The position numbers and the translations under genes are program-made. A stretch of DNA of 64,000 bases from NCBI RefSeq assembly GCF_900112035.1, contig NZ_FOKC01000001.1, positions 186,001-250,000 on the forward strand. The letters are read 5' to 3'. Source of the DNA: Nocardioides alpinus. Lineage in GTDB: Bacteria > Actinomycetota > Actinomycetes > Propionibacteriales > Nocardioidaceae. Below the pieces are notes generated by a model. It saw only the letters and a list, made by a program, of their open reading frames with translations, searched no databases and was not told the origin of the DNA. Each line of letters begins with the position of its first letter. The stretch's first letter is position 1. This document shows positions 1 through 64,000 of this stretch, piece by piece.

Positions 1-695
1 CGTAGACCGTCGCCCTCTTCCCCGATCAGGCTCTCAGCAGGAAGGCGGACATCGTCGAAGAAGAGGGTGAACTGCTTGTCCGGTGCCGTCATCTCCACCG
101 GAATGAGCGTCTTGGTAAGGCCGGCGGCATCGGTGGGTACCACCAGGAGGCTCAGCTTCCCGCGGCCCCTGTGGTCCGTGCCCGTTCGTGCGACGACGAG
201 GATGGCGTCAGCCTCGTCCACACCCGAGATGTAGTACTTGGTGCCGGACAACACGTAATCGGTACCGTCGCGACGGGCCACTGTCGAGATGTTGTGCGAG
301 TTCGAGCCTGCGTCCGGTTCGGTGATGGCGAACGACATGATGGACTCGCCGGTGGCCAGACGTCGGAGCCATCGCTCTTTCTGCTCCTCCGTGCCGAAAG
401 TCTGAATCACCGAGCCGCAGATCGCAGGGGACACCACCATCATGAGGAGTGGGCAGCCGGCAGCGGTCAGCTCCTCGGCCACGATCTGCAGCTCGTAAAC
501 GCCGGCGCCCCCGCCGCCGTACTCCTCTGCCAGATTCACCCCCAAGAAGCCGTGCTGTCCCGCAGCCTTCCAAAGGTCCGTACTCTTGGCTCCGGACTTC
601 GAGGTTTCGACGAAGTACTCGTGACCGAACGACCGTCCAAGCTTCGCCACGGCCTCTCGGAGAGCGGTGTGCTCACCGGTTTCACGCAAGTCCAT
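1..695 (-). CDS. acyl-CoA dehydrogenase, C-terminal part outside window
   Basis: FAD-dependent acyl-CoA dehydrogenase that would introduce an alpha,beta double bond into an acyl-CoA. The visible 231 residues cover the N-terminal helical domain (EEYGGGGAG near residue 60) and the middle beta domain (FAITEPDAGSNSH, then YYISGVDE). The gene starts at an ATG at 695 preceded by AAGGAG (702-707) at good spacing, and runs off the left edge before the flavin/catalytic C-terminal domain. It is the last visible gene of the leftward carboxylase operon, 62 bp after the alpha subunit. It is closely similar over its whole visible length to the dehydrogenase at 45027-46190 (shared SPAICG, EPxAGSNSH, ISGVDE, APxKQFTL), so the two are paralogues. 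Substrate unknown. Confidence 0.9.
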   Translation of the reverse strand, partial: MDLRETGEHTALREAVAKLGRSFGHEYFVETSKSGAKSTDLWKAAGQHGFLGVNLAEEYGGGGAGVYELQIVAEELTAAGCPLLMMVVSPAICGSVIQTFGTEEQKERWLRRLATGESIMSFAITEPDAGSNSHNISTVARRDGTDYVLSGTKYYISGVDEADAILVVARTGTDHRGRGKLSLLVVPTDAAGLTKTLIPVEMTAPDKQFTLFFDDVRLPAESLIGEEGDGL

Positions 696-757
696 CTGGT
701 GCTCCTTGTTGACATCGGTTAGTGGGTGCAGAAAGCGCACGTCTGCGGCGAGGCCGC

Positions 758-2740
758 CTAGTTCTCGTTCTCCTCGATCACCACGAGCACCTCGCCGTCA
801 TGCACTGCTGACCCCTGCTCAACCGTGACTTCGCGGACGACGCCCTGATGCGGACTCGTCATGGTGTGCTCCATCTTCATGGCCTCAAGGACCAACAGCG
901 GTTCTCCAGCAGCGACGTCGTCGCCGACAGCAACGAGCACCCTCGCGACGGTGCCCGGCATCGGCGCCATGAGGGAGCCGCCGGGGGCGGCTGACGCCGT
1001 GGAGGGGAAGCGCGGTGTCCGGGTGAAGGAGGTGTGGCCGAGGCGGCCATCCACATGGACGGTCGGTGAGTCCCCGTGACCGGAGATCTCGACGTGGAAG
1101 GTTTCGCGGAGACCGTCAACCTCGAGAACAACTCGTTGGGGCGTGAGCACACTGACGGCCAGCTCAGGTAGGTCGTCATCGTTGACGTGTGCGCGAACAG
1201 TTCCACGGTCCAGTACGTAGGCGACCCGGTACTGTGCTTCTTCGGCCTCAAAGCTGATGGTCTGCGGCTGCGAGCGGTTGTTCCGCCACCCGGAGGGAAC
1301 GGTGCGCTGTACCGACGCCGCCGCCCGTTTGCGCTCAACCAGAGCCAGGGTCGCCACGACCGCATGCAGGCGCTGAGCGTCCGGTCCGGCCAGTGGTCGG
1401 CCCAGGTCGACGGCGGGGTGCCGGGTCAAGAATCCAGTGTCAGTGTGACCGGCCACGAACTCGGGATGCCGCAGGATGCGGACCAGGAGATCCCGGTTCG
1501 TGACCAAGCCATGGATGCGGGCGTTGGCGAGTGCCGCACTGAGCTTGCGTATCGCCTCCTGCCGGTCCGGCGCCCAGGCAATGACCTTGGCCACCATGGG
1601 GTCGTAGTACTGACTGACCGACGATCCGACTTCCACGCCACTGTCGATCCGGACCCCCGGAACCTGCCCGAGGTCGAAGGTGTCGAGCGTTCCGGTCTGT
1701 GGCAAGAATTGCTGCAGCGGGTCCTCGGCGTAGAGTCTTGCCTCGACCGCATGGCCGGTGATGACAGCGTTCGACACCTCGGCGGGAAGCGGTTCGTGTT
1801 GGGCGACCATGAGCTGCAGGCGGACCAGGTCGAGCCCGGTGACCAGCTCGGTGACCGGATGTTCGACCTGGAGCCGTGTGTTCATCTCGAGGAAGTAGTA
1901 CTCACCTTGACCGTCCATCACGAATTCCACGGTCCCGGCACCGACATAGCCAACGGCCTTGGCCGCCGCCACAGCGTCCCTGCCCAGACGCTCGCGTAGG
2001 TCTTCATCCACCGCGGGCGAGGGGCATTCCTCGATGATCTTCTGATATCTACGCTGGATCGAGCACTCGCGCTCGAACAAGTGCGCAACGGCGCCATACG
2101 TGTCGGCCAGCACCTGCACCTCCACGTGGCGAGGGGAGACCACGAGTCGTTCCAGGAACACGGTCGCGTCGCTGAAGGCAGCAGCGGCCTCCCGCTTGGC
2201 GGCGGCGACGGCTTCGAGTAGGTCGCCGGGATCCAGCACCGTGCGCATGCCACGCCCCCCACCACCCGAGGACGCCTTGACCAGTAGGGGGTAGCCGAGG
2301 TCTTCAGCCGCCTGACGGACCGTGTTCGTGTCCAGATCGGTCACGTCGGTCCATGGCAGCGTAGGGACGCCGACACTGGCCATGATTGCCTTGGCGGCGA
2401 GTTTGGACCCCATCGCCTCGATCGCGTCCGGCGGCGGACCTACGAACGTGAGTCCGTTCTCGGCGCAGAGACGGGCGAAGCCGGCGTTCTCGGACAGGAA
2501 CCCGTAACCAGGATGAACGGCGTCGGCGTTCACCCTGAGGGCGGCATCCACCAGGAGATCCGGACGCAGGTAGGTCTCCGCCGGGCTCACCCCTGGCAGC
2601 CGTACGGCTACGTCCGCCTCGGCCACGTGGCGCGCGTCCATGTCGGCGTCGGAGTAGACGGCGGCCGTGCTGATGCCCATGTCGCGACAGGTACGGAAGA
2701 TCCGTCGTGCGATTTCACCGCGATTCGCGACCAGGACCAT
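758..2740 (-). CDS. acyl-CoA carboxylase alpha subunit (biotin carboxylase + BCCP)
   Basis: Carboxylates its own biotin with ATP and bicarbonate, for transfer to an acyl-CoA by the beta subunit at 2760-4358. About 660 residues: biotin carboxylase N-domain from the first residues (VLVANRGEIARR), ATP-grasp with glycine-rich loop GGGGRGM at about 159-165, EMNTRLQVEHPVTE at about 285-298, and a C-terminal biotinyl domain with EAMKMEH; the biotinylated lysine is about residue 622. The frame stays open to an ATG at 2794, but that extension overlaps the beta subunit and lies outside the family consensus, so I place the start at 2740. No strong ribosome-binding site is visible there, which suggests coupling to the upstream stop 19 bp away. 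Context (DUF1446 gene, TetR) fits a methylcrotonyl-/geranyl-CoA-type carboxylase; propionyl- or acetyl-CoA carboxylase cannot be excluded. Confidence 0.93.
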   Translation of the reverse strand: MVLVANRGEIARRIFRTCRDMGISTAAVYSDADMDARHVAEADVAVRLPGVSPAETYLRPDLLVDAALRVNADAVHPGYGFLSENAGFARLCAENGLTFVGPPPDAIEAMGSKLAAKAIMASVGVPTLPWTDVTDLDTNTVRQAAEDLGYPLLVKASSGGGGRGMRTVLDPGDLLEAVAAAKREAAAAFSDATVFLERLVVSPRHVEVQVLADTYGAVAHLFERECSIQRRYQKIIEECPSPAVDEDLRERLGRDAVAAAKAVGYVGAGTVEFVMDGQGEYYFLEMNTRLQVEHPVTELVTGLDLVRLQLMVAQHEPLPAEVSNAVITGHAVEARLYAEDPLQQFLPQTGTLDTFDLGQVPGVRIDSGVEVGSSVSQYYDPMVAKVIAWAPDRQEAIRKLSAALANARIHGLVTNRDLLVRILRHPEFVAGHTDTGFLTRHPAVDLGRPLAGPDAQRLHAVVATLALVERKRAAASVQRTVPSGWRNNRSQPQTISFEAEEAQYRVAYVLDRGTVRAHVNDDDLPELAVSVLTPQRVVLEVDGLRETFHVEISGHGDSPTVHVDGRLGHTSFTRTPRFPSTASAAPGGSLMAPMPGTVARVLVAVGDDVAAGEPLLVLEAMKMEHTMTSPHQGVVREVTVEQGSAVHDGEVLVVIEENEN

Positions 2741-2759
2741 GCTTATCGAAGACAAAGGT

Positions 2760-4358
2760 TCACATCCTGAATACGCCGTAGCCGCGCTGGCCACGGACTT
2801 CGTTGTTGTGGATCACGGACAGGCAGATGCCGAGGACAGTCCGCGTATCGCGCGGGTCGATGACGCCGTCGTCGTACACCCTCGAGCTGTTCGCCAGCGC
2901 AGTCTGCTCGCGCTCGATCTGCGACTGAACGGTCTCGCGCATGACGACGTCGGCAGCCTCGTCGAACGGGAGACCCCTGTCGACCGCTGATTCCCTCGCG
3001 ACGATGGACATCACGCCCGCGAGTTGTTGAGGTCCCATGACGGCGGTCCTGGAGTTGACCCAGGAGAAGAGGAAACGCGGTCCGAAGGCTCGGCCAGCCA
3101 TGCCGTAGTTCCCCGCTCCGTAGGAGACTCCTATGTTGACGGTGAGATGCGGGACTCGACTATTGGTCACCGCGTTGATCATCTTGGCCCCGTCCTTGAT
3201 GATCCCGGCTTGCTCGTAGGTCTTGCCGACCATGTATCCCGTGGTGTTCTGGAGGAACAGCAGTGGGGTGTCGATCTGGTTGGCGAGTTGAATGAACTGA
3301 GTCGCCTTCTCGGCCTCCTCGTTGAGAAGCACGCCTCTCGCGTTGGCCAGCACACCCAACGGGTATCCGTGGATGGACGCCCATCCCGTGACAAGCGAGG
3401 TGCCATAGAGCGGCTTGAATTCATCGAACCTGGAGCCGTCGACGGTCCGGGCGAGGACATCGCGTGGGTCGAACGGCACCTTGGGGTCCGAGGAGGGGAT
3501 GCCGAGGAGCTGTTCGACCGGGTAGAGGGGCTCGTCGGGCGGCTCGCTAGGACTCGAGCCCAGTCTGCGCCAGTTCAGACGGCGCACGATCTCGCGACCG
3601 ATGCGGATCGCGTCGAGTTCATCCTCGGCCAGATAGTCGGCGAGTCCGGAGGTCCGGGCATGCATCTCCGCGCCCCCGAGCGACTCGTCGTCCGACTCCT
3701 CGCCGGTGGCCATCTTCACCAGGGGCGGTCCCCCGAGGAACACCTTGGATCTCCCGCGGACCATCACCACGTAGTCGGACATGCCGGGCATGTAGGCACC
3801 GCCAGCTGTCGCGTTGCCGAAGACGAGCGCGATCGTGGGTAGCCCGGCGGCGGAGTGATCAGTCAGGTCCCGGAACATCCGCCCGCCTGGAATGGCCACT
3901 TCGGCCTGGGTCGGCAGGTCGGCTCCGCCCGACTCCACGAGCGTGATGACCGGCAGCCGGTTCTCCTTCGCGATCTCCATGGCACGGAAGACCTTCTTGA
4001 AGCTATGGGGGTTCAGGGTCCCTCCGCGCACGGTGGGGTCGTGGGCGATGAGCATGACCTCGACGTCCTCGATGACGCCGATGCCGGTCACCACGCTGGC
4101 GCCCACCGTGAACTCGGTGCCCCACGCCGCAAAGGGCATCAGCTCCAAGAACGGCGAGTCCTCATCCAACAGCCATTCGATGCGTTCGCGCGCGAGCAGC
4201 TTTCCGCGAGCGCGTAGGCGCGCGACGGACTTCTCGCCTCCGCCAAGGAGTGTCGCCGAGCGAACCTCTGCGACCTCGTCGAGGCTCAACCGCATCTGGT
4301 CCAAGTTTTGCTGAAACTCGATGGAGGAGGTGTCTACTCGATCGGGCAGTACCTGCAC
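2760..4358 (-). CDS. acyl-CoA carboxylase beta subunit (carboxyltransferase)
   Basis: Transfers carboxyl from carboxybiotin to an enoyl- or acyl-CoA; partner of the alpha subunit just downstream. 532 residues with both crotonase-like halves. Visible family signatures are ARGKLLARERIEWLLD near residue 50, the CoA-binding segment around GGAYMPGMSDYVVMV in the N-half, and TGYMVG, SYGAGNYGMAGRAFGPRFLF and the biotin-side AVMGPQQLAGV in the C-half. GTG start at 4358 behind GGGAG (5 bp spacing). The length and the SYGAGNYGM segment match methylcrotonyl/geranyl-CoA carboxyltransferases better than propionyl-CoA ones, but the choice is inference. Close paralogue of 56414-57994. Confidence 0.93.
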   Translation of the reverse strand: MQVLPDRVDTSSIEFQQNLDQMRLSLDEVAEVRSATLLGGGEKSVARLRARGKLLARERIEWLLDEDSPFLELMPFAAWGTEFTVGASVVTGIGVIEDVEVMLIAHDPTVRGGTLNPHSFKKVFRAMEIAKENRLPVITLVESGGADLPTQAEVAIPGGRMFRDLTDHSAAGLPTIALVFGNATAGGAYMPGMSDYVVMVRGRSKVFLGGPPLVKMATGEESDDESLGGAEMHARTSGLADYLAEDELDAIRIGREIVRRLNWRRLGSSPSEPPDEPLYPVEQLLGIPSSDPKVPFDPRDVLARTVDGSRFDEFKPLYGTSLVTGWASIHGYPLGVLANARGVLLNEEAEKATQFIQLANQIDTPLLFLQNTTGYMVGKTYEQAGIIKDGAKMINAVTNSRVPHLTVNIGVSYGAGNYGMAGRAFGPRFLFSWVNSRTAVMGPQQLAGVMSIVARESAVDRGLPFDEAADVVMRETVQSQIEREQTALANSSRVYDDGVIDPRDTRTVLGICLSVIHNNEVRGQRGYGVFRM

Positions 4359-4367
4359 GGTTCTCCC

Positions 4368-5066
4368 TTACTTCTCAGTACGTGTTCTGTCGAATGGGTC
4401 TGGTGCGATGCTCGACGAGCGGCCATCGGCAAGGACCCCAGTGAGAAGGATCCCCATGACGTCGTCCACCACGCGCTCCAAAGGGAACTCACCGCTGGGC
4501 TGGTACCACTGTGGAACCGAGTTGAGGCCTGCGAAAATGAACTTGACCACGGGACGCACAGGGACGTCCCGGAAATCTCCCGAGGCGATGCCCGACCTCA
4601 GGATGGAGGCGAGAACGTCCTCATACCGTCGTCGAGCCGCCGCCAGGTTCGCGGGCGCCGTCTTGGACATGAGCACGTCGCTATTGTCGGCGAGAGCCTG
4701 GCCCTCTACGGTCGTGCAGACACGACTGACGTGTGTGTGCATGAACTCCCGCAGCCGTTCGGCAGGTTCGCCTTCGCTCACCTCGGCTGGTTGGGAGTCG
4801 ACCGCAGCGATCAAGAGTTCGGCGAGCAGGTCGCTCTTGGACGATACGTAGTAGTACAGGCTGGCCTTCGACAACCCGACCTTGTCGCCGATCCTCTGCA
4901 GGCTCGCGTCGTGATAGCCGCGGATCGCGAACTCCTCGGCCGCCGCCTCGAGAATCTCCACACGCCGCCGGGTCTGACGCAGTTCCCTGCGTCTCTTGGC
5001 CGGCGTTTCTCCGCCGGCCGCGTACTCCGGGGCCTCCGACGCGTGTGCATCGGCCTGCTCAGACAT
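4368..5066 (-). CDS. TetR/AcrR-family transcriptional regulator
   Basis: One-component repressor, 232 residues. The N-terminal helix-turn-helix covers about residues 30-80, with the recognition region reading GLSKASLYYYVSSK; the rest is the helical ligand domain (VKFIFAGLNSVPQWY near the end). The gene lies inside the carboxylase operon, overlaps the small AtuA-associated gene by 8 bp and ends 10 bp before the beta subunit, so it is co-transcribed with its likely targets. The HTH resembles that of the TetR at 47251-47877 (GYHxxSL..I...V.L.KASLY.Y), suggesting a related operator and an acyl-CoA ligand as in KstR2-like regulators. Either protein is a candidate binder of the palindromes at 27056, 29913 and 41530. 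Confidence 0.9.
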   Translation of the reverse strand: MSEQADAHASEAPEYAAGGETPAKRRRELRQTRRRVEILEAAAEEFAIRGYHDASLQRIGDKVGLSKASLYYYVSSKSDLLAELLIAAVDSQPAEVSEGEPAERLREFMHTHVSRVCTTVEGQALADNSDVLMSKTAPANLAAARRRYEDVLASILRSGIASGDFRDVPVRPVVKFIFAGLNSVPQWYQPSGEFPLERVVDDVMGILLTGVLADGRSSSIAPDPFDRTRTEK

Positions 5067-5364
5067 CGATCTCCATGAACAGGAGCGCCTCGCCCATGGC
5101 TTTGCCCTGAGCGTCCACCCGAAGCGAGGTCGTTCCTCCGCCGCCCAATGCGGAGGTCAGGATGAAATTGAGCGCCCCCAAGTTCGGCAGCTCGTACCGC
5201 TTCACCTCGCCGAGGCAGACTCCGGCGAAGTGATGGGCAACCCGTTCCGCCGTTACCTCCTTGACGAGCAAGGGGTAGTCCGAGCGGTCAAGTGCAATGA
5301 GTCCTATGTTGACGGAGTCGCCTTTGTCCCCGGACCGTGCGTGCGCCACATCGATGAGTCTCAT
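5059..5364 (-). CDS. AtuA-associated small domain protein (ferredoxin-fold domain)
   Basis: 101-residue protein beginning MRLIDVAHARSGDKGDS. The same RSGDKG segment occurs near the C-terminus of the 604-residue DUF1446 protein at 57991-59805 (GARSGDKGGAA), so this is the separately encoded C-terminal domain of an AtuA-type protein. It starts in an ATGA overlap with the DUF1446 gene, which implies coupled translation and a complex. The biochemical role of AtuA-type proteins is not established; they are required for acyclic terpene catabolism in pseudomonads. Seen: the sequence match and the overlap. Inferred: subunit role. Confidence 0.85.
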   Translation of the reverse strand: MRLIDVAHARSGDKGDSVNIGLIALDRSDYPLLVKEVTAERVAHHFAGVCLGEVKRYELPNLGALNFILTSALGGGGTTSLRVDAQGKAMGEALLFMEIDV

Positions 5365-6725
5365 ACGCCATCTCTCACAATCACTTGAGGGTCCACCACA
5401 CTCTTGGGGACCAGGGTCGGCCAGTAGGCCATCACACGGCTCGGCCTCATCCGTCCCCCGGCCAGTAGACCGGTGAAGCCGGGCGGGCCCATCACCAGAG
5501 GGGCGATCTCGGCCGCGAACCTGCTCACGGTGTCTGGGTCGTCTGCCCAGATCGAGACCCGCAGGACGACCTCGGACTGGTCCGAGCCCGCCGGCGGAAC
5601 TACCCGGCCGTGAACGGAGTTGTATCCGACGAGATCGGTGCGGATCGCTCGGAGGGGCAGGCCAAGGTCTTTCAGTCGCGTCCGCAGGACAGAGTCCGCC
5701 AGTTCAGCCTTGGCGATCGCGTCAGGCCACGCATACGTGATCATCGCGGCGCCCTGGAACCCGTCCGAGTAGGCCATCGACACCTTCAACGAGTCCGTCG
5801 GGGGCCGGCCCCGCGCGCCTGTGACTTCGACTCGGTCCGGGCCGACCTCCTGCACCTGAAGGGCGGTGAAGTCGGCCGTCACCTCGGGCGACAAGTACGT
5901 TGCTGGGTCACCGAGCTCGTACAGCAGTTGCTCGGTCACGGTAGCGGTGGTCACCGCGCCCCCGGTCCCCGGGTGCTTGGTGACGACGAAGGTGCCGTCG
6001 GCGCTCACCTCGACGATGGGGTACCCGACATGCGCGAGATCGTCCATCGTGCGCCATCCACCCTGGAAATTGCCGCCGCTGGCCTGGGCGCCACACTCGA
6101 TCGTGTGCCCGGCCACCGTGCCCGCCGCAAGCAGGTTCCAGTCATCCCACTGCCAGCCGAACTCATGCACGAGAGGACCCAGAACCAATCCGGGATCCGT
6201 GCAGCGTCCGGTGATCACAACGTTCGCTCCATCGGCCAGAGCGCGTGCGATCGGTTCAGCGCCTAGATAGGCGTTCGCACTGGCGATGCGGTCTCTGACC
6301 TCGTCAAAGGACGTGCCGGTGTCCAGGTTCTGCAACGGCACGCCTTCACTCTCCAGGTCGTCCAGCTGCGCCATGATGTCATCGCCGGTGACGACGCCGA
6401 CCCGCAGCCCGCTGATCCCTTTGCTCGCTGCGACATCGAGCAGAGCCTGGGCACAACCCTGGGGGTTGACTCCCCCGGCATTGGCAACCACCTTGATGTC
6501 TCGTTTTAGGCACTCCTCCATGATCTCCGACATGAGATCGACGAAATCCCGCGCGTACCCGGCATCGGGGTCTCGCTCGTACTGCTTGCGCAGGACAGAC
6601 ATGGTGATCTCGGCCAGGTAGTCCAAGGTCAGGTAGTCGATGTCACCACCTCGTACCTGGGCTACTGGCGCAGCGGGACTGTCACCCCAGAAGGCCTGTC
6701 CGTTCGCAATCCTTACCGTGTTCAA
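5361..6725 (-). CDS. DUF1446 / AtuA-like acyclic terpene utilisation family protein
   Basis: 454-residue protein of the DUF1446 family. Recognisable segments are [11 protein letters not shown] near residue 80, [26 protein letters not shown] in the middle third, [14 protein letters not shown], and [10 protein letters not shown], all shared with the fused protein at 57991-59805. Its TTG start (6725) overlaps the stop of the phosphate acyltransferase gene (TTGA) and follows GAAGGAG at 8 bp. The family neighbours geranyl-CoA carboxylase in atu operons, here followed by carboxylase beta and alpha. The catalytic role is unproven; a cytosolic CoA-intermediate enzyme is likely from context. Confidence 0.88.
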   Translation of the reverse strand: [454 protein letters not shown]

Positions 6726-7783
6726 CTCAGCACTCCTTCTCGTCGACTGCTCTCCGGCTCAGGGTTCTGCAGGGTGTCGTAGAGCAGCATTCGCAGGGTG
6801 GTCACGATGTCGTCGACGCTGCACCCCCGCGATACGTCCGCAAATGGCCTCGCGAGGCCCTGCAGGAAGGCCCGTGCCCGTGCCCCCCCCAGTTGCTCCG
6901 CCACTTTGTAGGCAATGTTGGCCGAGTCGAGACTGGGGAAGACAAGAACATTGGCCGCGCCAGCCAGTGCGCCGGTCGCGTTCTTGCGCTCCGCCACAGC
7001 CATGGAGACGGCTGAGTCGAACTGCAGTTCTCCGTCGACGGCCTCCTCGGGAAACCTCCGTCGGAAGAGAGTGACGGCGTCGCGGATGCGCTGGACGTGG
7101 AGGGACCCAGAACTGCCCCGCGTGGAGAAGGACAGAAAACCGATACGCGGCTCGGTCCTCATCAAGGCTCGCCAGGATCGGGCCGTGGCGGCCGCGATGT
7201 CGGCGAGCTGATCGACGGTGGGCATAGGGGTCACCACAGCATCCGCGAAGGCGAGCGTGCCTCCAGATCCGACGTCCGGTCGCTGAGTGTCGAGAAAGAT
7301 CGCTCCACTGACGGTGGATCGTTCCGGCGCCAGCCCGATGCACGAGAGACCGGCACGGAGCATGTCCGCACTGGTGGTACGCGTTCCTCCGATGGCTGCG
7401 TCCATCCATCCGCACCGGACCAGCGTCGCACCCCAGGCAGCGGGGTTCGACAGCGTCGCGCTGCGAAGGTCGGACGCCGGGCCCACCTGACGCTCGAAGT
7501 CGCGCACCAACTGTTCGCGGACGGCGGGGTCGCTGACGTCGAGCGTGTCGATTGCACCCACGTCGATGCCCTGGTCTCGGGAAGCACGCTGGATCTCCGA
7601 CCGCTTCCCGAGGAGCACCGGTCGGCAGAGGCCGGTTTGCGTCGCGAGGGCCGCTGCTCGCAGCATCCGTGGCTCGTCACCTTCGATGAAGGCCACTCGC
7701 GACGACGACGAGACGTTCTCGATGTCTCTCCACGCGCCGGTACTCGAACCCGCGCTCGGAGCCAGTTCAGGCCGTGGGACCAT
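6722..7783 (-). CDS. phosphate acyltransferase (Pta/Ptb family)
   Basis: 353-residue protein with signatures of phosphate acetyl-/butyryltransferases: VFPSLDSANIAYKVAEQLGG around residue 285 and QGLARPFADVSRG shortly after, corresponding to the phosphate/CoA site of Pta. It would interconvert an acyl-CoA with acyl-phosphate. It overlaps the upstream CoA ligase by 17 bp (start ATG 7783) and the DUF1446 gene by 4 bp. No acyl kinase is present in the window. A phosphate acyltransferase is not part of the classical Atu or Liu operons, so it may serve to recycle free CoA or to release the acetyl end product. Family call is firm; substrate unknown. Confidence 0.85.
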   Translation of the reverse strand: MVPRPELAPSAGSSTGAWRDIENVSSSSRVAFIEGDEPRMLRAAALATQTGLCRPVLLGKRSEIQRASRDQGIDVGAIDTLDVSDPAVREQLVRDFERQVGPASDLRSATLSNPAAWGATLVRCGWMDAAIGGTRTTSADMLRAGLSCIGLAPERSTVSGAIFLDTQRPDVGSGGTLAFADAVVTPMPTVDQLADIAAATARSWRALMRTEPRIGFLSFSTRGSSGSLHVQRIRDAVTLFRRRFPEEAVDGELQFDSAVSMAVAERKNATGALAGAANVLVFPSLDSANIAYKVAEQLGGARARAFLQGLARPFADVSRGCSVDDIVTTLRMLLYDTLQNPEPESSRREGVLS

Positions 7784-9440
7784 AGCCTTTGAGGTCCATG
7801 GACTTCGCGTAGGCGTCCTGCAAGACGAACTTCTTCACCTTGCCAGCCGGCGTCAGCGGGTACTCGGTGACGAACTCGACGTATCGAGGAACCTTGAAGC
7901 TGGCAAGTTGTCCCCGACAGTAGTCGATGAGTTCGGCCTCCGTCGCCTCGTGATCTGCCTTCAACTGGACGACCGCGAGCCCGACCTCGCCGTACTTCTC
8001 GTCCGGGACGCCGACGAGATAGGCGTCCTGAACGGCCGGGTGGGTGCGCATGAATGCCTCGACCTCTGCGGGGGCGACGTTCTCGCCTCCCACGATGTAC
8101 AAGTCCTTGAGGCGTCCGGTGACGTAGTAGAACCCATCCTCGTCGCACCTGACCATGTCGCCTGTGTGCAGCCAGCCGTCCTCGTCGAGAACCTGAGCGG
8201 TCTGTTTGGGCATCTTGTAGTAGCCCTGCATGACGTTGGGGCCCCGAGTGAGCAGCTCGCCGTCGAAACCCGGGCCCACCTCTTCTCCAGTGTCCGGGCC
8301 GATGATCTTCGCCTCGCAACCTTTCGGGCGGCCCACCGATCCCACTCGCTGTTCGAAGGGGTCTTCCTTGCGCGAGATCGTGATCAGTGGGGAGCTCTCG
8401 GTCATGCCCAGACCGATGATGATCGTCATCCCGAAGGCCTTCTCGACAGACCTGCTGACCTCGACCGGGCACGGCGCGCCCGCCATGAACGCCATCTTCA
8501 TGGTGCTGTAGTCGTACTCCTGGAGGCTGGGATCGTGCAACAGGGCGATGTAGATGGTCGGAACCCCACCGGTGTGCGTGCACTTCTCCTCGGCCAGGAT
8601 GCGGAGGGCCAGTGCGGGGACGAATCTGTCCATGGAGATGAGGGTCGATCCCCGTTGAAGTGCACTCAGCAGGCCCAGGACACAACCACCATTGTGGAAG
8701 AACGGGATGGGAATGAGGTACCTGCTGTCATCGTCGAGCTCCAGAGACTCACTGAAGTGCAAGGAGTTCGTCAGGAGGTTGGCGTGTGACAAGAGGCACC
8801 CCTTCGGGTCTCCTGTGGTGCCGGAGGTGTACATGATCATGAGCGCGTCGTCGGGCTTGACGTCCGCCGTGATCCTGAACAGGTCCTCGTCGGTCATCGC
8901 TTGCCCGCCATCCACCAGGGCGTGGAGACTCAGGGCTCCCGGCAGGCCCGGTTCCTCCCCGACACAGACCACGTCGCGCAGCATGGGGAACCGGTCGAAC
9001 CGGTGTGCACCGCTGCTTTCCAACTCAGGGGCAAGGTTCCTCAGAGCCTGCTCGTAGTCGAGGTTGAGGAACCGGGGGGTGTACACCAGGACCGCCGCGT
9101 CCGACTGGCGCAGCAGGTATTCGAACTCGGCCTCCCGGTAGAAGGAGTTCGCCGGGACGAGAACGGCGCCGAGCATCGCGGTCGCATGCTGGAACAGAAC
9201 CCACTCGGGTCCGTTCGGGAGCCACAGGGCTACGTGATCTCCGTGGCCGACACCTCGCGCGTTCAACCCCTTGGCGATGGCCAATGCCTGTTGGTAGAGC
9301 TCCTCGTAGGTCAGCCGCGTCACGCGCGTGCCGTCGTCCTGATAGCAGACGAGTGCTTCCTGCTCGGGATTGTGAACCCGCGCAACCGTCAGCCGGTCCG
9401 CCAGCGTTTCCCCGCCTGGCTCGTAGGTCGCAATGGGCAA
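7767..9440 (-). CDS. AMP-forming acyl-CoA synthetase
   Basis: Activates a carboxylic acid to acyl-CoA through an acyl-adenylate. ANL superfamily signatures: P-loop-like MYTSGTTGDPKGCLLSH, GMTESSPL (A5 region), HTGDMVRCDEDGFYYVTGRLKD and the C-terminal lysine region TPAGKVKKF. The frame extends to an ATG at 9503, but a TTG at 9440 is preceded by GGAAGGAAAG at proper spacing and gives an N-terminus starting PIATYEPGGET, so I use 9440 (about 557 residues). It is the first gene of the left carboxylase operon and defines its substrate entry. Which acid is activated is not evident; medium or branched chains fit the neighbours. Confidence 0.92.
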   Translation of the reverse strand: MPIATYEPGGETLADRLTVARVHNPEQEALVCYQDDGTRVTRLTYEELYQQALAIAKGLNARGVGHGDHVALWLPNGPEWVLFQHATAMLGAVLVPANSFYREAEFEYLLRQSDAAVLVYTPRFLNLDYEQALRNLAPELESSGAHRFDRFPMLRDVVCVGEEPGLPGALSLHALVDGGQAMTDEDLFRITADVKPDDALMIMYTSGTTGDPKGCLLSHANLLTNSLHFSESLELDDDSRYLIPIPFFHNGGCVLGLLSALQRGSTLISMDRFVPALALRILAEEKCTHTGGVPTIYIALLHDPSLQEYDYSTMKMAFMAGAPCPVEVSRSVEKAFGMTIIIGLGMTESSPLITISRKEDPFEQRVGSVGRPKGCEAKIIGPDTGEEVGPGFDGELLTRGPNVMQGYYKMPKQTAQVLDEDGWLHTGDMVRCDEDGFYYVTGRLKDLYIVGGENVAPAEVEAFMRTHPAVQDAYLVGVPDEKYGEVGLAVVQLKADHEATEAELIDYCRGQLASFKVPRYVEFVTEYPLTPAGKVKKFVLQDAYAKSMDLKGYGPTA

Positions 9441-9813
9441 GGCACTTTCCTTCCGTAGTGGAGCTTTCGACGTCGGTTCCCTCAGCAACACCGATCCGAC
9501 CAAGGGTGAGACTGCAACTCTTTCGAACGCTGGTCGATGAACCTACCGTCGGTCAGATCGCGAGGTCAACCCCCAGAACGGGATGTGGTCACGGGTGGTG
9601 ACTTCCCTCTCGTGGGCCACGACCGCCGTACCGAAGTCGCCGCCCCCGCGGCCGTACTCCTCGTCGATGGCGAGTTGCTGTAGCCAGGCGGCACCGGCGT
9701 AGTCAGAAAGAACCGCGTGCTTAGGAATGCGCCTCGGGAAGGGGCGGGTAGTGCGGTGCGGGCGATGGTCTGGTCGACCCAGGCCAGCGGCCGTGGACGC
9801 GCTTGTGCAGCCC
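9441..9813 (-). promoter_or_regulatory. 373-bp intergenic region with possible promoter of the left carboxylase operon
   Basis: No intact gene. On the minus strand a TTGACC box is followed 18 bp later by TAGGTT (around 9550-9590), a moderate promoter candidate for the ligase operon. An imperfect palindrome TCGAACGCTGGTCGA lies at 9523-9537; its right half resembles the operator half-site GGTCGA found at 29924 and 41540, but its spacing differs by one base. The stretch 9600-9698 holds a dehydrogenase remnant listed separately. Confidence 0.35.
9600..9698 (-). pseudogene. remnant of an acyl-CoA dehydrogenase N-terminal domain
   Basis: Minus-strand translation gives AGAAWLQQLAIDEEYGRGGG followed by DFGTAVVAHERE. 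This closely follows the ACAD N-terminal consensus (AGxxGLLxLxxxEEYGGGGGDF...AVVxEE), but the flanking sequence on both sides does not continue the fold and the frame ends at 9543. I read it as about 33 codons left from a deleted dehydrogenase between the MaoC gene and the ligase operon. Chance similarity of a short stretch is the alternative. Confidence 0.4.
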
Positions 9814-10299
9814 TTACGCGGTCCTCGCTCCGAGGTAGACGGCCGTGGTGACGCGGAGCACGAGCTTGTCGTCCTGGTTGCTGAGTGCGCCTGCGAAGGT
9901 GACGCGGCCGCGATGCTTGTCGGGCTCGAAACGTACATCGTCGATCACGGTGTGCCCCGTAAGGACGTCCCCGGGGCGAACCGGGCGAAGAAACGCCACG
10001 TCATTCATGGCGGCGCCCGCGATGACGCGCCACGGCTGCGTGCGGCTGTCCACCCACAGCCGTTGGTAGATCGAGAGGGTGTGCAGCCCGCTGGCGATGA
10101 GGCCGCCGAACTGGCTCTCGGCTGCCGCGCGAGGGGGATCGAGGTGGAAGAACTGCGGGTCCCACTGCGTCGCGAAAGCGATGATCTCGCTTTCGCAGAC
10201 CGTGTGGGATCCGAGCTGGATCACCTGGCCAGGCGTGAGATCCTCGGCGTGCACAATGTGGCTGTTGTCGTCGGCGGTCGCACCGACGTCCCGGCTCAC
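9814..10299 (-). CDS. MaoC-like (hot-dog fold) dehydratase
   Basis: 161-residue MaoC-like protein, expected to hydrate or dehydrate an enoyl-/3-hydroxyacyl-CoA. Visible hydratase-2 signatures are DPQFFHLDPPRAAAESQFGGLIASGLHTL (about residues 45-75), with the Asp/His pair in the DxxxxH-type motif, and RPVRPGDVLTGHT in the second half. It is the last gene of the long leftward operon, 44 bp after the SDR gene. Together with that SDR (3-hydroxyacyl-CoA dehydrogenase-like) it would complete a beta-oxidation round. Confidence 0.88.
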   Translation of the reverse strand: MSRDVGATADDNSHIVHAEDLTPGQVIQLGSHTVCESEIIAFATQWDPQFFHLDPPRAAAESQFGGLIASGLHTLSIYQRLWVDSRTQPWRVIAGAAMNDVAFLRPVRPGDVLTGHTVIDDVRFEPDKHRGRVTFAGALSNQDDKLVLRVTTAVYLGARTA

Positions 10300-10342
10300 A
10301 GTCCACCGATCCGGGCGACAGAACTCGCGGTGCCTGCGCGGA

Positions 10343-11083
10343 TCATCGAGCTGCCATCCGCATGGACCCGTCGATACGGATAACCTCGCCGTTGAGCATG
10401 CGGTTCTCGATGATGTGGCAGACCAGGTCGGCGAATTCCATCGGGTCGCCCAGCCGCGCCGGGAACGGCACCTGCTGGCCGAGCGACTCGCGTGCCGCGT
10501 GGGGTAGTACCTCGAGCATCGGGGTGAGGAAGAGCCCGGGCGCGATGGCCATGACGCGGATCCCGTGGGTCGCGAGCTCGCGCGCCATGGGCAGCGTCAT
10601 GCCGACGACGCCCGCCTTGGAGGCGGAGTACGCCGCTTGGCCGATCTGGCCGTCGTACGCCGCCCCGGAGGCGGTGTTGACGATCACTCCGCGCTCACCA
10701 TCCGGGCCGGCCTCTCCCTCACTCAGCGCCTTGGCCGCCAGCCTGGCGACGTTGAAGGTGCCGGCGAGGTTCACCTGCAGCACCTTCAGAAACACGTCGA
10801 GCGAGTGCGGCTCACCCTTGGACAGCACCTTGGTTGCTGCCGCGATCCCAGCGCAGCTGACGGCTCCGGCGAAGCCGCCCAGCTCAACCGCAGTATCCAC
10901 AGCGGCCTTGACCTGGGCCGAGTCCGTGACGTCGGTCGGTGCGAAGGTGGCGCCTGCGGGCGCCTCGCCCGTCAGGTCCGCGGCGACTACCTTGGCGCCG
11001 CGCTCGAGAAGCGCCAGCGTGGTTGCCCGGCCCAGTCCAGAGGTGGCGCCGGAGACGAGGAAGGTGCGGTCGGCGAAGTCCAT
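10343..11083 (-). CDS. SDR oxidoreductase, 3-hydroxyacyl-CoA dehydrogenase type II-like
   Basis: 246-residue NAD(P)-dependent short-chain dehydrogenase. TGxxxGxG is present as [10 protein letters not shown] (about 10-19), the acidic residue after strand beta-2 (ADLTG) favours NAD, and the catalytic region reads [21 protein letters not shown] with the Tyr/Lys pair. The sequence from [13 protein letters not shown] through [10 protein letters not shown] matches the HSD17B10-like 3-hydroxyacyl-CoA dehydrogenases better than generic FabG. It lies 2 bp after the BtrH-like gene and just before the MaoC gene. Confidence 0.88.
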
Positions 11084-11085
11084 GG

Positions 11086-12183
11086 TCAGGACAGCCTCGC
11101 CAGCTCCGCCGCCGCTGAGCGCATCTCAGCGACTGCCTGGTCCTCGCGGGTGGGTAGCGTCGCGGCGAGCTCGTGGACCCGTCGCCAGCGCTCGAGCGTC
11201 GAACCGTCACTACGCCCCGCCGCAGCCACAGCCGACCACGTGTCGGCGCATCGCAGCAACGCAGTGCCGGCCGTGGCCACCTCAGCGCAGTCGGTGAGTC
11301 GCGCCACCTCGAAGCAGAACGCCGCCTGCAACCGGCGGAACAGGCCACCCCCGGTCCCGGCCTTCTCCACAAAGGCATGGAGCGCGCGGAGCGTGCCATC
11401 GAGTTCCGGTTCCGACATGACTCCCGGCCACTGGCCGACATCCTCGGCGAATGCCGCAACTCCACGGACTCCGGCGGCAGCAACAGCATCCGACGGCAGC
11501 GCCGATGTGTCCGGGATGATCGCGGTCGCCTCTGCTTGCATGTTCTCGACCGAGGCCACGAGTGCCGAAGCCGCGGTCGGACGCAGCTCGGGCAGGATCT
11601 GCGGCCAGTTCACGAAGTACGTCGTGTGCCTCGTGGGCACGGGGAACGACCGCGACGCACGCGCCCGCGCAAGAGCGTCGTAGGGAACTTCTTGCACCTC
11701 GGCTCGGTCGTTGTCCACCACGAACGCCGTCTCGGTGTCGTCGTCGTAGCCGATCACCACGATGTCGTGCCGGCCCATTTGCAGGCGGACATTGAGGTAG
11801 GGCAGCTCGGCGATGTCAGCCCACAACAGGACGGGACGGCCGTGCTGGAGTTCGCGACGGACCCAGTACCAACCGGTCCCGGGATCGTCGGTCCGACGCA
11901 CCTCGACCTCTGCACCTAGCCTCGTAGGAAGGTCTATCTCGAATCCATCACTGCGCCCGACAAGGTAGACGGGCGGGGTGAGCCCGGACATCCGTAGATA
12001 GGTGAAGCCGAGGCCACCGGCCATCCCGAAGACCAGACCTTCGCTCGGCACCTCCTCCCAGCCCAGACCAGCCCACTCCACCAGATCCCTCAGCGCTCCG
12101 GATCCGCAGTGCCCTGCCACCCGGTGGGGATAGTCCAGCAGAATCCGGCGCGGCTCCTGTGCGAGGTTGTCCTGAGTCGTCAT
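11086..12183 (-). CDS. BtrH N-terminal-domain protein (papain-like fold, putative acyltransferase)
   Basis: 365 residues from an ATG at 12183 preceded by GGAGATGCC; the frame is open further upstream, but that part is antisense-like read-through of the dehydrogenase gene. Residues about 20-190 match the BtrH N-terminal domain: [10 protein letters not shown] (candidate nucleophile Cys26), [27 protein letters not shown], and [12 protein letters not shown] (His139) followed by VVDND (Asp157), a plausible Cys-His-Asp set. The C-terminal about 170 residues are helical, like the DUF4872 partner domain. BtrH in butirosin biosynthesis transfers an acyl group from a carrier protein to an amine. No carrier protein or aminoglycoside gene is visible here, so the role in this beta-oxidation operon is open. 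Confidence 0.75.
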
Positions 12184-12209
12184 GGCATCTCCTACAGGCC
12201 GTTCTGACG

Positions 12210-13439
12210 CTACTCGACCCGCGCCGCCGCCTGGCGGCGGAGCTCGGACCGGGCGAGCCCGTTCTTGTGGACCTCGTCCGGCCCGTCGGCGAATCGGAGC
12301 GTCCGGATGGAGGCGAACATCGAAGCGAGGGGGAAGTCCTGCGACAGGCCGCCGGCACCATGCACCTGGATCGCCTTGTCGAGGATCCACTCGACCGTGG
12401 CGGGGGTGGCCACCTTGATGGCTTGGATCTCGGCGTGGGAGCTCTTGACGCCGGCAGTGTCCATCAGCCACGCGGTCTTGAGCACCAGCAGCCGCAGCTG
12501 CTCCACCCGCAGGCGAGACTCGGCGATCCAGTCGCGGATGATGCCCTGGTCTGACAGCGGCCTGCCGAAGGCGACACGGTCGTCCGCGCGGGCGCACATC
12601 AGCTCGATCGCGCGCTCGGCGACTCCGATCGACCGCATGCAGTGGTGGATCCGGCCCGGCCCCAGGCGCTTCTGAGCGATGGTGAACCCGTCGCCCTCGC
12701 TGCCCACCAGGTTCCCGGCCGGCACCCTGACGTCGTCGAACGAGAGCTCGCCATGGCCGCCGTGCTCGTGGTCGTCGTACCCCAGGACCGTCAGGCCCCG
12801 GTGGATCCCGAAGCCGGGGGTGTCCCGCTCGACGAGGATCATGGACTGCTGCCGGTGCCGCTCGGCGTCCGGGTCGGTCTTACCCATCACGATGAAGATC
12901 TTTGCGTTGGGGTTCATCGCGCCCGTGATCCACCACTTCCGACCGTTGATCACGTAGTGGTCGCCGTCCCGGACGATGCTGGTCGCAATGTTGGTGGCGT
13001 CGGAGGAGGCGACCGAGGGCTCGGTCATCGCGAACGACGATCGGATCTCGCCGGCGAGCAGCGGCATCAGCCAGCGCTCCTTCTGCTCCTGGTTGGCACA
13101 CATCGAGAGAAGCTCCATGTTGCCGGCGTCCGGAGCGGCACAGTTCATCGCCGCCGGTGCAAGGTGTGGGCTGCGACCCGAGATCTCGGCCAGCACGGCG
13201 TATTGCACATTGGTGAGCCCGGCGCCTTGGTCCCCGGGAAGGAACAGGTTCCACAATCCTCGCCTGCGGGCCTCGGCGCGCAGCTCGCCCATGATCGGTG
13301 CCGAGTCCCACGCCCACCGGTTCTCGAGCTCCTCCAGCTGCTCGTCGAACACGGCCTCGGCCGGATATACGTGCGTCCGCATGAAATCCAGCAGCTCGTT
13401 CTGGAGCTCCTCCGTCCGCGAATCAAGTCCGAAATCCAT
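12210..13439 (-). CDS. acyl-CoA dehydrogenase, ACAD10/11-type
   Basis: 409 residues with the ACAD fold: FAMTEPSVASSDATNI in the middle domain, WWITGAMNPNAK, and a C-terminal segment LRFADGPDEVHKN. The ADGPDEVH signature, in place of the usual EGT, is characteristic of ACAD10/ACAD11 and related bacterial dehydrogenases. In those proteins the ACAD acts after an APH-type kinase domain on 4-hydroxyacyl-CoA. Such a kinase is encoded two genes upstream (14411-15460). The start ATG overlaps the stop of a possible 25-codon frame. Substrate is inferred from context only. Confidence 0.9.
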   Translation of the reverse strand: MDFGLDSRTEELQNELLDFMRTHVYPAEAVFDEQLEELENRWAWDSAPIMGELRAEARRRGLWNLFLPGDQGAGLTNVQYAVLAEISGRSPHLAPAAMNCAAPDAGNMELLSMCANQEQKERWLMPLLAGEIRSSFAMTEPSVASSDATNIATSIVRDGDHYVINGRKWWITGAMNPNAKIFIVMGKTDPDAERHRQQSMILVERDTPGFGIHRGLTVLGYDDHEHGGHGELSFDDVRVPAGNLVGSEGDGFTIAQKRLGPGRIHHCMRSIGVAERAIELMCARADDRVAFGRPLSDQGIIRDWIAESRLRVEQLRLLVLKTAWLMDTAGVKSSHAEIQAIKVATPATVEWILDKAIQVHGAGGLSQDFPLASMFASIRTLRFADGPDEVHKNGLARSELRRQAAARVE

Positions 13440-13512
13440 CAGCTCTTCTCCTTGTGTGCGTTGGGGCCTACGTCCATGAATGGCTCCTTTGCGGATTCCG
13501 ACGAGGTCGTGT

Positions 13513-14286
13513 TCATGTCTGCGGTCCTCCCGCGACGTAGAGGACCTGTCCTGACACGAAGCCGGCGCGCTCGCTGACGAAGAACGACACGGCGTTCGCG
13601 ATGTCGTCGGGCTGGCCGACGCGGCCGACGGGGATCTCCTGGGCTGCGGCGGTCTTGAAGTCCTCGAACGACATGCCGATGCGAGCCGCTGTCGCGGCGG
13701 TCATGTCGGTCTCGATGAAGCCGGGCGCGATCGCGTTGGCGGTGACGCCGAACTTGCCCAGTTCGAGGGCCAGGGTCTTGGTGAACCCCTGGATGCCCGC
13801 CTTGGCGGCGGAGTAGTTGGCCTGCCCTCGGTTGCCCAGAGCTGATGTGCTGGACAGGTTGACGATGCGTCCCCAGCCGGCCTGGGTCATGAACCCCTGG
13901 GCGGCGCGAGCCATCAGGAACGAGCCGCGGAGATGCACGTTGGTCACGGCGTCCCACTCCTCGACGGTCATGCGGAAGAGCAGGTTGTCGCGGATGATGC
14001 CGGCGTTGTTCACCAGGACCGTCGGCTCACCCAGGTGTGCGACGATCTGCTCGACGCCGTACTGGACGGCCTCTTCGTCGCTGACGTCGACGCGGACCGC
14101 CAAGCCACGACCGCCCGCCGCCTCGATCTCATCGACGACGCCCTGACACGCCGACTCGTCGAGGTCGGCCACCGCGACAGCGAGTCCATCGGAGGCCAAC
14201 CGGCGGGCGATGCTCGCGCCGATGCCGCGAGCCGCACCGGTCACGATCGCTATCCGGTTCATCGTGGTGGAGGTGGATGTAGTCAT
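13513..14286 (-). CDS. SDR oxidoreductase, FabG-like
   Basis: 257 residues from ATG 14286, preceded by AGAAGG at 6 bp; an internal ATG at 14262 is possible. Rossmann motif VTGAARGIGASI, cofactor region ADLDES, NNAG at the end of beta-4, and catalytic SSTSALGNRGQANYSAAKAG with Tyr and Lys. It probably oxidises or reduces a hydroxy-/ketoacyl-CoA. It sits between the APH kinase and the ACAD10/11-type dehydrogenase, the position that LvaD (SDR) has relative to LvaA/LvaC in the levulinate operon, so a 4-ketoacyl to 4-hydroxyacyl step is possible. Confidence 0.9.
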   Translation of the reverse strand: MTTSTSTTMNRIAIVTGAARGIGASIARRLASDGLAVAVADLDESACQGVVDEIEAAGGRGLAVRVDVSDEEAVQYGVEQIVAHLGEPTVLVNNAGIIRDNLLFRMTVEEWDAVTNVHLRGSFLMARAAQGFMTQAGWGRIVNLSSTSALGNRGQANYSAAKAGIQGFTKTLALELGKFGVTANAIAPGFIETDMTAATAARIGMSFEDFKTAAAQEIPVGRVGQPDDIANAVSFFVSERAGFVSGQVLYVAGGPQT

Positions 14287-14410
14287 ATGGCACCTTCTGT
14301 GACGTTGACGTTGACGGTGACGACGAAGATCTTCGGAGCGCGGCTCGGACCGCGCCACGGTGCGCGGCTTGGGCGAAGGGCGTCGGCTCTCGCGACGGTA
14401 TCGTCCATGC

Positions 14411-15460
14411 TCACGGGCGCCCGAGTGCTCGGCGGGCAAGCTGCAAGTACGGTTCCACCGCGTCCCCGGGCGAGTCGTGCGCCTGTCCAGGGTCGCCCGC
14501 GGCACGCATCCGGTGGTCGATGCCTGCGGAGACGACGGCGATCTTGTAGTAGGCCAGCGCCATGTGGAAGTCCCAGTGGGCGAGGGTGACGCCGCCTGCG
14601 GCCTCGTACTGCGCAGCAAGGCTCGGCACGTCCGGGAGCCGCGGGCTCGACCACGCACCCGGGGCGCCGAGAATGAGATCGAATCCCGGGTCGCGGTAGG
14701 CGCACATCATCGCCACGTCGGCGATCGGGTCGCCGAGGGTGGACAGCTCCCAGTCCACGACCGCGGCGACCCGCACCCGGTCGGCAGGCGAGTCGGCGCC
14801 CAGGTCCACGATGGTGTTGTCGATGCGGTAGTCACCGTGAACGATGCTGCTGGCGTCCTGTTCGGGTACCGCGGCGGCGAGCCGACGGCTCACGTCACCT
14901 GCCAGCGCGTTCAGCCGATCGACTCCCACGATCTCCCACTGTCCGGACCAGCGCTTGAGTTGACGCTGAGCGTAGCCGCCTGGTCGTCCGAGCCCTGACA
15001 GTCCCACGGCGTCGTAGTCGACGCGGTGCAGGGCGGCGAGCGTCTGCACCAAGCGATCGGCGACAGCGCAGACCGTCGCGTCGTCCAGTTCGTCCAACTG
15101 ATTGCGGGTCTGCACGCACAATCCCGGGACGAACTCCGCGATGGCGAAGGGGGCGCCGATGACGGACTCGTCCTCACACAGGGCCACCGTCGGCGCCACT
15201 GGGACGTCGGTCTGCAGCAGGCTCGCCGTGACGCGATACTCCCTCGCCACGTCATGAGCCGACGGCGTCCGACCGGCGCGAGGCGGAGTGCGCATCACCC
15301 AGCGCCGGTTGCCGTCGGTGAGGAAGTACGTCAGGTTGGAGCGTCCACCGGTGATCAGACGGGAGCTGAGTGGACCGGCCACCAACTCGCCGGCTCCCTC
15401 GATGATCCGCGAGATGGAAGCGAGCTCGGCACTGCTCAGGACCGTCGAAGACGCCCTCAC
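14411..15460 (-). CDS. APH-family phosphotransferase (ACAD10/11 kinase-like)
   Basis: 349-residue aminoglycoside-phosphotransferase-fold kinase. GGRSNLTYFL near residue 38, catalytic loop HGDYRIDN at 208-215 and metal-binding DWELSTLGDP from about 236 are all present, so it is likely active. Members next to acyl-CoA dehydrogenases (N-terminal domain of ACAD10/11, LvaA of Pseudomonas) phosphorylate the 4-hydroxyl of hydroxyacyl-CoAs before elimination. Here the neighbours are SDR and ADGPDEVH-type ACAD downstream and an ACAD pair upstream. GTG start behind GAGAGA. No obvious small LvaB-like partner was found. Drug-resistance function is unlikely given the context. Confidence 0.9.
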   Translation of the reverse strand: MRASSTVLSSAELASISRIIEGAGELVAGPLSSRLITGGRSNLTYFLTDGNRRWVMRTPPRAGRTPSAHDVAREYRVTASLLQTDVPVAPTVALCEDESVIGAPFAIAEFVPGLCVQTRNQLDELDDATVCAVADRLVQTLAALHRVDYDAVGLSGLGRPGGYAQRQLKRWSGQWEIVGVDRLNALAGDVSRRLAAAVPEQDASSIVHGDYRIDNTIVDLGADSPADRVRVAAVVDWELSTLGDPIADVAMMCAYRDPGFDLILGAPGAWSSPRLPDVPSLAAQYEAAGGVTLAHWDFHMALAYYKIAVVSAGIDHRMRAAGDPGQAHDSPGDAVEPYLQLARRALGRP

Positions 15461-15594
15461 GCGATCTCTCGCTCTGCCGGTTCGTTGACCCAGCCGCGGC
15501 GGGGAGACGCTCGCTCGCGGCGTACGGGCGGGCGACGGAACGGGTCGAGTTCGCCCACACTGCTCGACAGTGTGTGGAGCCGCAGATCAACCAT

Positions 15595-16710
15595 CTACCG
15601 ACTCTTCCCAGCGTCTGTCGCCTCGTACGGCAGATCGACCAGGTCGGCGAGTCGGCCCCGGTGCTCGCCCGGATGTCCCAATGCGAGCTGGGCGGCCTTG
15701 GCGCGCTTCAGGTACAGGTGGACCGGGTGTTCCCAGGTCATGCCGATTCCGCCGTGGAGCTGCAGCGCCTCCTCGGCAGCTGTCACGGCGAGGTTGCTGC
15801 AGTAGGACGCGGCGATGGCGGTCGCGACCTCGGCGTCGCTGTCGTCGGCTGCCAGCGCCGCGGCGGCGTACCGGGCCGTTGCCGTGCCCGACTCCACACT
15901 GACGTAGAGATCGGCGAGTCGGTGCTTGAGTGCTTGGAAGCTCCCTACCGGCCGCCCGAACTGCCGGCGTTCGCGCAGGTAGTCCACCGTGCCTGCCAGA
16001 CACCACGAGGCAACACCGACTTGCTCCGAGGCAAGCATCGCGGCGCCCGCGAGAAGGGCTGCGCGCACGCTCGCGGCGGCGTCGCCCCGCACCCGCGAGC
16101 CCGGGGCAGCGTCAAGAACGATGTCCGCGAGCTGTCGGGACATGTCGAGGGAGGGGACTGCTGCAACGATCGCCTCGGACACGGGAACGGCATAGATCGC
16201 CAGCCCGTCGGCCTCGTCTACCGGGATCAGGAGCACGTCCGCCTCGAGCGCTCCGGCGACGCTGGACACGGAACCGGTCACCGTGCCCTCAGTCGCGGCG
16301 AGCCTGGGCACCGGCCCGTACGGCGCGGTGGCGAAGGGCACCGCGAGCGCCGCCGTCGTCACACCCGCCGCCAGCTCGGCCACCACCTGGTGGCCCGACC
16401 CGGTGACGGCGATGGTCGCGACGACGGCACTGGTGAGGAAGGGGACCGGGGCCGCCGCCCTGCCCAGCTCCTCACACACGGTGGCGGCCTCGCGCGCGGA
16501 TGCTCCGAATCCGCCTTCGGCCTCGGGGATCAGGAGACCAGCGAGTCCGAGGTTCTGGGCCAGCGCCCGCCACAGCGGTTCGACGATCGTTCGGTCACCG
16601 TCGTACATGGCGGTCACCGCCGACGGACCCAGGCGGTCCTCGAGCAGGTCCCGGACCGTACGCCGGAGGTCGTCCTCGACGTCGGTGTACAGCAGGTTCA
16701 GCTCAGTCAC
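15595..16710 (-). CDS. acyl-CoA dehydrogenase, beta-type partner of a heteromeric ACAD
   Basis: 371 residues. N-terminal helical domain (GLLIPEAEGGFGAS near 60), shortened middle domain with weak substrate/FAD signatures, and C-terminal LHGGIGMTWEHPVHLYLKRA, typical of the second subunit of actinobacterial alpha2beta2 acyl-CoA dehydrogenases such as ChsE1-ChsE2. Its GTG start overlaps the stop of the preceding ACAD (GTGA at 16707-16710), supporting a 1:1 complex. In such enzymes each subunit supplies part of the FAD and catalytic site. Confidence 0.9.
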   Translation of the reverse strand: MTELNLLYTDVEDDLRRTVRDLLEDRLGPSAVTAMYDGDRTIVEPLWRALAQNLGLAGLLIPEAEGGFGASAREAATVCEELGRAAAPVPFLTSAVVATIAVTGSGHQVVAELAAGVTTAALAVPFATAPYGPVPRLAATEGTVTGSVSSVAGALEADVLLIPVDEADGLAIYAVPVSEAIVAAVPSLDMSRQLADIVLDAAPGSRVRGDAAASVRAALLAGAAMLASEQVGVASWCLAGTVDYLRERRQFGRPVGSFQALKHRLADLYVSVESGTATARYAAAALAADDSDAEVATAIAASYCSNLAVTAAEEALQLHGGIGMTWEHPVHLYLKRAKAAQLALGHPGEHRGRLADLVDLPYEATDAGKSR

Positions 16711-17900
16711 TTCGCCAACTCCCTGAACGGAACGTCACGGTCGACACGGTGCTCCGGCGGCAGACCGAGCACGCGTTCGGCAACGATGTTGAGCAGGATC
16801 TCCGAAGTGCCGCCCTCGATCGAGTTGCCCTTCGCTCGCAGGTAGCGATACCCCGGACCGCGTCCGAGGAAATCGACCTCCAGCGGGCGCCGCAACGTCC
16901 AGTCGTCGTAGCGCAGGCCCTCTTCACCGAGCAGCTCGAGCTCCAGACCGCTGAGTCGCTGGGCGAGCCGTGCGAAGGACAGCTTCATCGCCGCGCCCTC
17001 CGGGCCCGGCTGACCCACCGCGAGCTTCTGGCGCAGTCGCTGACCGGTCAGGCGAGCCGCCTCCGACTCCACCCAGAGCTCCATCAGGCGGCCGTGCAGG
17101 TCGGGCCGCCGCCGGGCGGGGTTGGCCCGCCACGACTTCGCGACCACTCCGACCATGCCGCTCTCGCGCGGCACCGGTCCCCCGCCGATGGCGACACGCT
17201 CGTTGTTGAGCGTCGCATTGGCGACCTTCCACCCCTCGCCGACGGCCCCGAGGCGCTGGGAGTCGGGAATCCGGACGCCGGTGAGGAACACCTCGTTGAA
17301 CTCGGACTCCCCGGTGATCTGCCGAAGTGGGCGCACCTCGATCCCGGGGTCGGTCATGTCGCAGATGAAGTAGGTCAGGCCCGCGTGCTTGGGAACGTCG
17401 GGGTCGGTGCGTGCAAGCAGGATGGCGAGCTGGGCGTTCTGCGCCGACGACGTCCACACCTTCTGGCCGTCGACGACCCACTGCTCACCGTCTCGAACGG
17501 CTCTCGTGGCAACCGCGGCGAGGTCCGACCCGGCGCCGGGCTCGCTGAACAGCTGGCACCAGACCTGCTCGCCTGTCCACAGCGGACGCAGGAAGGTGTC
17601 GAGCTGGTCCTCGGTTCCGTAGGCCATCAGGGTCGGGGCGGCCATGCCGAGCCCGATCACGTTGATCCGCGGATGGTTGTCGGGGGCGCCCGCCTCGGCG
17701 AACCTGGCGTCCACCTGCTGCTGCAAGTCCGGCGCGAGGCCGAGTCCACCGCGACCTATCGGGAAATGGACCCACGCGAGGCCCGCGTCGAAGCGAGCGC
17801 GCAGGAACTCGACGCGGTCGGTGGTCACGGGGTCGTGCTCGGCCAAGAAGGTCGTGACCTTCTCGGACAGCTTGTCCGCGACATCGGTCTGGGTGTTCAT
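16707..17900 (-). CDS. acyl-CoA dehydrogenase, alpha-type partner of a heteromeric ACAD
   Basis: 397 residues: HFPIGRGGLGLAP-like N-domain, QLFSEPGAGSDLA for FAD/substrate contact, WVVDGQKVWTSSA, and C-terminal KGNSIEGGTSEILLN, where the Glu of EGGTSE is in the usual catalytic position. Start ATG 17900 with GGAGGAGCG upstream and an ATGA overlap with the MBL gene. Pairing with 15595-16710 resembles FadE/ChsE-type heterotetramers used on bulky side-chain acyl-CoAs. Confidence 0.92.
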   Translation of the reverse strand: MNTQTDVADKLSEKVTTFLAEHDPVTTDRVEFLRARFDAGLAWVHFPIGRGGLGLAPDLQQQVDARFAEAGAPDNHPRINVIGLGMAAPTLMAYGTEDQLDTFLRPLWTGEQVWCQLFSEPGAGSDLAAVATRAVRDGEQWVVDGQKVWTSSAQNAQLAILLARTDPDVPKHAGLTYFICDMTDPGIEVRPLRQITGESEFNEVFLTGVRIPDSQRLGAVGEGWKVANATLNNERVAIGGGPVPRESGMVGVVAKSWRANPARRRPDLHGRLMELWVESEAARLTGQRLRQKLAVGQPGPEGAAMKLSFARLAQRLSGLELELLGEEGLRYDDWTLRRPLEVDFLGRGPGYRYLRAKGNSIEGGTSEILLNIVAERVLGLPPEHRVDRDVPFRELAK

Positions 17901-18946
17901 CGCTCCTCCGGGTCAGCAAGGTGGGGGTTCGGGACGTGGTAGGAAGGCACCGACGAGTCCGTGCACCGCTCGAGACGCTGCTGGGCGGCCAAGAGCTTGA
18001 GGTGGGCGTCGGTCTCCAGCACGGCAAGCATGGCGTTGAAGACGTCAAGGCTGGACAATGCGAAGCCGCGGCGGGTCCACGGAATCTCCGCCGCGACCTC
18101 CGCCGCGGTGCGGCAGCCACCGGCGACCAGGTCCTCGCACAGGCCCAACCGCTCCTCGTGGTGGGCCAGCAGTTCGTCGATGCGTTGGTGCGTACTGGTG
18201 GTTGCCGGCCCGTGGGCAGGCAGCAGCCTCATGTCCGGCAGTGCGCGTACCTTGGCTAGCGAACTGAGGAACTCGCTCAACGGCAGCGGCGAGGGCACGG
18301 GCTCGAAACCGATCGACGGCGTGATCGTGGGCAGCACGTGATCGCCCGAGAACAGCAGGCCGGAGGCGGCGTCGGCGAAGACGTAGTGCCCGCGCGTGTG
18401 CCCCGGCGTGGCGAGGGCAGCGAGCGTGCGGCCTTCGATGGCGATCTCGACATCGCCGTCCAGCCACTCGTCGGGCCCGTCCCACAGTTCGGTTTCGACG
18501 CTGTGGCCGGCGGACTCGGTGCGCCATCCTTCTGCCAGGTCGGTGGCGCCGGCTTCGACCAGCCGCCGATACTGTGAGTCGACGACGCTCTTTCCCGAGT
18601 TGAAGTACTCGATGGCGTCGCGGTCTCCGATGCCCAGCGACACCCGGGCGCCGAACTCACGTCGTATGGTCACGGCTTGCGTGTAGTGGTCGCGGTGGGC
18701 GTGGGTGACGAGGAACCGGGTGATGTCGCCGACCTCATGGCCCAGACCGTGCAGCGCAGCGTCGAGCGCGCGCCGCGACTCGTCCAGCGCCCAGCCCGCG
18801 TCCACGCACACCGGGCCGTCGGGAGTGCGGATGAGGTAGACGTTGACCGCCCGGAGAGCGTCGTTGGGCAGCGGCAGTGGGATCCGGAACACTCCCTCGG
18901 CGACCGGCTCTGCGGTCGGCTCGGTCCATGTCGCGCGGGTGCTCAT
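17897..18946 (-). CDS. MBL-fold metallo-hydrolase
   Basis: 349 residues from ATG 18946 behind GGAGGGG; the longer open frame upstream is a read-through shadow of the ligase gene. Zinc motif THAHRDH (82-87), later GHTRGHY and FSGDHVLP for the remaining ligands, and a winged-helix-like C-terminus (TRRGFALSSLDVFNAML). Similar in layout to the protein at 49776-50840 (both have SGDHVLPxITPxIG). This LACTB2-like subgroup contains hydrolases of unknown or ester/thioester substrates; an acyl-CoA thioesterase or lactonase role fits the operon but is inference. Confidence 0.88.
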   Translation of the reverse strand: MSTRATWTEPTAEPVAEGVFRIPLPLPNDALRAVNVYLIRTPDGPVCVDAGWALDESRRALDAALHGLGHEVGDITRFLVTHAHRDHYTQAVTIRREFGARVSLGIGDRDAIEYFNSGKSVVDSQYRRLVEAGATDLAEGWRTESAGHSVETELWDGPDEWLDGDVEIAIEGRTLAALATPGHTRGHYVFADAASGLLFSGDHVLPTITPSIGFEPVPSPLPLSEFLSSLAKVRALPDMRLLPAHGPATTSTHQRIDELLAHHEERLGLCEDLVAGGCRTAAEVAAEIPWTRRGFALSSLDVFNAMLAVLETDAHLKLLAAQQRLERCTDSSVPSYHVPNPHLADPEER

Positions 18947-18996
18947 CCGAGCCCCTCCAACCTCGTATCTGTGGACACGGCGTGACGGTGATCGCC

Positions 18997-20226
18997 TCAT
19001 GCCTGCCAGATCTCTCGAGCGTCGACAAGCTGCGGGGTCTCCGCGTCGACCTCCGGGACGATCTCGATCTCGGCGCGCAACTTGATCTCGTCGCGCAGGG
19101 TGCGCAGCAGGTCCCCCTGCTGTTCTTCGGAGAGTGGCTCGACGATCTCCAGCGTCAGCGTGTCCTGCCCCGCCACACGTCGGATCACCAAACGTCCCAC
19201 GCCGAGACCATGACGCGATAGTGCAGCCCGGACATGGTGCTCGTAGACGAACATTCCCCTGACCTTCACGCCGGGACCGACCCGTCCGAGGACCCCTGCG
19301 ATGCGCGCCGACGTGCGGCCGCACTCGCACACCTCGCTGCTGACTACGCGGGTCAGGTCGCCGGTGGTCAGGCGCACGAAGGGGTAGGTGGGCGAGAAGG
19401 TGGTCACAGCGACCTGGCCGATCTCCCCTTCGGGAACCGGTTGGCCGGTGGCCGGGTCCAGGATCTCGATCACCTTGTCCTCGGTGAGGTGCATGCCGGC
19501 GCGAGCCTCGCATTCTCCGGCGATATAGCCGAGATCGGCGGTCCCATAGAGTTGGGAAACATGTCCCCCGCGCGACTCCAGCACCGCGCGCTCGTCCTCG
19601 GTGAGCTTCTCCGCAGCGACGCAGGCCGTCTTGAAGCGCCAGTCGGCACGTTCGACCAGCATCCCCAGGAACGAAGGTGTTCCCATATAGCCGGTGACCG
19701 GCAGGTCTTTGAGCAACCTGGCTTGTTGTTCGGTGTTGCCCGTGCCCGCCGGGACCACCACGCAGCCGAGCGACAACGCACCGGATTCGAAGGCGTGGCC
19801 GGCAGGCGTGAGGTGGTAGGCGAACGTGTTGAGCACGATGTCGCCGCGCGTCAGTCCGCCGGCTCTCAGGCCCCGGGCGAAGCCCCCGATGTCGGTGGTG
19901 CCCAGCTGTGCGTCGTAGATGGGACCTGGCGACATGAAGATCCGCGAGCTGGCACTCAGGTCTCCGATGAAGAACCCGCCGAAGGGCGGATCCTCCACCT
20001 GCAGGGCCGCCAGATCGCTCTTGGCGACGGGTGTCAGCCGGGTCAGCACGTCGGGCGTGCCGAAGTCGGCTGGCGACACGTTCGACCCTTCCAGCCGCCG
20101 TCGCCACGCCGGTGCCGCGTCCCATAGGTTGGCCAGCAGCGCGGTGACCCGCCGTTGCTGGTCCACGCGCCGCTCCTCCGGGCGGCGGGTCTCGTCGGGA
20201 TCATGGAGAGTTGGGGAGTCGTTCAT
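18997..20226 (-). CDS. phenylacetate-CoA ligase-like AMP-binding protein
   Basis: 409 residues (ATG 20226 in an ATGA overlap with the ABC ATPase; a GTG 9 bp upstream is also in frame). Short ANL ligase of the PaaK type: SQLYGTADLGYIAGEC in the A5 region, RLTTGDLTRVV with the ribose-binding Asp, CECGRTSARIAGVLGRVG and VKVRGMFVYEHHV typical of PaaK. The usual N-terminal SSGTTG loop is not obvious; the equivalent region reads FMSPGPIYDAQLG, so adenylate formation may be altered. It probably activates an aryl- or cyclic acid. Confidence 0.85.
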   Translation of the reverse strand: MNDSPTLHDPDETRRPEERRVDQQRRVTALLANLWDAAPAWRRRLEGSNVSPADFGTPDVLTRLTPVAKSDLAALQVEDPPFGGFFIGDLSASSRIFMSPGPIYDAQLGTTDIGGFARGLRAGGLTRGDIVLNTFAYHLTPAGHAFESGALSLGCVVVPAGTGNTEQQARLLKDLPVTGYMGTPSFLGMLVERADWRFKTACVAAEKLTEDERAVLESRGGHVSQLYGTADLGYIAGECEARAGMHLTEDKVIEILDPATGQPVPEGEIGQVAVTTFSPTYPFVRLTTGDLTRVVSSEVCECGRTSARIAGVLGRVGPGVKVRGMFVYEHHVRAALSRHGLGVGRLVIRRVAGQDTLTLEIVEPLSEEQQGDLLRTLRDEIKLRAEIEIVPEVDAETPQLVDAREIWQA

Positions 20227-21017
20227 CCCAGCCACCTCTTCCTGCGTCGATAGGTCTTCACGTCTCGGTAGCTCTTGCGTTCGCCGACGCCGCTGAGGCC
20301 GAGGTAGAACTCCGCGACGTCCTGGTTCTCACGGAGTTTGTCCGCAGGGCCTTCGAGCACGATGCGACCGTCTTCGAGCACATAGCCGTGGTGTGCGATC
20401 TGCAGGGCCGCCTCGGCGTTCTGCTCGACGAGGACGACGGTCACGCCTTCTTCCCGGTTGAGCCGTTCCACGATCTCGAAGATCTCCGCCACCAGCACCG
20501 GCGCGAGACCGAGACTGGGCTCGTCGAGCAACATAACTCGCGGATGCGCCATCAGCGCGCGGCCGATGGCGAGCATCTGCTGCTCACCCCCTGAGAGGAA
20601 ACCCGCCCGCTGGCTGCGGCGGTCGGCCAGCCGAGGGAAGTAGCTGTAGATCATCTCCAGCTCGCTCCGGCTGCTGCGCATGGAACCCGCGGTGTATCCC
20701 CCCGCAAGGAGGTTCGCCTCGACACTGAGATGCTCGAAGACACGACGTCCCTCGAGCACCTGCACGATGCCTTGGCGCACGATGTAGTCGGGCGAACGCT
20801 CCCGTAGGGAGTTGTCCTCCCAGGTGATCCGACCGCGGACCACCTCGCCGCGTTCGTGAGCAAGGAGGCCCGAGATCGCCCGCAGCGTCGTCGTCTTTCC
20901 CGCACCGTTGTTGCCCAGCAACGCCACGATCTGACCCGCCGGGACGGTGAGGGACACCCCCTTCAGAACGAGGGCTACACGGTTGTAGACGACTTCGACG
21001 CCATCCAGCTTCAGCAT
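20223..21017 (-). CDS. branched-chain-type ABC transporter ATPase (LivF-like)
   Basis: 264 residues. Walker A GNNGAGKTT (35-43), signature LSGGEQQMLAIGRAL, Walker B VMLLDEPSLGLAP, H-loop near VEQNAE. It is one of two ATPases of the importer encoded by 20223-27034 and binds the permease pair. The C-terminus carries about 30 extra basic residues (SYRDVKTYRRRKRW) beyond the usual LivF end. Located 27 bp after the binding-protein gene. The transporter probably imports the organic acid degraded by the operon rather than an amino acid. Confidence 0.93.
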   Translation of the reverse strand: MLKLDGVEVVYNRVALVLKGVSLTVPAGQIVALLGNNGAGKTTTLRAISGLLAHERGEVVRGRITWEDNSLRERSPDYIVRQGIVQVLEGRRVFEHLSVEANLLAGGYTAGSMRSSRSELEMIYSYFPRLADRRSQRAGFLSGGEQQMLAIGRALMAHPRVMLLDEPSLGLAPVLVAEIFEIVERLNREEGVTVVLVEQNAEAALQIAHHGYVLEDGRIVLEGPADKLRENQDVAEFYLGLSGVGERKSYRDVKTYRRRKRWLG

Positions 21018-21044
21018 CCTCGGGCCTCCTATGCTCGCAGTACG

Positions 21045-22292
21045 TCAGCTGACGTCGGGCTCGTTGGACACGGGGGGGCCGGTGACGCAGTCGCCGATCC
21101 GGTCCCAACTGCCGTCGCGGATCTCGTAGATGTTCACGGCCCGATTGCCCGAGTGGTCCTTCTCGCTCATCGTGATCGGGCACGCGACGCCGTATCCCTC
21201 GTAGCCGTCGATGGACTCCAGCGCCTGCTTCATTACCTCGCCGGTCACCTCGCCGTCGTCGCCGACGATCTCGAGAGCCTGACGGATGCCCTCCTCGATC
21301 ACCGTGGCGATGTAGAGACCGTTGCCGTACAAGGAGTTCTCCTCGAGCACGGGGTTGGGGTCGGAGCCGCTCTCCTCCCAGTAGTCGCGCAGCATCTGTA
21401 CGGCCTCGGGCTCGTCGGAGGGCAGCGTGGACATGGACGCGCCGAACTTGCCTTCCATGCATTCCGCTCCGGCGCCGTTGATCTCGTTCTGGGTGATGGC
21501 CCAGTGCCAGGCGCCGACCGGCAGGTCCGGAGCCTGGTCGCAGAGACCCTTGAGCAGCAGCACCGCCTGACCGAAGATGGCGGCGTGCAGCACGACGTCG
21601 GCGTCGAGAGCGACGGCGCCACGCACCTGGGCGTCGACGTCGGCGGCGGCAGCGGGGATGACCACCTCGCCGGCGAACTCGGCGCCGAGGCTCTCAGTCG
21701 CGTTCTTCACTCCCTCGCAGTACTCACGGCCCGGCGGAGGCTCCCAGGCAACGCATCCGATGCTGATGTCGCTGCCCAGCTCGTCGACCTGCTGTTGCAC
21801 TGTTGCCGTCGCCTGGTGTGCGTAGAGTGGACCGGCAGGGAAGGCGTAGGGGAACGCCTCACCGTCGAGCGTGTCGAGGTTGCCCTGGCCGGGGAAAATG
21901 ATCGGGATCTTGGACTGCTCCGACACCGGCGTCAGGGCGTCACTCAGGGCTGTGCCCTCGACCGCCACCATGACGGCCCCGGACTGCTGGAAACGGGCGA
22001 ACGCCTCAAGTGCTGGGGGCACCTCGTACTTGGTCTCGATCTCTTCGATCTTCACTTTCCGGCCATTGATGCCGCCGTTGGCGTTGACCATCTCGAACCA
22101 GTCGTTCACCGCCTCGCCGACGCCCTCCCCCACGTTGGCGATCGGGCCCACGCGAGCTCCGGCGACACCGATCACGATGTCTTCACCCGAGCTTCCCTCG
22201 CTGCTCTCGCCGCCGCCGTCGTCCCCACACGCAGTGGCGAGCAAGGCCAGCCCGAGTGCGAGCGAGACACTCTTCGCAATTTTCCGCTTCAC
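21045..22292 (-). CDS. ABC transporter substrate-binding lipoprotein (Leu/Ile/Val-binding family)
   Basis: Periplasmic-binding-protein type I fold, about 415 residues. I choose GTG 22292 (GGAG upstream), giving KRKIAKSVSLALGLALLATAC: a lipoprotein signal with lipobox LATAC and lipidated Cys22, followed by an acidic/serine linker and IVIGVAG. NANGGINGRKVKIEE is the family hallmark. An ATG at 22307 lacks a ribosome-binding site. The extracytoplasmic receptor defines what the importer takes up; the ligand pocket cannot be read from sequence, and the CoA-ligase neighbours suggest a carboxylic acid. Confidence 0.92.
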   Translation of the reverse strand: MKRKIAKSVSLALGLALLATACGDDGGGESSEGSSGEDIVIGVAGARVGPIANVGEGVGEAVNDWFEMVNANGGINGRKVKIEEIETKYEVPPALEAFARFQQSGAVMVAVEGTALSDALTPVSEQSKIPIIFPGQGNLDTLDGEAFPYAFPAGPLYAHQATATVQQQVDELGSDISIGCVAWEPPPGREYCEGVKNATESLGAEFAGEVVIPAAAADVDAQVRGAVALDADVVLHAAIFGQAVLLLKGLCDQAPDLPVGAWHWAITQNEINGAGAECMEGKFGASMSTLPSDEPEAVQMLRDYWEESGSDPNPVLEENSLYGNGLYIATVIEEGIRQALEIVGDDGEVTGEVMKQALESIDGYEGYGVACPITMSEKDHSGNRAVNIYEIRDGSWDRIGDCVTGPPVSNEPDVS

Positions 22293-22351
22293 AGCTTCTC
22301 CAATCATCGGTTCGATCGATAGTCCGAGATGTGCACGCGCAGGGCGCCCCC

Positions 22352-23416
22352 TCAGTACGAGAAGGGCCACATTCGGAAGTAGTCCTTGATATTTCGGAAC
22401 AACCCGTAGAGCCCACGAGGCTCGAGGACCAGGAAGAGCAGGATGGCGACACCGAAGAGCATGGTGAGCAGGTGCACCTCCACGCTCGCCGAGAGCTCGA
22501 TGCCCACGGCCGGCAACAGGTCACGCAGCCAGATCGGCAGCATCGTGATGAAGGCGGCGCCGAGAATCGAACCCGGGATCGAGCCGAGGCCCCCGACGAG
22601 GATCATCGCCAGATACTGCACCGACAGCGCGAGGGTGAAGACCTCGGTCGAGACCAGGCCGGCGTTGTAGCCGTACAGCACCCCGGACAGTCCGGCGATG
22701 GCCGAGGAGATGAAGAAGGCCAGCAGCTTGTAGCGCAGCGGGGACACCGCTGAGCCGGCGGCCGCGATGTCCTGGTCACGGACCGCGATCATCGCACGCC
22801 CGGAGCGCGATCGCATGAGATTCTCCACGAACATGACGACCACTGCCAGGGTGATGAAGACCAGCAAATACTTGCCCGTCGGCGTCGTGGTGTCGAAGGG
22901 CCCGATCTCGATGGGCTCGAAGATCACGATGCCTTGGAACCCGCCGGTGATCCAGGTCCAGGACGACAGGATCCACTGCACGATGTACTGGGCCGCCAGC
23001 GTCGCAATGGCCAGGTAGAGGCCCTTCACCCGCAGCGAGGCGAGCCCGAAGATCAGCGAGAACACGCCCGCGGCCACCATCGCCGTCGGAATGGCCACCC
23101 AGAACGGCGCATCCGCGCGCGACACGAGCAGCCCGCTGGTGTACGCGCCTACGGCGGCGAAGGCGGCGTGACCGAGCGATATCTGGCCCGCGTAGCCCAC
23201 CAGCACGTTCAGACCGGTGGCGCCCACGGCAGCGATCCCGACCAGCGTCAAGACGACGAGCCAGTACGGCGAGGCGACCAGTGGTACGACTACGAAGGTG
23301 ACCGCCAGGACCGCCAGGATCCAGATCCTGCGGTACGGCGTTCCGTAGACAGCGATCTCCTCGGCGTACTTCTCGTGGAACCGACCGGTCTCCATGGCGA
23401 TGAGTGCCACTGTCAA
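22352..23416 (-). CDS. branched-chain-type ABC transporter permease (LivM-like)
   Basis: 354 residues, about 9-10 hydrophobic segments, with the LivM signature GYAGQISLGHAAFAAVGAYTSG at about 75-96 and RSGRAMIAVRDQDIAAAGSAV in the coupling region. The frame starts with TTG at 23416 (TTGA overlap with the LivH-like stop); GTG 23410, better spaced from AAAGGG, is equally likely. Forms the membrane channel with 23413-24297. Confidence 0.93.
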   Translation of the reverse strand: MTVALIAMETGRFHEKYAEEIAVYGTPYRRIWILAVLAVTFVVVPLVASPYWLVVLTLVGIAAVGATGLNVLVGYAGQISLGHAAFAAVGAYTSGLLVSRADAPFWVAIPTAMVAAGVFSLIFGLASLRVKGLYLAIATLAAQYIVQWILSSWTWITGGFQGIVIFEPIEIGPFDTTTPTGKYLLVFITLAVVVMFVENLMRSRSGRAMIAVRDQDIAAAGSAVSPLRYKLLAFFISSAIAGLSGVLYGYNAGLVSTEVFTLALSVQYLAMILVGGLGSIPGSILGAAFITMLPIWLRDLLPAVGIELSASVEVHLLTMLFGVAILLFLVLEPRGLYGLFRNIKDYFRMWPFSY

Positions 23417-24297
23417 ACCCTTTCGATCTCGGGCCTGCCGAACAGGCCGTAGGGACGAACGAACAGCACGAGAAGCAGCATGATCAGCGGCGCCACGGTG
23501 CTGAAACCAGCACCCAGGTCGTCATTGAGGTAGCCCGCGGACAGGCTTTCGACCAGGCCGACAGCGATTCCGCCAATGACGGCGCCGACGATCGACTCAA
23601 GGCCACCGAGGATGACCACAGGGAAGATCAGCGCACCGAGCACGACCAGTCGGCTGTCCACACCCAGCAGTGAACCCCACACGTAACCGGCGAGTGCCGC
23701 GATCCCGCCGGCCATCGCCCAGGACACGGCATTGACCAGGCGGATGTTGATGCCCAGCGATTGGGCGGCGACCCGATCGTCAGAGACCGCCTGCATCGCG
23801 AGTCCGAGACGGCTGCGAGAGAAGAAGAAGCCGAACGCGCCAAGCAGGATCAGCACCATGACTGCGGACCAGAACGTGATCGTGGGAATGGAGATGCCGA
23901 ACCATTCGTAGCGTCGCTGGTCGATCAAGCTCGGGATCGAGCGGAGACCGTCGCCCCAGATCATCGGCACCAGGCCGCGGATGATGGACCCCAGGGCGAT
24001 GGTGGCCATCACCAGGGCGAGCATGGACTCGTTCTGCAGCGGTCGCAGCGCGAACCGTTCGATTCCTGCGCCCACCACCATCATCACCACGACGGTTGCC
24101 GGAACTCCCAACCAGAACGGAACGCCGACATCGGTGAGCAGCCACGACACCACGAACGCACCGAGGACGACCACCTCGCCCTGCGAGAAGTTGATGACTC
24201 CGCTGCCCTTGACGACCACGACGAAACCCAACGCAAGGAGCGCATAGAGCATCCCGGTGAACACGCCAGAGACCATCAGCTGCGTGAACTCGCTCAT
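23413..24297 (-). CDS. branched-chain-type ABC transporter permease (LivH-like)
   Basis: 294 residues, eight or so membrane spans. MYALLALGFVVVVKGSGVINFSQGEVVVLGAF at the N-terminus is the LivH signature; SRLGLAMQAVSDDRVAAQSLGIN is the coupling loop. Start ATG overlaps the ligase stop (TGATG). Its partner is the LivM-like permease immediately downstream. Confidence 0.94.
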   Translation of the reverse strand: MSEFTQLMVSGVFTGMLYALLALGFVVVVKGSGVINFSQGEVVVLGAFVVSWLLTDVGVPFWLGVPATVVVMMVVGAGIERFALRPLQNESMLALVMATIALGSIIRGLVPMIWGDGLRSIPSLIDQRRYEWFGISIPTITFWSAVMVLILLGAFGFFFSRSRLGLAMQAVSDDRVAAQSLGINIRLVNAVSWAMAGGIAALAGYVWGSLLGVDSRLVVLGALIFPVVILGGLESIVGAVIGGIAVGLVESLSAGYLNDDLGAGFSTVAPLIMLLLVLFVRPYGLFGRPEIERV

Positions 24298-26228
24298 CAG
24301 GCCGGCACCCCCTGCACGGATTCGACCGGGACATCGACCAACGTGAGCTGGGTATGGATGCGCGCCTTGCGGCCGTCACGGTAGGTGACCTCGGCGTCGA
24401 CATCGACCTCTGTGCGATCGGAGTAGAGACCGTCGATGATGAAGGCGTAGTTCTGCTCCACCTGGGCGCGACGTACCTTTCGAGTACGCGTCATCTCAGC
24501 GTCGTCGGCGTCGAGCTCCTTGTGGAGGATGGCCAATCGGGGCACCCGCATGAAGGTCGGCATCTCGGAGTTCACCCGCGCGGTCTCCTCCCGGATCAGC
24601 TCGATGACCTCCGGGCGCTGGGAGAGGTCGGTATAGGTCGTGTACGGGATCCGTTGGTTCTCGGCCCACTTGCCGACCACTTCCCCGTCGATGTTGATCA
24701 ACAGAACAGGGAACTCACGCCCGTCGCCGAAGCAGACAGCTTCTCGCACGTACGAGGAGAACTTCACCTTGTTCTCGATGAAGGTGGGGCTGAAACGCTC
24801 GCTCGAGGTCAACGTGGCCACGTTCTTGGAGCGGTCGACGACGACCAGGTGACCGTCGTCGTCCAGGTAGCCCTCATCACCCGAGCGGAGCACATCGCCG
24901 ATGAATGCCTCGTCCGTGGCCGCCTGATTCTTGTAGTAGCCCACGAAGACGCTCGCGGATCGGTGCGCGATCTCACGATTCTCCGTGATGACGATCTCGA
25001 CGCCAGGTACCGGACGGCCCATCGTTTCGGGCTTCATCTTGTCCCAGTGAGTCGTGGTGATGCCGACCTCCGTCTGGCCGTAGACCTGCTTCAGCGGGAT
25101 GCCGAGGGCGTGGAAGTACTTCATGACATCGATGCCGAGCGCGGCGCCACCGGAGTAGATCCGCTCCGCGCGGAGCAGACCCAGATGGTCCCGCAGCGGA
25201 CGGAACACCACGAACTCAGCCACGGCGACCTGGGCTCGAGTCCACCCGCCCGCCTTCTGTCCGCGGTACTCGCGTTCGGCGCGTCGCTGCCCCACCTTCA
25301 TCCCCCAGTGGTAGATGGAGCGCTTCAACCAGGTGGCCTCCCCGATCCGGACCTCGATCCACGAGAGATAGTCCTCCCACATACGTGGTGAACCGAGCAG
25401 CTGATGTGGCCCTATCTCTCGGATGTCGTTACGCAGCGTTTCCGGCCCTTCGGCGAAGTTGAGCCGGTAGCCCTCCATGATGTGGCCCGCGGTGGAGAAG
25501 TAGCGTTCGCCCGCCCACGCCAGCGGCAGGAACACTAGCCGTTCGTACTCAGGCTTCATCGGCTCTGCGAGGAAGAAGTTCTTCACGCCTGCGATGACAT
25601 TGAGATGGGTCATCATCGCGCCCTTCGGCTCCCCAGTAGTTCCCGAGGTGTACATCAGAATCGCGATGTCGGAGTTCTTGCCACGCGCCACGCTCTCGCG
25701 GTACTCGTGTGGATTGACCTCGGCCCGTCGAGCACCCATGGCGAGAACCTCGTCGAAGGAGATCGCCACCTTGGAGTCATAGAGCGACATTCCCCGCCCA
25801 TCGCAGTAGACGATGCGCCGGAGTCCCGGCAGCTGATGCTGCATTTCGAAGAGCTTGTCGGCCTGCTCCTGGTCGCGCACCACCACCACCGGACACTCCG
25901 CGTGCCCCACGATAAAGGCCACTTCCTCCGGAGACGACTCCGGATAGAGGACTACGCCGGCACCCTGCAGCGACTGAACAGCGAGGTCGGTGATCAGGTG
26001 CTGCGGCCAGTTGTCGCCGATGATCGCCACGTTCTCACCCGGTTCCAGGCCGAGTTCAAGCATGCCAAGGGCCAGGTGCTCGATGCGCTCGCCGTACTGT
26101 CGCCAGGTCATCGGCTTCCAGATGCCGCGATCCTTCACTCGGAGCGCGACGGTGTCCGGGGTGTCGACGAGACGCTGCAACAACAGTTGCGGCATGGTCT
26201 GCTCGGGGTAGGTCACCGTCTCGGTCAT
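24297..26228 (-). CDS. long-chain acyl-CoA synthetase (AMP-forming)
   Basis: 643-residue FadD-type ligase. ILMYTSGTTGEPKGAMMTH (P-loop), VYGQTEVGI (A5), LRSGDEGYLDDDGHLVVVDRSKN (ribose Asp and hinge) and TSSERFSPTFIENKVKF, which resembles the bubblegum/long-chain ACSL subfamily. It lies between the two transporter halves, with ATGA/TGATG overlaps on both sides, so import and activation are co-expressed in fixed ratio. It likely activates the imported acid at the membrane. Confidence 0.93.
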   Translation of the reverse strand: MTETVTYPEQTMPQLLLQRLVDTPDTVALRVKDRGIWKPMTWRQYGERIEHLALGMLELGLEPGENVAIIGDNWPQHLITDLAVQSLQGAGVVLYPESSPEEVAFIVGHAECPVVVVRDQEQADKLFEMQHQLPGLRRIVYCDGRGMSLYDSKVAISFDEVLAMGARRAEVNPHEYRESVARGKNSDIAILMYTSGTTGEPKGAMMTHLNVIAGVKNFFLAEPMKPEYERLVFLPLAWAGERYFSTAGHIMEGYRLNFAEGPETLRNDIREIGPHQLLGSPRMWEDYLSWIEVRIGEATWLKRSIYHWGMKVGQRRAEREYRGQKAGGWTRAQVAVAEFVVFRPLRDHLGLLRAERIYSGGAALGIDVMKYFHALGIPLKQVYGQTEVGITTTHWDKMKPETMGRPVPGVEIVITENREIAHRSASVFVGYYKNQAATDEAFIGDVLRSGDEGYLDDDGHLVVVDRSKNVATLTSSERFSPTFIENKVKFSSYVREAVCFGDGREFPVLLINIDGEVVGKWAENQRIPYTTYTDLSQRPEVIELIREETARVNSEMPTFMRVPRLAILHKELDADDAEMTRTRKVRRAQVEQNYAFIIDGLYSDRTEVDVDAEVTYRDGRKARIHTQLTLVDVPVESVQGVPA

Positions 26229-27034
26229 CGGCCGGTCGCCTCGCCGGTCACGGCCTCAGCGGGCGCACCGATGTAGGCGGCGATCACCGCCGGGTCGGCC
26301 CTTACCTGCTCCGGCGGTCCTTGAGCGATGAACCGCCCGAAGTCGAGCACCGAGACCCGATCCGAAATGTCCATCACCACTCCCATGTCGTGCTCGATCA
26401 GGATCACGCTGATCGCCGATTCCTGACGCAGCTCGAGGATGTAGCGCGCCATGTCTTCCTTCTCCTCGACGTTCATGCCGGCCATCGGCTCGTCGAGGAT
26501 CAACAGGCGAGGCTCCTGGGCGAGGGCGCGACCTAGATCGACACGCTTCTGCAGTCCGTAGGGCAGGAGGCCCACCGGGGTGTTGCGGATGTGGGGCATG
26601 TCGAGGAAGTCAACGATGTCTTCCACGGCCGCGCGCTGCCGCAGCTCCTCGCGCTTGCTACGGCCGTAGAAGATGCCGTTCGACAGAGCCCCGCCCTTGA
26701 GGTGGCGGTGCCTGCCCAGCATGAGGTTGTCGATAACACTGAGGCCCTGGAAGAGTTCGATGTGTTGGAAGGTGCGCGCGACCCCCAGACCAGCGACGCG
26801 ATGCGCGGGCAGCCCCGTGGTCTCTCGACCGAACAGAGAGATGTTTCCCTCCTGGGGCCGGTAGAACCCGGTGACGCAGTTGATGAGCGAGCTCTTCCCG
26901 GCGCCGTTCGGCCCGATGAGCGCGGTGATCTCGCCGGCGGCCGCATTCATCGACACATTCGAGAGCACAGTGAGGCCGCCGAAGCGAAGTGTCACTTCGG
27001 TGACCTGGAGCGTCATTTCCGGACTCCGGTCCAC
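26225..27034 (-). CDS. branched-chain-type ABC transporter ATPase (LivG-like), first gene of the long operon
   Basis: About 269 residues. Walker A GPNGAGKSS, signature region LPYGLQKRVDLGRAL (YG in place of SG, common in LivG), Walker B LLILDEPMAGM, H-loop IEHDMG. I use GTG 27034, preceded by GGGAG at 6 bp; ATG 27016 is an alternative. First gene behind the promoter at 27079-27107 and partner of the LivF-like ATPase. Confidence 0.93.
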   Translation of the reverse strand: MDRSPEMTLQVTEVTLRFGGLTVLSNVSMNAAAGEITALIGPNGAGKSSLINCVTGFYRPQEGNISLFGRETTGLPAHRVAGLGVARTFQHIELFQGLSVIDNLMLGRHRHLKGGALSNGIFYGRSKREELRQRAAVEDIVDFLDMPHIRNTPVGLLPYGLQKRVDLGRALAQEPRLLILDEPMAGMNVEEKEDMARYILELRQESAISVILIEHDMGVVMDISDRVSVLDFGRFIAQGPPEQVRADPAVIAAYIGAPAEAVTGEATGR

Positions 27035-27055
27035 AATCAACTCCCAGGCTGTTTT

Positions 27056-27071
27056 TCGACTAATGAGTCAG
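27056..27071 (-). promoter_or_regulatory. predicted repressor operator TCRAC-N6-GTCGA type
   Basis: Plus-strand TCGACTAATGAGTCAG. The minus-strand reading matches the operator at 41530-41545 in 12 of 16 positions. It lies just downstream of the -10 box at 27079-27084, over the expected transcription start of the transport/catabolic operon, a typical repressor position. Confidence 0.5.
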
Positions 27072-27078
27072 TGATCGA

Positions 27079-27107
27079 AGTATCGTGGCGATCGTCACAT
27101 TAAGCAA
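27079..27107 (-). promoter_or_regulatory. promoter of the 9814-27034 operon
   Basis: Minus strand TTGCTT (27107-27102), 17-bp spacer, GATACT (27084-27079), a good sigma-70-like pair about 45-70 bp upstream of the LivG-like start. The remaining sequence up to 27344 shows no gene and no further clear motif. Confidence 0.6.
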
Positions 27108-27344
27108 GGGTCTGGCGCCATCACGGTGTGAGAAAACGACCCGATCCCTACGCGTGACCATCTCCGGGCGGGGCTCGCCCCTTCTAGGTCGCGGCGGACC
27201 TCGCCGGCACGATCGATCGATAGACGAGATGGAGAACGCTGTCTCCTCATACAACGACTGGTCCAGCCCATCTCTGGGCGCGCGGCGGCAGTCGTACCAG
27301 CACCACCGCGCGTGCCCGTCGGGTTCAGGGTGACGCTGTCAGGG

Positions 27345-28529
27345 CTACGCCCACATGCCGGCCGATGCTCCCCACTTGGGCGAGCGACGTAGTTGCTGCG
27401 CGACGATCTTGCGCTGGACCTGGGTGGTGCCTCCGCCGATCATGAAGAGGCGCGCATCGCGGTACAGCCGTTCCACTTCGTACTCGCGGCAGTACCCGTA
27501 GCCACCGTGGATCTGGACGGCGTTGCTGGTCACCTCGTTCGCCAACCGGCCGGCGACGAGTTTGCCGATCGAGCCTTCGGCGATCGACGGTCTGCCGGCG
27601 TCGGAGAGGGCGGCCGCGTGCCGGTACAGTAATCGACATTCCAGGAGAGCGGCGCCCATGTCAGCCAACATCTCGCCGACGGGTGCGAGGTCCGCGATCG
27701 GGCCACCGAAAGCCGTTCGCTGGCCCGCGTACGCCGAGGAGAGTTCCAGGGCGCGCTGCGCCATGCCGGCGGTCATGGCGGGAATGGCCAGGCGCTCATA
27801 GTCGAGCACATCCATCGCAACCTGCCAGCCCTCGCCGACCTCGCCAAGTCGGTCGGTGTCCTCGACCCGTACGTTGTCGAAGACGAGTTCGCACGTCGGG
27901 GACGACCGCAGCCCCATCTTCTCCAGCACGCCGGTGACACTGATCCCTGGAGCATCCATCGGAATGACGAAGGTCGTCAACGTCTCCTTGACCCCCGTGC
28001 CGCCGGTGCGGCACAGCAGGAGCACGGCGTCGGCGATGCTGGCGTTGGTGATGAACATCTTCGTGCCGCTGATCCGCCATCCGTCGCCATCACGGACTGC
28101 CTTGGTGGTGATGTTGGCGACGTCGGAGCCGGTGTCCGGCTCGGTCACGGCCCAGGAGGTGATGAGCTCGCCTGCCGCGATCTTGGGCAGCCAGCGTGAC
28201 TTCTGCTCATCGGTGCCGAACGACATCAACGCCCGGGCGGTCAGGTAGGTCGGCATGGTAGACATGGCGAGGCCGGCGTTGTGGTAGGCGAAGGCGTCGA
28301 CCGCCTCGTGAAGGGCCAGGCTGCTCGGGCCCGTACCGCCGTACTCCGGCGAGATCACCGTTCCGTACAATCCGATGCGACCGACTTCCAGCAACAGAGA
28401 CCTGATTAGCTCCATGTCCTGGGGGTGCGCGTCCAGTTCGCTGCTGCGTGGCAGCACCTTGTCCCGACCGAACTTGTGGATCACTGCAGACCAGTCGGAC
28501 GTGGCCTCGTTGTGGGTATGGGTGGACAT
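27345..28529 (-). CDS. acyl-CoA dehydrogenase
   Basis: 394 residues, complete ACAD fold: PEYGGTGPSSLA (about 60), SWAVTEPDTGSDVANI, FITNASIADA, C-terminal IHGGYGYCREYEVERLYRDARLFMIGGGTTQVQ. The IGGGT motif has Gly where many ACADs carry the catalytic Glu of EGT; as in isovaleryl-/long-chain-type enzymes the base is probably on another helix. Last gene of a three-gene operon with hydratase and DUF35 protein, 16 bp after the latter. Confidence 0.92.
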   Translation of the reverse strand: MSTHTHNEATSDWSAVIHKFGRDKVLPRSSELDAHPQDMELIRSLLLEVGRIGLYGTVISPEYGGTGPSSLALHEAVDAFAYHNAGLAMSTMPTYLTARALMSFGTDEQKSRWLPKIAAGELITSWAVTEPDTGSDVANITTKAVRDGDGWRISGTKMFITNASIADAVLLLCRTGGTGVKETLTTFVIPMDAPGISVTGVLEKMGLRSSPTCELVFDNVRVEDTDRLGEVGEGWQVAMDVLDYERLAIPAMTAGMAQRALELSSAYAGQRTAFGGPIADLAPVGEMLADMGAALLECRLLYRHAAALSDAGRPSIAEGSIGKLVAGRLANEVTSNAVQIHGGYGYCREYEVERLYRDARLFMIGGGTTQVQRKIVAQQLRRSPKWGASAGMWA

Positions 28530-28545
28530 CTTTGTCTCCTCGGTT

Positions 28546-28965
28546 CTAGTTGTCGTGCGCGGTGAAGCGCAGTTCGGTCCACGACTCGCGGTCGAAGTAG
28601 GTCGCCGCGACCCGCATACCGATGCTCACTGCCTCCGGCGGGCCTTCGATGCGAGCGGCGATCCTGGGCCCGTCCTCAAGATCGACGACGGCGATAGCGA
28701 ATGGGAGGTCGGCTTCGAACGCCGGGTGGAACGTGCGGTGCAGGACGATGAACGAGTACACCGTGCCGACTCCGGACAGCACCTTTTCCTCTCCTCCAGG
28801 TTGCCCGCAGTAGGGGCACGAATCGAGCGGAGGAAAGCGAACCTTGCCGCAGGCCGCGCATCCCGGCAACCGTACTTCGCGTTCGGCCAGGCCCTGCCAG
28901 TAGGCGGCGCTGTCGGGATCGACCTGGGGAGCTGGCGGTTGGGCGTACTCAGTGGGGTTGGACAC
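28546..28965 (-). CDS. DUF35 OB-fold / zinc-ribbon protein
   Basis: 139 residues from GTG 28965 behind AGGAG. N-terminal rubredoxin-like zinc ribbon CAACGK...CPYCG, then an OB-fold (GVGTVYSFIVLHRTFHPAF, GMRVAATYF). DUF35 proteins bind acyl-CoA and partner with thiolase-fold proteins, for example ChsH2 with Ltp2. No thiolase is in this three-gene operon; the nearest candidates are at 35119-40622. The first residues (PDSAAYWQGLAEREVRLPGC) are the typical N-terminal helix. Confidence 0.87.
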   Translation of the reverse strand: MSNPTEYAQPPAPQVDPDSAAYWQGLAEREVRLPGCAACGKVRFPPLDSCPYCGQPGGEEKVLSGVGTVYSFIVLHRTFHPAFEADLPFAIAVVDLEDGPRIAARIEGPPEAVSIGMRVAATYFDRESWTELRFTAHDN

Positions 28966-28991
28966 GGATTCTCCTGGCTGATCAGCTGGGC

Positions 28992-29828
28992 TCAGCGCCC
29001 AGTGAATTGGGGGGTGCGCTTGGACTCGAACGCGTCGAGACCCTCGGGGGCGTCGGAACTGGTCAGGCAGTAGCGGGCGGTGACCTCGCGCTCCAGGCGC
29101 ATGCCGCCGGGTATTCCTGTGCCTTCCCAGTACGCGGCGTTGAGGACCTGCTTCGCGTTGCGTACGGCCAGCGGCGACTTGGCCGCCACCTGCTCGGCGA
29201 ATCGGAGGCCAGCCGCCACCAGGTCGTCGTCCTCGACGACCTGCGAGACCAGGCCCCACTCCAACGCCTCCTGTGGCTTGAGCATGCGACCGGTGAAGAT
29301 GAGTTCTCGCGCCCGGGCGGGTCCGACGGCGCGCGGCAGCAGGGTGAGGACCCCTCCGCCCCCCATCTGACCGAACGGGAGGTGGGCGTCACCGATCCGC
29401 GCGGACGCAGAGGCGAGCGCCAGGTCGCACGAGAGAACCAGCTCTATTCCTCCGGCGACCGCTATCCCGTTGACTAGGGCGATGTAGGGCTTGGGGTACT
29501 GGCTGATAGCGGCGAACGTCTCATGGATGTCGGCCAAGAACTGCGGAAAGTCCTGGGTGTCGCGCTGGAGCTGTTGGTACTTCTTCATGTCGCCCCCAGC
29601 GCTGAACGCACGTCCGGCGCCGGTGACCGCCACGACGCGGACCTCGTCGTCGTGTCCGAGCTCGTCGAAAGTGGTTCTCAGGTGCCTGACGGTGTCCCAG
29701 TCCAGCGGGTTCATCTCATCGGGGCGGTTCAGGGTCACCAACGCCATCGCTCCGGGCCCGGAACTCAACGCCATCCGTTCCACGAGCAAGGTGGACGTCT
29801 GGGTGGGTTCCGAGTGCGTTGCTGTCAC
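28992..29828 (-). CDS. enoyl-CoA hydratase/isomerase family protein
   Basis: About 278 residues from GTG 29828, preceded by GAAGGAG at 7 bp; the frame extends upstream to 29858 without a ribosome-binding site. Crotonase fold with oxyanion-hole segments GRAFSAGGDMKKY (about 75) and NGIAVAGGIELVLSCDLAL (about 115-135), then FGQMGGGGVLTLLPRAVG where catalytic Glu residues usually lie; here the equivalent region is glycine-rich, so hydratase activity is not assured. Divergent from the LLM gene, sharing the tandem operators. Confidence 0.88.
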   Translation of the reverse strand: MTATHSEPTQTSTLLVERMALSSGPGAMALVTLNRPDEMNPLDWDTVRHLRTTFDELGHDDEVRVVAVTGAGRAFSAGGDMKKYQQLQRDTQDFPQFLADIHETFAAISQYPKPYIALVNGIAVAGGIELVLSCDLALASASARIGDAHLPFGQMGGGGVLTLLPRAVGPARARELIFTGRMLKPQEALEWGLVSQVVEDDDLVAAGLRFAEQVAAKSPLAVRNAKQVLNAAYWEGTGIPGGMRLEREVTARYCLTSSDAPEGLDAFESKRTPQFTGR

Positions 29829-29912
29829 TGCTGGCTCCTTCGGTCTGTCGCATCGCATCGTCGATGCTGCGTGCGTCCGCCCTAGCGCGGCCGTCCTGCT
29901 GCAGCTAGAGTC

Positions 29913-29947
29913 TCAACCTGTCGGTCGAACGTCAACCCTATGGTCGT
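29913..29947. promoter_or_regulatory. two tandem operator-like palindromes between divergent operons
   Basis: TCAACCTGTCGGTCGA at 29913-29928 and TCAACCCTATGGTCGT at 29932-29947, both of the form TCRAC-N6-GTCGW and 19 bp apart start to start. They lie between the hydratase operon (start 29828, minus) and the LLM-IpdAB operon (start 29965, plus). A minus-strand TTGACG box (29935-29930) overlaps the second site. Confidence 0.5.
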
Positions 29948-29964
29948 ATTAGAAAGGAGCGCGC

Positions 29965-30894
29965 GTGACGCAACCGCTGCACTTCGGGGTAGGGATCAAC
30001 AACTTCGGGTCTCCCCTGCGAACTGCGAGCGACGTGATCGGCTCTGCAGTGTTGGCCGAGGAACTCGGGTACTCGTCGGTGTGGTTCGGCGACCACTTGA
30101 GCTTCCACGTCCCGGTGTACGAGTGTCTGTCGATGATGGCGGCCACCGCGGTCGTCACCCGCAAGGTGACGGTCGCGTCGGGCGTCCTGCTCGGCGTGCT
30201 GCGGCATCCCGCATGGGTCGCCAAGTCCGTAGCCACCATCGATGCACTCAGTGAAGGGCGGGTACTCGTCGGTCTCGGCGTGGGGGGAGAGAATCGGGCG
30301 GAGTTCGGGCTGGCCGGCGTACCGTTGGCAGAGCGTGGCCGCAGGACCACCGAACTGATGAGGTCGCTGCGCGAGATGTGGCTCGCTGACAACCCGCATG
30401 GCCTCCAGCCCCCTCCGGTGCAGAGCCGGATCCCGCTGTGGCACGGCGGACGAGCGGACGCCGCACTCGCCCGCACGGCTCGGTTCGGCGATGGCTGGCT
30501 AGGGGCTTTCGTGACGCCGGAGCGCTATGCCGAGCGGTGGTCGGCACTGGGCTCGCTGGCGGCCGACGCCGGTCGCGCGCCGGAAGAGTTGACCCCCGGC
30601 CTACACGTCTACATCCGCGTGGACGACGATGCCGACCGCGCGTGGCGCGAGGCCAGCGCCTTCATCGGCGACGTCTACGCCATAGACCCTGAGCCCATGC
30701 GCCGCTACTGCATAGCCGGCAACGCCGATCAGTGCGCCGAAGAGATCGCCGCCTTCGTCGAGGCTGGCGTCACCCACGTGATCTGTCGGATCGCCGGAAG
30801 CGACCTGGAAGACCAGATGGCCCGGATCATGGAGGTGGCCGCGCGGGTCCGCGCACGGTTCGAGCCGGCCGTGACAACTGAGGAGATGGCATGA
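29965..30894 (+). CDS. LLM-class flavin/F420-dependent oxidoreductase
   Basis: 309-residue luciferase-like monooxygenase-fold protein, GTG start behind AGAAAGGAGC. Signatures: FGVGINNFG at the N-terminus, AEELGYSSVWFGDHL, VTVASGVLLGVLRHPAWVAKSVATIDALSEGR and LGVGGENRAEF, then IPLWHGGRADAALARTARFGDGWLGAF. In actinomycetes most such proteins use F420 or FMNH2, with diverse substrates. ATGA overlap with the IpdA-like gene implies a joint pathway. Reaction unknown. Confidence 0.88.
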   Translation: MTQPLHFGVGINNFGSPLRTASDVIGSAVLAEELGYSSVWFGDHLSFHVPVYECLSMMAATAVVTRKVTVASGVLLGVLRHPAWVAKSVATIDALSEGRVLVGLGVGGENRAEFGLAGVPLAERGRRTTELMRSLREMWLADNPHGLQPPPVQSRIPLWHGGRADAALARTARFGDGWLGAFVTPERYAERWSALGSLAADAGRAPEELTPGLHVYIRVDDDADRAWREASAFIGDVYAIDPEPMRRYCIAGNADQCAEEIAAFVEAGVTHVICRIAGSDLEDQMARIMEVAARVRARFEPAVTTEEMA

Positions 30895-31793
30895 ACCGAC
30901 GCAGCAAGGTGATCGACGTTGCTTCCGCAGCAGACCTGGTGAGTGACGGCGACCTAGTGGCGATCGGCGGCATCCACGCGCACGCGGCGCCCATGCCGAT
31001 CATCCGCGAGCTCGCCCGCGCCGGACGGCGCAATCTCCGGCTGCTGCCGAACGTGTCGGCCGGGCTCCCCGTGGAGGTTCTCATCGCCGCCGGGACCGTC
31101 GCCGAGGTCTACACGGCATACGTCGGGCTGGAGGACTTCGGGCTGGCGCCCGCGTTCCGCGCGGCCGCCGAGAGCTCCACCATCGTCGTGCACGACGTCG
31201 ACGAGCCGTTCACGATCTATGGGCTCAAGGCGGCGGCGGCGAACCTCCCCTTCATGCCACTACCGCGCGGCCACCAGTCCACCGGCACGCGTTCGTTGTC
31301 ACCGGAGCTCTTCCGCACCGTGGTGGACCCCTACTCCGGCAACGAACACGTCGCCATTCCTGCCATGCGACCGGACGTCGGCATCGTGCACGCTCCTCGC
31401 TGCGACCGCTTCGGCAACGTCTTCTTCGACGGTCCGATCTATCAGGACGACCTGATCCTGCGGGCGTCGAGGACCGCAATCGTCGTCACGGACGAGATCG
31501 TGCCCGACGACTACGCCGCGTCCGGCCGGCACAAGGAGGTCACCGTTCCGAGCTTCATGGTCTCGGCCGTGGTCGCTCTCCCCTTCGCTGCGCATCCCAC
31601 CTCCTCGGCGGGTCACTACGGGCGCGACGAGCGGATGCTGGAGGACTACGTGCGCTCGCCGGAACAGTGGATGGCGCGCTACGTGAGCGAAGCACATGAT
31701 CACCACCAGTACTTGGAGCGCGTGGGAGTGGAGCGCCTCGTCGGCACCCTGCGTGTCGACCACAAGCCGCGCGCGGACAGGAGCCAGACATGA
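30891..31793 (+). CDS. CoA-transferase family I subunit A, IpdA-like
   Basis: 300 residues resembling IpdA: GDLVAIGGIHAHAAPMPIIRELAR at the N-terminus, GTVAEVYTAYVGLEDFGLAPAF, NLPFMPLPRG, IAMRPDVGIVHAPRCDRFGN-type region, and SAGHYGRDERMLEDYV near the end. IpdAB in cholesterol catabolism hydrolytically opens the last carbocycle of a CoA-bound diketone instead of transferring CoA. Start and stop overlap its neighbours by 4 bp. The assignment to ring-opening hydrolase rather than transferase is inference from overall likeness. Confidence 0.85.
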   Translation: MNRRSKVIDVASAADLVSDGDLVAIGGIHAHAAPMPIIRELARAGRRNLRLLPNVSAGLPVEVLIAAGTVAEVYTAYVGLEDFGLAPAFRAAAESSTIVVHDVDEPFTIYGLKAAAANLPFMPLPRGHQSTGTRSLSPELFRTVVDPYSGNEHVAIPAMRPDVGIVHAPRCDRFGNVFFDGPIYQDDLILRASRTAIVVTDEIVPDDYAASGRHKEVTVPSFMVSAVVALPFAAHPTSSAGHYGRDERMLEDYVRSPEQWMARYVSEAHDHHQYLERVGVERLVGTLRVDHKPRADRSQT

Positions 31794-32581
31794 CCGAGAC
31801 GTGTACGACCAGCGAGTTGATGGCCGTCACCTTGGCGCGCGGTTTGCGCAACGAGGAGTGGGGTGCCTGTGGCGCCAACTCGGAGATTCCGATGGCGGCC
31901 TTCCAGCTCGCCCGCCTCATGCACGCCCCCGACCTCAACTGGCTCAGCGGCGGCGGCGGTGCGATCAACTCGGCGGCGCCACTGGTGAAGTCGACTGCCG
32001 ACCCGGTGACCCTCGACAGCGCGGAGCACTCCTTTCGGCTCGAGGACATCGTCGACTTCGAGCTCGGTGGATGGCGCAAGGCGCCCACCGTGGGGATCTT
32101 CGGCGGCATGCAGGTCGACCGCCATGGGAACGTGAACATGGTCGGTATCGGACGCGACTACCCGAAGCTACGGGTCCGCGGTCCAGGAACGGTCGGGTTG
32201 GTCTTTGCGGCCTACTTCACGCGCACCATGATCTTCGTGCAGCGCCACGACGCCCGGATCTTCGTCGACGAGGTGGACCATGTCAGCGCACCCGGGCGCA
32301 CGGCTGCGCGTCGAGAGTTCTGCGACCCGCATTCCGACGGCCCCCAACTGGTGGTGACTCCGCTGGCGGTCTTGGACTTCGGCGATGACGACACGCTCCA
32401 ACTCAAATCGGTGCATCCTGGGCACACCCCCGACGAGGTCCGTGAACGCACCGGGTTCGACCTGCCGTCGCCGACACCCGGCGAGGTTCCCCTGACGCCG
32501 TCGCCGACCGACGAGGAACTCACCATGCTCCGCGAACGGGTGGATCCCGGCGGTGTGCTGCGACGCCTGCGCCTGGACTGA
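31790..32581 (+). CDS. CoA-transferase family I subunit B, IpdB-like
   Basis: 263 residues. GACGANSEIPMAAFQLARLMHAPDL, FGGMQVDRHGNVNMVGIG, RIFVDEVDHVSAPG, VLDFGDDD..L.SVHPGHTPDEVRERTGFDL and DEELTMLRERVDP all align with the IpdB pattern (NQVDRYGNQN, VEAVDVVSG, LHPGVTPGDVRDATSFEV, DELHLIRAVIDP). It is the partner of the upstream gene (ATGA overlap). Last gene before the terminator hairpins at 32603-32665. Confidence 0.85.
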   Translation: MTETCTTSELMAVTLARGLRNEEWGACGANSEIPMAAFQLARLMHAPDLNWLSGGGGAINSAAPLVKSTADPVTLDSAEHSFRLEDIVDFELGGWRKAPTVGIFGGMQVDRHGNVNMVGIGRDYPKLRVRGPGTVGLVFAAYFTRTMIFVQRHDARIFVDEVDHVSAPGRTAARREFCDPHSDGPQLVVTPLAVLDFGDDDTLQLKSVHPGHTPDEVRERTGFDLPSPTPGEVPLTPSPTDEELTMLRERVDPGGVLRRLRLD

Positions 32582-32602
32582 GGCGAACGACCCTCTTGCG
32601 CA

Positions 32603-32634
32603 GCGGTCGGCGGCCCGTTCGGGCCGCCGGCCGC
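32603..32634. terminator. strong GC-rich hairpin between convergent genes
   Basis: A 14-bp stem (one T-G pair) with loop GTTC: arms GCGGTCGGCGGCCC and GGGCCGCCGGCCGC. It sits 22 bp after the IpdB-like stop and 43 bp from the stop of the convergent dehydrogenase gene, so it can act in both directions. No poly-T tract follows, as is common in high-GC actinomycetes. Confidence 0.7.
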
Positions 32635-32647
32635 TATCGCGGATCAC

Positions 32648-32665
32648 CGTGCCGGCGCCGCGGCA
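32648..32665. terminator. second hairpin between convergent genes
   Basis: GTGCCG and CGGCAC arms (6 bp) around a 6-base loop, 12 bp before the stop of the minus-strand dehydrogenase; probably reinforces termination. Confidence 0.4.
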
Positions 32666-32676
32666 CGGGCCACCCA

Positions 32677-33864
32677 CTACACCTTGAGGCCGAGGCTTCG
32701 ACCGATCAGCATCTGCTGGACCTCCGAGGCACCTTCACCGATGGTCATCACCCGGGCGTCTCCATAGAGTCGCGTCACCGTCGAATCCATCATGAAACCC
32801 GCTCCCCCATGCAGCTGCGTGGCGTCGTAGGCCACCTTGTTGCAGATCTCGGACGCGACCATCTTACAAATCGCCGCCTCCTGCTCGTAGGGGTGGCCAT
32901 GGTCCATCTTCCAACAGGCGTCGTAGGTGATCGATCGGGCAGCTGCGGTTGCCGCAGCCATCCGAGCGACCTTGAATCCGACGGCCTGGTGGTCGCCGAG
33001 TCGCTGGTTGAACGATTCACGCGTCTTGACGAATTCGAGCGTGGCGTCAAGGCACCCCTGGGCGATACCGACCGAGGCCGAGGCGATCGGAAGTCGGGCC
33101 CAGGTAAGGAAGCCGAGCGCCTCTCGGTATCCGCGACCGACGTCGCCCAGGAGGGCATCTGGCCCCAGGCGGACGTCGTCGAAGTACAACGGGTGCGTGT
33201 CGGAGGTACGCCAACCAATCTTGTCGTAGGCGGGACCGACCTCGACTCCCGGCGTATCCAGAGGGACCAGGAATGCCGACACCTCGGGGCGACCGGGCCG
33301 GCCGGGACCGGTGGCGGCGAAGAGGATCACGTACTTCGATCGCGGCGTGCCCGGGTTGGTGATGAAGGCCTTCGATCCGTTCAGGCGCCACCCGTCGCCG
33401 TCCCTCACGGCTGCGGTTCGGATGTTGCCGGCGTCGGAGCCACCGCTGGGCTCGGTGAGACCGAAGGAGATGAAGATCTCCCCACGCGCTGCCCGGGGAA
33501 GGATCTCCTTCTTCTGGTCGTCGTTGGCGAGCCGTTCGAACAGCGCGCAGGCGATGCCTTGTACGTGCGCGCTGGCACCGACTCCTCCGTCGACCCGAGA
33601 GATCTCCTCGACGGCGAGGCAGAACGAGGTGATGTCGGAACCGGAGCCGCCGTACTCCTCGCTCACGCGTAGCCCGAAGACGCCCAACTCCCCCAACCCG
33701 TCGACGATCGATTCGTCGAACACGGCGTCGATGCTGCGCTGCGCGACGGTGGGCGCGAGCACGCTGGTGGTGAAGTCGCGCAGCACGGTTCGCCACGAGC
33801 GGTGGTCGTCGGTGAAGCACCAGGGGATGTCGAGCTCGATCCCCTGCTGTGAACTGTCGGGCAT
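32677..33864 (-). CDS. acyl-CoA dehydrogenase
   Basis: 395 residues from ATG 33864, behind AAGGAG at 5 bp; an in-frame start at 33900 overlaps the DUF35 gene. Domains: SEEYGGSGSDIT near 70, FGLTEPSGGSDAGNI, FITNPGTPRSK, LHGGAGFMMDSTVTRLYGDARVMTIGEGASEVQ. The GEGASE Glu is in the standard catalytic position. Last gene of the 32677-40622 operon, 17 bp after the DUF35 gene. Confidence 0.92.
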   Translation of the reverse strand: MPDSSQQGIELDIPWCFTDDHRSWRTVLRDFTTSVLAPTVAQRSIDAVFDESIVDGLGELGVFGLRVSEEYGGSGSDITSFCLAVEEISRVDGGVGASAHVQGIACALFERLANDDQKKEILPRAARGEIFISFGLTEPSGGSDAGNIRTAAVRDGDGWRLNGSKAFITNPGTPRSKYVILFAATGPGRPGRPEVSAFLVPLDTPGVEVGPAYDKIGWRTSDTHPLYFDDVRLGPDALLGDVGRGYREALGFLTWARLPIASASVGIAQGCLDATLEFVKTRESFNQRLGDHQAVGFKVARMAAATAAARSITYDACWKMDHGHPYEQEAAICKMVASEICNKVAYDATQLHGGAGFMMDSTVTRLYGDARVMTIGEGASEVQQMLIGRSLGLKV

Positions 33865-33881
33865 GGTCACTCCTTCGTGAA

Positions 33882-34355
33882 TCAGTCGGCTAGGGCCCAA
33901 TGGAAGTCGGTGACGAGCCCAGAACGCTCGTCCCCGAAAACGGCAGTGACGGCGGCACCGATGTGCATCCGCTCCAGCGCCACGTGGTAGTCACTCAGAT
34001 CTATCCCCTGGAGGAGGTTTCCGATGGCTGTGTCCGCGCCTTCGGGGCGCGCGTAGACCAGGGCGTACGGCGGCTCCGGATAGCCCGGAAAACTCGTGTA
34101 CCCGATGGTCGCGGCCTCGACGACGGCGCGAGGCCCCACGTCCGGCCAGTCGTCGGACGTGGGGACGAAGCATTCCTCGCAGAAATCACGGGGAGGCACT
34201 CGGATCCGGCCGCAGGAGGGACACGGTGACGCCGTCAACACGCCACGATCCCGCACGGTGGTGAGGAACCGGCTCGCCGCCGGTCCCGCCGCATGCCGGA
34301 AATCGAGGTGCCAGGCCCCCGGGATCACCACATGACTGGTCAGGGCGTCGCTCAT
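33882..34355 (-). CDS. DUF35 OB-fold / zinc-ribbon protein
   Basis: 157 residues with zinc ribbon CPSCGRI...CEECF (about 44-67) and an OB-fold after it (AVVEAATIGYTSFPGYPEPPYALVYARPEGAD). ATG 34355 with AGAGGAG upstream, 2 bp after the hydratase stop. The operon also encodes three thiolase-fold proteins, the usual partners; with the Ltp2-like protein at 39474-40622 it could form a ChsH2-Ltp2-like retro-aldolase that cleaves a CoA-ester side chain. Confidence 0.88.
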   Translation of the reverse strand: MSDALTSHVVIPGAWHLDFRHAAGPAASRFLTTVRDRGVLTASPCPSCGRIRVPPRDFCEECFVPTSDDWPDVGPRAVVEAATIGYTSFPGYPEPPYALVYARPEGADTAIGNLLQGIDLSDYHVALERMHIGAAVTAVFGDERSGLVTDFHWALAD

Positions 34356-34357
34356 GG

Positions 34358-35122
34358 TCAGCTCCTCTTCACGAAGCCATCGAGTTGCTCGCGGACGTTC
34401 GGACTCGTGGTGATGTGGTCGAGAAAGAGCTCTCGTTCACGCGACATGGCGGCTGCTGGCGGCTCATCCTCGGCGCAGCGGGCCATCTCCCGGACCGCGG
34501 TCATCGCGACTCTGTCCCGTGAGGCGAGCCGGTTGACGACGCGGTCGAGCTCGGACGCGAATTCTTCCGGCGGCACCGCCAGCGCGGCCAGGCCCCATGC
34601 TCGAGCCTGGTCGCCCGAGATCATCTCCCCGCTCTGCAGGAGCCAACGGGCGTATGCCCGAGGCAGGGCACGGACCAGCCGGACCGAGCCGCCGGCACCG
34701 GGCAAAAGAGCGTGCTCCAGGTGCCGGTCCCCGATGCGGGCTTCGGTGGAGGCAAGCACCACGTCGCACGCCAGCAGCATCTCGCAGCCGCCGGCGACCG
34801 CGTACCCTTCGACGGCCGCCAGACTCGCGAACGGGCCCGCTTCGATCGCATCGAGGACCTCGCTCAGCCGTGTCACGTAGGCCTCCAGTCCCTTCCGGTC
34901 GCCGATCAGGCCACGCACGAGGTCGAGGTCGGCGCCTGCGCAGAAGTGCCCGCCGGATCCACGAACGACCAGCACCGACGCGTCTGCACGCGCCATTGCG
35001 ACTGCGCGCTCGAGCCCCTCGATGATGCCGAAGTCGATGCAGTTACGCACGTCGGGCCGGTCCAGCCGCGCATGCACGACGCCACCGACACGATCGATGA
35101 GTACCTGTCCTACCCGGGTCAC
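34358..35122 (-). CDS. enoyl-CoA hydratase/isomerase family protein
   Basis: 254 residues from GTG 35122, behind GGGGAGGA and overlapping the thiolase stop (GTGA). Crotonase fold: RPDVRNCIDFGIIEGLERAV, oxyanion segments GSGGHFCAGADLDL and GYAVAGGCEMLLACDVVLAS, and HALLPGAGGSVRLVRALPRAYA, where PGAGGS matches the usual catalytic-turn consensus. Probably an enoyl-CoA hydratase of the same pathway. Confidence 0.9.
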   Translation of the reverse strand: MTRVGQVLIDRVGGVVHARLDRPDVRNCIDFGIIEGLERAVAMARADASVLVVRGSGGHFCAGADLDLVRGLIGDRKGLEAYVTRLSEVLDAIEAGPFASLAAVEGYAVAGGCEMLLACDVVLASTEARIGDRHLEHALLPGAGGSVRLVRALPRAYARWLLQSGEMISGDQARAWGLAALAVPPEEFASELDRVVNRLASRDRVAMTAVREMARCAEDEPPAAAMSRERELFLDHITTSPNVREQLDGFVKRS

Positions 35123-36321
35123 GAGTCCTCCCCTCGAAGTACGGCTACGCCCGCGAACTGGATCGAGCCGCCAGCACCAGTCACAACGGCGGTGCGACAC
35201 CCGTCAACCTGATGATCCCCGGCGCGCCCGCGGACCTGGAGCGCCCCTTCGGCGAACCGTACGAGGGCGCTGACACTGATGGGAGCCGCGCAGAGCACGC
35301 CGCCCGAGGGGCACACAGGGATCTCGCCGCCGCGATCGAACCGGCCCTTCTCCGCATCGGCGATGCCCTGGCCCGGTTCCGAGAACCCGAGCGCCTCGAC
35401 GGCGATCGGCTCCATCGTGGCGAAGGGGATGTAAGGCTCCGCGACGTCGATCTGACGAGCCGGGTCGGTGATGCCCGCCTGGGCGTAGGCGTCCGCCGCG
35501 GCACGCGAGAGCTCGAGGAACGAGCCGTGATCGTTGTCCCCGGCGGCGCCCATCTTGTCGCCCAGGAAATAGGTGTTGGAGCGGGCCGCGAAACCGTCGA
35601 TCCACGCCACCGGTCGGGCCATCGTGGCTGCGCACTCGGCCGAAACCATCACCACGGCGGCGCCGCCTGAGGTCTGGGGACAGGCCATGTCGCGCCGGAT
35701 CGGTGCGAACAGCAGTGGGCTGGAAAGCACCTCGTCCGGGGTGACGGGCTTCCGCAGCTGCGCTAAGGAGTTGAGTGCTCCGTTGTTTCGCAACCTCGAG
35801 GCGACCTGTGCCCATGCCTCCTCTCCCCGGCGCAAGCCGATGCTATGGCGATGGAGATAACGCTGGGCCTGTAGCGCGGACATCGAAATTGTGTTCAACG
35901 GCAGGCGGGCCTCGTAGGCCGGATCCCAGATGAGGTTGAGGACATGCTGTGCCGACTGTTGGGAGTCGCCCATCTTGTCGGCCCCGACCACCAGAGCGCA
36001 TTGGGACTCTCCGGCAGCGATGGCCCACCAGGCCATCTGCACCGCAGACGTGCCAGTGGCTCCACCGGTCTGCACCCTCACCACTCGCTTTCCGCGAGCG
36101 GCGAGCACGTCGACGAGCTCCTGCTCGGGATGTCCGATGCCGTACAGGGCGTCCGGGCCTTGCGAAAGCACCACCAGATCGACGTCGGCCATGCTCACAT
36201 CTGCGTCGACCAAGGCAGCGACGGAGGCATCACGAATGAGTCCGAAGAGGTCGGTGTCGGGTCGGCGAGTGCGCATCGGCGTCATTCCGACTCCCACGAC
36301 GCCGGGTCTAGTGAGGCTCAT
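35119..36321 (-). CDS. thiolase-fold protein (SCP-x/lipid-transfer type), nucleophile Cys not conserved
   Basis: 400 residues from ATG 36321 (ATGA overlap with 36318-37340). The nucleophile segment reads RVQTGGATGTSAVQ with no cysteine, while the C-terminal CPSGGVLCAAP and RGRAGDHQV segments are kept. Standard thiolysis is therefore doubtful; such proteins may act as aldolases, acyl-CoA-binding subunits or with a partner. The neighbouring degenerate thiolase gene is translationally coupled. Confidence 0.85.
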   Translation of the reverse strand: MSLTRPGVVGVGMTPMRTRRPDTDLFGLIRDASVAALVDADVSMADVDLVVLSQGPDALYGIGHPEQELVDVLAARGKRVVRVQTGGATGTSAVQMAWWAIAAGESQCALVVGADKMGDSQQSAQHVLNLIWDPAYEARLPLNTISMSALQAQRYLHRHSIGLRRGEEAWAQVASRLRNNGALNSLAQLRKPVTPDEVLSSPLLFAPIRRDMACPQTSGGAAVVMVSAECAATMARPVAWIDGFAARSNTYFLGDKMGAAGDNDHGSFLELSRAAADAYAQAGITDPARQIDVAEPYIPFATMEPIAVEALGFSEPGQGIADAEKGRFDRGGEIPVCPSGGVLCAAPISVSALVRFAEGALQVRGRAGDHQVDGCRTAVVTGAGGSIQFAGVAVLRGEDS

Positions 36322-37340
36322 AACGGCGCCGCCAGCACGGTGAGCGAGTGCCCCTGTCCGGCCCGACCGTACGAACAGTGCGCAAGTGCGCTCACAGCCC
36401 CGCGCTCGACTGCCTCGGCGGCGCACACGATCCGTTCGAGTCCGGCAGCATAACCGGCGTTGCGGCGGAACAGCCCGCCTGAGGGCTGCAGGTGCGGCAA
36501 CCCGCCCTCGATGACGGCGTCGGCGACCTCGCTCGGCTGCCCCAGACCGAGCGCGCTGGCGGCCATCACCAGACGGAACACCGTCCGGTCGGTGGTCTCC
36601 ACGACCTCGGCATGGGCGGGGTCACTACCGGTGCGCGCCAGTATCCGCTGCCGCAGCCTGCCCACCGGGTCTGGATGCTGCTCGAGAGGCAGCGCGCTGT
36701 CGGTGGCGAAGTCGACAGCCTTGATCTCCACGCGCGCCCCGTCGGCCGAGACCAGCACCGCCACTGCGGCCCCGTCGACGGGGGCGACGTGCGCCGCCCT
36801 GAGCGGGGTGAACCAGAGCCGGTCGTCGTCGGCTTTGTCGGGGGCCAGGAACGCCGTGAGGGAGTCGAAGCGGTCGGCGCTGAGTCCGTGGGCTTCCAGC
36901 CAGCGAGTGACCGCCAGGGCCTCGGCCGCCAGCGGGTGCGCGCCGACGGGTCTGGAGAACACCGGCTCGGGGTCGGGCGAGACGGCATTGAGGGGATCGG
37001 ACTCTGCGGGGCTGTGCCAGGAGACGACGAGTACCGCTCGGTCGGCTCCCGAGGAGACGCGCCACACCGCCGAGGCGAGTGCGACGCTCGGATCGTCGAC
37101 GACCTTCGTCTCGTCTCTGAGATAACCCCCCGCCGGCCCGGCGATGTGCATCGACGAGATCAGCCGGCCGTCCCAGGCGTCGGAGCCGGCGAGCACCACG
37201 CCGGTGACGTCGGCTCTGCTCAGACCTGCGTGGTTCAGGGCGGCCCGCGCCGCGAGGTGGACTCCGAGCGGCACGTCGAGACGCTCCGGCCCACTTCCGC
37301 ACGCCGCGACCGCCCAGCCGGCGAGCCCCACCACTGTCAC
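36318..37340 (-). CDS. degenerate thiolase-fold protein
   Basis: 340 residues, about 50 shorter than typical thiolases. GTG 37340 lies in a GTGA overlap with the LLM gene and behind GGAGGGG. Thiolase-like features are the N-terminal GLAGWAVAACGSG, ALNHAGLSRADVTGVVLAG, and the C-terminal LQPSGGLFRRNAGYAAGLERIVCAAEAV (cf. NPSGGxxxGHPxGATG), in which the catalytic His is absent. No nucleophile Cys is evident. Probably a non-catalytic or repurposed partner of 35119-36321. The thiolase assignment is moderate. Confidence 0.7.
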   Translation of the reverse strand: MTVVGLAGWAVAACGSGPERLDVPLGVHLAARAALNHAGLSRADVTGVVLAGSDAWDGRLISSMHIAGPAGGYLRDETKVVDDPSVALASAVWRVSSGADRAVLVVSWHSPAESDPLNAVSPDPEPVFSRPVGAHPLAAEALAVTRWLEAHGLSADRFDSLTAFLAPDKADDDRLWFTPLRAAHVAPVDGAAVAVLVSADGARVEIKAVDFATDSALPLEQHPDPVGRLRQRILARTGSDPAHAEVVETTDRTVFRLVMAASALGLGQPSEVADAVIEGGLPHLQPSGGLFRRNAGYAAGLERIVCAAEAVERGAVSALAHCSYGRAGQGHSLTVLAAPL

Positions 37341-38392
37341 GCCGCCCCTCCGGGGGCGAGGAGCTCCATGATGGCTTCGACGTTGCCCTGCAGCTGCGCC
37401 ACATCCAAACCGAAACTCGGGGAGTAGAGCAACGTCTGCTCGTACAGTCCGTCGAACCGCTCGTGCAGCTGCTGGGGGACCTCGTCCGGGGTGCCGGCCA
37501 CCGCGAACAACTCCACTACGTCGTCGGGAACGGCGGCGATCATGGCGTCGATGTCGCGTCGCGACCACGCTTCGCGAGCATCCGCCGCCATCGACTCGAG
37601 GCCGTGCACGGCGAACGCGGGCAGATAGGTGCGCACGACGGCGTAGAAGCCGATCTGCGCCTTCGCCCAACGCAGCGCCACGTCGGGATCCTCGTTGATG
37701 CTGCAGATGACGTAGCCCGCGATGGGCACCGAGCGGCTTCGGTCAGCGCGAGCTGCGCCGTCGTCGAGGGCCGGACGCACGACGTCCTCCACGTAGCGGC
37801 GACTGAAGATCGGATGCCCGACCAGACCGTCGGCCACAGACCCGGCTGCCCGGACCATCCGCGGGTTGACGCCGGCAAGGTAGACGGGAATGTCGGCTCG
37901 CAAGGGCGGGCGCACCGCCGCAGTGGGGGTCAGGGCGAGATGATAGAAATCCCCGTCGTGTAACACGCCGGTGTCGTCCATCGACCACAGTCGGCGCAGC
38001 AGCGGAACCAGCTCCTCCACCCTCCGCGCCGGAGCCGTCGGATCGCTGCCGTGCCAATCCCGCTGCATCGTGCGCGTGCCGGTCCCCAGACCCAGGATCA
38101 GGCGCCCCCGGCTGAGCTCATCGAGGTCACGCGCTTCGGCGGACAGCACGAGCGGCGAGCGCCCGACCGCGTAGGCGATCGCGCTGCCGAGGACCACACG
38201 AGAGGAGACCATCGACATGGCCGCCAGGGATACGGTCGCCGTGCGCTCGTAGAACTCGGTCGTCCAGACCGAGTCGAAGCCGGCGGCCTCGGCGCGACGG
38301 GTCACGTCCTGGACCAGGTCCAGGTCGCCCCCGAGCAGCACCAGGCCTCTGCTGCGCCCTGGGGACGGAGTCGGCACCGCTGTGTCTGCCAC
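37337..38392 (-). CDS. LLM-class flavin/F420-dependent oxidoreductase
   Basis: 351-residue luciferase-like protein: GLVLLGGDLDLVQDVTRRAEAAGFDSVWTTEFYERTA, VLGSAIAYAVGRSPLVLSAEARDLDELSRGRLILGLGTGTRTM and IPVYLAGVNPRMVRAAGSVADGLVGHPIFS are typical. It differs from the LLM protein at 29965-30894. It lies 9 bp after the nitronate monooxygenase-like gene. Substrate unknown; oxidation or reduction of a CoA-bound or free terpenoid-like intermediate is possible. Confidence 0.87.
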   Translation of the reverse strand: MADTAVPTPSPGRSRGLVLLGGDLDLVQDVTRRAEAAGFDSVWTTEFYERTATVSLAAMSMVSSRVVLGSAIAYAVGRSPLVLSAEARDLDELSRGRLILGLGTGTRTMQRDWHGSDPTAPARRVEELVPLLRRLWSMDDTGVLHDGDFYHLALTPTAAVRPPLRADIPVYLAGVNPRMVRAAGSVADGLVGHPIFSRRYVEDVVRPALDDGAARADRSRSVPIAGYVICSINEDPDVALRWAKAQIGFYAVVRTYLPAFAVHGLESMAADAREAWSRRDIDAMIAAVPDDVVELFAVAGTPDEVPQQLHERFDGLYEQTLLYSPSFGLDVAQLQGNVEAIMELLAPGGAA

Positions 38393-38401
38393 GGAGAATC
38401 G

Positions 38402-39448
38402 TCATACTCCGACGGTGCTGGTGGGCACGAGGCCGCGCACGAGTTCCTGGAGGACTTCGCTGGCCTCGCGCGCCATCTGCGGAACGAAGGTGGCCGCGTC
38501 GACGACGTCCTGGATCCCGCTCGCAACCTGTCCGGCCGCGACCAGGCCCTTCTCGAAGTCGCCGGTGGACTGGGCGAGCTGCAGCGCGTGGTCCTTCCAC
38601 TCGGTCAGCTCGTCGATTGTCATCTCTCCGTTGGCGACGATCTCCAGCAAGCGGTCAGTGGCGGCGGTGCGAAGGCCGCGCGCCGGACCGTACACGCCAG
38701 GGAACACGACGTCGTCGCCCTCTCGCGCGTCGACGATGAACTGCGCGACCGACGGGTGCCAATCGGTGTTGTCGGCGGAGGCGATGAACCGCGTGCCCAT
38801 GGCGACGCCCGACGCACCGAGGGCCAGTGCGGCGGCCAGGGTGCGCCCGTCACGGGCACCGCCCGACAGGAGGACGGGCACCGACACCGCCGCCGTGACG
38901 TTCGGCAGCAACACGAAGGTGTGCACGGGAGAGTGGTGCGTATGGCCGCCCATCTCGTATCCAGAGGCGATGATGACATCAGCCCCTGCTTCCTCGGCCT
39001 TGATCGCCTGGCGCGTGCTGCCCACCTTGTGCTGGTGGATCAGGCCCGCGTCCTTGATCCGCGATGCGAAAGCCCCCGGGAAACCGGCGCTCGTGGTGAG
39101 CACCTTCAACTGCTGACCCACCTTGCTGTCGGCTTCACGGGCCGCGATCACGGCGTTGATGTAGGCCTCCGTGATCGGCAGGACCTTGCCATTGTCGTCA
39201 GCGCCGACAGGGACATTGACCGCGAACGGCTTGTCGGTGAGCTCGGCGCACGCGGAGATGTGGCTACGCATGATCGCTGCGCCCTCGCTCGGTTCCTGCG
39301 ACATGCCCGGCATGCTGATGGTGCCCATACCGCCGGCGTTGCTCACAGCCGCAGCCAGGGCCACGGTCTTGAAGGGGCCCATCCCCTCTTGGATGATCGG
39401 GTGCTCGATGCCCACGAGCTCGGTGTAACGGGTAGGGAGAACAGACAT
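38402..39448 (-). CDS. nitronate monooxygenase-family FMN protein
   Basis: 348-residue TIM-barrel flavoprotein: IEHPIIQEGMGPFKTVALAAAVSNAGGMG, KPFAVNVPV, the central catalytic-loop region ASGYEMGGHTHHSPVHTFVLLP, and LLSGGARDGRTLAAALALGASGVAMGTRF for phosphate/FMN. Family members oxidise nitroalkanes; many clustered with CoA genes act as enoyl reductases or have unknown function. Second gene of the operon, 25 bp after the Ltp2-like gene. No nitro-compound genes are nearby, so the name gives the fold rather than the substrate. Confidence 0.88.
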   Translation of the reverse strand: MSVLPTRYTELVGIEHPIIQEGMGPFKTVALAAAVSNAGGMGTISMPGMSQEPSEGAAIMRSHISACAELTDKPFAVNVPVGADDNGKVLPITEAYINAVIAAREADSKVGQQLKVLTTSAGFPGAFASRIKDAGLIHQHKVGSTRQAIKAEEAGADVIIASGYEMGGHTHHSPVHTFVLLPNVTAAVSVPVLLSGGARDGRTLAAALALGASGVAMGTRFIASADNTDWHPSVAQFIVDAREGDDVVFPGVYGPARGLRTAATDRLLEIVANGEMTIDELTEWKDHALQLAQSTGDFEKGLVAAGQVASGIQDVVDAATFVPQMAREASEVLQELVRGLVPTSTVGV

Positions 39449-39473
39449 TTCGGCTCCTAGAGAAGTCAGAGGT

Positions 39474-40622
39474 CTAGCGGTCGGCAGTGAGGATCAGAGC
39501 CGATCCGTCGTTGAGGGCGCCGGAGGTGACCACGGCAACCTCGTGACGAGGCGCCTGGCGCTCGCCACATCGGCCCTGCACCTGAAGCACGGCCTCGGTG
39601 ATCGTGTTCATGCCGTGCAGGTATCCCTCGGCGAGCAACCCGCCGTGGGTGTTCATCGGCAGTGAGCCGTCGATCGCTGTCGCGCCCGAGCGGATGAACT
39701 CGCCCGCTCCCCCACGCTCCGCGAGACCGAGCCCCTCGATGGTCATCAGCACCGTGCTGGTGAAGCAGTCATAGATCTCGGCGACGTCGACGTCTCCCGG
39801 ACCTATCCCCGCTCGACCGAACAACTCGTCGCGCAGCAGGTAGCCGTAGTTGTGGGTGAAGTCGTCGGTCAGCAGCTGGTCGCCGATGTCGAGGCCGGGA
39901 CGAGGTCCGGCCGCATACGCACCCGAGGCGACCCGGACCGGGGGGTGGGCGAGGTCGCGGGCACGGTCGAGTGTGGTCACGAGGAGCGCGCACGCCCCGT
40001 CGACCTCGGTGGTGCAGTCGGCGGCACGGAACGGGTCGGCGATCCACGGGCTGTTGAGGTAGGCGTCCATGTCGAGGGGCTTGCGCAGGATCGCACGGTC
40101 GTTCAACTCCGCGTAGGCGCGCTGGGCGATGGCTACCGCCGCCAGATCCGCCTCGGTCGCGCCGACCTCGTGCATGTAACGACGTGCCCACATGGCGATG
40201 TACATCAGGTAGGCGTTGTAACCGATCGGGTAGCGGAACTGCGCAGCGCCTCCGGCGAAGGCGCCGCTGCCGACCCGGATTCCGGAGCGGCCGTTGAGTG
40301 CGCGGAAGACCAGGACCGCCTCCGCCTGTCCGCTCGCCACGGCGGTGGCGGCCTGATAGGTGATGATGCTGGGTGACTGACCGCCCTGTTGGAAGTCCAG
40401 CACATAGCGCAGTTGCGGCAGCGCCAGCGCAGTGGCGACCGCCTCGCAACTCACCGAGTCGTTGAGCACCGAGAAACTCGCCACGCCGTCGACGTCGTCC
40501 TTGGACATGCCGGCGTCAGCCAGGGCGTTCCGGGTGGCTTCGGCAGCCAACGACAAGACGGTGCGGCCCGAGTCGCGGGACAGCGATGTGTACCCAACTC
40601 CGGCGATGGCCACCTCACGCAT
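39474..40622 (-). CDS. Ltp2-like thiolase-fold protein (putative retro-aldolase)
   Basis: 382 residues. The thiolase nucleophile region is replaced by DFQQGGQSPSIITYQAA, without Cys. The C-terminal half reads VAEIYDCFTSTVLMTIE and NTHGGLLAEGYLHGMNTITEAVLQ followed by GERQ, the pattern of Ltp2-type proteins in which tyrosines take over and a C-C bond is broken by retro-aldol reaction together with a DUF35 partner (present at 33882-34355). ATG behind GAGAGGAA; first gene of the leftward operon. The 86-bp region upstream (40623-40708) holds TAGAGT and an imperfect TTGA-N11-TCAA palindrome. Confidence 0.85.
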   Translation of the reverse strand: MREVAIAGVGYTSLSRDSGRTVLSLAAEATRNALADAGMSKDDVDGVASFSVLNDSVSCEAVATALALPQLRYVLDFQQGGQSPSIITYQAATAVASGQAEAVLVFRALNGRSGIRVGSGAFAGGAAQFRYPIGYNAYLMYIAMWARRYMHEVGATEADLAAVAIAQRAYAELNDRAILRKPLDMDAYLNSPWIADPFRAADCTTEVDGACALLVTTLDRARDLAHPPVRVASGAYAAGPRPGLDIGDQLLTDDFTHNYGYLLRDELFGRAGIGPGDVDVAEIYDCFTSTVLMTIEGLGLAERGGAGEFIRSGATAIDGSLPMNTHGGLLAEGYLHGMNTITEAVLQVQGRCGERQAPRHEVAVVTSGALNDGSALILTADR

Positions 40623-40708
40623 GCGCGTTCCTCTCTCACGTACTCTATTGATTGGTAAATGTTCAACCGAAGAGATAGTTTATGTCCTGACGGTCGAGTT
40701 GTCTACGC

Positions 40709-41500
40709 TCAGCGGCCGTTCGTTCCGGGTTCTCGCCAAGGCAGCGCTCCCAGTGGCACCGGCGCCGCACCGGGCCGCACCACCACCGCGGTACCTCCGG
40801 CCCCGTCGGAGACCAGTCTTGCGCGGACGGGTTCGCGAACCGCGTGTGCTCGCGCCGCGGCGAGGACCGCCGCCGCGTCCGCGTGCTGCTCGCACAGTGA
40901 CAGGTGATAGCGAGTCGGCGGCAGCAGGCGCGGCGTCCACTCCGCGCTGTGGAGGACCTCAGTCGGGCGGACCCAGACGGAGTCGACGGCCTCCCCCTGG
41001 TCGTGCTCCGAGATCTGCCCGGGTGGACTGGCGGCGTAGTAGAAGTAGGTGTCGAACCGGCGCGGTGCGCCCTCGGGAGTGATCCACCGGTCGTGGAAGG
41101 CGAGGGACCCGGGATCAAGACGGAGCGCCCTCTGGTCGAATGCCTCGGCGAGCGACGCTCCACTCGCCAGCGCGGCTCGAACGGCACGCGCGTGCTCGAC
41201 ACTCGCGGGGGCGCCGGCGCCGTCGATGGCCAGCAGGATCAGCGCCTCCTCGCAGGTTTCCCGCACCCCCGCGACGAAGGCGTCGTCGATGACACCGGCG
41301 ACCTGCTGCGGACCTGTCAGGGGGAGGCGCTGGTCGCTGTCGTCGACACTCCCACCCGGGAAGACGAACCGGTCCGGCGCGAACGCCGCTTTCGACGTCC
41401 TGCGCAGCAGCAGCACCTCCACCCCTTCCGGTCCGTCGCGGACGACGACCACGCTTGCCGCTCGTCGCGGGGTCACCACCCCGCCGTCAGCACTCACCAT
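40709..41500 (-). CDS. Nudix hydrolase, NUDT19-like (possible CoA/acyl-CoA diphosphatase)
   Basis: 263 residues from ATG 41500 behind GGGAGA; an ATG at 41518 is in frame. N-terminus ASVVVVRDGPEGVEVLLLRRT, FVFPGGSVDDSD, then an insertion before AFVAGVRETCEEALILLA, so the Nudix box (Gly... RExxEE) is split, as in NUDT19-type proteins that hydrolyse CoA and acyl-CoA. Divergently transcribed from the thiolase operon, sharing its operator. A housekeeping role in CoA turnover fits the setting but is inference. Confidence 0.85.
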   Translation of the reverse strand: MVSADGGVVTPRRAASVVVVRDGPEGVEVLLLRRTSKAAFAPDRFVFPGGSVDDSDQRLPLTGPQQVAGVIDDAFVAGVRETCEEALILLAIDGAGAPASVEHARAVRAALASGASLAEAFDQRALRLDPGSLAFHDRWITPEGAPRRFDTYFYYAASPPGQISEHDQGEAVDSVWVRPTEVLHSAEWTPRLLPPTRYHLSLCEQHADAAAVLAAARAHAVREPVRARLVSDGAGGTAVVVRPGAAPVPLGALPWREPGTNGR

Positions 41501-41529
41501 GCCCACTCTCCCATCCATGTAGACGGATA

Positions 41530-41558
41530 TCGACTTATGGGTCGAACGATTGTAGAGT
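41530..41558 (+). promoter_or_regulatory. promoter with embedded operator, thiolase operon / Nudix
   Basis: Plus strand TCGACT (41530-41535), 17-bp spacer, TAGAGT (41553-41558). A perfect-arm palindrome TCGACTTATGGGTCGA occupies 41530-41545, covering the -35 box and spacer, the typical site of a repressor. Same motif as at 27056 and 29913/29932. Confidence 0.55.
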
Positions 41559-41614
41559 CTTGCACAACCGGCGGAGCGCCACGAGAGAGTGGCGCAGAGT
41601 GAAGGAGCAACCTG

Positions 41615-42775
41615 GTGAACGAGGTCGTGATCGTCGATGGTGTCCGCAGCCCCATGGGCAGACGGGGAGGCGGTTTGGCCGACGTTCATGCGGTCGACCT
41701 CCTGGCGCACGTGCTCAGCGCGATCGTCGACCGCACCTGGATCGACCCGGCAACGGTTGACGATGTGATCGGCGGCTGTGTAGGGCAGGTCGGCGAACAG
41801 TCCACCAACGTCACTCGCAACGCGTGGCTGGCGGCGGGGCTTCCCGTATCGGTGCCAGCGGTCACCGTCGATCGCCAGTGCGGCTCGAGCCAGCAGGCGC
41901 TGCACTTCGCCGCCCAAGGGATCGCCGCGGGCACCTACGACGTTGCCATCGCGTGCGGCGTGGAGTCGATGACCCGGATCCCGATCGGCTCCGCTGCCAC
42001 CTTTCAGGGCTCTCCCTACAGCGACCGGCTACTGGCAGCGCATTCCTTGGTCTCGCAGGGCGAGTCGGCCGAACTGATCGCGGAGAAGTGGGGATTCTCC
42101 CGCTCAGACCTGGACACGCTGGCCGTGCGCTCCCACCGCACCGCCATCGCGGCACGGGACGCAGGAGTCTTCGCGCGCGAGATCGCCCCCGTCCAGGTGG
42201 CCGGGACACTGGTGGACCACGACGAGGGGATCCGCGAACCCGACCCTGACCGCATCGCCTCGCTGAAGCCGGTCTTCAAAGAGGACGGCGTGATCACCGC
42301 GGCGACCTCCTCCCAGATCACCGACGGCGCTGCGGCGCTGCTGCTGATGAGCGGGGACCGCGCGCGGGAGCTGGGCATCACGCCCCGCGCGCGGGTGGTC
42401 TCGATGGCGCTTGCCGGCGACGACCCCGTGATGATGCTGACGGCGCCGGCGCCGGCCACGCGCAAGGCCCTCGATCGAGTCGGTCTTGTTGTGGATGACC
42501 TCGATGCGGTCGAGATCAACGAGGCGTTCGCAAGCGTCGTTCTGGCCTGGCGCGACGAGCTGAACATCTCCAAGCAGTGGTACGACGAGCACGTCAATGT
42601 GCATGGCGGGGCGATGGCCCTGGGGCATCCCCTCGGCGGGTCGGGCGCGCGTCTGATGATCAGTCTGATGTCGGTGCTCGAGGAGCGCGGCGGTCGCTAT
42701 GGACTGCAGACCATGTGCGAAGGCGGCGGCCAGGCCAACGCGACGCTCATCGAGCGCTGGGGGGCCGCGCAATGA
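41615..42775 (+). CDS. thiolase (acetyl-CoA C-acyltransferase)
   Basis: 386 residues, GTG start with AAGGAG 8 bp upstream. All catalytic elements are present: nucleophile in DRQCGSSQQALHFAAQG (about residue 90), GGAMALGHPLGGSGAR with the His, and the second Cys in MCEGGGQANATLIER. Typical degradative thiolase cleaving a 3-ketoacyl-CoA, closer to the FadA5/FadA6 type of steroid pathways than to PhaA. First gene of the plus-strand operon; ATGA overlap with the next thiolase gene. Confidence 0.94.
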   Translation: MNEVVIVDGVRSPMGRRGGGLADVHAVDLLAHVLSAIVDRTWIDPATVDDVIGGCVGQVGEQSTNVTRNAWLAAGLPVSVPAVTVDRQCGSSQQALHFAAQGIAAGTYDVAIACGVESMTRIPIGSAATFQGSPYSDRLLAAHSLVSQGESAELIAEKWGFSRSDLDTLAVRSHRTAIAARDAGVFAREIAPVQVAGTLVDHDEGIREPDPDRIASLKPVFKEDGVITAATSSQITDGAAALLLMSGDRARELGITPRARVVSMALAGDDPVMMLTAPAPATRKALDRVGLVVDDLDAVEINEAFASVVLAWRDELNISKQWYDEHVNVHGGAMALGHPLGGSGARLMISLMSVLEERGGRYGLQTMCEGGGQANATLIERWGAAQ

Positions 42776-43935
42776 CCGACACGTTCGTCGCGGGCACGGG
42801 CATCGCAGTCTTCGACCGCGCCCCCGCCACTCGATCCGCCGACCAGGTCGAGCACGCCGTACGCGCTGCACTCGCGGATGCCGCCGTCGGACTTGATCAG
42901 ATCGACGCCGTCTATGTCGGCAACGCCGCGAGCGGCCTGCTCACCGGCCAGGAGATGATCCGCGGTCAAGTACTTCTGCGCCAGTTCGATCTGCGTGGTG
43001 TGCCAGTCGTCAACTGCGAGAACGCCTGCGCGAGCGGCTCCACTGCGCTGCACCTCGCGGACACGGCGCTCCGCGCCGGCCGGGCCGGCACCGTGCTGGT
43101 CGTCGGAGCGGAGAAGATGGCCAGTGAGGACAAACAGCGCCCGATGATCGCCTTGGCCGCAGCGGTGGACCAAGAGCGGCTGGAGGAGGAATCCCCCGAC
43201 GTCCGAGGCAGCGGCTCTCTATTCATGGACATCTACGCGCAGTTGGCGCGTGACTACATGGATAAGCACGGGGCCACCCCCGAGGACTTCGCCGCGCTGG
43301 TCGTGAAGAATCGGCGTCACGCCTCCCACAACCCGGTCGCCCAGTTCACGGCCGCCATCACCGTCGAGGAGGTCCTCGACTCCCGGCTGATCAACGACCC
43401 CCTCACCCTGCCGATGTGCTCACCCATTGGCAACGGCGCGGCGGCGGTCATCCTCACCGTCGAGCCCGCGCCCGAGGCCACGACGGTGCGGCTGCTTGCC
43501 TCCAGCCTGGTCTCCGGTCGAGGACAGCACTCCGAGCCGGCCGTCGCTCATGCGGCGCGGTTGGCCTTCCGTCAGTCGGGGGTCTCACCCGGCGACGTGA
43601 ACTTGGCCGAGGTGCACGACGCCACCGCGCCTGCCGAGCTGATCGCGCTAGAGGAGCTGGGCCTGCTCGCCCCGGGAGAGGGGGTCTTCGCGGTGCGCAA
43701 GGGACGGCTGAGCGTGGGAGGCGACCTGCCGACGAATCCCAGCGGAGGCCTGGTCTGCAAGGGCCACCCCGTGGGTGCTACCGGCGTGGCACAGGTGGTC
43801 GAGGTGGCCGACCAGCTCAGGGGTCGCGCCGGCGGGCGCCAGGTCGAGGGCGCCCGGATCGGGATCACCGAGAACGCCGGCGGGTGGCTGGGCGGGGACG
43901 TCGCGGCGGCCGCCGTGCACCTCCTGGGGCGGTGA
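42772..43935 (+). CDS. thiolase, SCP-x/lipid-transfer type with intact catalytic residues
   Basis: 387 residues from ATG 42772 (overlap with the upstream stop). NCENACASGSTALHLA holds the nucleophile Cys and NPSGGLVCKGHPVGATGVAQ the catalytic His. AGGWLGG at the end replaces the usual Cys-Gly-Gly loop. Works on 3-ketoacyl-CoA with a branched or bulky chain by family analogy. Co-expressed with the preceding classical thiolase, suggesting two consecutive cleavages or chain-length specialisation. Confidence 0.92.
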   Translation: MTDTFVAGTGIAVFDRAPATRSADQVEHAVRAALADAAVGLDQIDAVYVGNAASGLLTGQEMIRGQVLLRQFDLRGVPVVNCENACASGSTALHLADTALRAGRAGTVLVVGAEKMASEDKQRPMIALAAAVDQERLEEESPDVRGSGSLFMDIYAQLARDYMDKHGATPEDFAALVVKNRRHASHNPVAQFTAAITVEEVLDSRLINDPLTLPMCSPIGNGAAAVILTVEPAPEATTVRLLASSLVSGRGQHSEPAVAHAARLAFRQSGVSPGDVNLAEVHDATAPAELIALEELGLLAPGEGVFAVRKGRLSVGGDLPTNPSGGLVCKGHPVGATGVAQVVEVADQLRGRAGGRQVEGARIGITENAGGWLGGDVAAAAVHLLGR

Positions 43936-43938
43936 CCG

Positions 43939-45030
43939 TTGAGCGACGCGGCCCGAGCGGGCGCCCACGGGATCGCCTTCGAGCGCTCCCCCCGCACCAC
44001 CCGGTACCTCGACCCGTCCCAGAACTGGGCGCCCGCCCAGATCACCAGCGAGATCCGGCGTGACCCGTTGCTGGGCACCACCGGTCGCCTCGCTCACTTC
44101 GTGGGATTCAGACCTCAAGCGGAGGACTTCGCAGAGCTTGCCGAGACCACTCGCGAGATCTGCCCCTTCTGTCCCGAGCGCCTGGAGGTCGTCACCCCGC
44201 AGCTTCCTCCCGATGTCTTCGCCGAGGGACGTCTGAGCCGGGGAGAGGCGACCCTGGTGCCAAACCTGTCCCCCTACGACGCCTTTAGCGCGGTGACGGT
44301 GATCTGCGCCCAGCACTTCGTCGCGATCGATGCGTGGTCGCCTGACGTCCTGCGCAACGCCATCAGTCTTGCCGGCGATTATGCGAAGGCGGTGCGCGAG
44401 GCCGGGAACGACCTGCCGTTCACACTGCTGAGCTGGAACTACATGCCGCCCGCCGCGTCGACGCAGATCCATCCCCATCTGCAGGTGATCGTCACCGACG
44501 AGCCGGGAGAGAACGTCAAGAGGCGGATCCGCGCGCAGCGGGAGTACTTCGAGCGTTGGGGACGCCCCTATTTCGACGACCTGGTCGAGACCGAGCGTGC
44601 CTTGGGTGAGCGTTGGGTGTACGACAGCGAGCACCTGACGGTGCTGACCGACTTCGTATCACTCTCGGCGCTGTCGGACGTGCGCATCGTCTTCTCGGAC
44701 CATCAGGTGCTCGACACCCTCGACGACGCGGCCTTGGCCGACTTCTCCACGGTCACCGCGCGGCTGCTGAGTGCACTCGGGGAGACTGGCATCTCGAGCT
44801 TCAACATGTCCTTCTTCCCGGCCACCCTGGATGCCGCCGACGGCGGGCGGCTGCACGCCGTACTCACGCCACGGCTGTCCTTCTCCCCCGCACTGCACGC
44901 GAACGACATCGGCGCGCTGAACCTGCAGCTGGGCGAGCCCTACATGGCGCGTAGCCCGGAGTACCTCGCCGCCTCGCTGCGGCCCGCGTTCGGCCAGGCA
45001 TCCCGGTACGCCCCTTCAGGAGGGTCATGA
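43939..45030 (+). CDS. GalT-like HIT-superfamily protein
   Basis: 363 residues, TTG start 3 bp after the thiolase stop. Zinc-site cysteines in ICPFCPE (75-78), His126 in VICAQHFVAI, and QIHPHLQV with His178, nucleophile-position His180 and Gln182, matching the C-C-H-H zinc set and HPHxQ active site of galactose-1-phosphate uridylyltransferase. The C-terminal half (SFNMSFFPA, LHAVLTPRLSF) is also GalT-like. No galactose genes are nearby. It is enclosed by thiolase and dehydrogenase genes (ATGA overlap downstream), so its nucleotidyl-transfer or hydrolysis activity probably serves the CoA pathway, for example on an acyl-adenylate. That is inference. Confidence 0.8.
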   Translation: MSDAARAGAHGIAFERSPRTTRYLDPSQNWAPAQITSEIRRDPLLGTTGRLAHFVGFRPQAEDFAELAETTREICPFCPERLEVVTPQLPPDVFAEGRLSRGEATLVPNLSPYDAFSAVTVICAQHFVAIDAWSPDVLRNAISLAGDYAKAVREAGNDLPFTLLSWNYMPPAASTQIHPHLQVIVTDEPGENVKRRIRAQREYFERWGRPYFDDLVETERALGERWVYDSEHLTVLTDFVSLSALSDVRIVFSDHQVLDTLDDAALADFSTVTARLLSALGETGISSFNMSFFPATLDAADGGRLHAVLTPRLSFSPALHANDIGALNLQLGEPYMARSPEYLAASLRPAFGQASRYAPSGGS

Positions 45031-46190
45031 TGGACTTCGCCGAATCCGAACTTCACCGCGACATTCGCGCTTCGGTGCGCGCCATCGCTGAGAAGTACGG
45101 CCATGCCTACTACCAGCGCACGGCCGCCGAGGGGTCGCGCAGTGAGGAGCTGTGGAACGAGGTCGCAGAAGCCGGGTTCGTCGGGGTGAACCTTCCCGAG
45201 GAGTACGGCGGCGGCGGGCTAGGGATCAGCGAGCTGGCGATCGTCGGCGAGGAACTGGCCGCTCACGGCTGTCCGCTGCTGCTACTGGTCGTGTCGCCCG
45301 CGATCTGCGGCACGGTGATATCTGCCTACGGCACCTCCGAGCAGAAGCAGCGTTGGCTGCCCGACCTGTGCTCGGGGTCTGCCAAGATGGCCTTCGCGAT
45401 CACCGAACCCGAAGCCGGGAGCAACAGCCACCAGCTCGCCACCCGGGCCAGCCGTGAAGGCGAGGAGTGGGTGCTCAACGGCACCAAGCACTACATCTCA
45501 GGCGTGGACGAGAGCCGTGACATCCTGGTCGTGGCCCGCACGGGGCGCACCGACTCCGGCCGCGGACGGTTGAGCCTCTTCGTCGTACCCACGGACGCGG
45601 CGGGGCTGAGCATGCACCCGATCCCGATGCAGGTCAACGCCCCGGAGAAGCAGTTCACCCTCACCTTCGAGGACGTGCGGTTGCCCGCCGACCGCTTGCT
45701 GGGCGAGGAGGGCGAGGGGCTGCGGCAGATCTTCGTCGGGCTCAACCCCGAGCGCATCATGACAGCCGCCCACGCCTGCGGACTGGCTCGTTACGCGCTT
45801 GACAAGGCCGCCCGCTATGCGCAGGAGCGGGTGGTGTGGGGCGTGCCCATCGGTGCACACCAAGGGGTGGCGCACCCGCTCGCGGAGGCCTCGATCCACC
45901 GCGACCTGGCGTGGCTGATGACCCAGAGGGCGGCTTGGCTGGTCGACGCAGGCATGGACCCACGAGAATCGGGAGTCGCCGCGAACAGCGCGAAGTTCGC
46001 CGCGGCGGATGCCGCCGGGGAGGCACTGGACCGCGCGATCCAGGTGCACGGCGGCCACGGCCTGTCCACAGAGTTCGGCCTGGCGGACCTCTGGGGCTTC
46101 GTGCGACTGCACAAGACGGCGCCAGTGAGCCGCGAGATGGTGCTCAACCACATCGCGCAGCAGGTACTGCACCTGCCGAGGTCGTACTGA
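45027..46190 (+). CDS. acyl-CoA dehydrogenase
   Basis: 387 residues. EEYGGGGLGISE (about 60), FAITEPEAGSNSH, HYISGVDESRDILVVARTGR, C-terminal HGGHGLSTEFGLADLWGFVRLHKTAPVSREM. The EGT/GGGT catalytic motif is replaced by the HKTAPVSRE segment, a feature of this subfamily. Strong AGGAGG precedes the ATG at 45027; a second ATG follows immediately. Paralogue of the truncated gene at 1-695. Confidence 0.92.
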   Translation: MMDFAESELHRDIRASVRAIAEKYGHAYYQRTAAEGSRSEELWNEVAEAGFVGVNLPEEYGGGGLGISELAIVGEELAAHGCPLLLLVVSPAICGTVISAYGTSEQKQRWLPDLCSGSAKMAFAITEPEAGSNSHQLATRASREGEEWVLNGTKHYISGVDESRDILVVARTGRTDSGRGRLSLFVVPTDAAGLSMHPIPMQVNAPEKQFTLTFEDVRLPADRLLGEEGEGLRQIFVGLNPERIMTAAHACGLARYALDKAARYAQERVVWGVPIGAHQGVAHPLAEASIHRDLAWLMTQRAAWLVDAGMDPRESGVAANSAKFAAADAAGEALDRAIQVHGGHGLSTEFGLADLWGFVRLHKTAPVSREMVLNHIAQQVLHLPRSY

Positions 46191-47254
46191 TGTGGCAGGC
46201 AGCGCTGCCGGTGCTGAACGGGATCCGGGTCCTCGACCTCAGCCTGCAGCTGCCCGGACCGTACGCGACCCGACTGCTGGCCGACATGGGTGCCGACGTG
46301 CACCGGATAGAGCCGCCGGGCGGCGACCCGGCACGTGCCTTCCCCTCCCTCTACACCGAGGTCAACGTCGGCAAGGAGGTGGAGGAGGTGGATCTCAAGT
46401 CGGACGCCGGTCTTCGCCGCGTCCTCGACCTCGCACGTGACTGCGATGTGTTGGTCGAAGGCTTCCGACCCGGAGTTCTCGCACGTCTGGGCCTGGGCTA
46501 CGAGGCGGTGGCACAGGCGAACCCAGGAGTGATCTACTGCTCGATCTCTGGATACGGCCAGGACGGCGAGCGTGCCGACAAGCCCGGTCATGACCTCACC
46601 TACCATGCCGACGCCGGCACGCTCGCCCAGGACGGACCCTCATCCTCAAGCGTGCCACCACTCCCCATCGCCGACCTGGCCTCCGGGCTGATGGCGGCCA
46701 CGACCATCAGCGCCGCTCTCGTGGGTCGCGCAGACACGGGCGCGGGCGCCCATCTCGACGTGAGCATCGCGGACGTGATGGCCTCCTGGACCTTCCCCGT
46801 CGCGCTGTCCCGCGCGGCTCGCGAGGTAGACCTGTTCGGTTCCACTCCGCACTACGGCGTCTTCGACACCGCCGACGGTCACCGGGTCGCGCTCGGGATC
46901 GTCCACGAGCAGCACTTCTGGGAGCGGTTCTGTGACGAGTTCGACCTCGCCGACGAACGCAGCTCCACCTTCGAGGAGCGCCAACGCGACCATCAACGCC
47001 TGCGGCGCAGATTGGAAACACTGTTCGCCGGCCTCACGGCCGCAGAGGTCATCGCCCGAACGACGCAGGTCGACGTGCCCGCGGCCATAGTCCAACGGCC
47101 GGAGGACGTGCTGGACAGTGCTCCCTTCGAGCGTCGAGGACTCATCCGCGGCAGTGGATTTCGTGGCAGGTACGCTCACCCGGTACGTTTTGCGACGACC
47201 TCCACAGCGGCGTCCCCTGAAGGAGATTCGTCCACCCCAGGAGCGACACCATGA
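46190..47254 (+). CDS. class III CoA-transferase (CaiB/BaiF family)
   Basis: 354 residues from ATG 46190 (TGATG with the dehydrogenase stop). Family signature VLDLSLQLPGPYATRLLADMGADVHRIEPPGGDP at the N-terminus, EGFRPGVLARLGLGYEAV, SGYGQDGERADKPGHDLTYHADAG, and AHLDVSIADVMASW, where the Asp corresponds to the catalytic residue. Members are CoA-transferases or alpha-methylacyl-CoA racemases; RADKPGHDLTYHADAG is common to both. With a branched substrate, racemisation would prepare a stereospecific dehydrogenase. Confidence 0.9.
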   Translation: MWQAALPVLNGIRVLDLSLQLPGPYATRLLADMGADVHRIEPPGGDPARAFPSLYTEVNVGKEVEEVDLKSDAGLRRVLDLARDCDVLVEGFRPGVLARLGLGYEAVAQANPGVIYCSISGYGQDGERADKPGHDLTYHADAGTLAQDGPSSSSVPPLPIADLASGLMAATTISAALVGRADTGAGAHLDVSIADVMASWTFPVALSRAAREVDLFGSTPHYGVFDTADGHRVALGIVHEQHFWERFCDEFDLADERSSTFEERQRDHQRLRRRLETLFAGLTAAEVIARTTQVDVPAAIVQRPEDVLDSAPFERRGLIRGSGFRGRYAHPVRFATTSTAASPEGDSSTPGATP

Positions 47255-47877
47255 TCCACCCAGCCACCGAGCCCGACGCCGGGGGGCCGCCGTTGAGCCG
47301 AGTCGCGCGCAAGCGCAACCAGCGCATCGATGCGATCTTGAACGTCGCCGCCCAAGTGGTGGCCGAGCACGGCTACCACAACACGTCCCTGGAGATGATC
47401 GCCGACCAGGTTGATCTCACAAAGGCGTCGCTATACCACTACTTCGACAGCAAGGACGACCTCTTCAGCGCCTGCTTCCAGGCGGTCGCAGAGAAGACCA
47501 TCGCTCGCCTCGCGGCCGTCGCCGACGCGGCGCCGACCCCACTGGACGCGTTGCGCGACCTGATCCTCGAGCAGTTGGAGATCTTCGTCCACGACGACCC
47601 CGACATGGCGCGCCTGTTTCTGCAGCACCAGGATTGGCCGGAGTCGATGCGCGAGAAGCAGCGGCACTGGCGCAGGCTCCACGAAGACATCTTCGTCGCG
47701 GTCGTCGAGGATGGCGTGGCGTCGGGCCAACTGCACCCGCGCGATCCGCGGGTCGCCCTGCACTGCATGCACGGTTCGATCAACTTCGTCCCAATCTGGT
47801 TCCGTCCGCGGTCAGCGGCCGAGGACAAGAAGGCTCTGTCTCTCGTCAGCGAAAGCATCCTCGACATTTTCCGCTAA
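47251..47877 (+). CDS. TetR/AcrR-family regulator, candidate master regulator of the cluster
   Basis: 208 residues; ATG in a 4-bp overlap with the CoA-transferase gene. HTH at about 15-65 (VVAEHGYHNTSLEMIADQVDLTKASLYHYFDSK), ligand domain with WFRP near the C-terminus. It is co-transcribed with the operon whose promoter carries the palindrome at 41530-41545, which makes it the best candidate for binding that motif there and at 27056 and 29913-29947. The HTH resembles the TetR at 4368-5066. Confidence 0.9.
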   Translation: MIHPATEPDAGGPPLSRVARKRNQRIDAILNVAAQVVAEHGYHNTSLEMIADQVDLTKASLYHYFDSKDDLFSACFQAVAEKTIARLAAVADAAPTPLDALRDLILEQLEIFVHDDPDMARLFLQHQDWPESMREKQRHWRRLHEDIFVAVVEDGVASGQLHPRDPRVALHCMHGSINFVPIWFRPRSAAEDKKALSLVSESILDIFR

Positions 47878-47898
47878 CAGCCCGAAAGGCTCTGATTC

Positions 47899-48660
47899 AT
47901 GACGCTCGACCAGTTGTTCGGCCTCGCTGGCCGCACCGCCCTTGTCACCGGAGCCACGCGTGGGATTGGTGAGGCGATGGCCCAGTCGCTCGACGCTGCA
48001 GGCGCCCGAGTGATCCTCGCGGGCCGGGACCGGCAACGACTCGACCAGGTGGCCTCGGCGCTCGAGCACGACCCCGTGGTCCTCACCGCCGACCTGCAGG
48101 ACCCCGACGGGCCGACGAGCCTCGCCCGTGAAGCGCGTGCCTCGGCCGGGGCAATCGACATCCTCATCAACAACGCAGGAGGATCCTGGAACCAGGCCCT
48201 CAGCGACGTGGACGACGAGAGCTGGGATCGCACCCTCCGAACCAACCTCACCGCTGCCTTCGCGCTCACCCGCGAACTGGCTCCAACGATGGCCGAGCGT
48301 GGCTGGGGTCGGGTGGTGAACGTGGCGAGCGTCATGGGGTTGGTCGGCGACACCCACTCCAGCGCCTACGCGGCTAGCAAGGGCGGCATGATCGCCATGA
48401 CCCGCTCACTGGCGGCCGAGCTCGGGCGCGACGGGGTCACCGTCAACACCCTGTGCCCGGGCTGGGTGGAAACAGACCTCGTCAGCGACCTCCACTCCGA
48501 CGACCGGTTCCAGCAGCGCGTCGTGCGGCGTACCCCCGTCCGGCGTTGGGGGGTGCCCGCCGACATGGCTGCTGCCGCCGTCTTCCTGTCCGGTCCTGGA
48601 TCGGCGTTCATGACGGGACAGACCCTCGTGGTCGACGGCGGTCTCTCGGCGACCTGGTGA
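47899..48660 (+). CDS. SDR oxidoreductase
   Basis: 253 residues: VTGATRGIGEAM, NNAGGSWN, VASVMGLVGDTHSSAYAASKGGM (catalytic Tyr/Lys), LCPGWVETDL, TGQTLVVDGG. Generic FabG-like 3-oxoacyl/3-hydroxyacyl oxidoreductase. Last gene of the plus-strand operon, 21 bp after the TetR gene and convergent with the truncated ligase. Confidence 0.9.
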   Translation: MTLDQLFGLAGRTALVTGATRGIGEAMAQSLDAAGARVILAGRDRQRLDQVASALEHDPVVLTADLQDPDGPTSLAREARASAGAIDILINNAGGSWNQALSDVDDESWDRTLRTNLTAAFALTRELAPTMAERGWGRVVNVASVMGLVGDTHSSAYAASKGGMIAMTRSLAAELGRDGVTVNTLCPGWVETDLVSDLHSDDRFQQRVVRRTPVRRWGVPADMAAAAVFLSGPGSAFMTGQTLVVDGGLSATW

Positions 48661-48684
48661 CGCGGCAAGCCGGTCGCTTGGGAG

Positions 48685-49079
48685 TCAGCGGCCCACTGCT
48701 CGCTCTCCTCCGCCGTGCCGCTGCCGCAGCACCGTCTTCAGCACCTTGCCGGTGGCCGTGCGAGGCAGCTCGGGAACGAACTCGATCCGGGTGGGGCACT
48801 TGAAGTGAGCGAGCCGGTCCCGGGTATGCGCGACCAGTTCCTCGGCCGTTGCCTCGGCGCCTTCCTCCAGCGCGACCACGGCCACAGGGGTCTCGCCCCA
48901 CCGATCGTCGGCGACCCCGACGACGGCCACCTCACGCACCGCGGGGTGCCGGTAGAGCACCTGCTCGACCTCGATCGGGTAGACGTTCTCGCCGCCGGTG
49001 ATAATCATGTCCTTCTTGCGATCGACCAGGGTGATGAAGCCCTCCGCGTCCATGCGGCCCAAGTCGCCGGGGACACACG
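48685..49079 (-). pseudogene. 5'-truncated AMP-dependent acyl-CoA ligase
   Basis: Only the C-terminal domain of an ANL ligase remains: GDLGRMDAEGFITLVDRKKD, MIITGGENVYPIEVEQVLY, and the catalytic lysine region LPRTATGKVLK. The first 400 or so residues, including the P-loop and A5 motif, are missing. Homology breaks off at the conserved GDLGRMD segment, around 49078, exactly where the oppositely oriented TetR gene begins (ATG 49080). A later ATG at 49062 could give a 125-residue product, but it would lack the adenylation core. Confidence 0.8.
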
Positions 49080-49757
49080 ATGACGTCGATCGTGCCGGGA
49101 CCGTTGCCCGCCACGGCCCGTGGCCGGCGCACCAAGTCAGCGCTCGTGCAGGCTGGGCGCCAACTCTTCGAGGAGCACGGCTTCTCCGCCGTCGGCATCG
49201 ACGCCATCGCCCACGGTGCCGGGGTCTCCCACGGGACGTTCTACACGTGGTTCGACTCGAAGGAGGCGTTGCTGCGCGAGATCGTCACCGGTGTCGCCGA
49301 GGACATCTTCGCCGCGACCTCGATCGGGACTCGCCTTCCGCCGTATGCGTGGTACGCCCGCATCGAGGCGGCGAACCGGTCCTTCCTGAGGGCCGTGACC
49401 CGTCACTCTCGGATCTTGCGCGTGCTGGACTCCCAGGCGGATGTCCGGGAGGACTTCCGGGAGCAGCGACTGGAGATCCGGGAGTCCTTCGTCCGGCGCG
49501 GCATGGAGGGGTTGGTCCGCATGCAGGAGCTGGGACTGGCCGATCCGCTGCTGCCGCCGCGGGCGACGGCCAGCGCCCTGGGCGCCATGGTGGAGTCCTT
49601 CGCCCACTTGTGGCAGGACCCGGTTGAGGGGTTGGACGAGGCGGAGGCCGTCGACGTCCTCACTCGCTTGTGGGCCGGGGCGATCGGCCTGGCGCCGCAA
49701 GCCTGGCCAGGCGGAGACCGAGCGGGCACGGCGGCCACCGAGGCGCTCAACGAGTGA
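49080..49757 (+). CDS. TetR/AcrR-family regulator
   Basis: 225 residues. HTH within ALVQAGRQLFEEHGFSAVGIDAIAHGAGVSHGTFYTWFDSKEAL (about 20-63), the FYTWFxSKEAL end being typical. Its ATG directly abuts the break point of the truncated ligase. Convergent with the MBL gene of the right carboxylase operon and thus possibly its regulator, though no operator was recognised. Confidence 0.9.
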   Translation: MTSIVPGPLPATARGRRTKSALVQAGRQLFEEHGFSAVGIDAIAHGAGVSHGTFYTWFDSKEALLREIVTGVAEDIFAATSIGTRLPPYAWYARIEAANRSFLRAVTRHSRILRVLDSQADVREDFREQRLEIRESFVRRGMEGLVRMQELGLADPLLPPRATASALGAMVESFAHLWQDPVEGLDEAEAVDVLTRLWAGAIGLAPQAWPGGDRAGTAATEALNE

Positions 49758-49775
49758 GCGGCGGGCAGTGCCCAG

Positions 49776-50840
49776 TCAGCGCTGCTCCCAGCGCCACGGG
49801 GTCTCGCGGCTCCGCGCCACCCGTCCCCTGCTCTCCAGGAGGACCAGGTGCGCCAGGGTCTCCGCGATGGCCGCTCGGCGCATGAACCCGGAGATCTCTG
49901 GCCAGGGGCGCGACCAGGTCAGCGACGCGGTGAGCTCCCAGGTCGTCGGTGCCGTGGTGAGGGCGGTGTGAATCTCCTCCAGCCGTGCGTCGTGGTGGCC
50001 CAGCAGCGTCGACACGCGCGCCGCGAGGCCTGCGAAGCGGTACTCGTGCGCGGGCAGCACCTCGTCCAGCTCGTGGTCCAGTCCGCCGACGCGTGCCAGG
50101 GAGTCGAGGAAGTCGGCGAGCGGGTTGCCGCTCGACTGCGCGTGCACCCCGATGTTGGGCGTGATGCGAGGAAGGACGTGGTCCCCGGAGAAGAGGACGC
50201 GACGCTGGTGCTCGTGGAAGCACAGGTGGCCGGGCGAGTGGCCGGGCGTGTGGACAGCTCGCAGATCCCAGCCGGGCAACGGCAGCCGGTCGCCGTCTCG
50301 GATGAGGCGGTCGGGCTCGGTCTGGCGGACGTAGGCCGCGATCGGCAGAGAAGCGCGGGACAGGGTCTCCAGCTCGTCGTCGGGTATCCCGCAGTTCCGC
50401 AGCAGCGCGGCCATGTCGTCGAGCAGGTCGGTGATGCCGGCCCCGTACCGCGCGGGCAGCAGAGCCGCGTCGTCGGGGTGGAGTCCCACCCAGGCACCGG
50501 ACGCCTCGCGGATCCGCCCCGCCAGGCCGTAGTGGTCGGGATGGATGTGCGTCACCATCACGCCGCGGACGTCGCCGATGGCGTGCCCGGCCGTCGCCAA
50601 CCCGTGGGTCAGGGCGAGCCAGGCGTCGTCGGTGTCCCACCCGGCGTCGATGAGCGCCAGCCCGTCGTCCAGCTCGAGCGCGTAGACCAGGACGTACCGC
50701 AGCGGGTTGTCGGGGATGGGGACGGGGATCGACCACAGCCCGGGCTGGACCTGTTCCACCGGGGGCAGTAGCTTCTCCGCCCACGACCGCTTCTGCTCGG
50801 TGCCGGTGACCCGAAACGGGCGGGCCGTCTCGGCGGTCAC
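49776..50840 (-). CDS. MBL-fold metallo-hydrolase
   Basis: 354 residues, GTG start overlapping the dehydrogenase stop (GTGA). Zinc motif THIHPDH (97-103), HTPGHSPGHLCFHEH, FSGDHVLPRITPNIG, and a C-terminal winged-helix-like region. Same subgroup as 17897-18946 with conserved SGDHVLPxITPxIG. Last gene of the right carboxylase operon. A thioesterase or lactonase function is plausible for a hydrolase placed at the end of both pathways. Confidence 0.88.
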   Translation of the reverse strand: MTAETARPFRVTGTEQKRSWAEKLLPPVEQVQPGLWSIPVPIPDNPLRYVLVYALELDDGLALIDAGWDTDDAWLALTHGLATAGHAIGDVRGVMVTHIHPDHYGLAGRIREASGAWVGLHPDDAALLPARYGAGITDLLDDMAALLRNCGIPDDELETLSRASLPIAAYVRQTEPDRLIRDGDRLPLPGWDLRAVHTPGHSPGHLCFHEHQRRVLFSGDHVLPRITPNIGVHAQSSGNPLADFLDSLARVGGLDHELDEVLPAHEYRFAGLAARVSTLLGHHDARLEEIHTALTTAPTTWELTASLTWSRPWPEISGFMRRAAIAETLAHLVLLESRGRVARSRETPWRWEQR

Positions 50841-52006
50841 AGGCCGATCCTCTTGCTGATGACTTCGTTCATGATCTCGTTCGTCCCGCCGCCGATGCCC
50901 AGGATCCGCGCGTCCCGGTAGTGCCGCTCGACCTCAGACTCGCTCATGTAGCCCATGCCGCCGAAGATCTGCACCGCCTCGTTCACCACGAAGTCGCAGG
51001 CGTAGACGGCCGTGTTCTTCGCCATCGACACCTCGGTGACGACGTCCTCGCCGGCGAGGTACCGCTGCGCGACCGCCCGGGTGTAGCACCGCGCGACGTC
51101 GACCTGGCGGGCCATCTCGGCGAGCTTGTGCCGGATCACCTGACGCGAGGACAGCGGCCGCCCGAACGTCTCCCGGTCCCGCGCCCACCCGATGGCCAGA
51201 TCCAAGGCTCGGGCCGCGGTGGCGTAGGCCTGGACGGCGAGGCCGATCCGCTCGTTCTGGAACTGTTGCATGATCTGCACGAAGCCGGAGTTCTCCGCGC
51301 CCACGAGGTTCGCGGCCGGGACCCGGACGTCCGCGAAGGACAGTTCGGCGGTGTCGCTGCACCGCCAGCCCATCTTGTCCAGCCGGCGGGACACGGTGAA
51401 CCCGGGCGTGGCCTTGTCGATGACCAGCAGGGAGACCCCGGAGTGGCCGGGTCCGCCGGTGCGCACCGCGGCGGTGACGAAGTCGGCGCGGACGCCGCTG
51501 GTGATGAAGGTCTTCGCGCCGTTGACGACGTACTCGTCTGCGTCGAGGACCGCCCGGGTGCGGATGTTGGCGACGTCGGAACCCCCGCCCGGCTCGGACA
51601 CCGCCAGCGATCCGATCAGCTCCCCGGCAAGCGTGGGGCGGACATAGCGCTCGACCAGCTCGGGGCCGCCGTTGGCGGCGATGTGTGGAAGCGCGATGCC
51701 CTGGGTGAACAGCGAAGCACACACACCGGTGGATCCGCCGCCGTTCAGGATCTCCTCGGTGATGATCGCGGAGTCGATTGCGTCGCCGCCGCTGCCGCCG
51801 ACTTCCTCGGCGAACCCGACGCCGAGGAGACCGACGTCGGCGGTCTTACGGTGCAGATCGCGGGGCAGCTCGCCGGACTGTTCCCACTCGTCCATGTGCG
51901 GTGCGATCTCCCGGGCGACGAAGTCGCGCGCCAGCCGCCGTAGCGCCACCCTCTCGGGTGTGCGCCACGGGTCGCCGGTGGGTGTGGTGATATCGGTCTG
52001 CGTCAC
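50837..52006 (-). CDS. acyl-CoA dehydrogenase (AtuD/isovaleryl-type)
   Basis: 389 residues from GTG 52006, behind GGAGGAGGA and overlapping the hydratase stop (GTGA). AVSEPGGGSDVANI, FITSGVRADF, FGGMGYMSESEVERHYRDARILGIGGGTNEIMNEVI. The IGGGTNEI motif lacks the MCAD-type catalytic Glu, as in citronellyl-CoA-like dehydrogenases. Within an operon with carboxylase, hydratase and DUF1446 protein it probably makes the 2-enoyl-CoA that is then carboxylated. Confidence 0.92.
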   Translation of the reverse strand: MTQTDITTPTGDPWRTPERVALRRLARDFVAREIAPHMDEWEQSGELPRDLHRKTADVGLLGVGFAEEVGGSGGDAIDSAIITEEILNGGGSTGVCASLFTQGIALPHIAANGGPELVERYVRPTLAGELIGSLAVSEPGGGSDVANIRTRAVLDADEYVVNGAKTFITSGVRADFVTAAVRTGGPGHSGVSLLVIDKATPGFTVSRRLDKMGWRCSDTAELSFADVRVPAANLVGAENSGFVQIMQQFQNERIGLAVQAYATAARALDLAIGWARDRETFGRPLSSRQVIRHKLAEMARQVDVARCYTRAVAQRYLAGEDVVTEVSMAKNTAVYACDFVVNEAVQIFGGMGYMSESEVERHYRDARILGIGGGTNEIMNEVISKRIGL

Positions 52007-52800
52007 AGTCGTCCTCCTCCGCTCGGTGCGTCCGCCGCAGTCAGCCACGCTGGCGGGCGTTTGTCCAACCGTGCGGCGATGCCCTCCCGCGCTTCGTCCG
52101 AGGCGAACCTCTCGGCGGAGACCGCTGCCATCCGCCGGAAGTCCTCCTGCAGGTCCGGACCGGGGAGGTCTCGCAGCAACTGCTTGGTGATCGCCAGTGC
52201 CTCGGGGGCACCCTTGCTCAGCTGCCCGGCCAGCGTGTCGACCGTCAGGTCCAGCTCGTCGTCGTGGACCGCGCGATCCAGGAGGCCGACGTCGCGGGCG
52301 CGCAGCCCGTCGAAGTTCTCTCCGGTCAGGAACAGCTCTCGGGCGGCGCGGCGGTCCATCCGGCGCAGGCAGGCTACGGCGATGACGGCCGGGGCGACGC
52401 CGATGCGGACCTCGCTGAACCCGAACGTCGCGCCGGCCAGTCCGACCGTGAGGTCACACGCCGCGATCAGGCCCATCCCGCCCGCGCGTGCAGCTCCGTT
52501 GACCCGCGCGACGACAGGTGCGGGGCTCTCGTAGATCAGTGTCAGGATGTCCGGCAGGCCGACCGCCGATGGCGCCGCGCCCGTCCGCTGCTCTTTGAGG
52601 TCGGCACCGGAGCAGAACACGGTGCCGGTTGCCGTCAGCACGACGACTCGCGTCCGTTCGTCGGCGGTGACGAGCGCCAAGGCCGCGTGCAGCTGTTCGA
52701 CCAGGTCGCGTGACAGGGCGTTGCGATTGTGCGGGGAGTCCAGGGTGACCTCCGCGACCGGCCCGTGGTGGCGGACACGGACCAGCTCCTCATTAGCCAC
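52003..52800 (-). CDS. enoyl-CoA hydratase (methyl-/isohexenyl-glutaconyl-CoA hydratase candidate)
   Basis: 265 residues. Oxyanion segments GTVFCSGADLKEQ (about 60-72) and NGAARAGGMGLIAACDL (about 104-120), then FGFSEVRIGVAPAVIAVACLRRM, typical of LiuC/AtuE-like hydratases (SEVRIGVxPAxIA). It follows an acyl-CoA carboxylase pair in the same operon, exactly as in Liu/Atu, so the likely product is a 3-hydroxy-3-methylglutaryl-CoA-type ester. GTG start, 8-bp overlap with the ligase gene. Confidence 0.9.
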   Translation of the reverse strand: MANEELVRVRHHGPVAEVTLDSPHNRNALSRDLVEQLHAALALVTADERTRVVVLTATGTVFCSGADLKEQRTGAAPSAVGLPDILTLIYESPAPVVARVNGAARAGGMGLIAACDLTVGLAGATFGFSEVRIGVAPAVIAVACLRRMDRRAARELFLTGENFDGLRARDVGLLDRAVHDDELDLTVDTLAGQLSKGAPEALAITKQLLRDLPGPDLQEDFRRMAAVSAERFASDEAREGIAARLDKRPPAWLTAADAPSGGGRL

Positions 52801-54391
52801 GGAAACGCTCCCGCAGTTCGTGCTTCTGGATCTTGCCGGTCGCCGTCTTGGGCAAGCCGGTCAGGACCTCGATGCCCTTCGGGACCTGGAAGCCCGCCAG
52901 TTGCTTGCGGCACAACGCTGTCAACCGATTTGAGAGAGCGCTCGGGTCGACGGCGGGGTCGACGGCGACGACGACCGCTGTCACGGCCTCGCCCCATCTG
53001 TCGTCGGGTACGCCGATGACTGCGACCTCGGTGATCTCCGGGGAGCTGAGCAGCACCCGCTCCACCTCGACGGAGGAGACGTTCTCCCCGCCGGTCTTCA
53101 CGATGTCCTTGAGCCGGTCGGAGAACCAGACCACCCCCTCCTCGTCGAGGTGCCCGATGTCGCCGCTGTGGAACCAGGCGTGGGCGAAGGCAGCGGTGTT
53201 CGCTTCGGGGTTGTTCCAGTAGCCGCTCATCACGTGTGGACCGCGGTAGACGATCTCCCCGGTCTCTCCCCGAGGCAGCAGGTCCCCACCCGGTCCCATC
53301 ATCCGGGTGTCGACGGTCACGACCGAGGGACCCCACGAGGCGCTCTTGGTGTCCTGGTGCGCCGGCCACTGAAGCACCGTGGCCGGCACGCACTCCGTCT
53401 GCCCCGAGCCGAGCAGTACGTCGGCGTTGGGGAAGGCGGCGGCTATCTGACCGATCCGCTCCTGCGGCATCGGAGCCATGGCGTACATGCACAGCCGCAC
53501 CGAGGACAGGTCTCGCTCGTCGAGCCTCGGTGTGGCCAGCACCGCGGCCCACATCATGGGCAGCAGCAGCAGGTGCGTGGCCCGGCTGCCCTCCACGATG
53601 TCCAGGTAGGCCTCAGGCTGAAAGCCAGGGGGCAGGATCGCGGTGCCGCCGGTGAGCAGCACAGGCAGCAGCAGCGTGTCCAGTGCCGTGGTGTGGAACA
53701 GCGGCAGCACGATCGGGGCCACGGAGAACTCGTGCCCGTGCCGGTGCCCTACCTGCAGCGCGCTGCTGAGTGCCGCCACGTGAACGGCGAGGTGGCTGGT
53801 CAGGACGCCCTTGGGACGGGCCGTCGTGCCCGAGGTGTAGAGGCAGTGCAAGGTGTCGCGGTCCTCGACCACCACCTGCAACGGGGTCGGGTCCGCGGCC
53901 ACATCGTCCCAGCGCAACGCGGTGCGCCCGGCCACCGAGTCCGACGTGTCCCCGGTGACGACCACGGTGGTGACCTGCGGCAGATCGGGGAGTATCTGTT
54001 CGAGGAGCGGAACGAATGCGGGGTCGGCGACCACAGCACGCACTCCTGCGTCGGCCAGGATCCACGCCACCTCGTCCGGCGGCAGCATCAGATTGACGGG
54101 CAGGGCGACGAGTGCGGACTTGGCACACCCGAAGAACGTGGCAACGAACCGCCACGAGTTGCCCAGCAGGAAGGCCACGGGCTCCTGGCGCTCGAGGCCG
54201 GTCTCGAGCATGCCCCGCCCGAAGGCCTCGGCGGCGGCATCGAGACGTGCATAGGTGATCTCCTCGCCGTCCTGCACGATGGCGGTGCGGTCGGGGAACT
54301 GGAATGCCGAGCGCGTGAGCATGTCGCCCACCGACAGTCTGGTCGCCAGGTTGAACGCGAGGGGATCGACCCCAGACAGATCAGGACGCAT
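52793..54391 (-). CDS. AMP-forming acyl-CoA ligase
   Basis: 532 residues: LHCLYTSGTTARPKGVLTSH, LLGSGQTECVPA, WFHSGDIGHLDEEGVVWFSDRLKD, TGGENVSSVEVERVL, PKTATGKIQKHELR with the catalytic Lys. Complete. Its start overlaps the carboxylase alpha stop by 11 bp. It would activate the acid entering the right-hand pathway, as AtuH/LiuE-like ligases do. Confidence 0.92.
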   Translation of the reverse strand: MRPDLSGVDPLAFNLATRLSVGDMLTRSAFQFPDRTAIVQDGEEITYARLDAAAEAFGRGMLETGLERQEPVAFLLGNSWRFVATFFGCAKSALVALPVNLMLPPDEVAWILADAGVRAVVADPAFVPLLEQILPDLPQVTTVVVTGDTSDSVAGRTALRWDDVAADPTPLQVVVEDRDTLHCLYTSGTTARPKGVLTSHLAVHVAALSSALQVGHRHGHEFSVAPIVLPLFHTTALDTLLLPVLLTGGTAILPPGFQPEAYLDIVEGSRATHLLLLPMMWAAVLATPRLDERDLSSVRLCMYAMAPMPQERIGQIAAAFPNADVLLGSGQTECVPATVLQWPAHQDTKSASWGPSVVTVDTRMMGPGGDLLPRGETGEIVYRGPHVMSGYWNNPEANTAAFAHAWFHSGDIGHLDEEGVVWFSDRLKDIVKTGGENVSSVEVERVLLSSPEITEVAVIGVPDDRWGEAVTAVVVAVDPAVDPSALSNRLTALCRKQLAGFQVPKGIEVLTGLPKTATGKIQKHELRERFRG

Positions 54392-56417
54392 CGCTGTTCC
54401 CTTCCTCGGTGTCGGCGACGACGGCGAGCGTCGCGCCTGTCTCTACCTGCGCGCCGACGTGAACGTGCAGGGCCTGCACCACTCCGGCGACGGGCGCCAC
54501 CACGGGGTGCTCCATCTTCATGGCCTCCAGGACCAGCACCAGCTGACCGGCGTTGATTCGCTCGCCCTCGGTCACGGCCACCCGGCTTACTGTGCCCGGC
54601 ATCGCAGCGGTGAGCGACCCGGGGGCCACCTTCGCGGTGGGTTCGGGGAAACGCGCCTGCTCGACCAGCGTCGTCGAGCCTTCCGGTCCGTCGACGTACG
54701 AACGGTCACCCTCGACGTGCACCTCGTACGTGGCGCGCAGCCCGTCGGCCTCGACCTCCAGCCGGACCCGGCCCGGCCGCAGGACGTCGGTGCCGAGCAC
54801 CGTCAGCGGCACCGACGCCGCATCAAGGTCGGCGGTGATCCCGCTCCGGTCAAAGCTGTAGCGCACCGTGCCGGCGTCGAAGACCGTCGTGTGCGGCGCT
54901 GTCGGGTTGTTGCGCCAGCCCGATGGCAGGCCTGCGAGCGCCGGCGCGGCACTTCGCCGTAGAACGGCGCCGGCCAGCGCCGCCACGACGGCATGCCGGC
55001 GACGTCCCTCGTCATCGACCAGCGGTGCGGCGAGCACGTCGAGGCCGTGCCGATCCAGAAACCCGGTGTCGGTCTCGCCACCGAGGAACGCCTCGCTGCG
55101 CAGGACGCGGACGAGGAGGTCACGGTTGGTCGTCAGTCCGTGAAGCCGTGCGCGTTGGATTGCGCCCGCCAACGCCAGCGCTGCCGAGGTCCGGTCCGGC
55201 GCCCAGGCGATCACCTTGGCGAGCATCGGGTCGTAGTGCACCCCGACCTCGACGCCCGAAGCGACGCCGCTGTCCAGCCGAACTCCCGGTCCGGTCGTCA
55301 GCCGGAACTCGGTATCGGCGGGGACGTGGAAATCCTCGAGCCGCCCCGACTGGGGCAGCCAGTTGCGGGACGGGTCCTCGGCGTAGAGCCGTACCTCGAT
55401 CGCGCAGCCGGTCAAGGTGGGCGTCAGTGCCTCCGCGGGCAGCGGGCGGCCCGCCGCGACGTCGAACTGCAACCGGACCAGGTCCAGCCCGGTGACGGCC
55501 TCGGTAACGGGGTGCTCCACCTGCAGACGGGTGTTGACCTCGAGGAAAAAGAAGTCGCCCCCGTCGTCGAGCAGGAACTCGACCGTGCCCGCACCGACGT
55601 AGTCGATGGCGCGCGCGGCGGCGACGGCCGCCTCCTGCAGCCGCTCACGCAGGTCCGGGTCGACCGCGGGGGACGGTGCCTCCTCGACCACCTTCTGGTG
55701 GCGGCGCTGGATGGAGCACTCGCGCTCGAAGAGCGCCACCGTGTGCCCGTGGCTGTCGCCGAAGATCTGAACCTCGACGTGCCGGGGCCGTTCGACCAGG
55801 CGCTCCAGGAACACGGTGCCGTTACCGAACGCGGACGCTGCCTCGCGGCCGGCACCCGCGACAGCATCCGCGAGGTCGCTCGGGTCGCGTACCTCCCGCA
55901 TGCCGCGACCGCCGCCACCGAAGGATGCCTTGACCAGGAGCGGGTAGCCGATGTCGGCAGCTGCCTTCTCCAGCTCCACCCCCACGAGGCCGGTGGCGTC
56001 CACGCTGGGCAGGGTCGGCACCCCGGCCCGCTGCATGAGCTCCTTGGCGGCAAGCTTGCTGCCCATGGCGTCGATGGCCTCGACGCTGGGGCCCACGAAG
56101 ACCAGGCCCGCCGCCTGCACCGCCCGGGCGAAATCTGCGTTCTCGGACAGGAACCCGTAGCCCGGGTGGACGCAGTCCGCGCCGGCTCTCACCGCCGCGG
56201 CCACCACCAGGTCGGCATCCAGATAGGTCTCGGACGGGGTGTTGCCCGGTAGCCGGACGGCTACGTCGGCGTCGGCGACGTAGGGGGCGTCGGCGTCGGC
56301 GTCGGAGTACACCGCGACAGTGCGCAGCCCCATGGCCCGGGCGGTGGCGAACACTCGGCGGGCGATCTCGCCGCGGTTGGCCACCAGGACGCTCCTCAGT
56401 GTGCGTTGGTCGGTCAC
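54381..56417 (-). CDS. acyl-CoA carboxylase alpha subunit (biotin carboxylase + BCCP)
   Basis: 678 residues from GTG 56417, overlapping the beta-subunit stop (GTGA); a longer open frame upstream is read-through of the beta gene. VLVANRGEIARRVF, KASFGGGGRGMREV, EVNTRLQVEHPVTE and the biotinyl motif EAMKMEH (Lys about residue 634). Strongly similar to 758-2740, indicating duplication of the carboxylase module or acquisition of two versions. Substrate class methylcrotonyl-/geranyl-CoA by context. Confidence 0.94.
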   Translation of the reverse strand: MTDQRTLRSVLVANRGEIARRVFATARAMGLRTVAVYSDADADAPYVADADVAVRLPGNTPSETYLDADLVVAAAVRAGADCVHPGYGFLSENADFARAVQAAGLVFVGPSVEAIDAMGSKLAAKELMQRAGVPTLPSVDATGLVGVELEKAAADIGYPLLVKASFGGGGRGMREVRDPSDLADAVAGAGREAASAFGNGTVFLERLVERPRHVEVQIFGDSHGHTVALFERECSIQRRHQKVVEEAPSPAVDPDLRERLQEAAVAAARAIDYVGAGTVEFLLDDGGDFFFLEVNTRLQVEHPVTEAVTGLDLVRLQFDVAAGRPLPAEALTPTLTGCAIEVRLYAEDPSRNWLPQSGRLEDFHVPADTEFRLTTGPGVRLDSGVASGVEVGVHYDPMLAKVIAWAPDRTSAALALAGAIQRARLHGLTTNRDLLVRVLRSEAFLGGETDTGFLDRHGLDVLAAPLVDDEGRRRHAVVAALAGAVLRRSAAPALAGLPSGWRNNPTAPHTTVFDAGTVRYSFDRSGITADLDAASVPLTVLGTDVLRPGRVRLEVEADGLRATYEVHVEGDRSYVDGPEGSTTLVEQARFPEPTAKVAPGSLTAAMPGTVSRVAVTEGERINAGQLVLVLEAMKMEHPVVAPVAGVVQALHVHVGAQVETGATLAVVADTEEGNSDAS

Positions 56418-57994
56418 AGGCGGAACACCCCCCATCCGTCGTGCAGTCCACTGACAGGTGCGTTGTGAATCACCGACAGCGCCAGCCCGAGGACCGTGCG
56501 GGTGTCGCGCGGGTCGATGATCCCGTCGTCGTAGACCCGGCCGGAGAGGAAGAGCGCTACCGACTCGGCCTCGATCTGCTGCTCCACCGCGGCCCGCATC
56601 GCAGCCGCGGCCTCCTCGTCGTAGTCGCGGCCACGGGCCTGCGCGCTGGCTCTCCCGACGATATCGAGCACCCCTGCCAGCTGCGCCGCCCCCATCACCG
56701 CGCTCTTGGCATTGGGCCAGGCGAACAGGAAACGAGGATCGTAGGACCGCCCGCACATGCCGTAGTTCCCGGCGCCGTACGAGGCGCCGATGTTCATCGT
56801 CAGGTGCGGCACCGTGCTGTTGGAGACAGCGTTGATCATCTGCGAGCCGGCCTTGATGATGCCGTTCTGCTCGTACTCGGTGCCGACCATGTAGCCGGTC
56901 GTGTTCTGCAGGAACAGCAGCGGGGTGTCAACCTGGTTGGCCAGCTGGATGAACTGCGCGGCCTTCTGCGCGTCCTCCCGGAACAACACGCCACGGGCGT
57001 TGGCCAGCACGCCGATCGGATAGCCGTGGATGCTTGCCCACCCGGTGACCAACGACGTGCCGTAGAGCGGCTTATGCTCGTCGAAGCGGCTGCCATCGAC
57101 CATCCGGGCCAACACGTCGCGGGGGTCCAGCGGCTGGCGCAGGTCCGCGGGGGCGAGGTCGAGCAGCTCCTCCGGGTCGAACAGCGGGGGGTCGGCCGGC
57201 TGGGACGGGCCGGGCCCGGCCTTGCGCCAGTTGAGACTGCGTACGATCTGCCGCCCGAGCCGGATCGCGTCGAGCTCGTCGACGGCCAGGTGGTCGGCAC
57301 TGCCGGAGGTGCGGGCGTGCATCGACGCTCCGCCGAGGGACTCGTCCTCGGCCTCCTCCCCGGTGGCCATCTTCACCAGCGGCGGCCCGGCGAGGAACAC
57401 CTTGCTGCGGCCCTCGATCATCACGACATGGTCGCTCATGCCGGGCACGTAGGCGCCGCCGGCGGTGCTGTTGCCGAAGACCAGGGCGACGGTAGGAATG
57501 CCCTGCGAGGACAGTCGGGTCAGGTTGCGGAACGCGCGCCCGCCGGGGATGAAGATCTCCGACTGGGTGGGCAGGTCCGCCCCCCCGGACTCGACCAGGC
57601 TGATGAACGGCAGCCGGTTGGTCTCGGCGATCTCGTGCGCGCGCTGGGTCTTGCGGAAGGTGTAGGGGTTGCTCGTTCCTCCCCGCACCGTCGCGTCGTT
57701 TGCCGAGATCATCACCTCGACGCCTTCGACGACACCGATGCCGGTCACGACGCTCGCCCCCACGGGGAAGTCGGTGCCCCACGCCGCGTACGGCGACAGC
57801 TCGAGGAACGGGCTGTCCCGGTCCAGCAGCAGCTCGATGCGTTCGCGGACGGTGAGCTTGCCACGGGCCCGGTGGCGGGCCACGGCACTCTCGCCGCCCC
57901 CCAGGTTGGCCTGTGCGCGCAGCTCGCCCAGTTCGGCGAGGCGATCGAGGAGCGCGGTACGGTTCTCCGAGGCGCGGTCGGCGAGGATGGTCAC
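56414..57994 (-). CDS. acyl-CoA carboxylase beta subunit (carboxyltransferase)
   Basis: 526 residues from GTG 57994, behind AAGGAAG and overlapping the DUF1446 stop (GTGA). HRARGKLTVRERIELLLD, GGAYVPGMSDHVVMI, TGYMVG, ASYGAGNYGMCGRSYDPRFLF, AVMGAAQLAGV. Closely similar to 2760-4358 along its length. Forms the carboxylase with 54381-56417. Confidence 0.94.
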   Translation of the reverse strand: MTILADRASENRTALLDRLAELGELRAQANLGGGESAVARHRARGKLTVRERIELLLDRDSPFLELSPYAAWGTDFPVGASVVTGIGVVEGVEVMISANDATVRGGTSNPYTFRKTQRAHEIAETNRLPFISLVESGGADLPTQSEIFIPGGRAFRNLTRLSSQGIPTVALVFGNSTAGGAYVPGMSDHVVMIEGRSKVFLAGPPLVKMATGEEAEDESLGGASMHARTSGSADHLAVDELDAIRLGRQIVRSLNWRKAGPGPSQPADPPLFDPEELLDLAPADLRQPLDPRDVLARMVDGSRFDEHKPLYGTSLVTGWASIHGYPIGVLANARGVLFREDAQKAAQFIQLANQVDTPLLFLQNTTGYMVGTEYEQNGIIKAGSQMINAVSNSTVPHLTMNIGASYGAGNYGMCGRSYDPRFLFAWPNAKSAVMGAAQLAGVLDIVGRASAQARGRDYDEEAAAAMRAAVEQQIEAESVALFLSGRVYDDGIIDPRDTRTVLGLALSVIHNAPVSGLHDGWGVFRL

Positions 57995-59805
57995 GTTCTT
58001 CCTTCCGGTAGCAGGGACATCGGGACATCGACCAAGCGAGAACGCAGCCACTCCCCCACGGCCTTGGCCTGGGGATCGAACCGAGTGCTGGCGGCCACGC
58101 CCTCGCCGAGCAGGCCAGGCAGCTGGAAGATCAGCGCGCGGAACCCGGGCAGCCGTTCACGGGTCACCGGCAGGCCGGAGGCCTCGGGCAGCAGCTCACG
58201 CAGCCGCTCAGCGGTGAGGAAACTCGACAGCCAGGCGTAGCCCTCGTCGCTGCGGGCGTAGACGCCGAGGGTCGCGGCACCGCCCTTGTCGCCACTGCGG
58301 GCGCCGACGACGCACCTCAGCGGGACGCGCCGCGTGGGTCCAGCGGCCTCCGGGCCACCGCTGTGGCCCGCCGGCTCCACAGGCCCCGGCGACTCACCCT
58401 CCGGCGTACTGCGCGGCTGCGGCCGCGTCGAAGGGACCCTCTCCGTGCCGCCGTCAGGCAGGCCGACCACGTGAGCGACGTCATCGACCCGCACCCATGC
58501 GGGCGCGTAGACGCCGTAGGCCGACGGGCTGGGCGGGGCGCCTGCGGCGAAGAAGCCTGGGACGGTGGCCAGGGCCAACTCGATCACGGGCACGGTGAAC
58601 TCCTTGCCCACCTTGTTGCGGTCGGGGTCCTTCACGGTTACCTGCAGCACGGCGCTGGCCTCTTCCTCGGCCTCGGCGTCCGGGGAGTCCGTGCGCGCCA
58701 GGGTCACCCGCGCCTCGGCCACCTCCGCCAGCACGGGCGCCAACTGTCGACGCAGCAGATCGGCCTTGCGGTCGACGTCCAACCCGGCCAGCGGCAGGGT
58801 CATGGCGTTGCGGAAGCCACCGAGACGGTTCGTCGCCACCTTCAGCCACTCTCCTGGACGCAGGCCGCGTGCCCCGGTGACCTCGACGCGGTCGCGCGCG
58901 ACCTGGCGCAACCGCAGGCCGTCGAACCGGGTGACGACGTCAGGTCCACCGTAGCGGCTGCCGGTGAGTTCGTAGAGCAGCTGCTCGGTGACCGTCTCGA
59001 CGGTCACCGCTCCGCCGGTGCCGGGGTGCTTGCAGATGACCGCCGTGCCGTCCGCGGCGATCTCGGCGAGTGGGAAACCAATGTGGTCCAGGCAGCCGGG
59101 GTCAGCATCGAGCAGCTCGGCGAAGAAGCTGAAGTTTCCACCGGTCGCCTGCGTGCCGCATTCGAGCACGTGTCCGGCAACAGTGGCGCCGGCCAGCGCG
59201 TCAAGGTCGTCGGCGCTCCAGCCATGGTGCCAGGCGGCCGGGCCGACGACGAGGCTGGCATCGGTGATGCGTCCGGTGACGACGACGTCGGCACCGGCCT
59301 CCAATGCTCGCACGACTCCCCAACAGCCGAGATAGGCGTTGGCGGTCAGTACGTCAGGGAACTCCCCGTTCACCGGCACCAGGTCGCCGTCCGCCGGTGG
59401 CCGCTCGCCGACCCGCAGGCGGCCGGCAGAGCCAAGCTGGGCGAGCCGGGGCATCAGGTCGTCACCGCTGACGGTAGCGACCCGGACCGGGACCCCCAGC
59501 CGAGCGCCGAGCTCACCGACCGCGCCGGCCAAGCCCCGCGGGTTGAGCCCGCCGGCGTTGCTGACGATCCGCACCCCCCGGCTGAGTGCGTCAGCGAGGC
59601 AGTCCTCCAGCTGGGTCAGGAAGGACCGGGCATAGCCCGCCGCCGGGTCGGTGGAACGCTGGCGGCCGAGGATCAACATGGTGAGCTCGGCGAGGTAGTC
59701 ACCGGTGAGGACGTCGACGTCACCGCCGTCGAGCATTTCGCGCATCGCCGACATGCGATCGCCGTAGAAGCCGGAGACGTTGGCCACCCGCAGCGGCGTG
59801 CTCAC
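57991..59805 (-). CDS. AtuA-like DUF1446 protein fused to its C-terminal small domain
   Basis: 604 residues. The N-terminal about 450 residues are DUF1446 (NAGGLNPRGLAGAVG, GADVVVTGRITDASLVVGPAAWHHGW, HVLECGTQATGGNFSF, KHPGTGGAVTVETVTEQLLYEL). A proline/glycine-rich linker near 465-495 leads to a C-terminal domain beginning LRCVVGARSGDKGGAATLGVYA, equivalent to the separate 101-residue protein at 5059-5364. GTG start at 59805 (GTGA with the small frame upstream). First major gene of the right operon, order AtuA-beta-alpha-ligase-hydratase-ACAD-MBL. Confidence 0.92.
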   Translation of the reverse strand: MSTPLRVANVSGFYGDRMSAMREMLDGGDVDVLTGDYLAELTMLILGRQRSTDPAAGYARSFLTQLEDCLADALSRGVRIVSNAGGLNPRGLAGAVGELGARLGVPVRVATVSGDDLMPRLAQLGSAGRLRVGERPPADGDLVPVNGEFPDVLTANAYLGCWGVVRALEAGADVVVTGRITDASLVVGPAAWHHGWSADDLDALAGATVAGHVLECGTQATGGNFSFFAELLDADPGCLDHIGFPLAEIAADGTAVICKHPGTGGAVTVETVTEQLLYELTGSRYGGPDVVTRFDGLRLRQVARDRVEVTGARGLRPGEWLKVATNRLGGFRNAMTLPLAGLDVDRKADLLRRQLAPVLAEVAEARVTLARTDSPDAEAEEEASAVLQVTVKDPDRNKVGKEFTVPVIELALATVPGFFAAGAPPSPSAYGVYAPAWVRVDDVAHVVGLPDGGTERVPSTRPQPRSTPEGESPGPVEPAGHSGGPEAAGPTRRVPLRCVVGARSGDKGGAATLGVYARSDEGYAWLSSFLTAERLRELLPEASGLPVTRERLPGFRALIFQLPGLLGEGVAASTRFDPQAKAVGEWLRSRLVDVPMSLLPEGRT

Positions 59806-60047
59806 CGCAGCGGCTCCCGCCCGGCCCCGGAGGGGTCAGCGAAGGCCTGAATGATCCCGGCACACTGCCAAGCCGCCGCCACACGCGTGGTAATCACCGA
59901 ATCGTGTCGGCGCCGCCGTGGGGGGACCAGGAAGTACGGATCTTGCGGCGCACCACTGATGAGGTCCGCCGCCGCAATAAACGGGTCCCATGTCCAGGTC
60001 GGGCCGCAGGGGCCGAGCAGTAACAGCCGCACCGGCGCTTCCGGCAT
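59802..60047 (-). CDS. hypothetical small protein (81 residues), leader frame of the right operon
   Basis: Open frame from ATG 60047 (GAGG immediately upstream) to a TGA that overlaps the AtuA-like GTG as GTGA. Third codon positions are GC-rich, as in neighbouring genes. The sequence (MPEAPVRLLLLGPCGPTW..., ending AFADPSGAGREPLR) has a Trp/Pro-rich N-terminus and basic middle and matches nothing I recognise. It lies between the promoter at 60103-60132 and the operon. It may be a real coupled small gene or a chance frame. Confidence 0.3.
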   Translation of the reverse strand: MPEAPVRLLLLGPCGPTWTWDPFIAAADLISGAPQDPYFLVPPRRRRHDSVITTRVAAAWQCAGIIQAFADPSGAGREPLR

Positions 60048-60102
60048 CCTCGCGCCGCCCCCATCCCTTGGGTAAGTTGTCGACCATGCAGTTGGGAAAA
60101 GC

Positions 60103-60132
60103 AGGCTAGTGCCGATCCGCCATGCGTGTCAA
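60103..60132 (-). promoter_or_regulatory. promoter of the right carboxylase operon
   Basis: Minus strand consensus TTGACA (60132-60127), 18-bp spacer, TAGCCT (60108-60103). About 300 bp upstream of the AtuA-like start, the only good promoter found in this gap. Confidence 0.55.
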
Positions 60133-60848
60133 CGCTCAAGATCAAGGTGCCGGTGGTTGTACCGACGAACCGACAGATGCAGTAGCCGAACGAAATTCGT
60201 GGCCGAGAAGATCTTTCCCGGCCACGGTTCCCGCGGAACCCGTGAGCAGGTTCGATCAGCCAGGACCTGTGCCGGGACGCGGCCGGTGTAAGTGGTGACG
60301 GGTCAGGAACCCTGCCATGGGTCTCGATCCGAGCTGCCACCGCTCGCGTGGGGTAGTCCAGCACGAACGACAGGGTGATCTGCCGGTCCCCCTCGTCAAA
60401 GTGCGACTTCAGCAGGCCGGTCGCCATGGCTGTGCCCCGCAGGACGCTCCCGTCTCGGGATTGAGAATGACAAGCCCATTTGGCCCCACTGTGCTGCCCC
60501 CCAACTGGGGCCACTTCAGGCTGGCACACTCACGGGATGGGATAGTGCTCCGGACAGGGCTTGCGGGACGCGAGTGCGCCTGCACGTCCGTTGATCAGTG
60601 AGTTTCCCGCGTGAGGTTCGTCAATCGGGACGGCGAATGTGCTCGGCCGAAAAGCGCGCCGATATAGCCGCCGATGAGAGCAAGAAGCCTGCTGCGAGCA
60701 GCCGCGGCCCGACCCAGGGGCTGGGAGCCCGTCGTCTATATCTTGCTCGCCACCACCATGTAGTTCTCGACCTCCGGGTTGAACGTTCACCTCTCCGCGC
60801 GGAGTCCGCCCCGGGGCAACTCGACTTCGAGGTCGGTAGGGGCTGTTG
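60133..60848. other. gene-poor boundary region
   Basis: No complete gene recognised. A minus-strand stretch around 60310-60427 translates to MATGLLKSHFDEGDRQITLS and onward (FVLDYPTRAVAARIETHGRV) with coding-like GC3, but loses coding character after about 40 codons, which suggests a gene remnant of unknown family. An 8-bp inverted repeat TGGCCCCA/TGGGGCCA lies at 60481-60513. Base composition is slightly less GC-rich than in the catabolic operons. Confidence 0.35.
60481..60513. repeat. inverted repeat TGGCCCCA-N17-TGGGGCCA
   Basis: Perfect 8-bp arms separated by 17 bases, flanked by ATGACAAGCCCA on the left and CTTCAGGCTGGCACAC on the right. The arrangement recalls terminal repeats of some IS21-like elements of actinomycetes, but no transposase gene or remnant is recognisable, so a mobile-element origin is only a guess. 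Confidence 0.3.
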
Positions 60849-61100
60849 CTACGCGAGGTACTTCTCAAGCGCGCGGAAACCCCGGCGCGCTTCTCGCCTT
60901 AGCCGCAACTCGGTCACCAACCTGACGGGAGTAGCTGGCGACTCCCGCACCCAATTGTGATACACCTCGACGCCCCCGTACCACCAGCTGCCACAGGCAA
61001 CGAGTCCACCGACAAGCCACCACAGTAGGTACCGGGTCACGTCCAGGAACGTTTCGGCCAGATAGTGCCGTCCGTGCCCATTGAGGTCCACCCGCTGCAC
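60849..61100 (-). CDS. small membrane protein, function unknown
   Basis: 83 residues from GTG 61100, preceded by an excellent GGGAGGTG at 5 bp. One hydrophobic tryptophan-rich segment YLLWWLVGGLVACGSWWYGG (about residues 24-43) follows a short polar N-terminus; the C-terminal 35 residues are strongly basic (RLRREARRGFRALEKYL). GC-rich third positions and the ribosome-binding site support it as a gene. No family recognised; single-pass membrane protein with cytoplasmic basic tail expected. Confidence 0.5.
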   Translation of the reverse strand: MQRVDLNGHGRHYLAETFLDVTRYLLWWLVGGLVACGSWWYGGVEVYHNWVRESPATPVRLVTELRLRREARRGFRALEKYLA

Positions 61101-61242
61101 AGCCCACCTCCCTTGGGTGGCTGCCTGTCGCCTGCGACGTACGTTCGGCTCGGGGGCCAAGACGGGTCGGCCGACGTGAAGAACAGGCCTTGCGCGTGAG
61201 ACTACGCCGGAATGCATAGGAGGAAAAGGGTAGTGGTGGGAG

Positions 61243-61725
61243 TCAGGCGAGGTCCGAGACAAGAACAATGATGTGGCGAAGCAGTGGGACCGCGATCGAC
61301 TGCTCCTCGGCGGTGAGGGATGTCCAGGCCACCGCTAACCGGTCGGCAACCAGGCCTCGCTTGGCGGCCAGGAGTTGCTCCCCGCGTTCGGTGAGCGTGA
61401 GTACGCGTCGGCGTCGATCGTCTGCGGCTGGGATGCGGCACAGCAGGCCGGCCGCTTCCAGCCCGGCGGCCTGTTGGGTGACCGTGGGTTGGCTCAGCAG
61501 CGTGTATGCCGAGATGGCGGCGATGCCCTCGCGGCCGCAAGCCTGCACGGCGTCCAGCAGCACCAACTGTGGCACGGTGACGTCGTCGAAAAGCGGCTGA
61601 AGTCGGCCCCTGGTCCGCCGAGCGACTGCGAGCAGGGCCAGCACCGCATCGGCGAACTGTTCCCCGTCAGTCGTCGTCTGGTTCCGTGCGCGGTCGACGT
61701 CGACCGCTTCGCCATCAGCACCCAT
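61243..61725 (-). CDS. MarR-family transcriptional regulator
   Basis: 160 residues from ATG 61725, behind GGGGAG; the frame is open further upstream. Winged helix: VTVPQLVLLDAVQACGREGIAAISAYTLLSQPTVTQQAAGLEAAGLLCRIPAADDRRRRVLTLTERGEQLL, with the DDRRRR wing typical of MarR. Divergent from the TetR-MMPL operon (184 bp between starts), so it may help control it. Confidence 0.9.
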   Translation of the reverse strand: MGADGEAVDVDRARNQTTTDGEQFADAVLALLAVARRTRGRLQPLFDDVTVPQLVLLDAVQACGREGIAAISAYTLLSQPTVTQQAAGLEAAGLLCRIPAADDRRRRVLTLTERGEQLLAAKRGLVADRLAVAWTSLTAEEQSIAVPLLRHIIVLVSDLA

Positions 61726-61866
61726 GCGCGCTCCCCTAGGTCGATGCCGCCGACTGACAGGACCGGCCGCCGAAGGCGGATCAGCAGTCGCGTGTGCCGT
61801 CACGCTACCGGCCGCCGGCGGCGGCTACCGCTCACCAAGGCGTCGGGCGAATGTCTGCGTGCTCAC

Positions 61867-61882
61867 TGGGCAATGTTGCTCA
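61867..61882 (+). promoter_or_regulatory. operator palindrome upstream of the TetR-MMPL operon
   Basis: TGGGCAATGTTGCTCA, a near-perfect palindrome (TGnGCAA-N2-TTGCnCA). It overlaps the TTGCTC -35 box; a further partial copy CATTGGGCA follows, giving a 17-bp direct repeat CAnTGGGCA. Likely the autoregulatory site of the TetR at 61910. Confidence 0.5.
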
Positions 61883-61903
61883 TTGGGCAGGCCCGGTCAT
61901 ACT
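61876..61903 (+). promoter_or_regulatory. promoter of the TetR-MMPL operon (leaderless)
   Basis: TTGCTC (61876-61881), 16-bp spacer, CATACT (61898-61903). The GTG start at 61910 is only 7 bp after the -10 box, which implies a leaderless transcript, common in actinomycetes. Confidence 0.45.
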
Positions 61904-61909
61904 GAGGGA

Positions 61910-62512
61910 GTGGATCGTGGGTTGCGGGACCTCAAGCGGGAGGCGACGGCACAGGCGCTGGCTGAGGCGGCCTTCGAGCTGACCCGTGAGCGCGGGCTGT
62001 TCGGGTTTGTCACTGCGGACGTCGTGGAGCGGGCGGGCTACTCCCGGCGCACCTTCGCGAACCACTTCTCCTGCAAGGAGGAGGCCGTCGCCGCGGTCGC
62101 GTTCGGGGGTGTCGACGACGCCAGCGCGATCCTCGCCGACCTGCCAGAAGACCTGCCACTGCTCGATGCCCTGTTGTCCGTCATGAGGGATCAGTTCACC
62201 GCGGACACCTTGGTGAGGATGCGCGAGCTGATGGCCATGGCACGGCAGTACCCAACCCTCGAGCCCTACGTCCTCAGCGTTCAGCAACGCATGCGCCACA
62301 CCGCCCAAGAACTCCTGGGATCCGCAGCCGGGGACCGCTATCCCGCCATCTACGTGCCGCTGCTGTTCGGCGCCGTCTATGGCGCCGTGATGGCCGCTCT
62401 GGAGGGAACTCTCGACGTGCACCTGGACGGCGAGAACGACGCCACCCCCGCATCGATGGACTACGCCTCGTTCCTCGACCTCACCTTCGACTACCTGCGC
62501 CACGGCCTCTAG
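61910..62512 (+). CDS. TetR-family regulator of the MMPL transporter
   Basis: 200 residues from GTG 61910. HTH at about 20-60: ALAEAAFELTRERGLFGFVTADVVERAGYSRRTFANHFSCKEEAV. Followed after 37 bp by the MMPL gene in the same direction, the standard arrangement of efflux pump and repressor. The start is chosen because it follows the palindrome and -10 box; TTG 61922 is possible. Confidence 0.88.
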   Translation: MDRGLRDLKREATAQALAEAAFELTRERGLFGFVTADVVERAGYSRRTFANHFSCKEEAVAAVAFGGVDDASAILADLPEDLPLLDALLSVMRDQFTADTLVRMRELMAMARQYPTLEPYVLSVQQRMRHTAQELLGSAAGDRYPAIYVPLLFGAVYGAVMAALEGTLDVHLDGENDATPASMDYASFLDLTFDYLRHGL

Positions 62513-62549
62513 CCACCGCCGCCCCGCCCCTCAAGGAGACCCACAACCC

Positions 62550-64000
62550 ATGTCCACATTCTTGTACCGGCTCGGACGAACCGCATTCGGCCGGCCGTGG
62601 CTGTTCATTGCCGGTTGGGTGGCGGTCCTCGCCGCGGTCGTCGGTGCCGTGGCCATCAACGGGGTGAACGTCAGCTCCGAGATGAAGATCGAGGGCACCG
62701 AGGCCCAGACCGTGCTCGACCGCGTGGCCGATGAGCTTCCCGCGGCGTCGGGAGGCCAGGCCAGCGTCGTGTTCACTGTGCCGGGCGGTGAGCGCCTCGA
62801 CACGCCGGAGCGTCTTGCGGTGATCAGCGGCACCGTCAGCGACGTCTATGACCTGGAGAAGGTCGTGAACCCCCTGGACGCCGCTCTGGGTGCCGGGGAG
62901 CAGGGCGGACCGGGCACTGATCAGGAAGGTGCACCGGCCGATCCCTCAGCCGGGTCGGAGCAGGGGCAGGCGCCTCCCTACCAGCCGCTGGTGGTGGACG
63001 GGGCCCCGGTGCCGGGCGTGTTGGTGTCCTCGGACGGGCAGGTCGCGCTGTTCCAGTTCCAGTTCACGGTCGCCTCGACCTCGTTGACCGATGACGACGT
63101 CACCTCGGTGGTCGAGGTGGTGGAGCGTGCCGAGCAGGGAACCGGGATCACCGTGCTCCCGAGCGACTCGCTCAAGGCCATCGAGATCCCGGTCGGTATT
63201 GGTGAGGTGATCGGTCTCGCCGTCGCCGCTCTCGTGCTGGTGCTCACCCTGGGTTCGCTGATCGCGGCCGGTCTGCCCCTGATCACCGCGCTGGTCGGCG
63301 TCGGCATCGGCGTGGGCGGCGCGTACGCGCTCTCCACGGCCGTCGAGATGAACTCCGCCACCCCCGTCCTCGGTCTCATGGTCGGCCTCGCCGTGGGCAT
63401 CGACTACGCGCTGTTCGTCGTGAACCGGCAGCGACGGCTGATCCTCGACCGAGGACTCACCGCGCAGGAAGCAGCCGGCAGAGCGGTCGGCACCGCGGGG
63501 AGCGCCGTGTTCTTCGCCGGCCTGACCGTCCTCATCGCGCTGACCGCGCTGACCGTCATCGGTATCGCGATGCTGTCCACGATGGCACTGGTCGCGGCGT
63601 CCACGGTCGCCCTGGCCGTGCTCATCGCCCTGACCCTGCTGCCCGCGCTGTTGGGGCTGGTCGGGGAGCGGATCTGCTCCGACAAGGCCCGAGCCCGACG
63701 CCGCGCCAAGGTGCACGCGGAGTCCCACAGCGTCGCCGACCACTGGGTAAAGGGCGTGATCAGGTTCCGGTGGCCCGTCATCGCCGGCGTGGTCGCGATC
63801 CTGGGCGTGGCGGCGATCCCCGCGGCCAGCATGAACCTGGGCATCCCCACCGGTGCGACCGCGAACCAGGACACCGCCGCCCGGCAGAGCTACGAGGCCG
63901 TCTCCCAGGGCTTCGGTGAGGGATTCAACGGCCCCCTCCTGGTCACCGCAGAGCCCACCGGCACCGCAGACCGCGTCACTCCCGAGCTGACCGCCAAGCT
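62550..64000 (+). CDS. MMPL/RND-family transporter, C-terminal part outside window
   Basis: 483 residues visible from ATG 62550; AAGGAG lies 11 bp upstream. First membrane span LFIAGWVAVLAAVVGAVAI (about 18-36), a large periplasmic loop to about residue 208 containing a low-complexity GEQGGPGTDQEG stretch, then spans 2-6 with GLMVGLAVGIDYALFVVNRQRR, where the GxxxD/Tyr pair of proton-relay RND proteins is present. The protein continues past the right edge. Exports lipids or drugs; not obviously linked to the catabolic block. Confidence 0.93.
   Translation, partial: MSTFLYRLGRTAFGRPWLFIAGWVAVLAAVVGAVAINGVNVSSEMKIEGTEAQTVLDRVADELPAASGGQASVVFTVPGGERLDTPERLAVISGTVSDVYDLEKVVNPLDAALGAGEQGGPGTDQEGAPADPSAGSEQGQAPPYQPLVVDGAPVPGVLVSSDGQVALFQFQFTVASTSLTDDDVTSVVEVVERAEQGTGITVLPSDSLKAIEIPVGIGEVIGLAVAALVLVLTLGSLIAAGLPLITALVGVGIGVGGAYALSTAVEMNSATPVLGLMVGLAVGIDYALFVVNRQRRLILDRGLTAQEAAGRAVGTAGSAVFFAGLTVLIALTALTVIGIAMLSTMALVAASTVALAVLIALTLLPALLGLVGERICSDKARARRRAKVHAESHSVADHWVKGVIRFRWPVIAGVVAILGVAAIPAASMNLGIPTGATANQDTAARQSYEAVSQGFGEGFNGPLLVTAEPTGTADRVTPELTAK

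Follow-up and report, generated by a model that had tools for sequence, protein, structure and literature searches.

A GalT-like protein encoded within an acyl-CoA operon of Nocardioides alpinus

The operon and its surroundings

The DNA analysed here, referred to as the window, is a 64,000-nt stretch of contig NZ_FOKC01000001.1 of Nocardioides alpinus. It carries, at positions 43939-45030 of the plus strand, an open reading frame for a protein resembling galactose-1-phosphate uridylyltransferase (GalT). The gene lies within an operon with the order thiolase, Thiolase_C_1-type thiolase, GalT-like gene, acyl-CoA dehydrogenase, CaiB-type CoA-transferase and TetR-type regulator. The genes of the region and the landmarks within the GalT-like gene are as follows.

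40712..41566, minus strand: NUDIX hydrolase, divergent from the operon, start uncertain
41615..42775, plus strand: thiolase, with Thiolase_N and Thiolase_C
42772..43935, plus strand: thiolase-like protein, with Thiolase_C_1; in NCBIfam it matches models for thiolase-domain and lipid-transfer proteins best
43939..45030, plus strand: GalT-like protein, 363 aa, TTG start
44161..44172, plus strand: CPFC, residues 75-78, aligned to GalT zinc ligands C52 and C55
44314..44316, plus strand: H126, aligned to GalT zinc ligand H115
44470..44484, plus strand: HPHLQ, residues 178-182, aligned to the GalT active site
44665..44667, plus strand: S243, Gly in all 23 rows not linked to acyl-CoA genes (alignment A2)
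44920..44922, plus strand: N328, Glu in all 23 rows not linked to acyl-CoA genes
45027..46190, plus strand: acyl-CoA dehydrogenase (Pfam)
46187..47254, plus strand: family III (CaiB-type) CoA-transferase (Pfam)
47251..47877, plus strand: TetR-type regulator (Pfam)
47899..48660, plus strand: short-chain dehydrogenase (SDR; Pfam), 21 bp beyond the TetR gene

The start codon of the GalT-like gene occupies the same position in all four orthologues, being TTG here and ATG or GTG in the other three. The preceding thiolase-type gene ends at 43935, leaving a 3-bp gap, and the end of the GalT-like gene, with its TGA stop codon at 45028-45030, shares 4 bp with the start of the acyl-CoA dehydrogenase gene, whose ATG begins at 45027, which bears out the tight packing between a thiolase and a dehydrogenase claimed in an earlier sequence-only reading of this DNA. 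The combination of CPFC, a mid-chain His and HPHLQ claimed in the same reading is also present, as C75, C78, H126, H178 and the motif at residues 178-182. Purifying selection acts on the gene, with dN/dS values of 0.11-0.17 for all six pairs of the four orthologues.

The wider cluster encodes AtuA with a ferredoxin-like partner, a biotin carboxylase pair, PTA_PTB, an APH-type kinase, several acyl-CoA dehydrogenases (including those at 32680 and 27348, both counted as acyl-type in the neighbour survey below), thiolase-like proteins, a ChsH2-type zinc ribbon and a CoA_trans-type CoA transferase. At least three AMP-forming ligase genes are present in the window, at 7770 and 24300 (both by Pfam) and at 52796 (38% identity to an annotated Halococcus ligase). 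The cluster looks like one for catabolism of branched or isoprenoid/sterol-like acyl-CoA compounds, given AtuA, the ChsH2-type zinc ribbon and the carboxylase, and placing the GalT-like protein "in beta-oxidation", as had been proposed, is consequently too narrow. Two further regions of the minus strand were recorded: at 5062-9503, AtuA, its ferredoxin-like partner, PTA_PTB and an acyl-CoA ligase are encoded by consecutive genes, and at 17900-20125 a 742-aa open reading frame has, as its sole Pfam match at 1e-6, a metallo-beta-lactamase domain (residues 425-638).

Sequences of AtuA, PTA_PTB, the carboxylase and part of the ligase recur at 97-99% identity in another genome, G1094. Since that genome carries AtuA, carboxylase and PTA_PTB (98-99%) and no close match to the second thiolase of the GalT-like operon (42% at best), we rejected the idea that the AtuA/carboxylase end of the cluster requires the GalT-like gene.

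No sugar-specific gene was found among 36 other window proteins scanned with Pfam, a part of the window's open reading frames; two of the 36 had no match at 1e-6. The statement that no sugar genes are near holds for this set; a galactokinase-like gene is found beyond the window, at a distance of about 60 kb.

Kinship with GalT and the fate of its key residues

Searches with the window protein gave an E-value of 9.9e-9 for NCBIfam PRK11720 and, with phmmer against the PDB, 9.6e-5 for E. coli GalT. Its scores of 34.8 and 28.6 bits against the NCBIfam GalT models fall below the cut-offs of 448 and 102.1 bits, respectively, so that neither is passed, and no Pfam family was matched at E 10. As judged from single-sequence comparison, the likeness to GalT is real but weak. 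The GalT-like family to which the protein belongs is not covered by Pfam. A 26-row family profile matched At5g18200 best in the PDB (3e-17), with E. coli GalT at 1.6e-15, and profile alignment of the family to GalT with hhalign gave a probability of 99.7 and an E-value of 1.4e-26, using a GalT set of 33 rows, some partial, of which 23 were used after filtering.

An AlphaFold2 model of the window protein (pLDDT 87.2, pTM 0.87) matched human GALT at 2.0e-16 with Foldseek. VIA Z scores were 27.3 to 1z84, 27.1 to 2h39 (both ADP-glucose phosphorylase) and 27.0 to human GALT (5in3), which constitutes a tie, and they ranged over 25.6-27.0 for E. coli and human GalT structures; the first VIA entry outside these two groups was 4qvu, with Z 15.9. 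Families missing from the VIA list were given no weight. The overlay on GalT suggested in the sequence-only reading thus yields, for the predicted model, the two-domain GalT fold. A chance occurrence of the motif is ruled out by the profile matches and the model. HINT and FHIT hydrolases carry an HxHxH triad, and a HINT-like hydrolase was rejected on the grounds that the motif here is HPHLQ and not HxHxH.

Residue conservation was compared between 27 family rows and 27 GalT rows, the latter comprising E. coli GalT and 26 fetched weaker matches of over 280 aa. The weaker matches fetched from searches with the window protein alone number 32, 6 from one search and 26 from another that had 21 further places. 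Against E. coli GalT all 32 reach E-values of 4e-31 or lower; they were taken as ordinary GalT and are left out of the family rows. The roles of the active-site, zinc and hexose-site residues of GalT are those given in the available text of PMC5081055. In the HPHLQ motif H180 corresponds to the GalT nucleophile H166, Q182 to Q168 and H178 to the zinc ligand H164, while N167 is the equivalent of GalT Asn153. H178, H180, Q182 and N167 are kept in all 27 family rows and C75, C78 and H126 in 24. The E. coli-type zinc ligands C52, C55, H115 and H164 are missing from human GALT, according to the same text of PMC5081055. Three rows from three genomes of genus g264 (L074-L076, corresponding to L103-L105) keep the motif as HPHHQ and have lost three of the four zinc ligands, which are replaced by F, A and D.

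The hexose-site residues show a different pattern. All 27 GalT rows have Lys311, which none of the 27 family rows shows in any of three MAFFT modes. Arg28, likewise invariant in the GalT set of 27, is kept in 14 of the 27 family rows, the window protein having Val in its place. The hexose-site Glu317 (we take the "Glu323" printed in the text of PMC5081055 for the E. coli equivalent of Glu340 to be this residue, by numbering) is also found in all 27 GalT rows; its column falls on N328 with hhalign and E-INS-i or on I324 with L-INS-i and G-INS-i, and none of the four alignment methods places a Glu of the window protein at this position. The E. coli iron-site residues E182, H281 and H298 are not kept either. 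Loss of the iron site and of Asp78 was dropped as a sign of a non-GalT protein, Asp78, E182 and H298 being missing in most of the 27 GalT rows.

Relatives, their neighbourhoods and two changed residues

The operon was seen in four genomes: N. alpinus, N. furvisabuli (to which G1060 probably also belongs), N. caldifontis and G321. The last of these is a bacterium of another order, in which the same operon encodes a GalT-like protein 84-85% identical. A NUDIX gene lies divergently beside the operon in all four. Close orthologues (89-98%) of the neighbouring thiolase occur in three of the ten genomes or records searched, all three of which have the GalT-like gene, and the next-best thiolase match among the ten is 46%. 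Within the genus Nocardioides the GalT-like gene was found in 2/215 genomes. Across Actinomycetota, 37 of 396 genomes match the family at 1e-20, nine of these 37, including that of N. alpinus, with a match above 250 bits. In Hadarchaeota, 17 of the 28 genomes of the phylum carry the family, one as fragments only. A contig scan with patterns from the window protein yielded four loci, two from Nocardioides (98 and 96%) and two from Hadesarchaea (32-33%). Plasmid records gave a single match, in Halococcus dombrowskii (31% identity across 60% of the query and 25% when the whole alignment is counted). The collections of viral contigs and phages yielded no relative, and a viral or phage origin of the gene was rejected on these grounds.

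The Halococcus relative sits between an acyl-CoA dehydrogenase gene, with one short hypothetical open reading frame intervening, and a CaiB gene, on the strand opposite to its acyl-CoA neighbours, and MaoC, SDR, ligase and phosphotransferase genes are nearby. The dehydrogenase and CaiB proteins are 42% and 40% like their counterparts in the window. This dehydrogenase type is common in the genus, with 195/209 genomes matching at 1e-120, and the 42% match therefore says little for a common origin of the gene pair, which counts against the interpretation favoured below.

The neighbours of the family rows were surveyed using the acyl-CoA proteins of the window as queries; some flanks were shortened by contig ends (most strongly L064 to 403 bp and L056 to 712 bp on one side, L071 to 1028 and 2494 bp). 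Within 6 kb, six to seven acyl-type neighbours were found for all four acyl-CoA-linked rows and none for 22 of the 23 others; one Hadarchaeota row (L059) has a thiolase gene 1.9 kb away and keeps E328. The sequence-only reading would have been undermined by homologues accompanied by sugar genes rather than CoA genes, and here the picture is divided. At two Hadarchaeota loci (L108 and L109) Pfam identified trehalose or glycosyltransferase genes in the vicinity and, immediately upstream, a gene of the NTP_transferase/cupin type, and by reading the arrangement looks alike at L041 and L042; these four loci, all of distant homologues, speak against the claim, whereas the Halococcus relative, lying among acyl-CoA genes, speaks for it. 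Further relatives adjoin GlnE and other unrelated genes. One relative of 28-30% identity (L046, 2722-6698) has a CDP-diglyceride synthase-type gene (CTP_transf_1) on one side and a GlpX-type FBPase gene on the other, and another (L099, 8124-10466) comes immediately after a gene for a type I phosphodiesterase/nucleotide pyrophosphatase.

Twenty columns of the 27-row alignment show no variation across the 23 rows not linked to acyl-CoA genes. Exactly two of these columns have changed in every one of the four linked rows: Gly at 243 is replaced by S, S, S and H, and Glu at 328 by N, N, N and T. Both the residue pattern and the grouping were picked after the data had been seen, and they represent at most two independent events, on branches that are both long. 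At the strict limit just one of eight control groupings, the window clade together with its tree sister, yields such columns, two in number; at a 95% limit the acyl grouping still gives two and three of the eight controls are positive (window clade with L073, two; with L061, three; with the sister, three). The Gly column depends on the alignment, there being a gap at 243 in A3 and one extra loop residue in the window clade; the window loop FVSLSALSD contains no Gly, and Halococcus has His without a gap. Residue 328 falls on the GalT hexose contact E317 in hhalign and E-INS-i and not in L-INS-i or G-INS-i, where E317 aligns with residue 324. Column 328 needs two changes on the tree. The AU test disfavours placing the four linked rows in a single clade (p 0.018), and one acyl-CoA clade spanning two domains was accordingly rejected, although, with long branches and a group named post hoc, the test is not relied on.

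Interpretation and comparison with known systems

The predicted fold, the residues, the operon and the conservation are the basis for the explanation that we prefer, namely that the protein is a nucleotidyl transferase of the GalT/ADP-glucose phosphorylase type whose acceptor site has been remodelled and which works on a compound of the operon's acyl-CoA pathway; we consider the chances of this about even. On this reading a transferase or phosphorylase of intact chemistry and changed acceptor site was recruited to acyl-CoA catabolism, perhaps twice. Retention of HPHxQ and the zinc site points, by homology, to nucleotidyl transfer via an NMP-His180 intermediate: H180 would attack the alpha-phosphate of a nucleotide-linked compound, NMP would be held covalently on His180 and would then be passed to a second phosphate, either Pi or an organic phosphate. 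The changed residues, together with the gene context, suggest an acceptor or donor other than hexose phosphate. In the acyl-CoA-linked branches the acceptor site would have been remodelled with the loss of E328 and the loop Gly, so that, in place of an ordinary hexose phosphate, a compound of the acyl-CoA pathway probably serves as the leaving or accepting group. Our guess is that an adenine-nucleotide substrate, acyl-AMP or CoA itself, is the most likely type; CoA, acyl-AMP and a phosphorylated acyl-CoA are candidates, and each taken singly is at best quite unlikely. The nucleotidyl enzyme working on an activated intermediate that was envisaged from the sequence thus gains from the GalT-type fold, the catalytic set, the acyl-CoA partners, the Halococcus context and the two changed residues, and loses from the sugar-nucleotide neighbours in Hadarchaeota and from the galactokinase-like gene in a host without a PF01087 GalT.

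A plain Leloir GalT was rejected: there is no galactose gene among the window proteins scanned, Lys311 is missing and the scores lie far under the cut-offs. A broader sugar role, as an ordinary hexose-1-phosphate nucleotidyl transferase or NDP-sugar phosphorylase whose site in the operon is incidental and which perhaps replaces the missing GalT of the genome, is fairly unlikely but stays a serious rival, because the genome has no PF01087 match and yet encodes a galactokinase-like protein (270 bits, above the TIGR00131 cut-off). The neighbours of the latter gene are, by reading, sugar-transport and GH32-like genes, no GalT match occurs in the 18 kb around it, and the Hadarchaeota relatives adjoin NTP_transferase and glycosyltransferase genes. 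Against such a role stand the rarity of the gene in the genus, the fact that each of the four genomes has it within the acyl-CoA operon, the distance of about 60 kb to galK, and the lack of Lys311 and of Glu at the Glu317 position.

Two alternatives would place the enzyme in adenylate or CoA turnover. A house-cleaning phosphorylase acting on stray acyl-AMP from AMP-forming acyl-CoA synthetases (acyl-AMP + Pi -> ADP + acid) accords with the ligase genes in the window and with the action of HIT-fold relatives on adenylates. The synthetases are, however, encoded outside the operon of the GalT-like gene, and AMP-forming ligases are widespread whereas the GalT-like gene is rare, such that we regard this role as distinctly improbable. 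The second, to which we give no greater weight, is a CoA-splitting nucleotidyl transferase that attacks the diphosphate of (acyl-)CoA, yielding (acyl-)4'-phosphopantetheine and a nucleotidyl product, in partnership with the divergently encoded NUDIX protein, which presumably resembles NUDT19. CoA is itself an NDP-X compound, the NUDIX gene accompanies the operon throughout, and some NUDIX enzymes hydrolyse CoA, according to the available text of PMC9792899. Against it, the NUDIX protein has no NCBIfam match at 1e-5 and no NUDIX is named among 25 annotated features around the Halococcus gene. Finally, a non-catalytic nucleotide-binding or regulatory protein, or a hitch-hiker on a horizontally moved island, would fit the patchy island found in two orders, the loss of three zinc ligands in the three g264 relatives and Val in place of Arg28, but the complete catalytic and zinc set and the purifying selection make this the most improbable reading of all.

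A bolder form of the acyl-CoA interpretation, which we consider quite unlikely, is that nucleotidyl transfer is itself a step of acyl-CoA catabolism, NMP being moved onto or off a phosphorylated acyl-CoA, or off CoA, with separate origins in actinobacteria and haloarchaea. The phosphorylated acyl-CoA could, for example, be a product of the APH-type kinase of the cluster, analogously to the 4-phosphoacyl-CoA route, which the pairing of APH kinase and acyl-CoA dehydrogenase recalls (PMC12440821, in its available text). In G321 an APH kinase/acyl-CoA dehydrogenase block directly adjoins the GalT-like operon. Among the literature matches listed, nothing was on point for a GalT-like enzyme tied to acyl-CoA genes. 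If the acyl-CoA interpretation is true, acyl-CoA catabolism would include a sugar-nucleotide chemistry, and a testable function would be available for a GalT-type family missing from Pfam; the loop Gly, E328 and the Halococcus relative provide a direct sequence test for haloarchaeal genomes.

Among known systems, Pfam DUF4921 (PF16268) and DUF4931 (PF16285; 4qvu) give weak matches for some family members, 2.8e-4 at best, but the gathering score was reached by none of the ten members scanned. GalT itself (1hxp, 1gup, 5in3) shares with the window protein the zinc ligands, HPHxQ, the Asn153 and Asn77 equivalents and Arg31, whereas the window protein is without Lys311 and Arg28 and scores far under the NCBIfam cut-offs. 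The ADP-glucose phosphorylase At5g18200 (1z84, 2h39) differs in that identity is only 16% and no ADP-sugar gene was seen near the window gene, yet it is the best profile match in the PDB and shares the two-domain fold, with a VIA Z of 27.3 and an rmsd of 3.0 over 285 aligned residues, tied with GalT.
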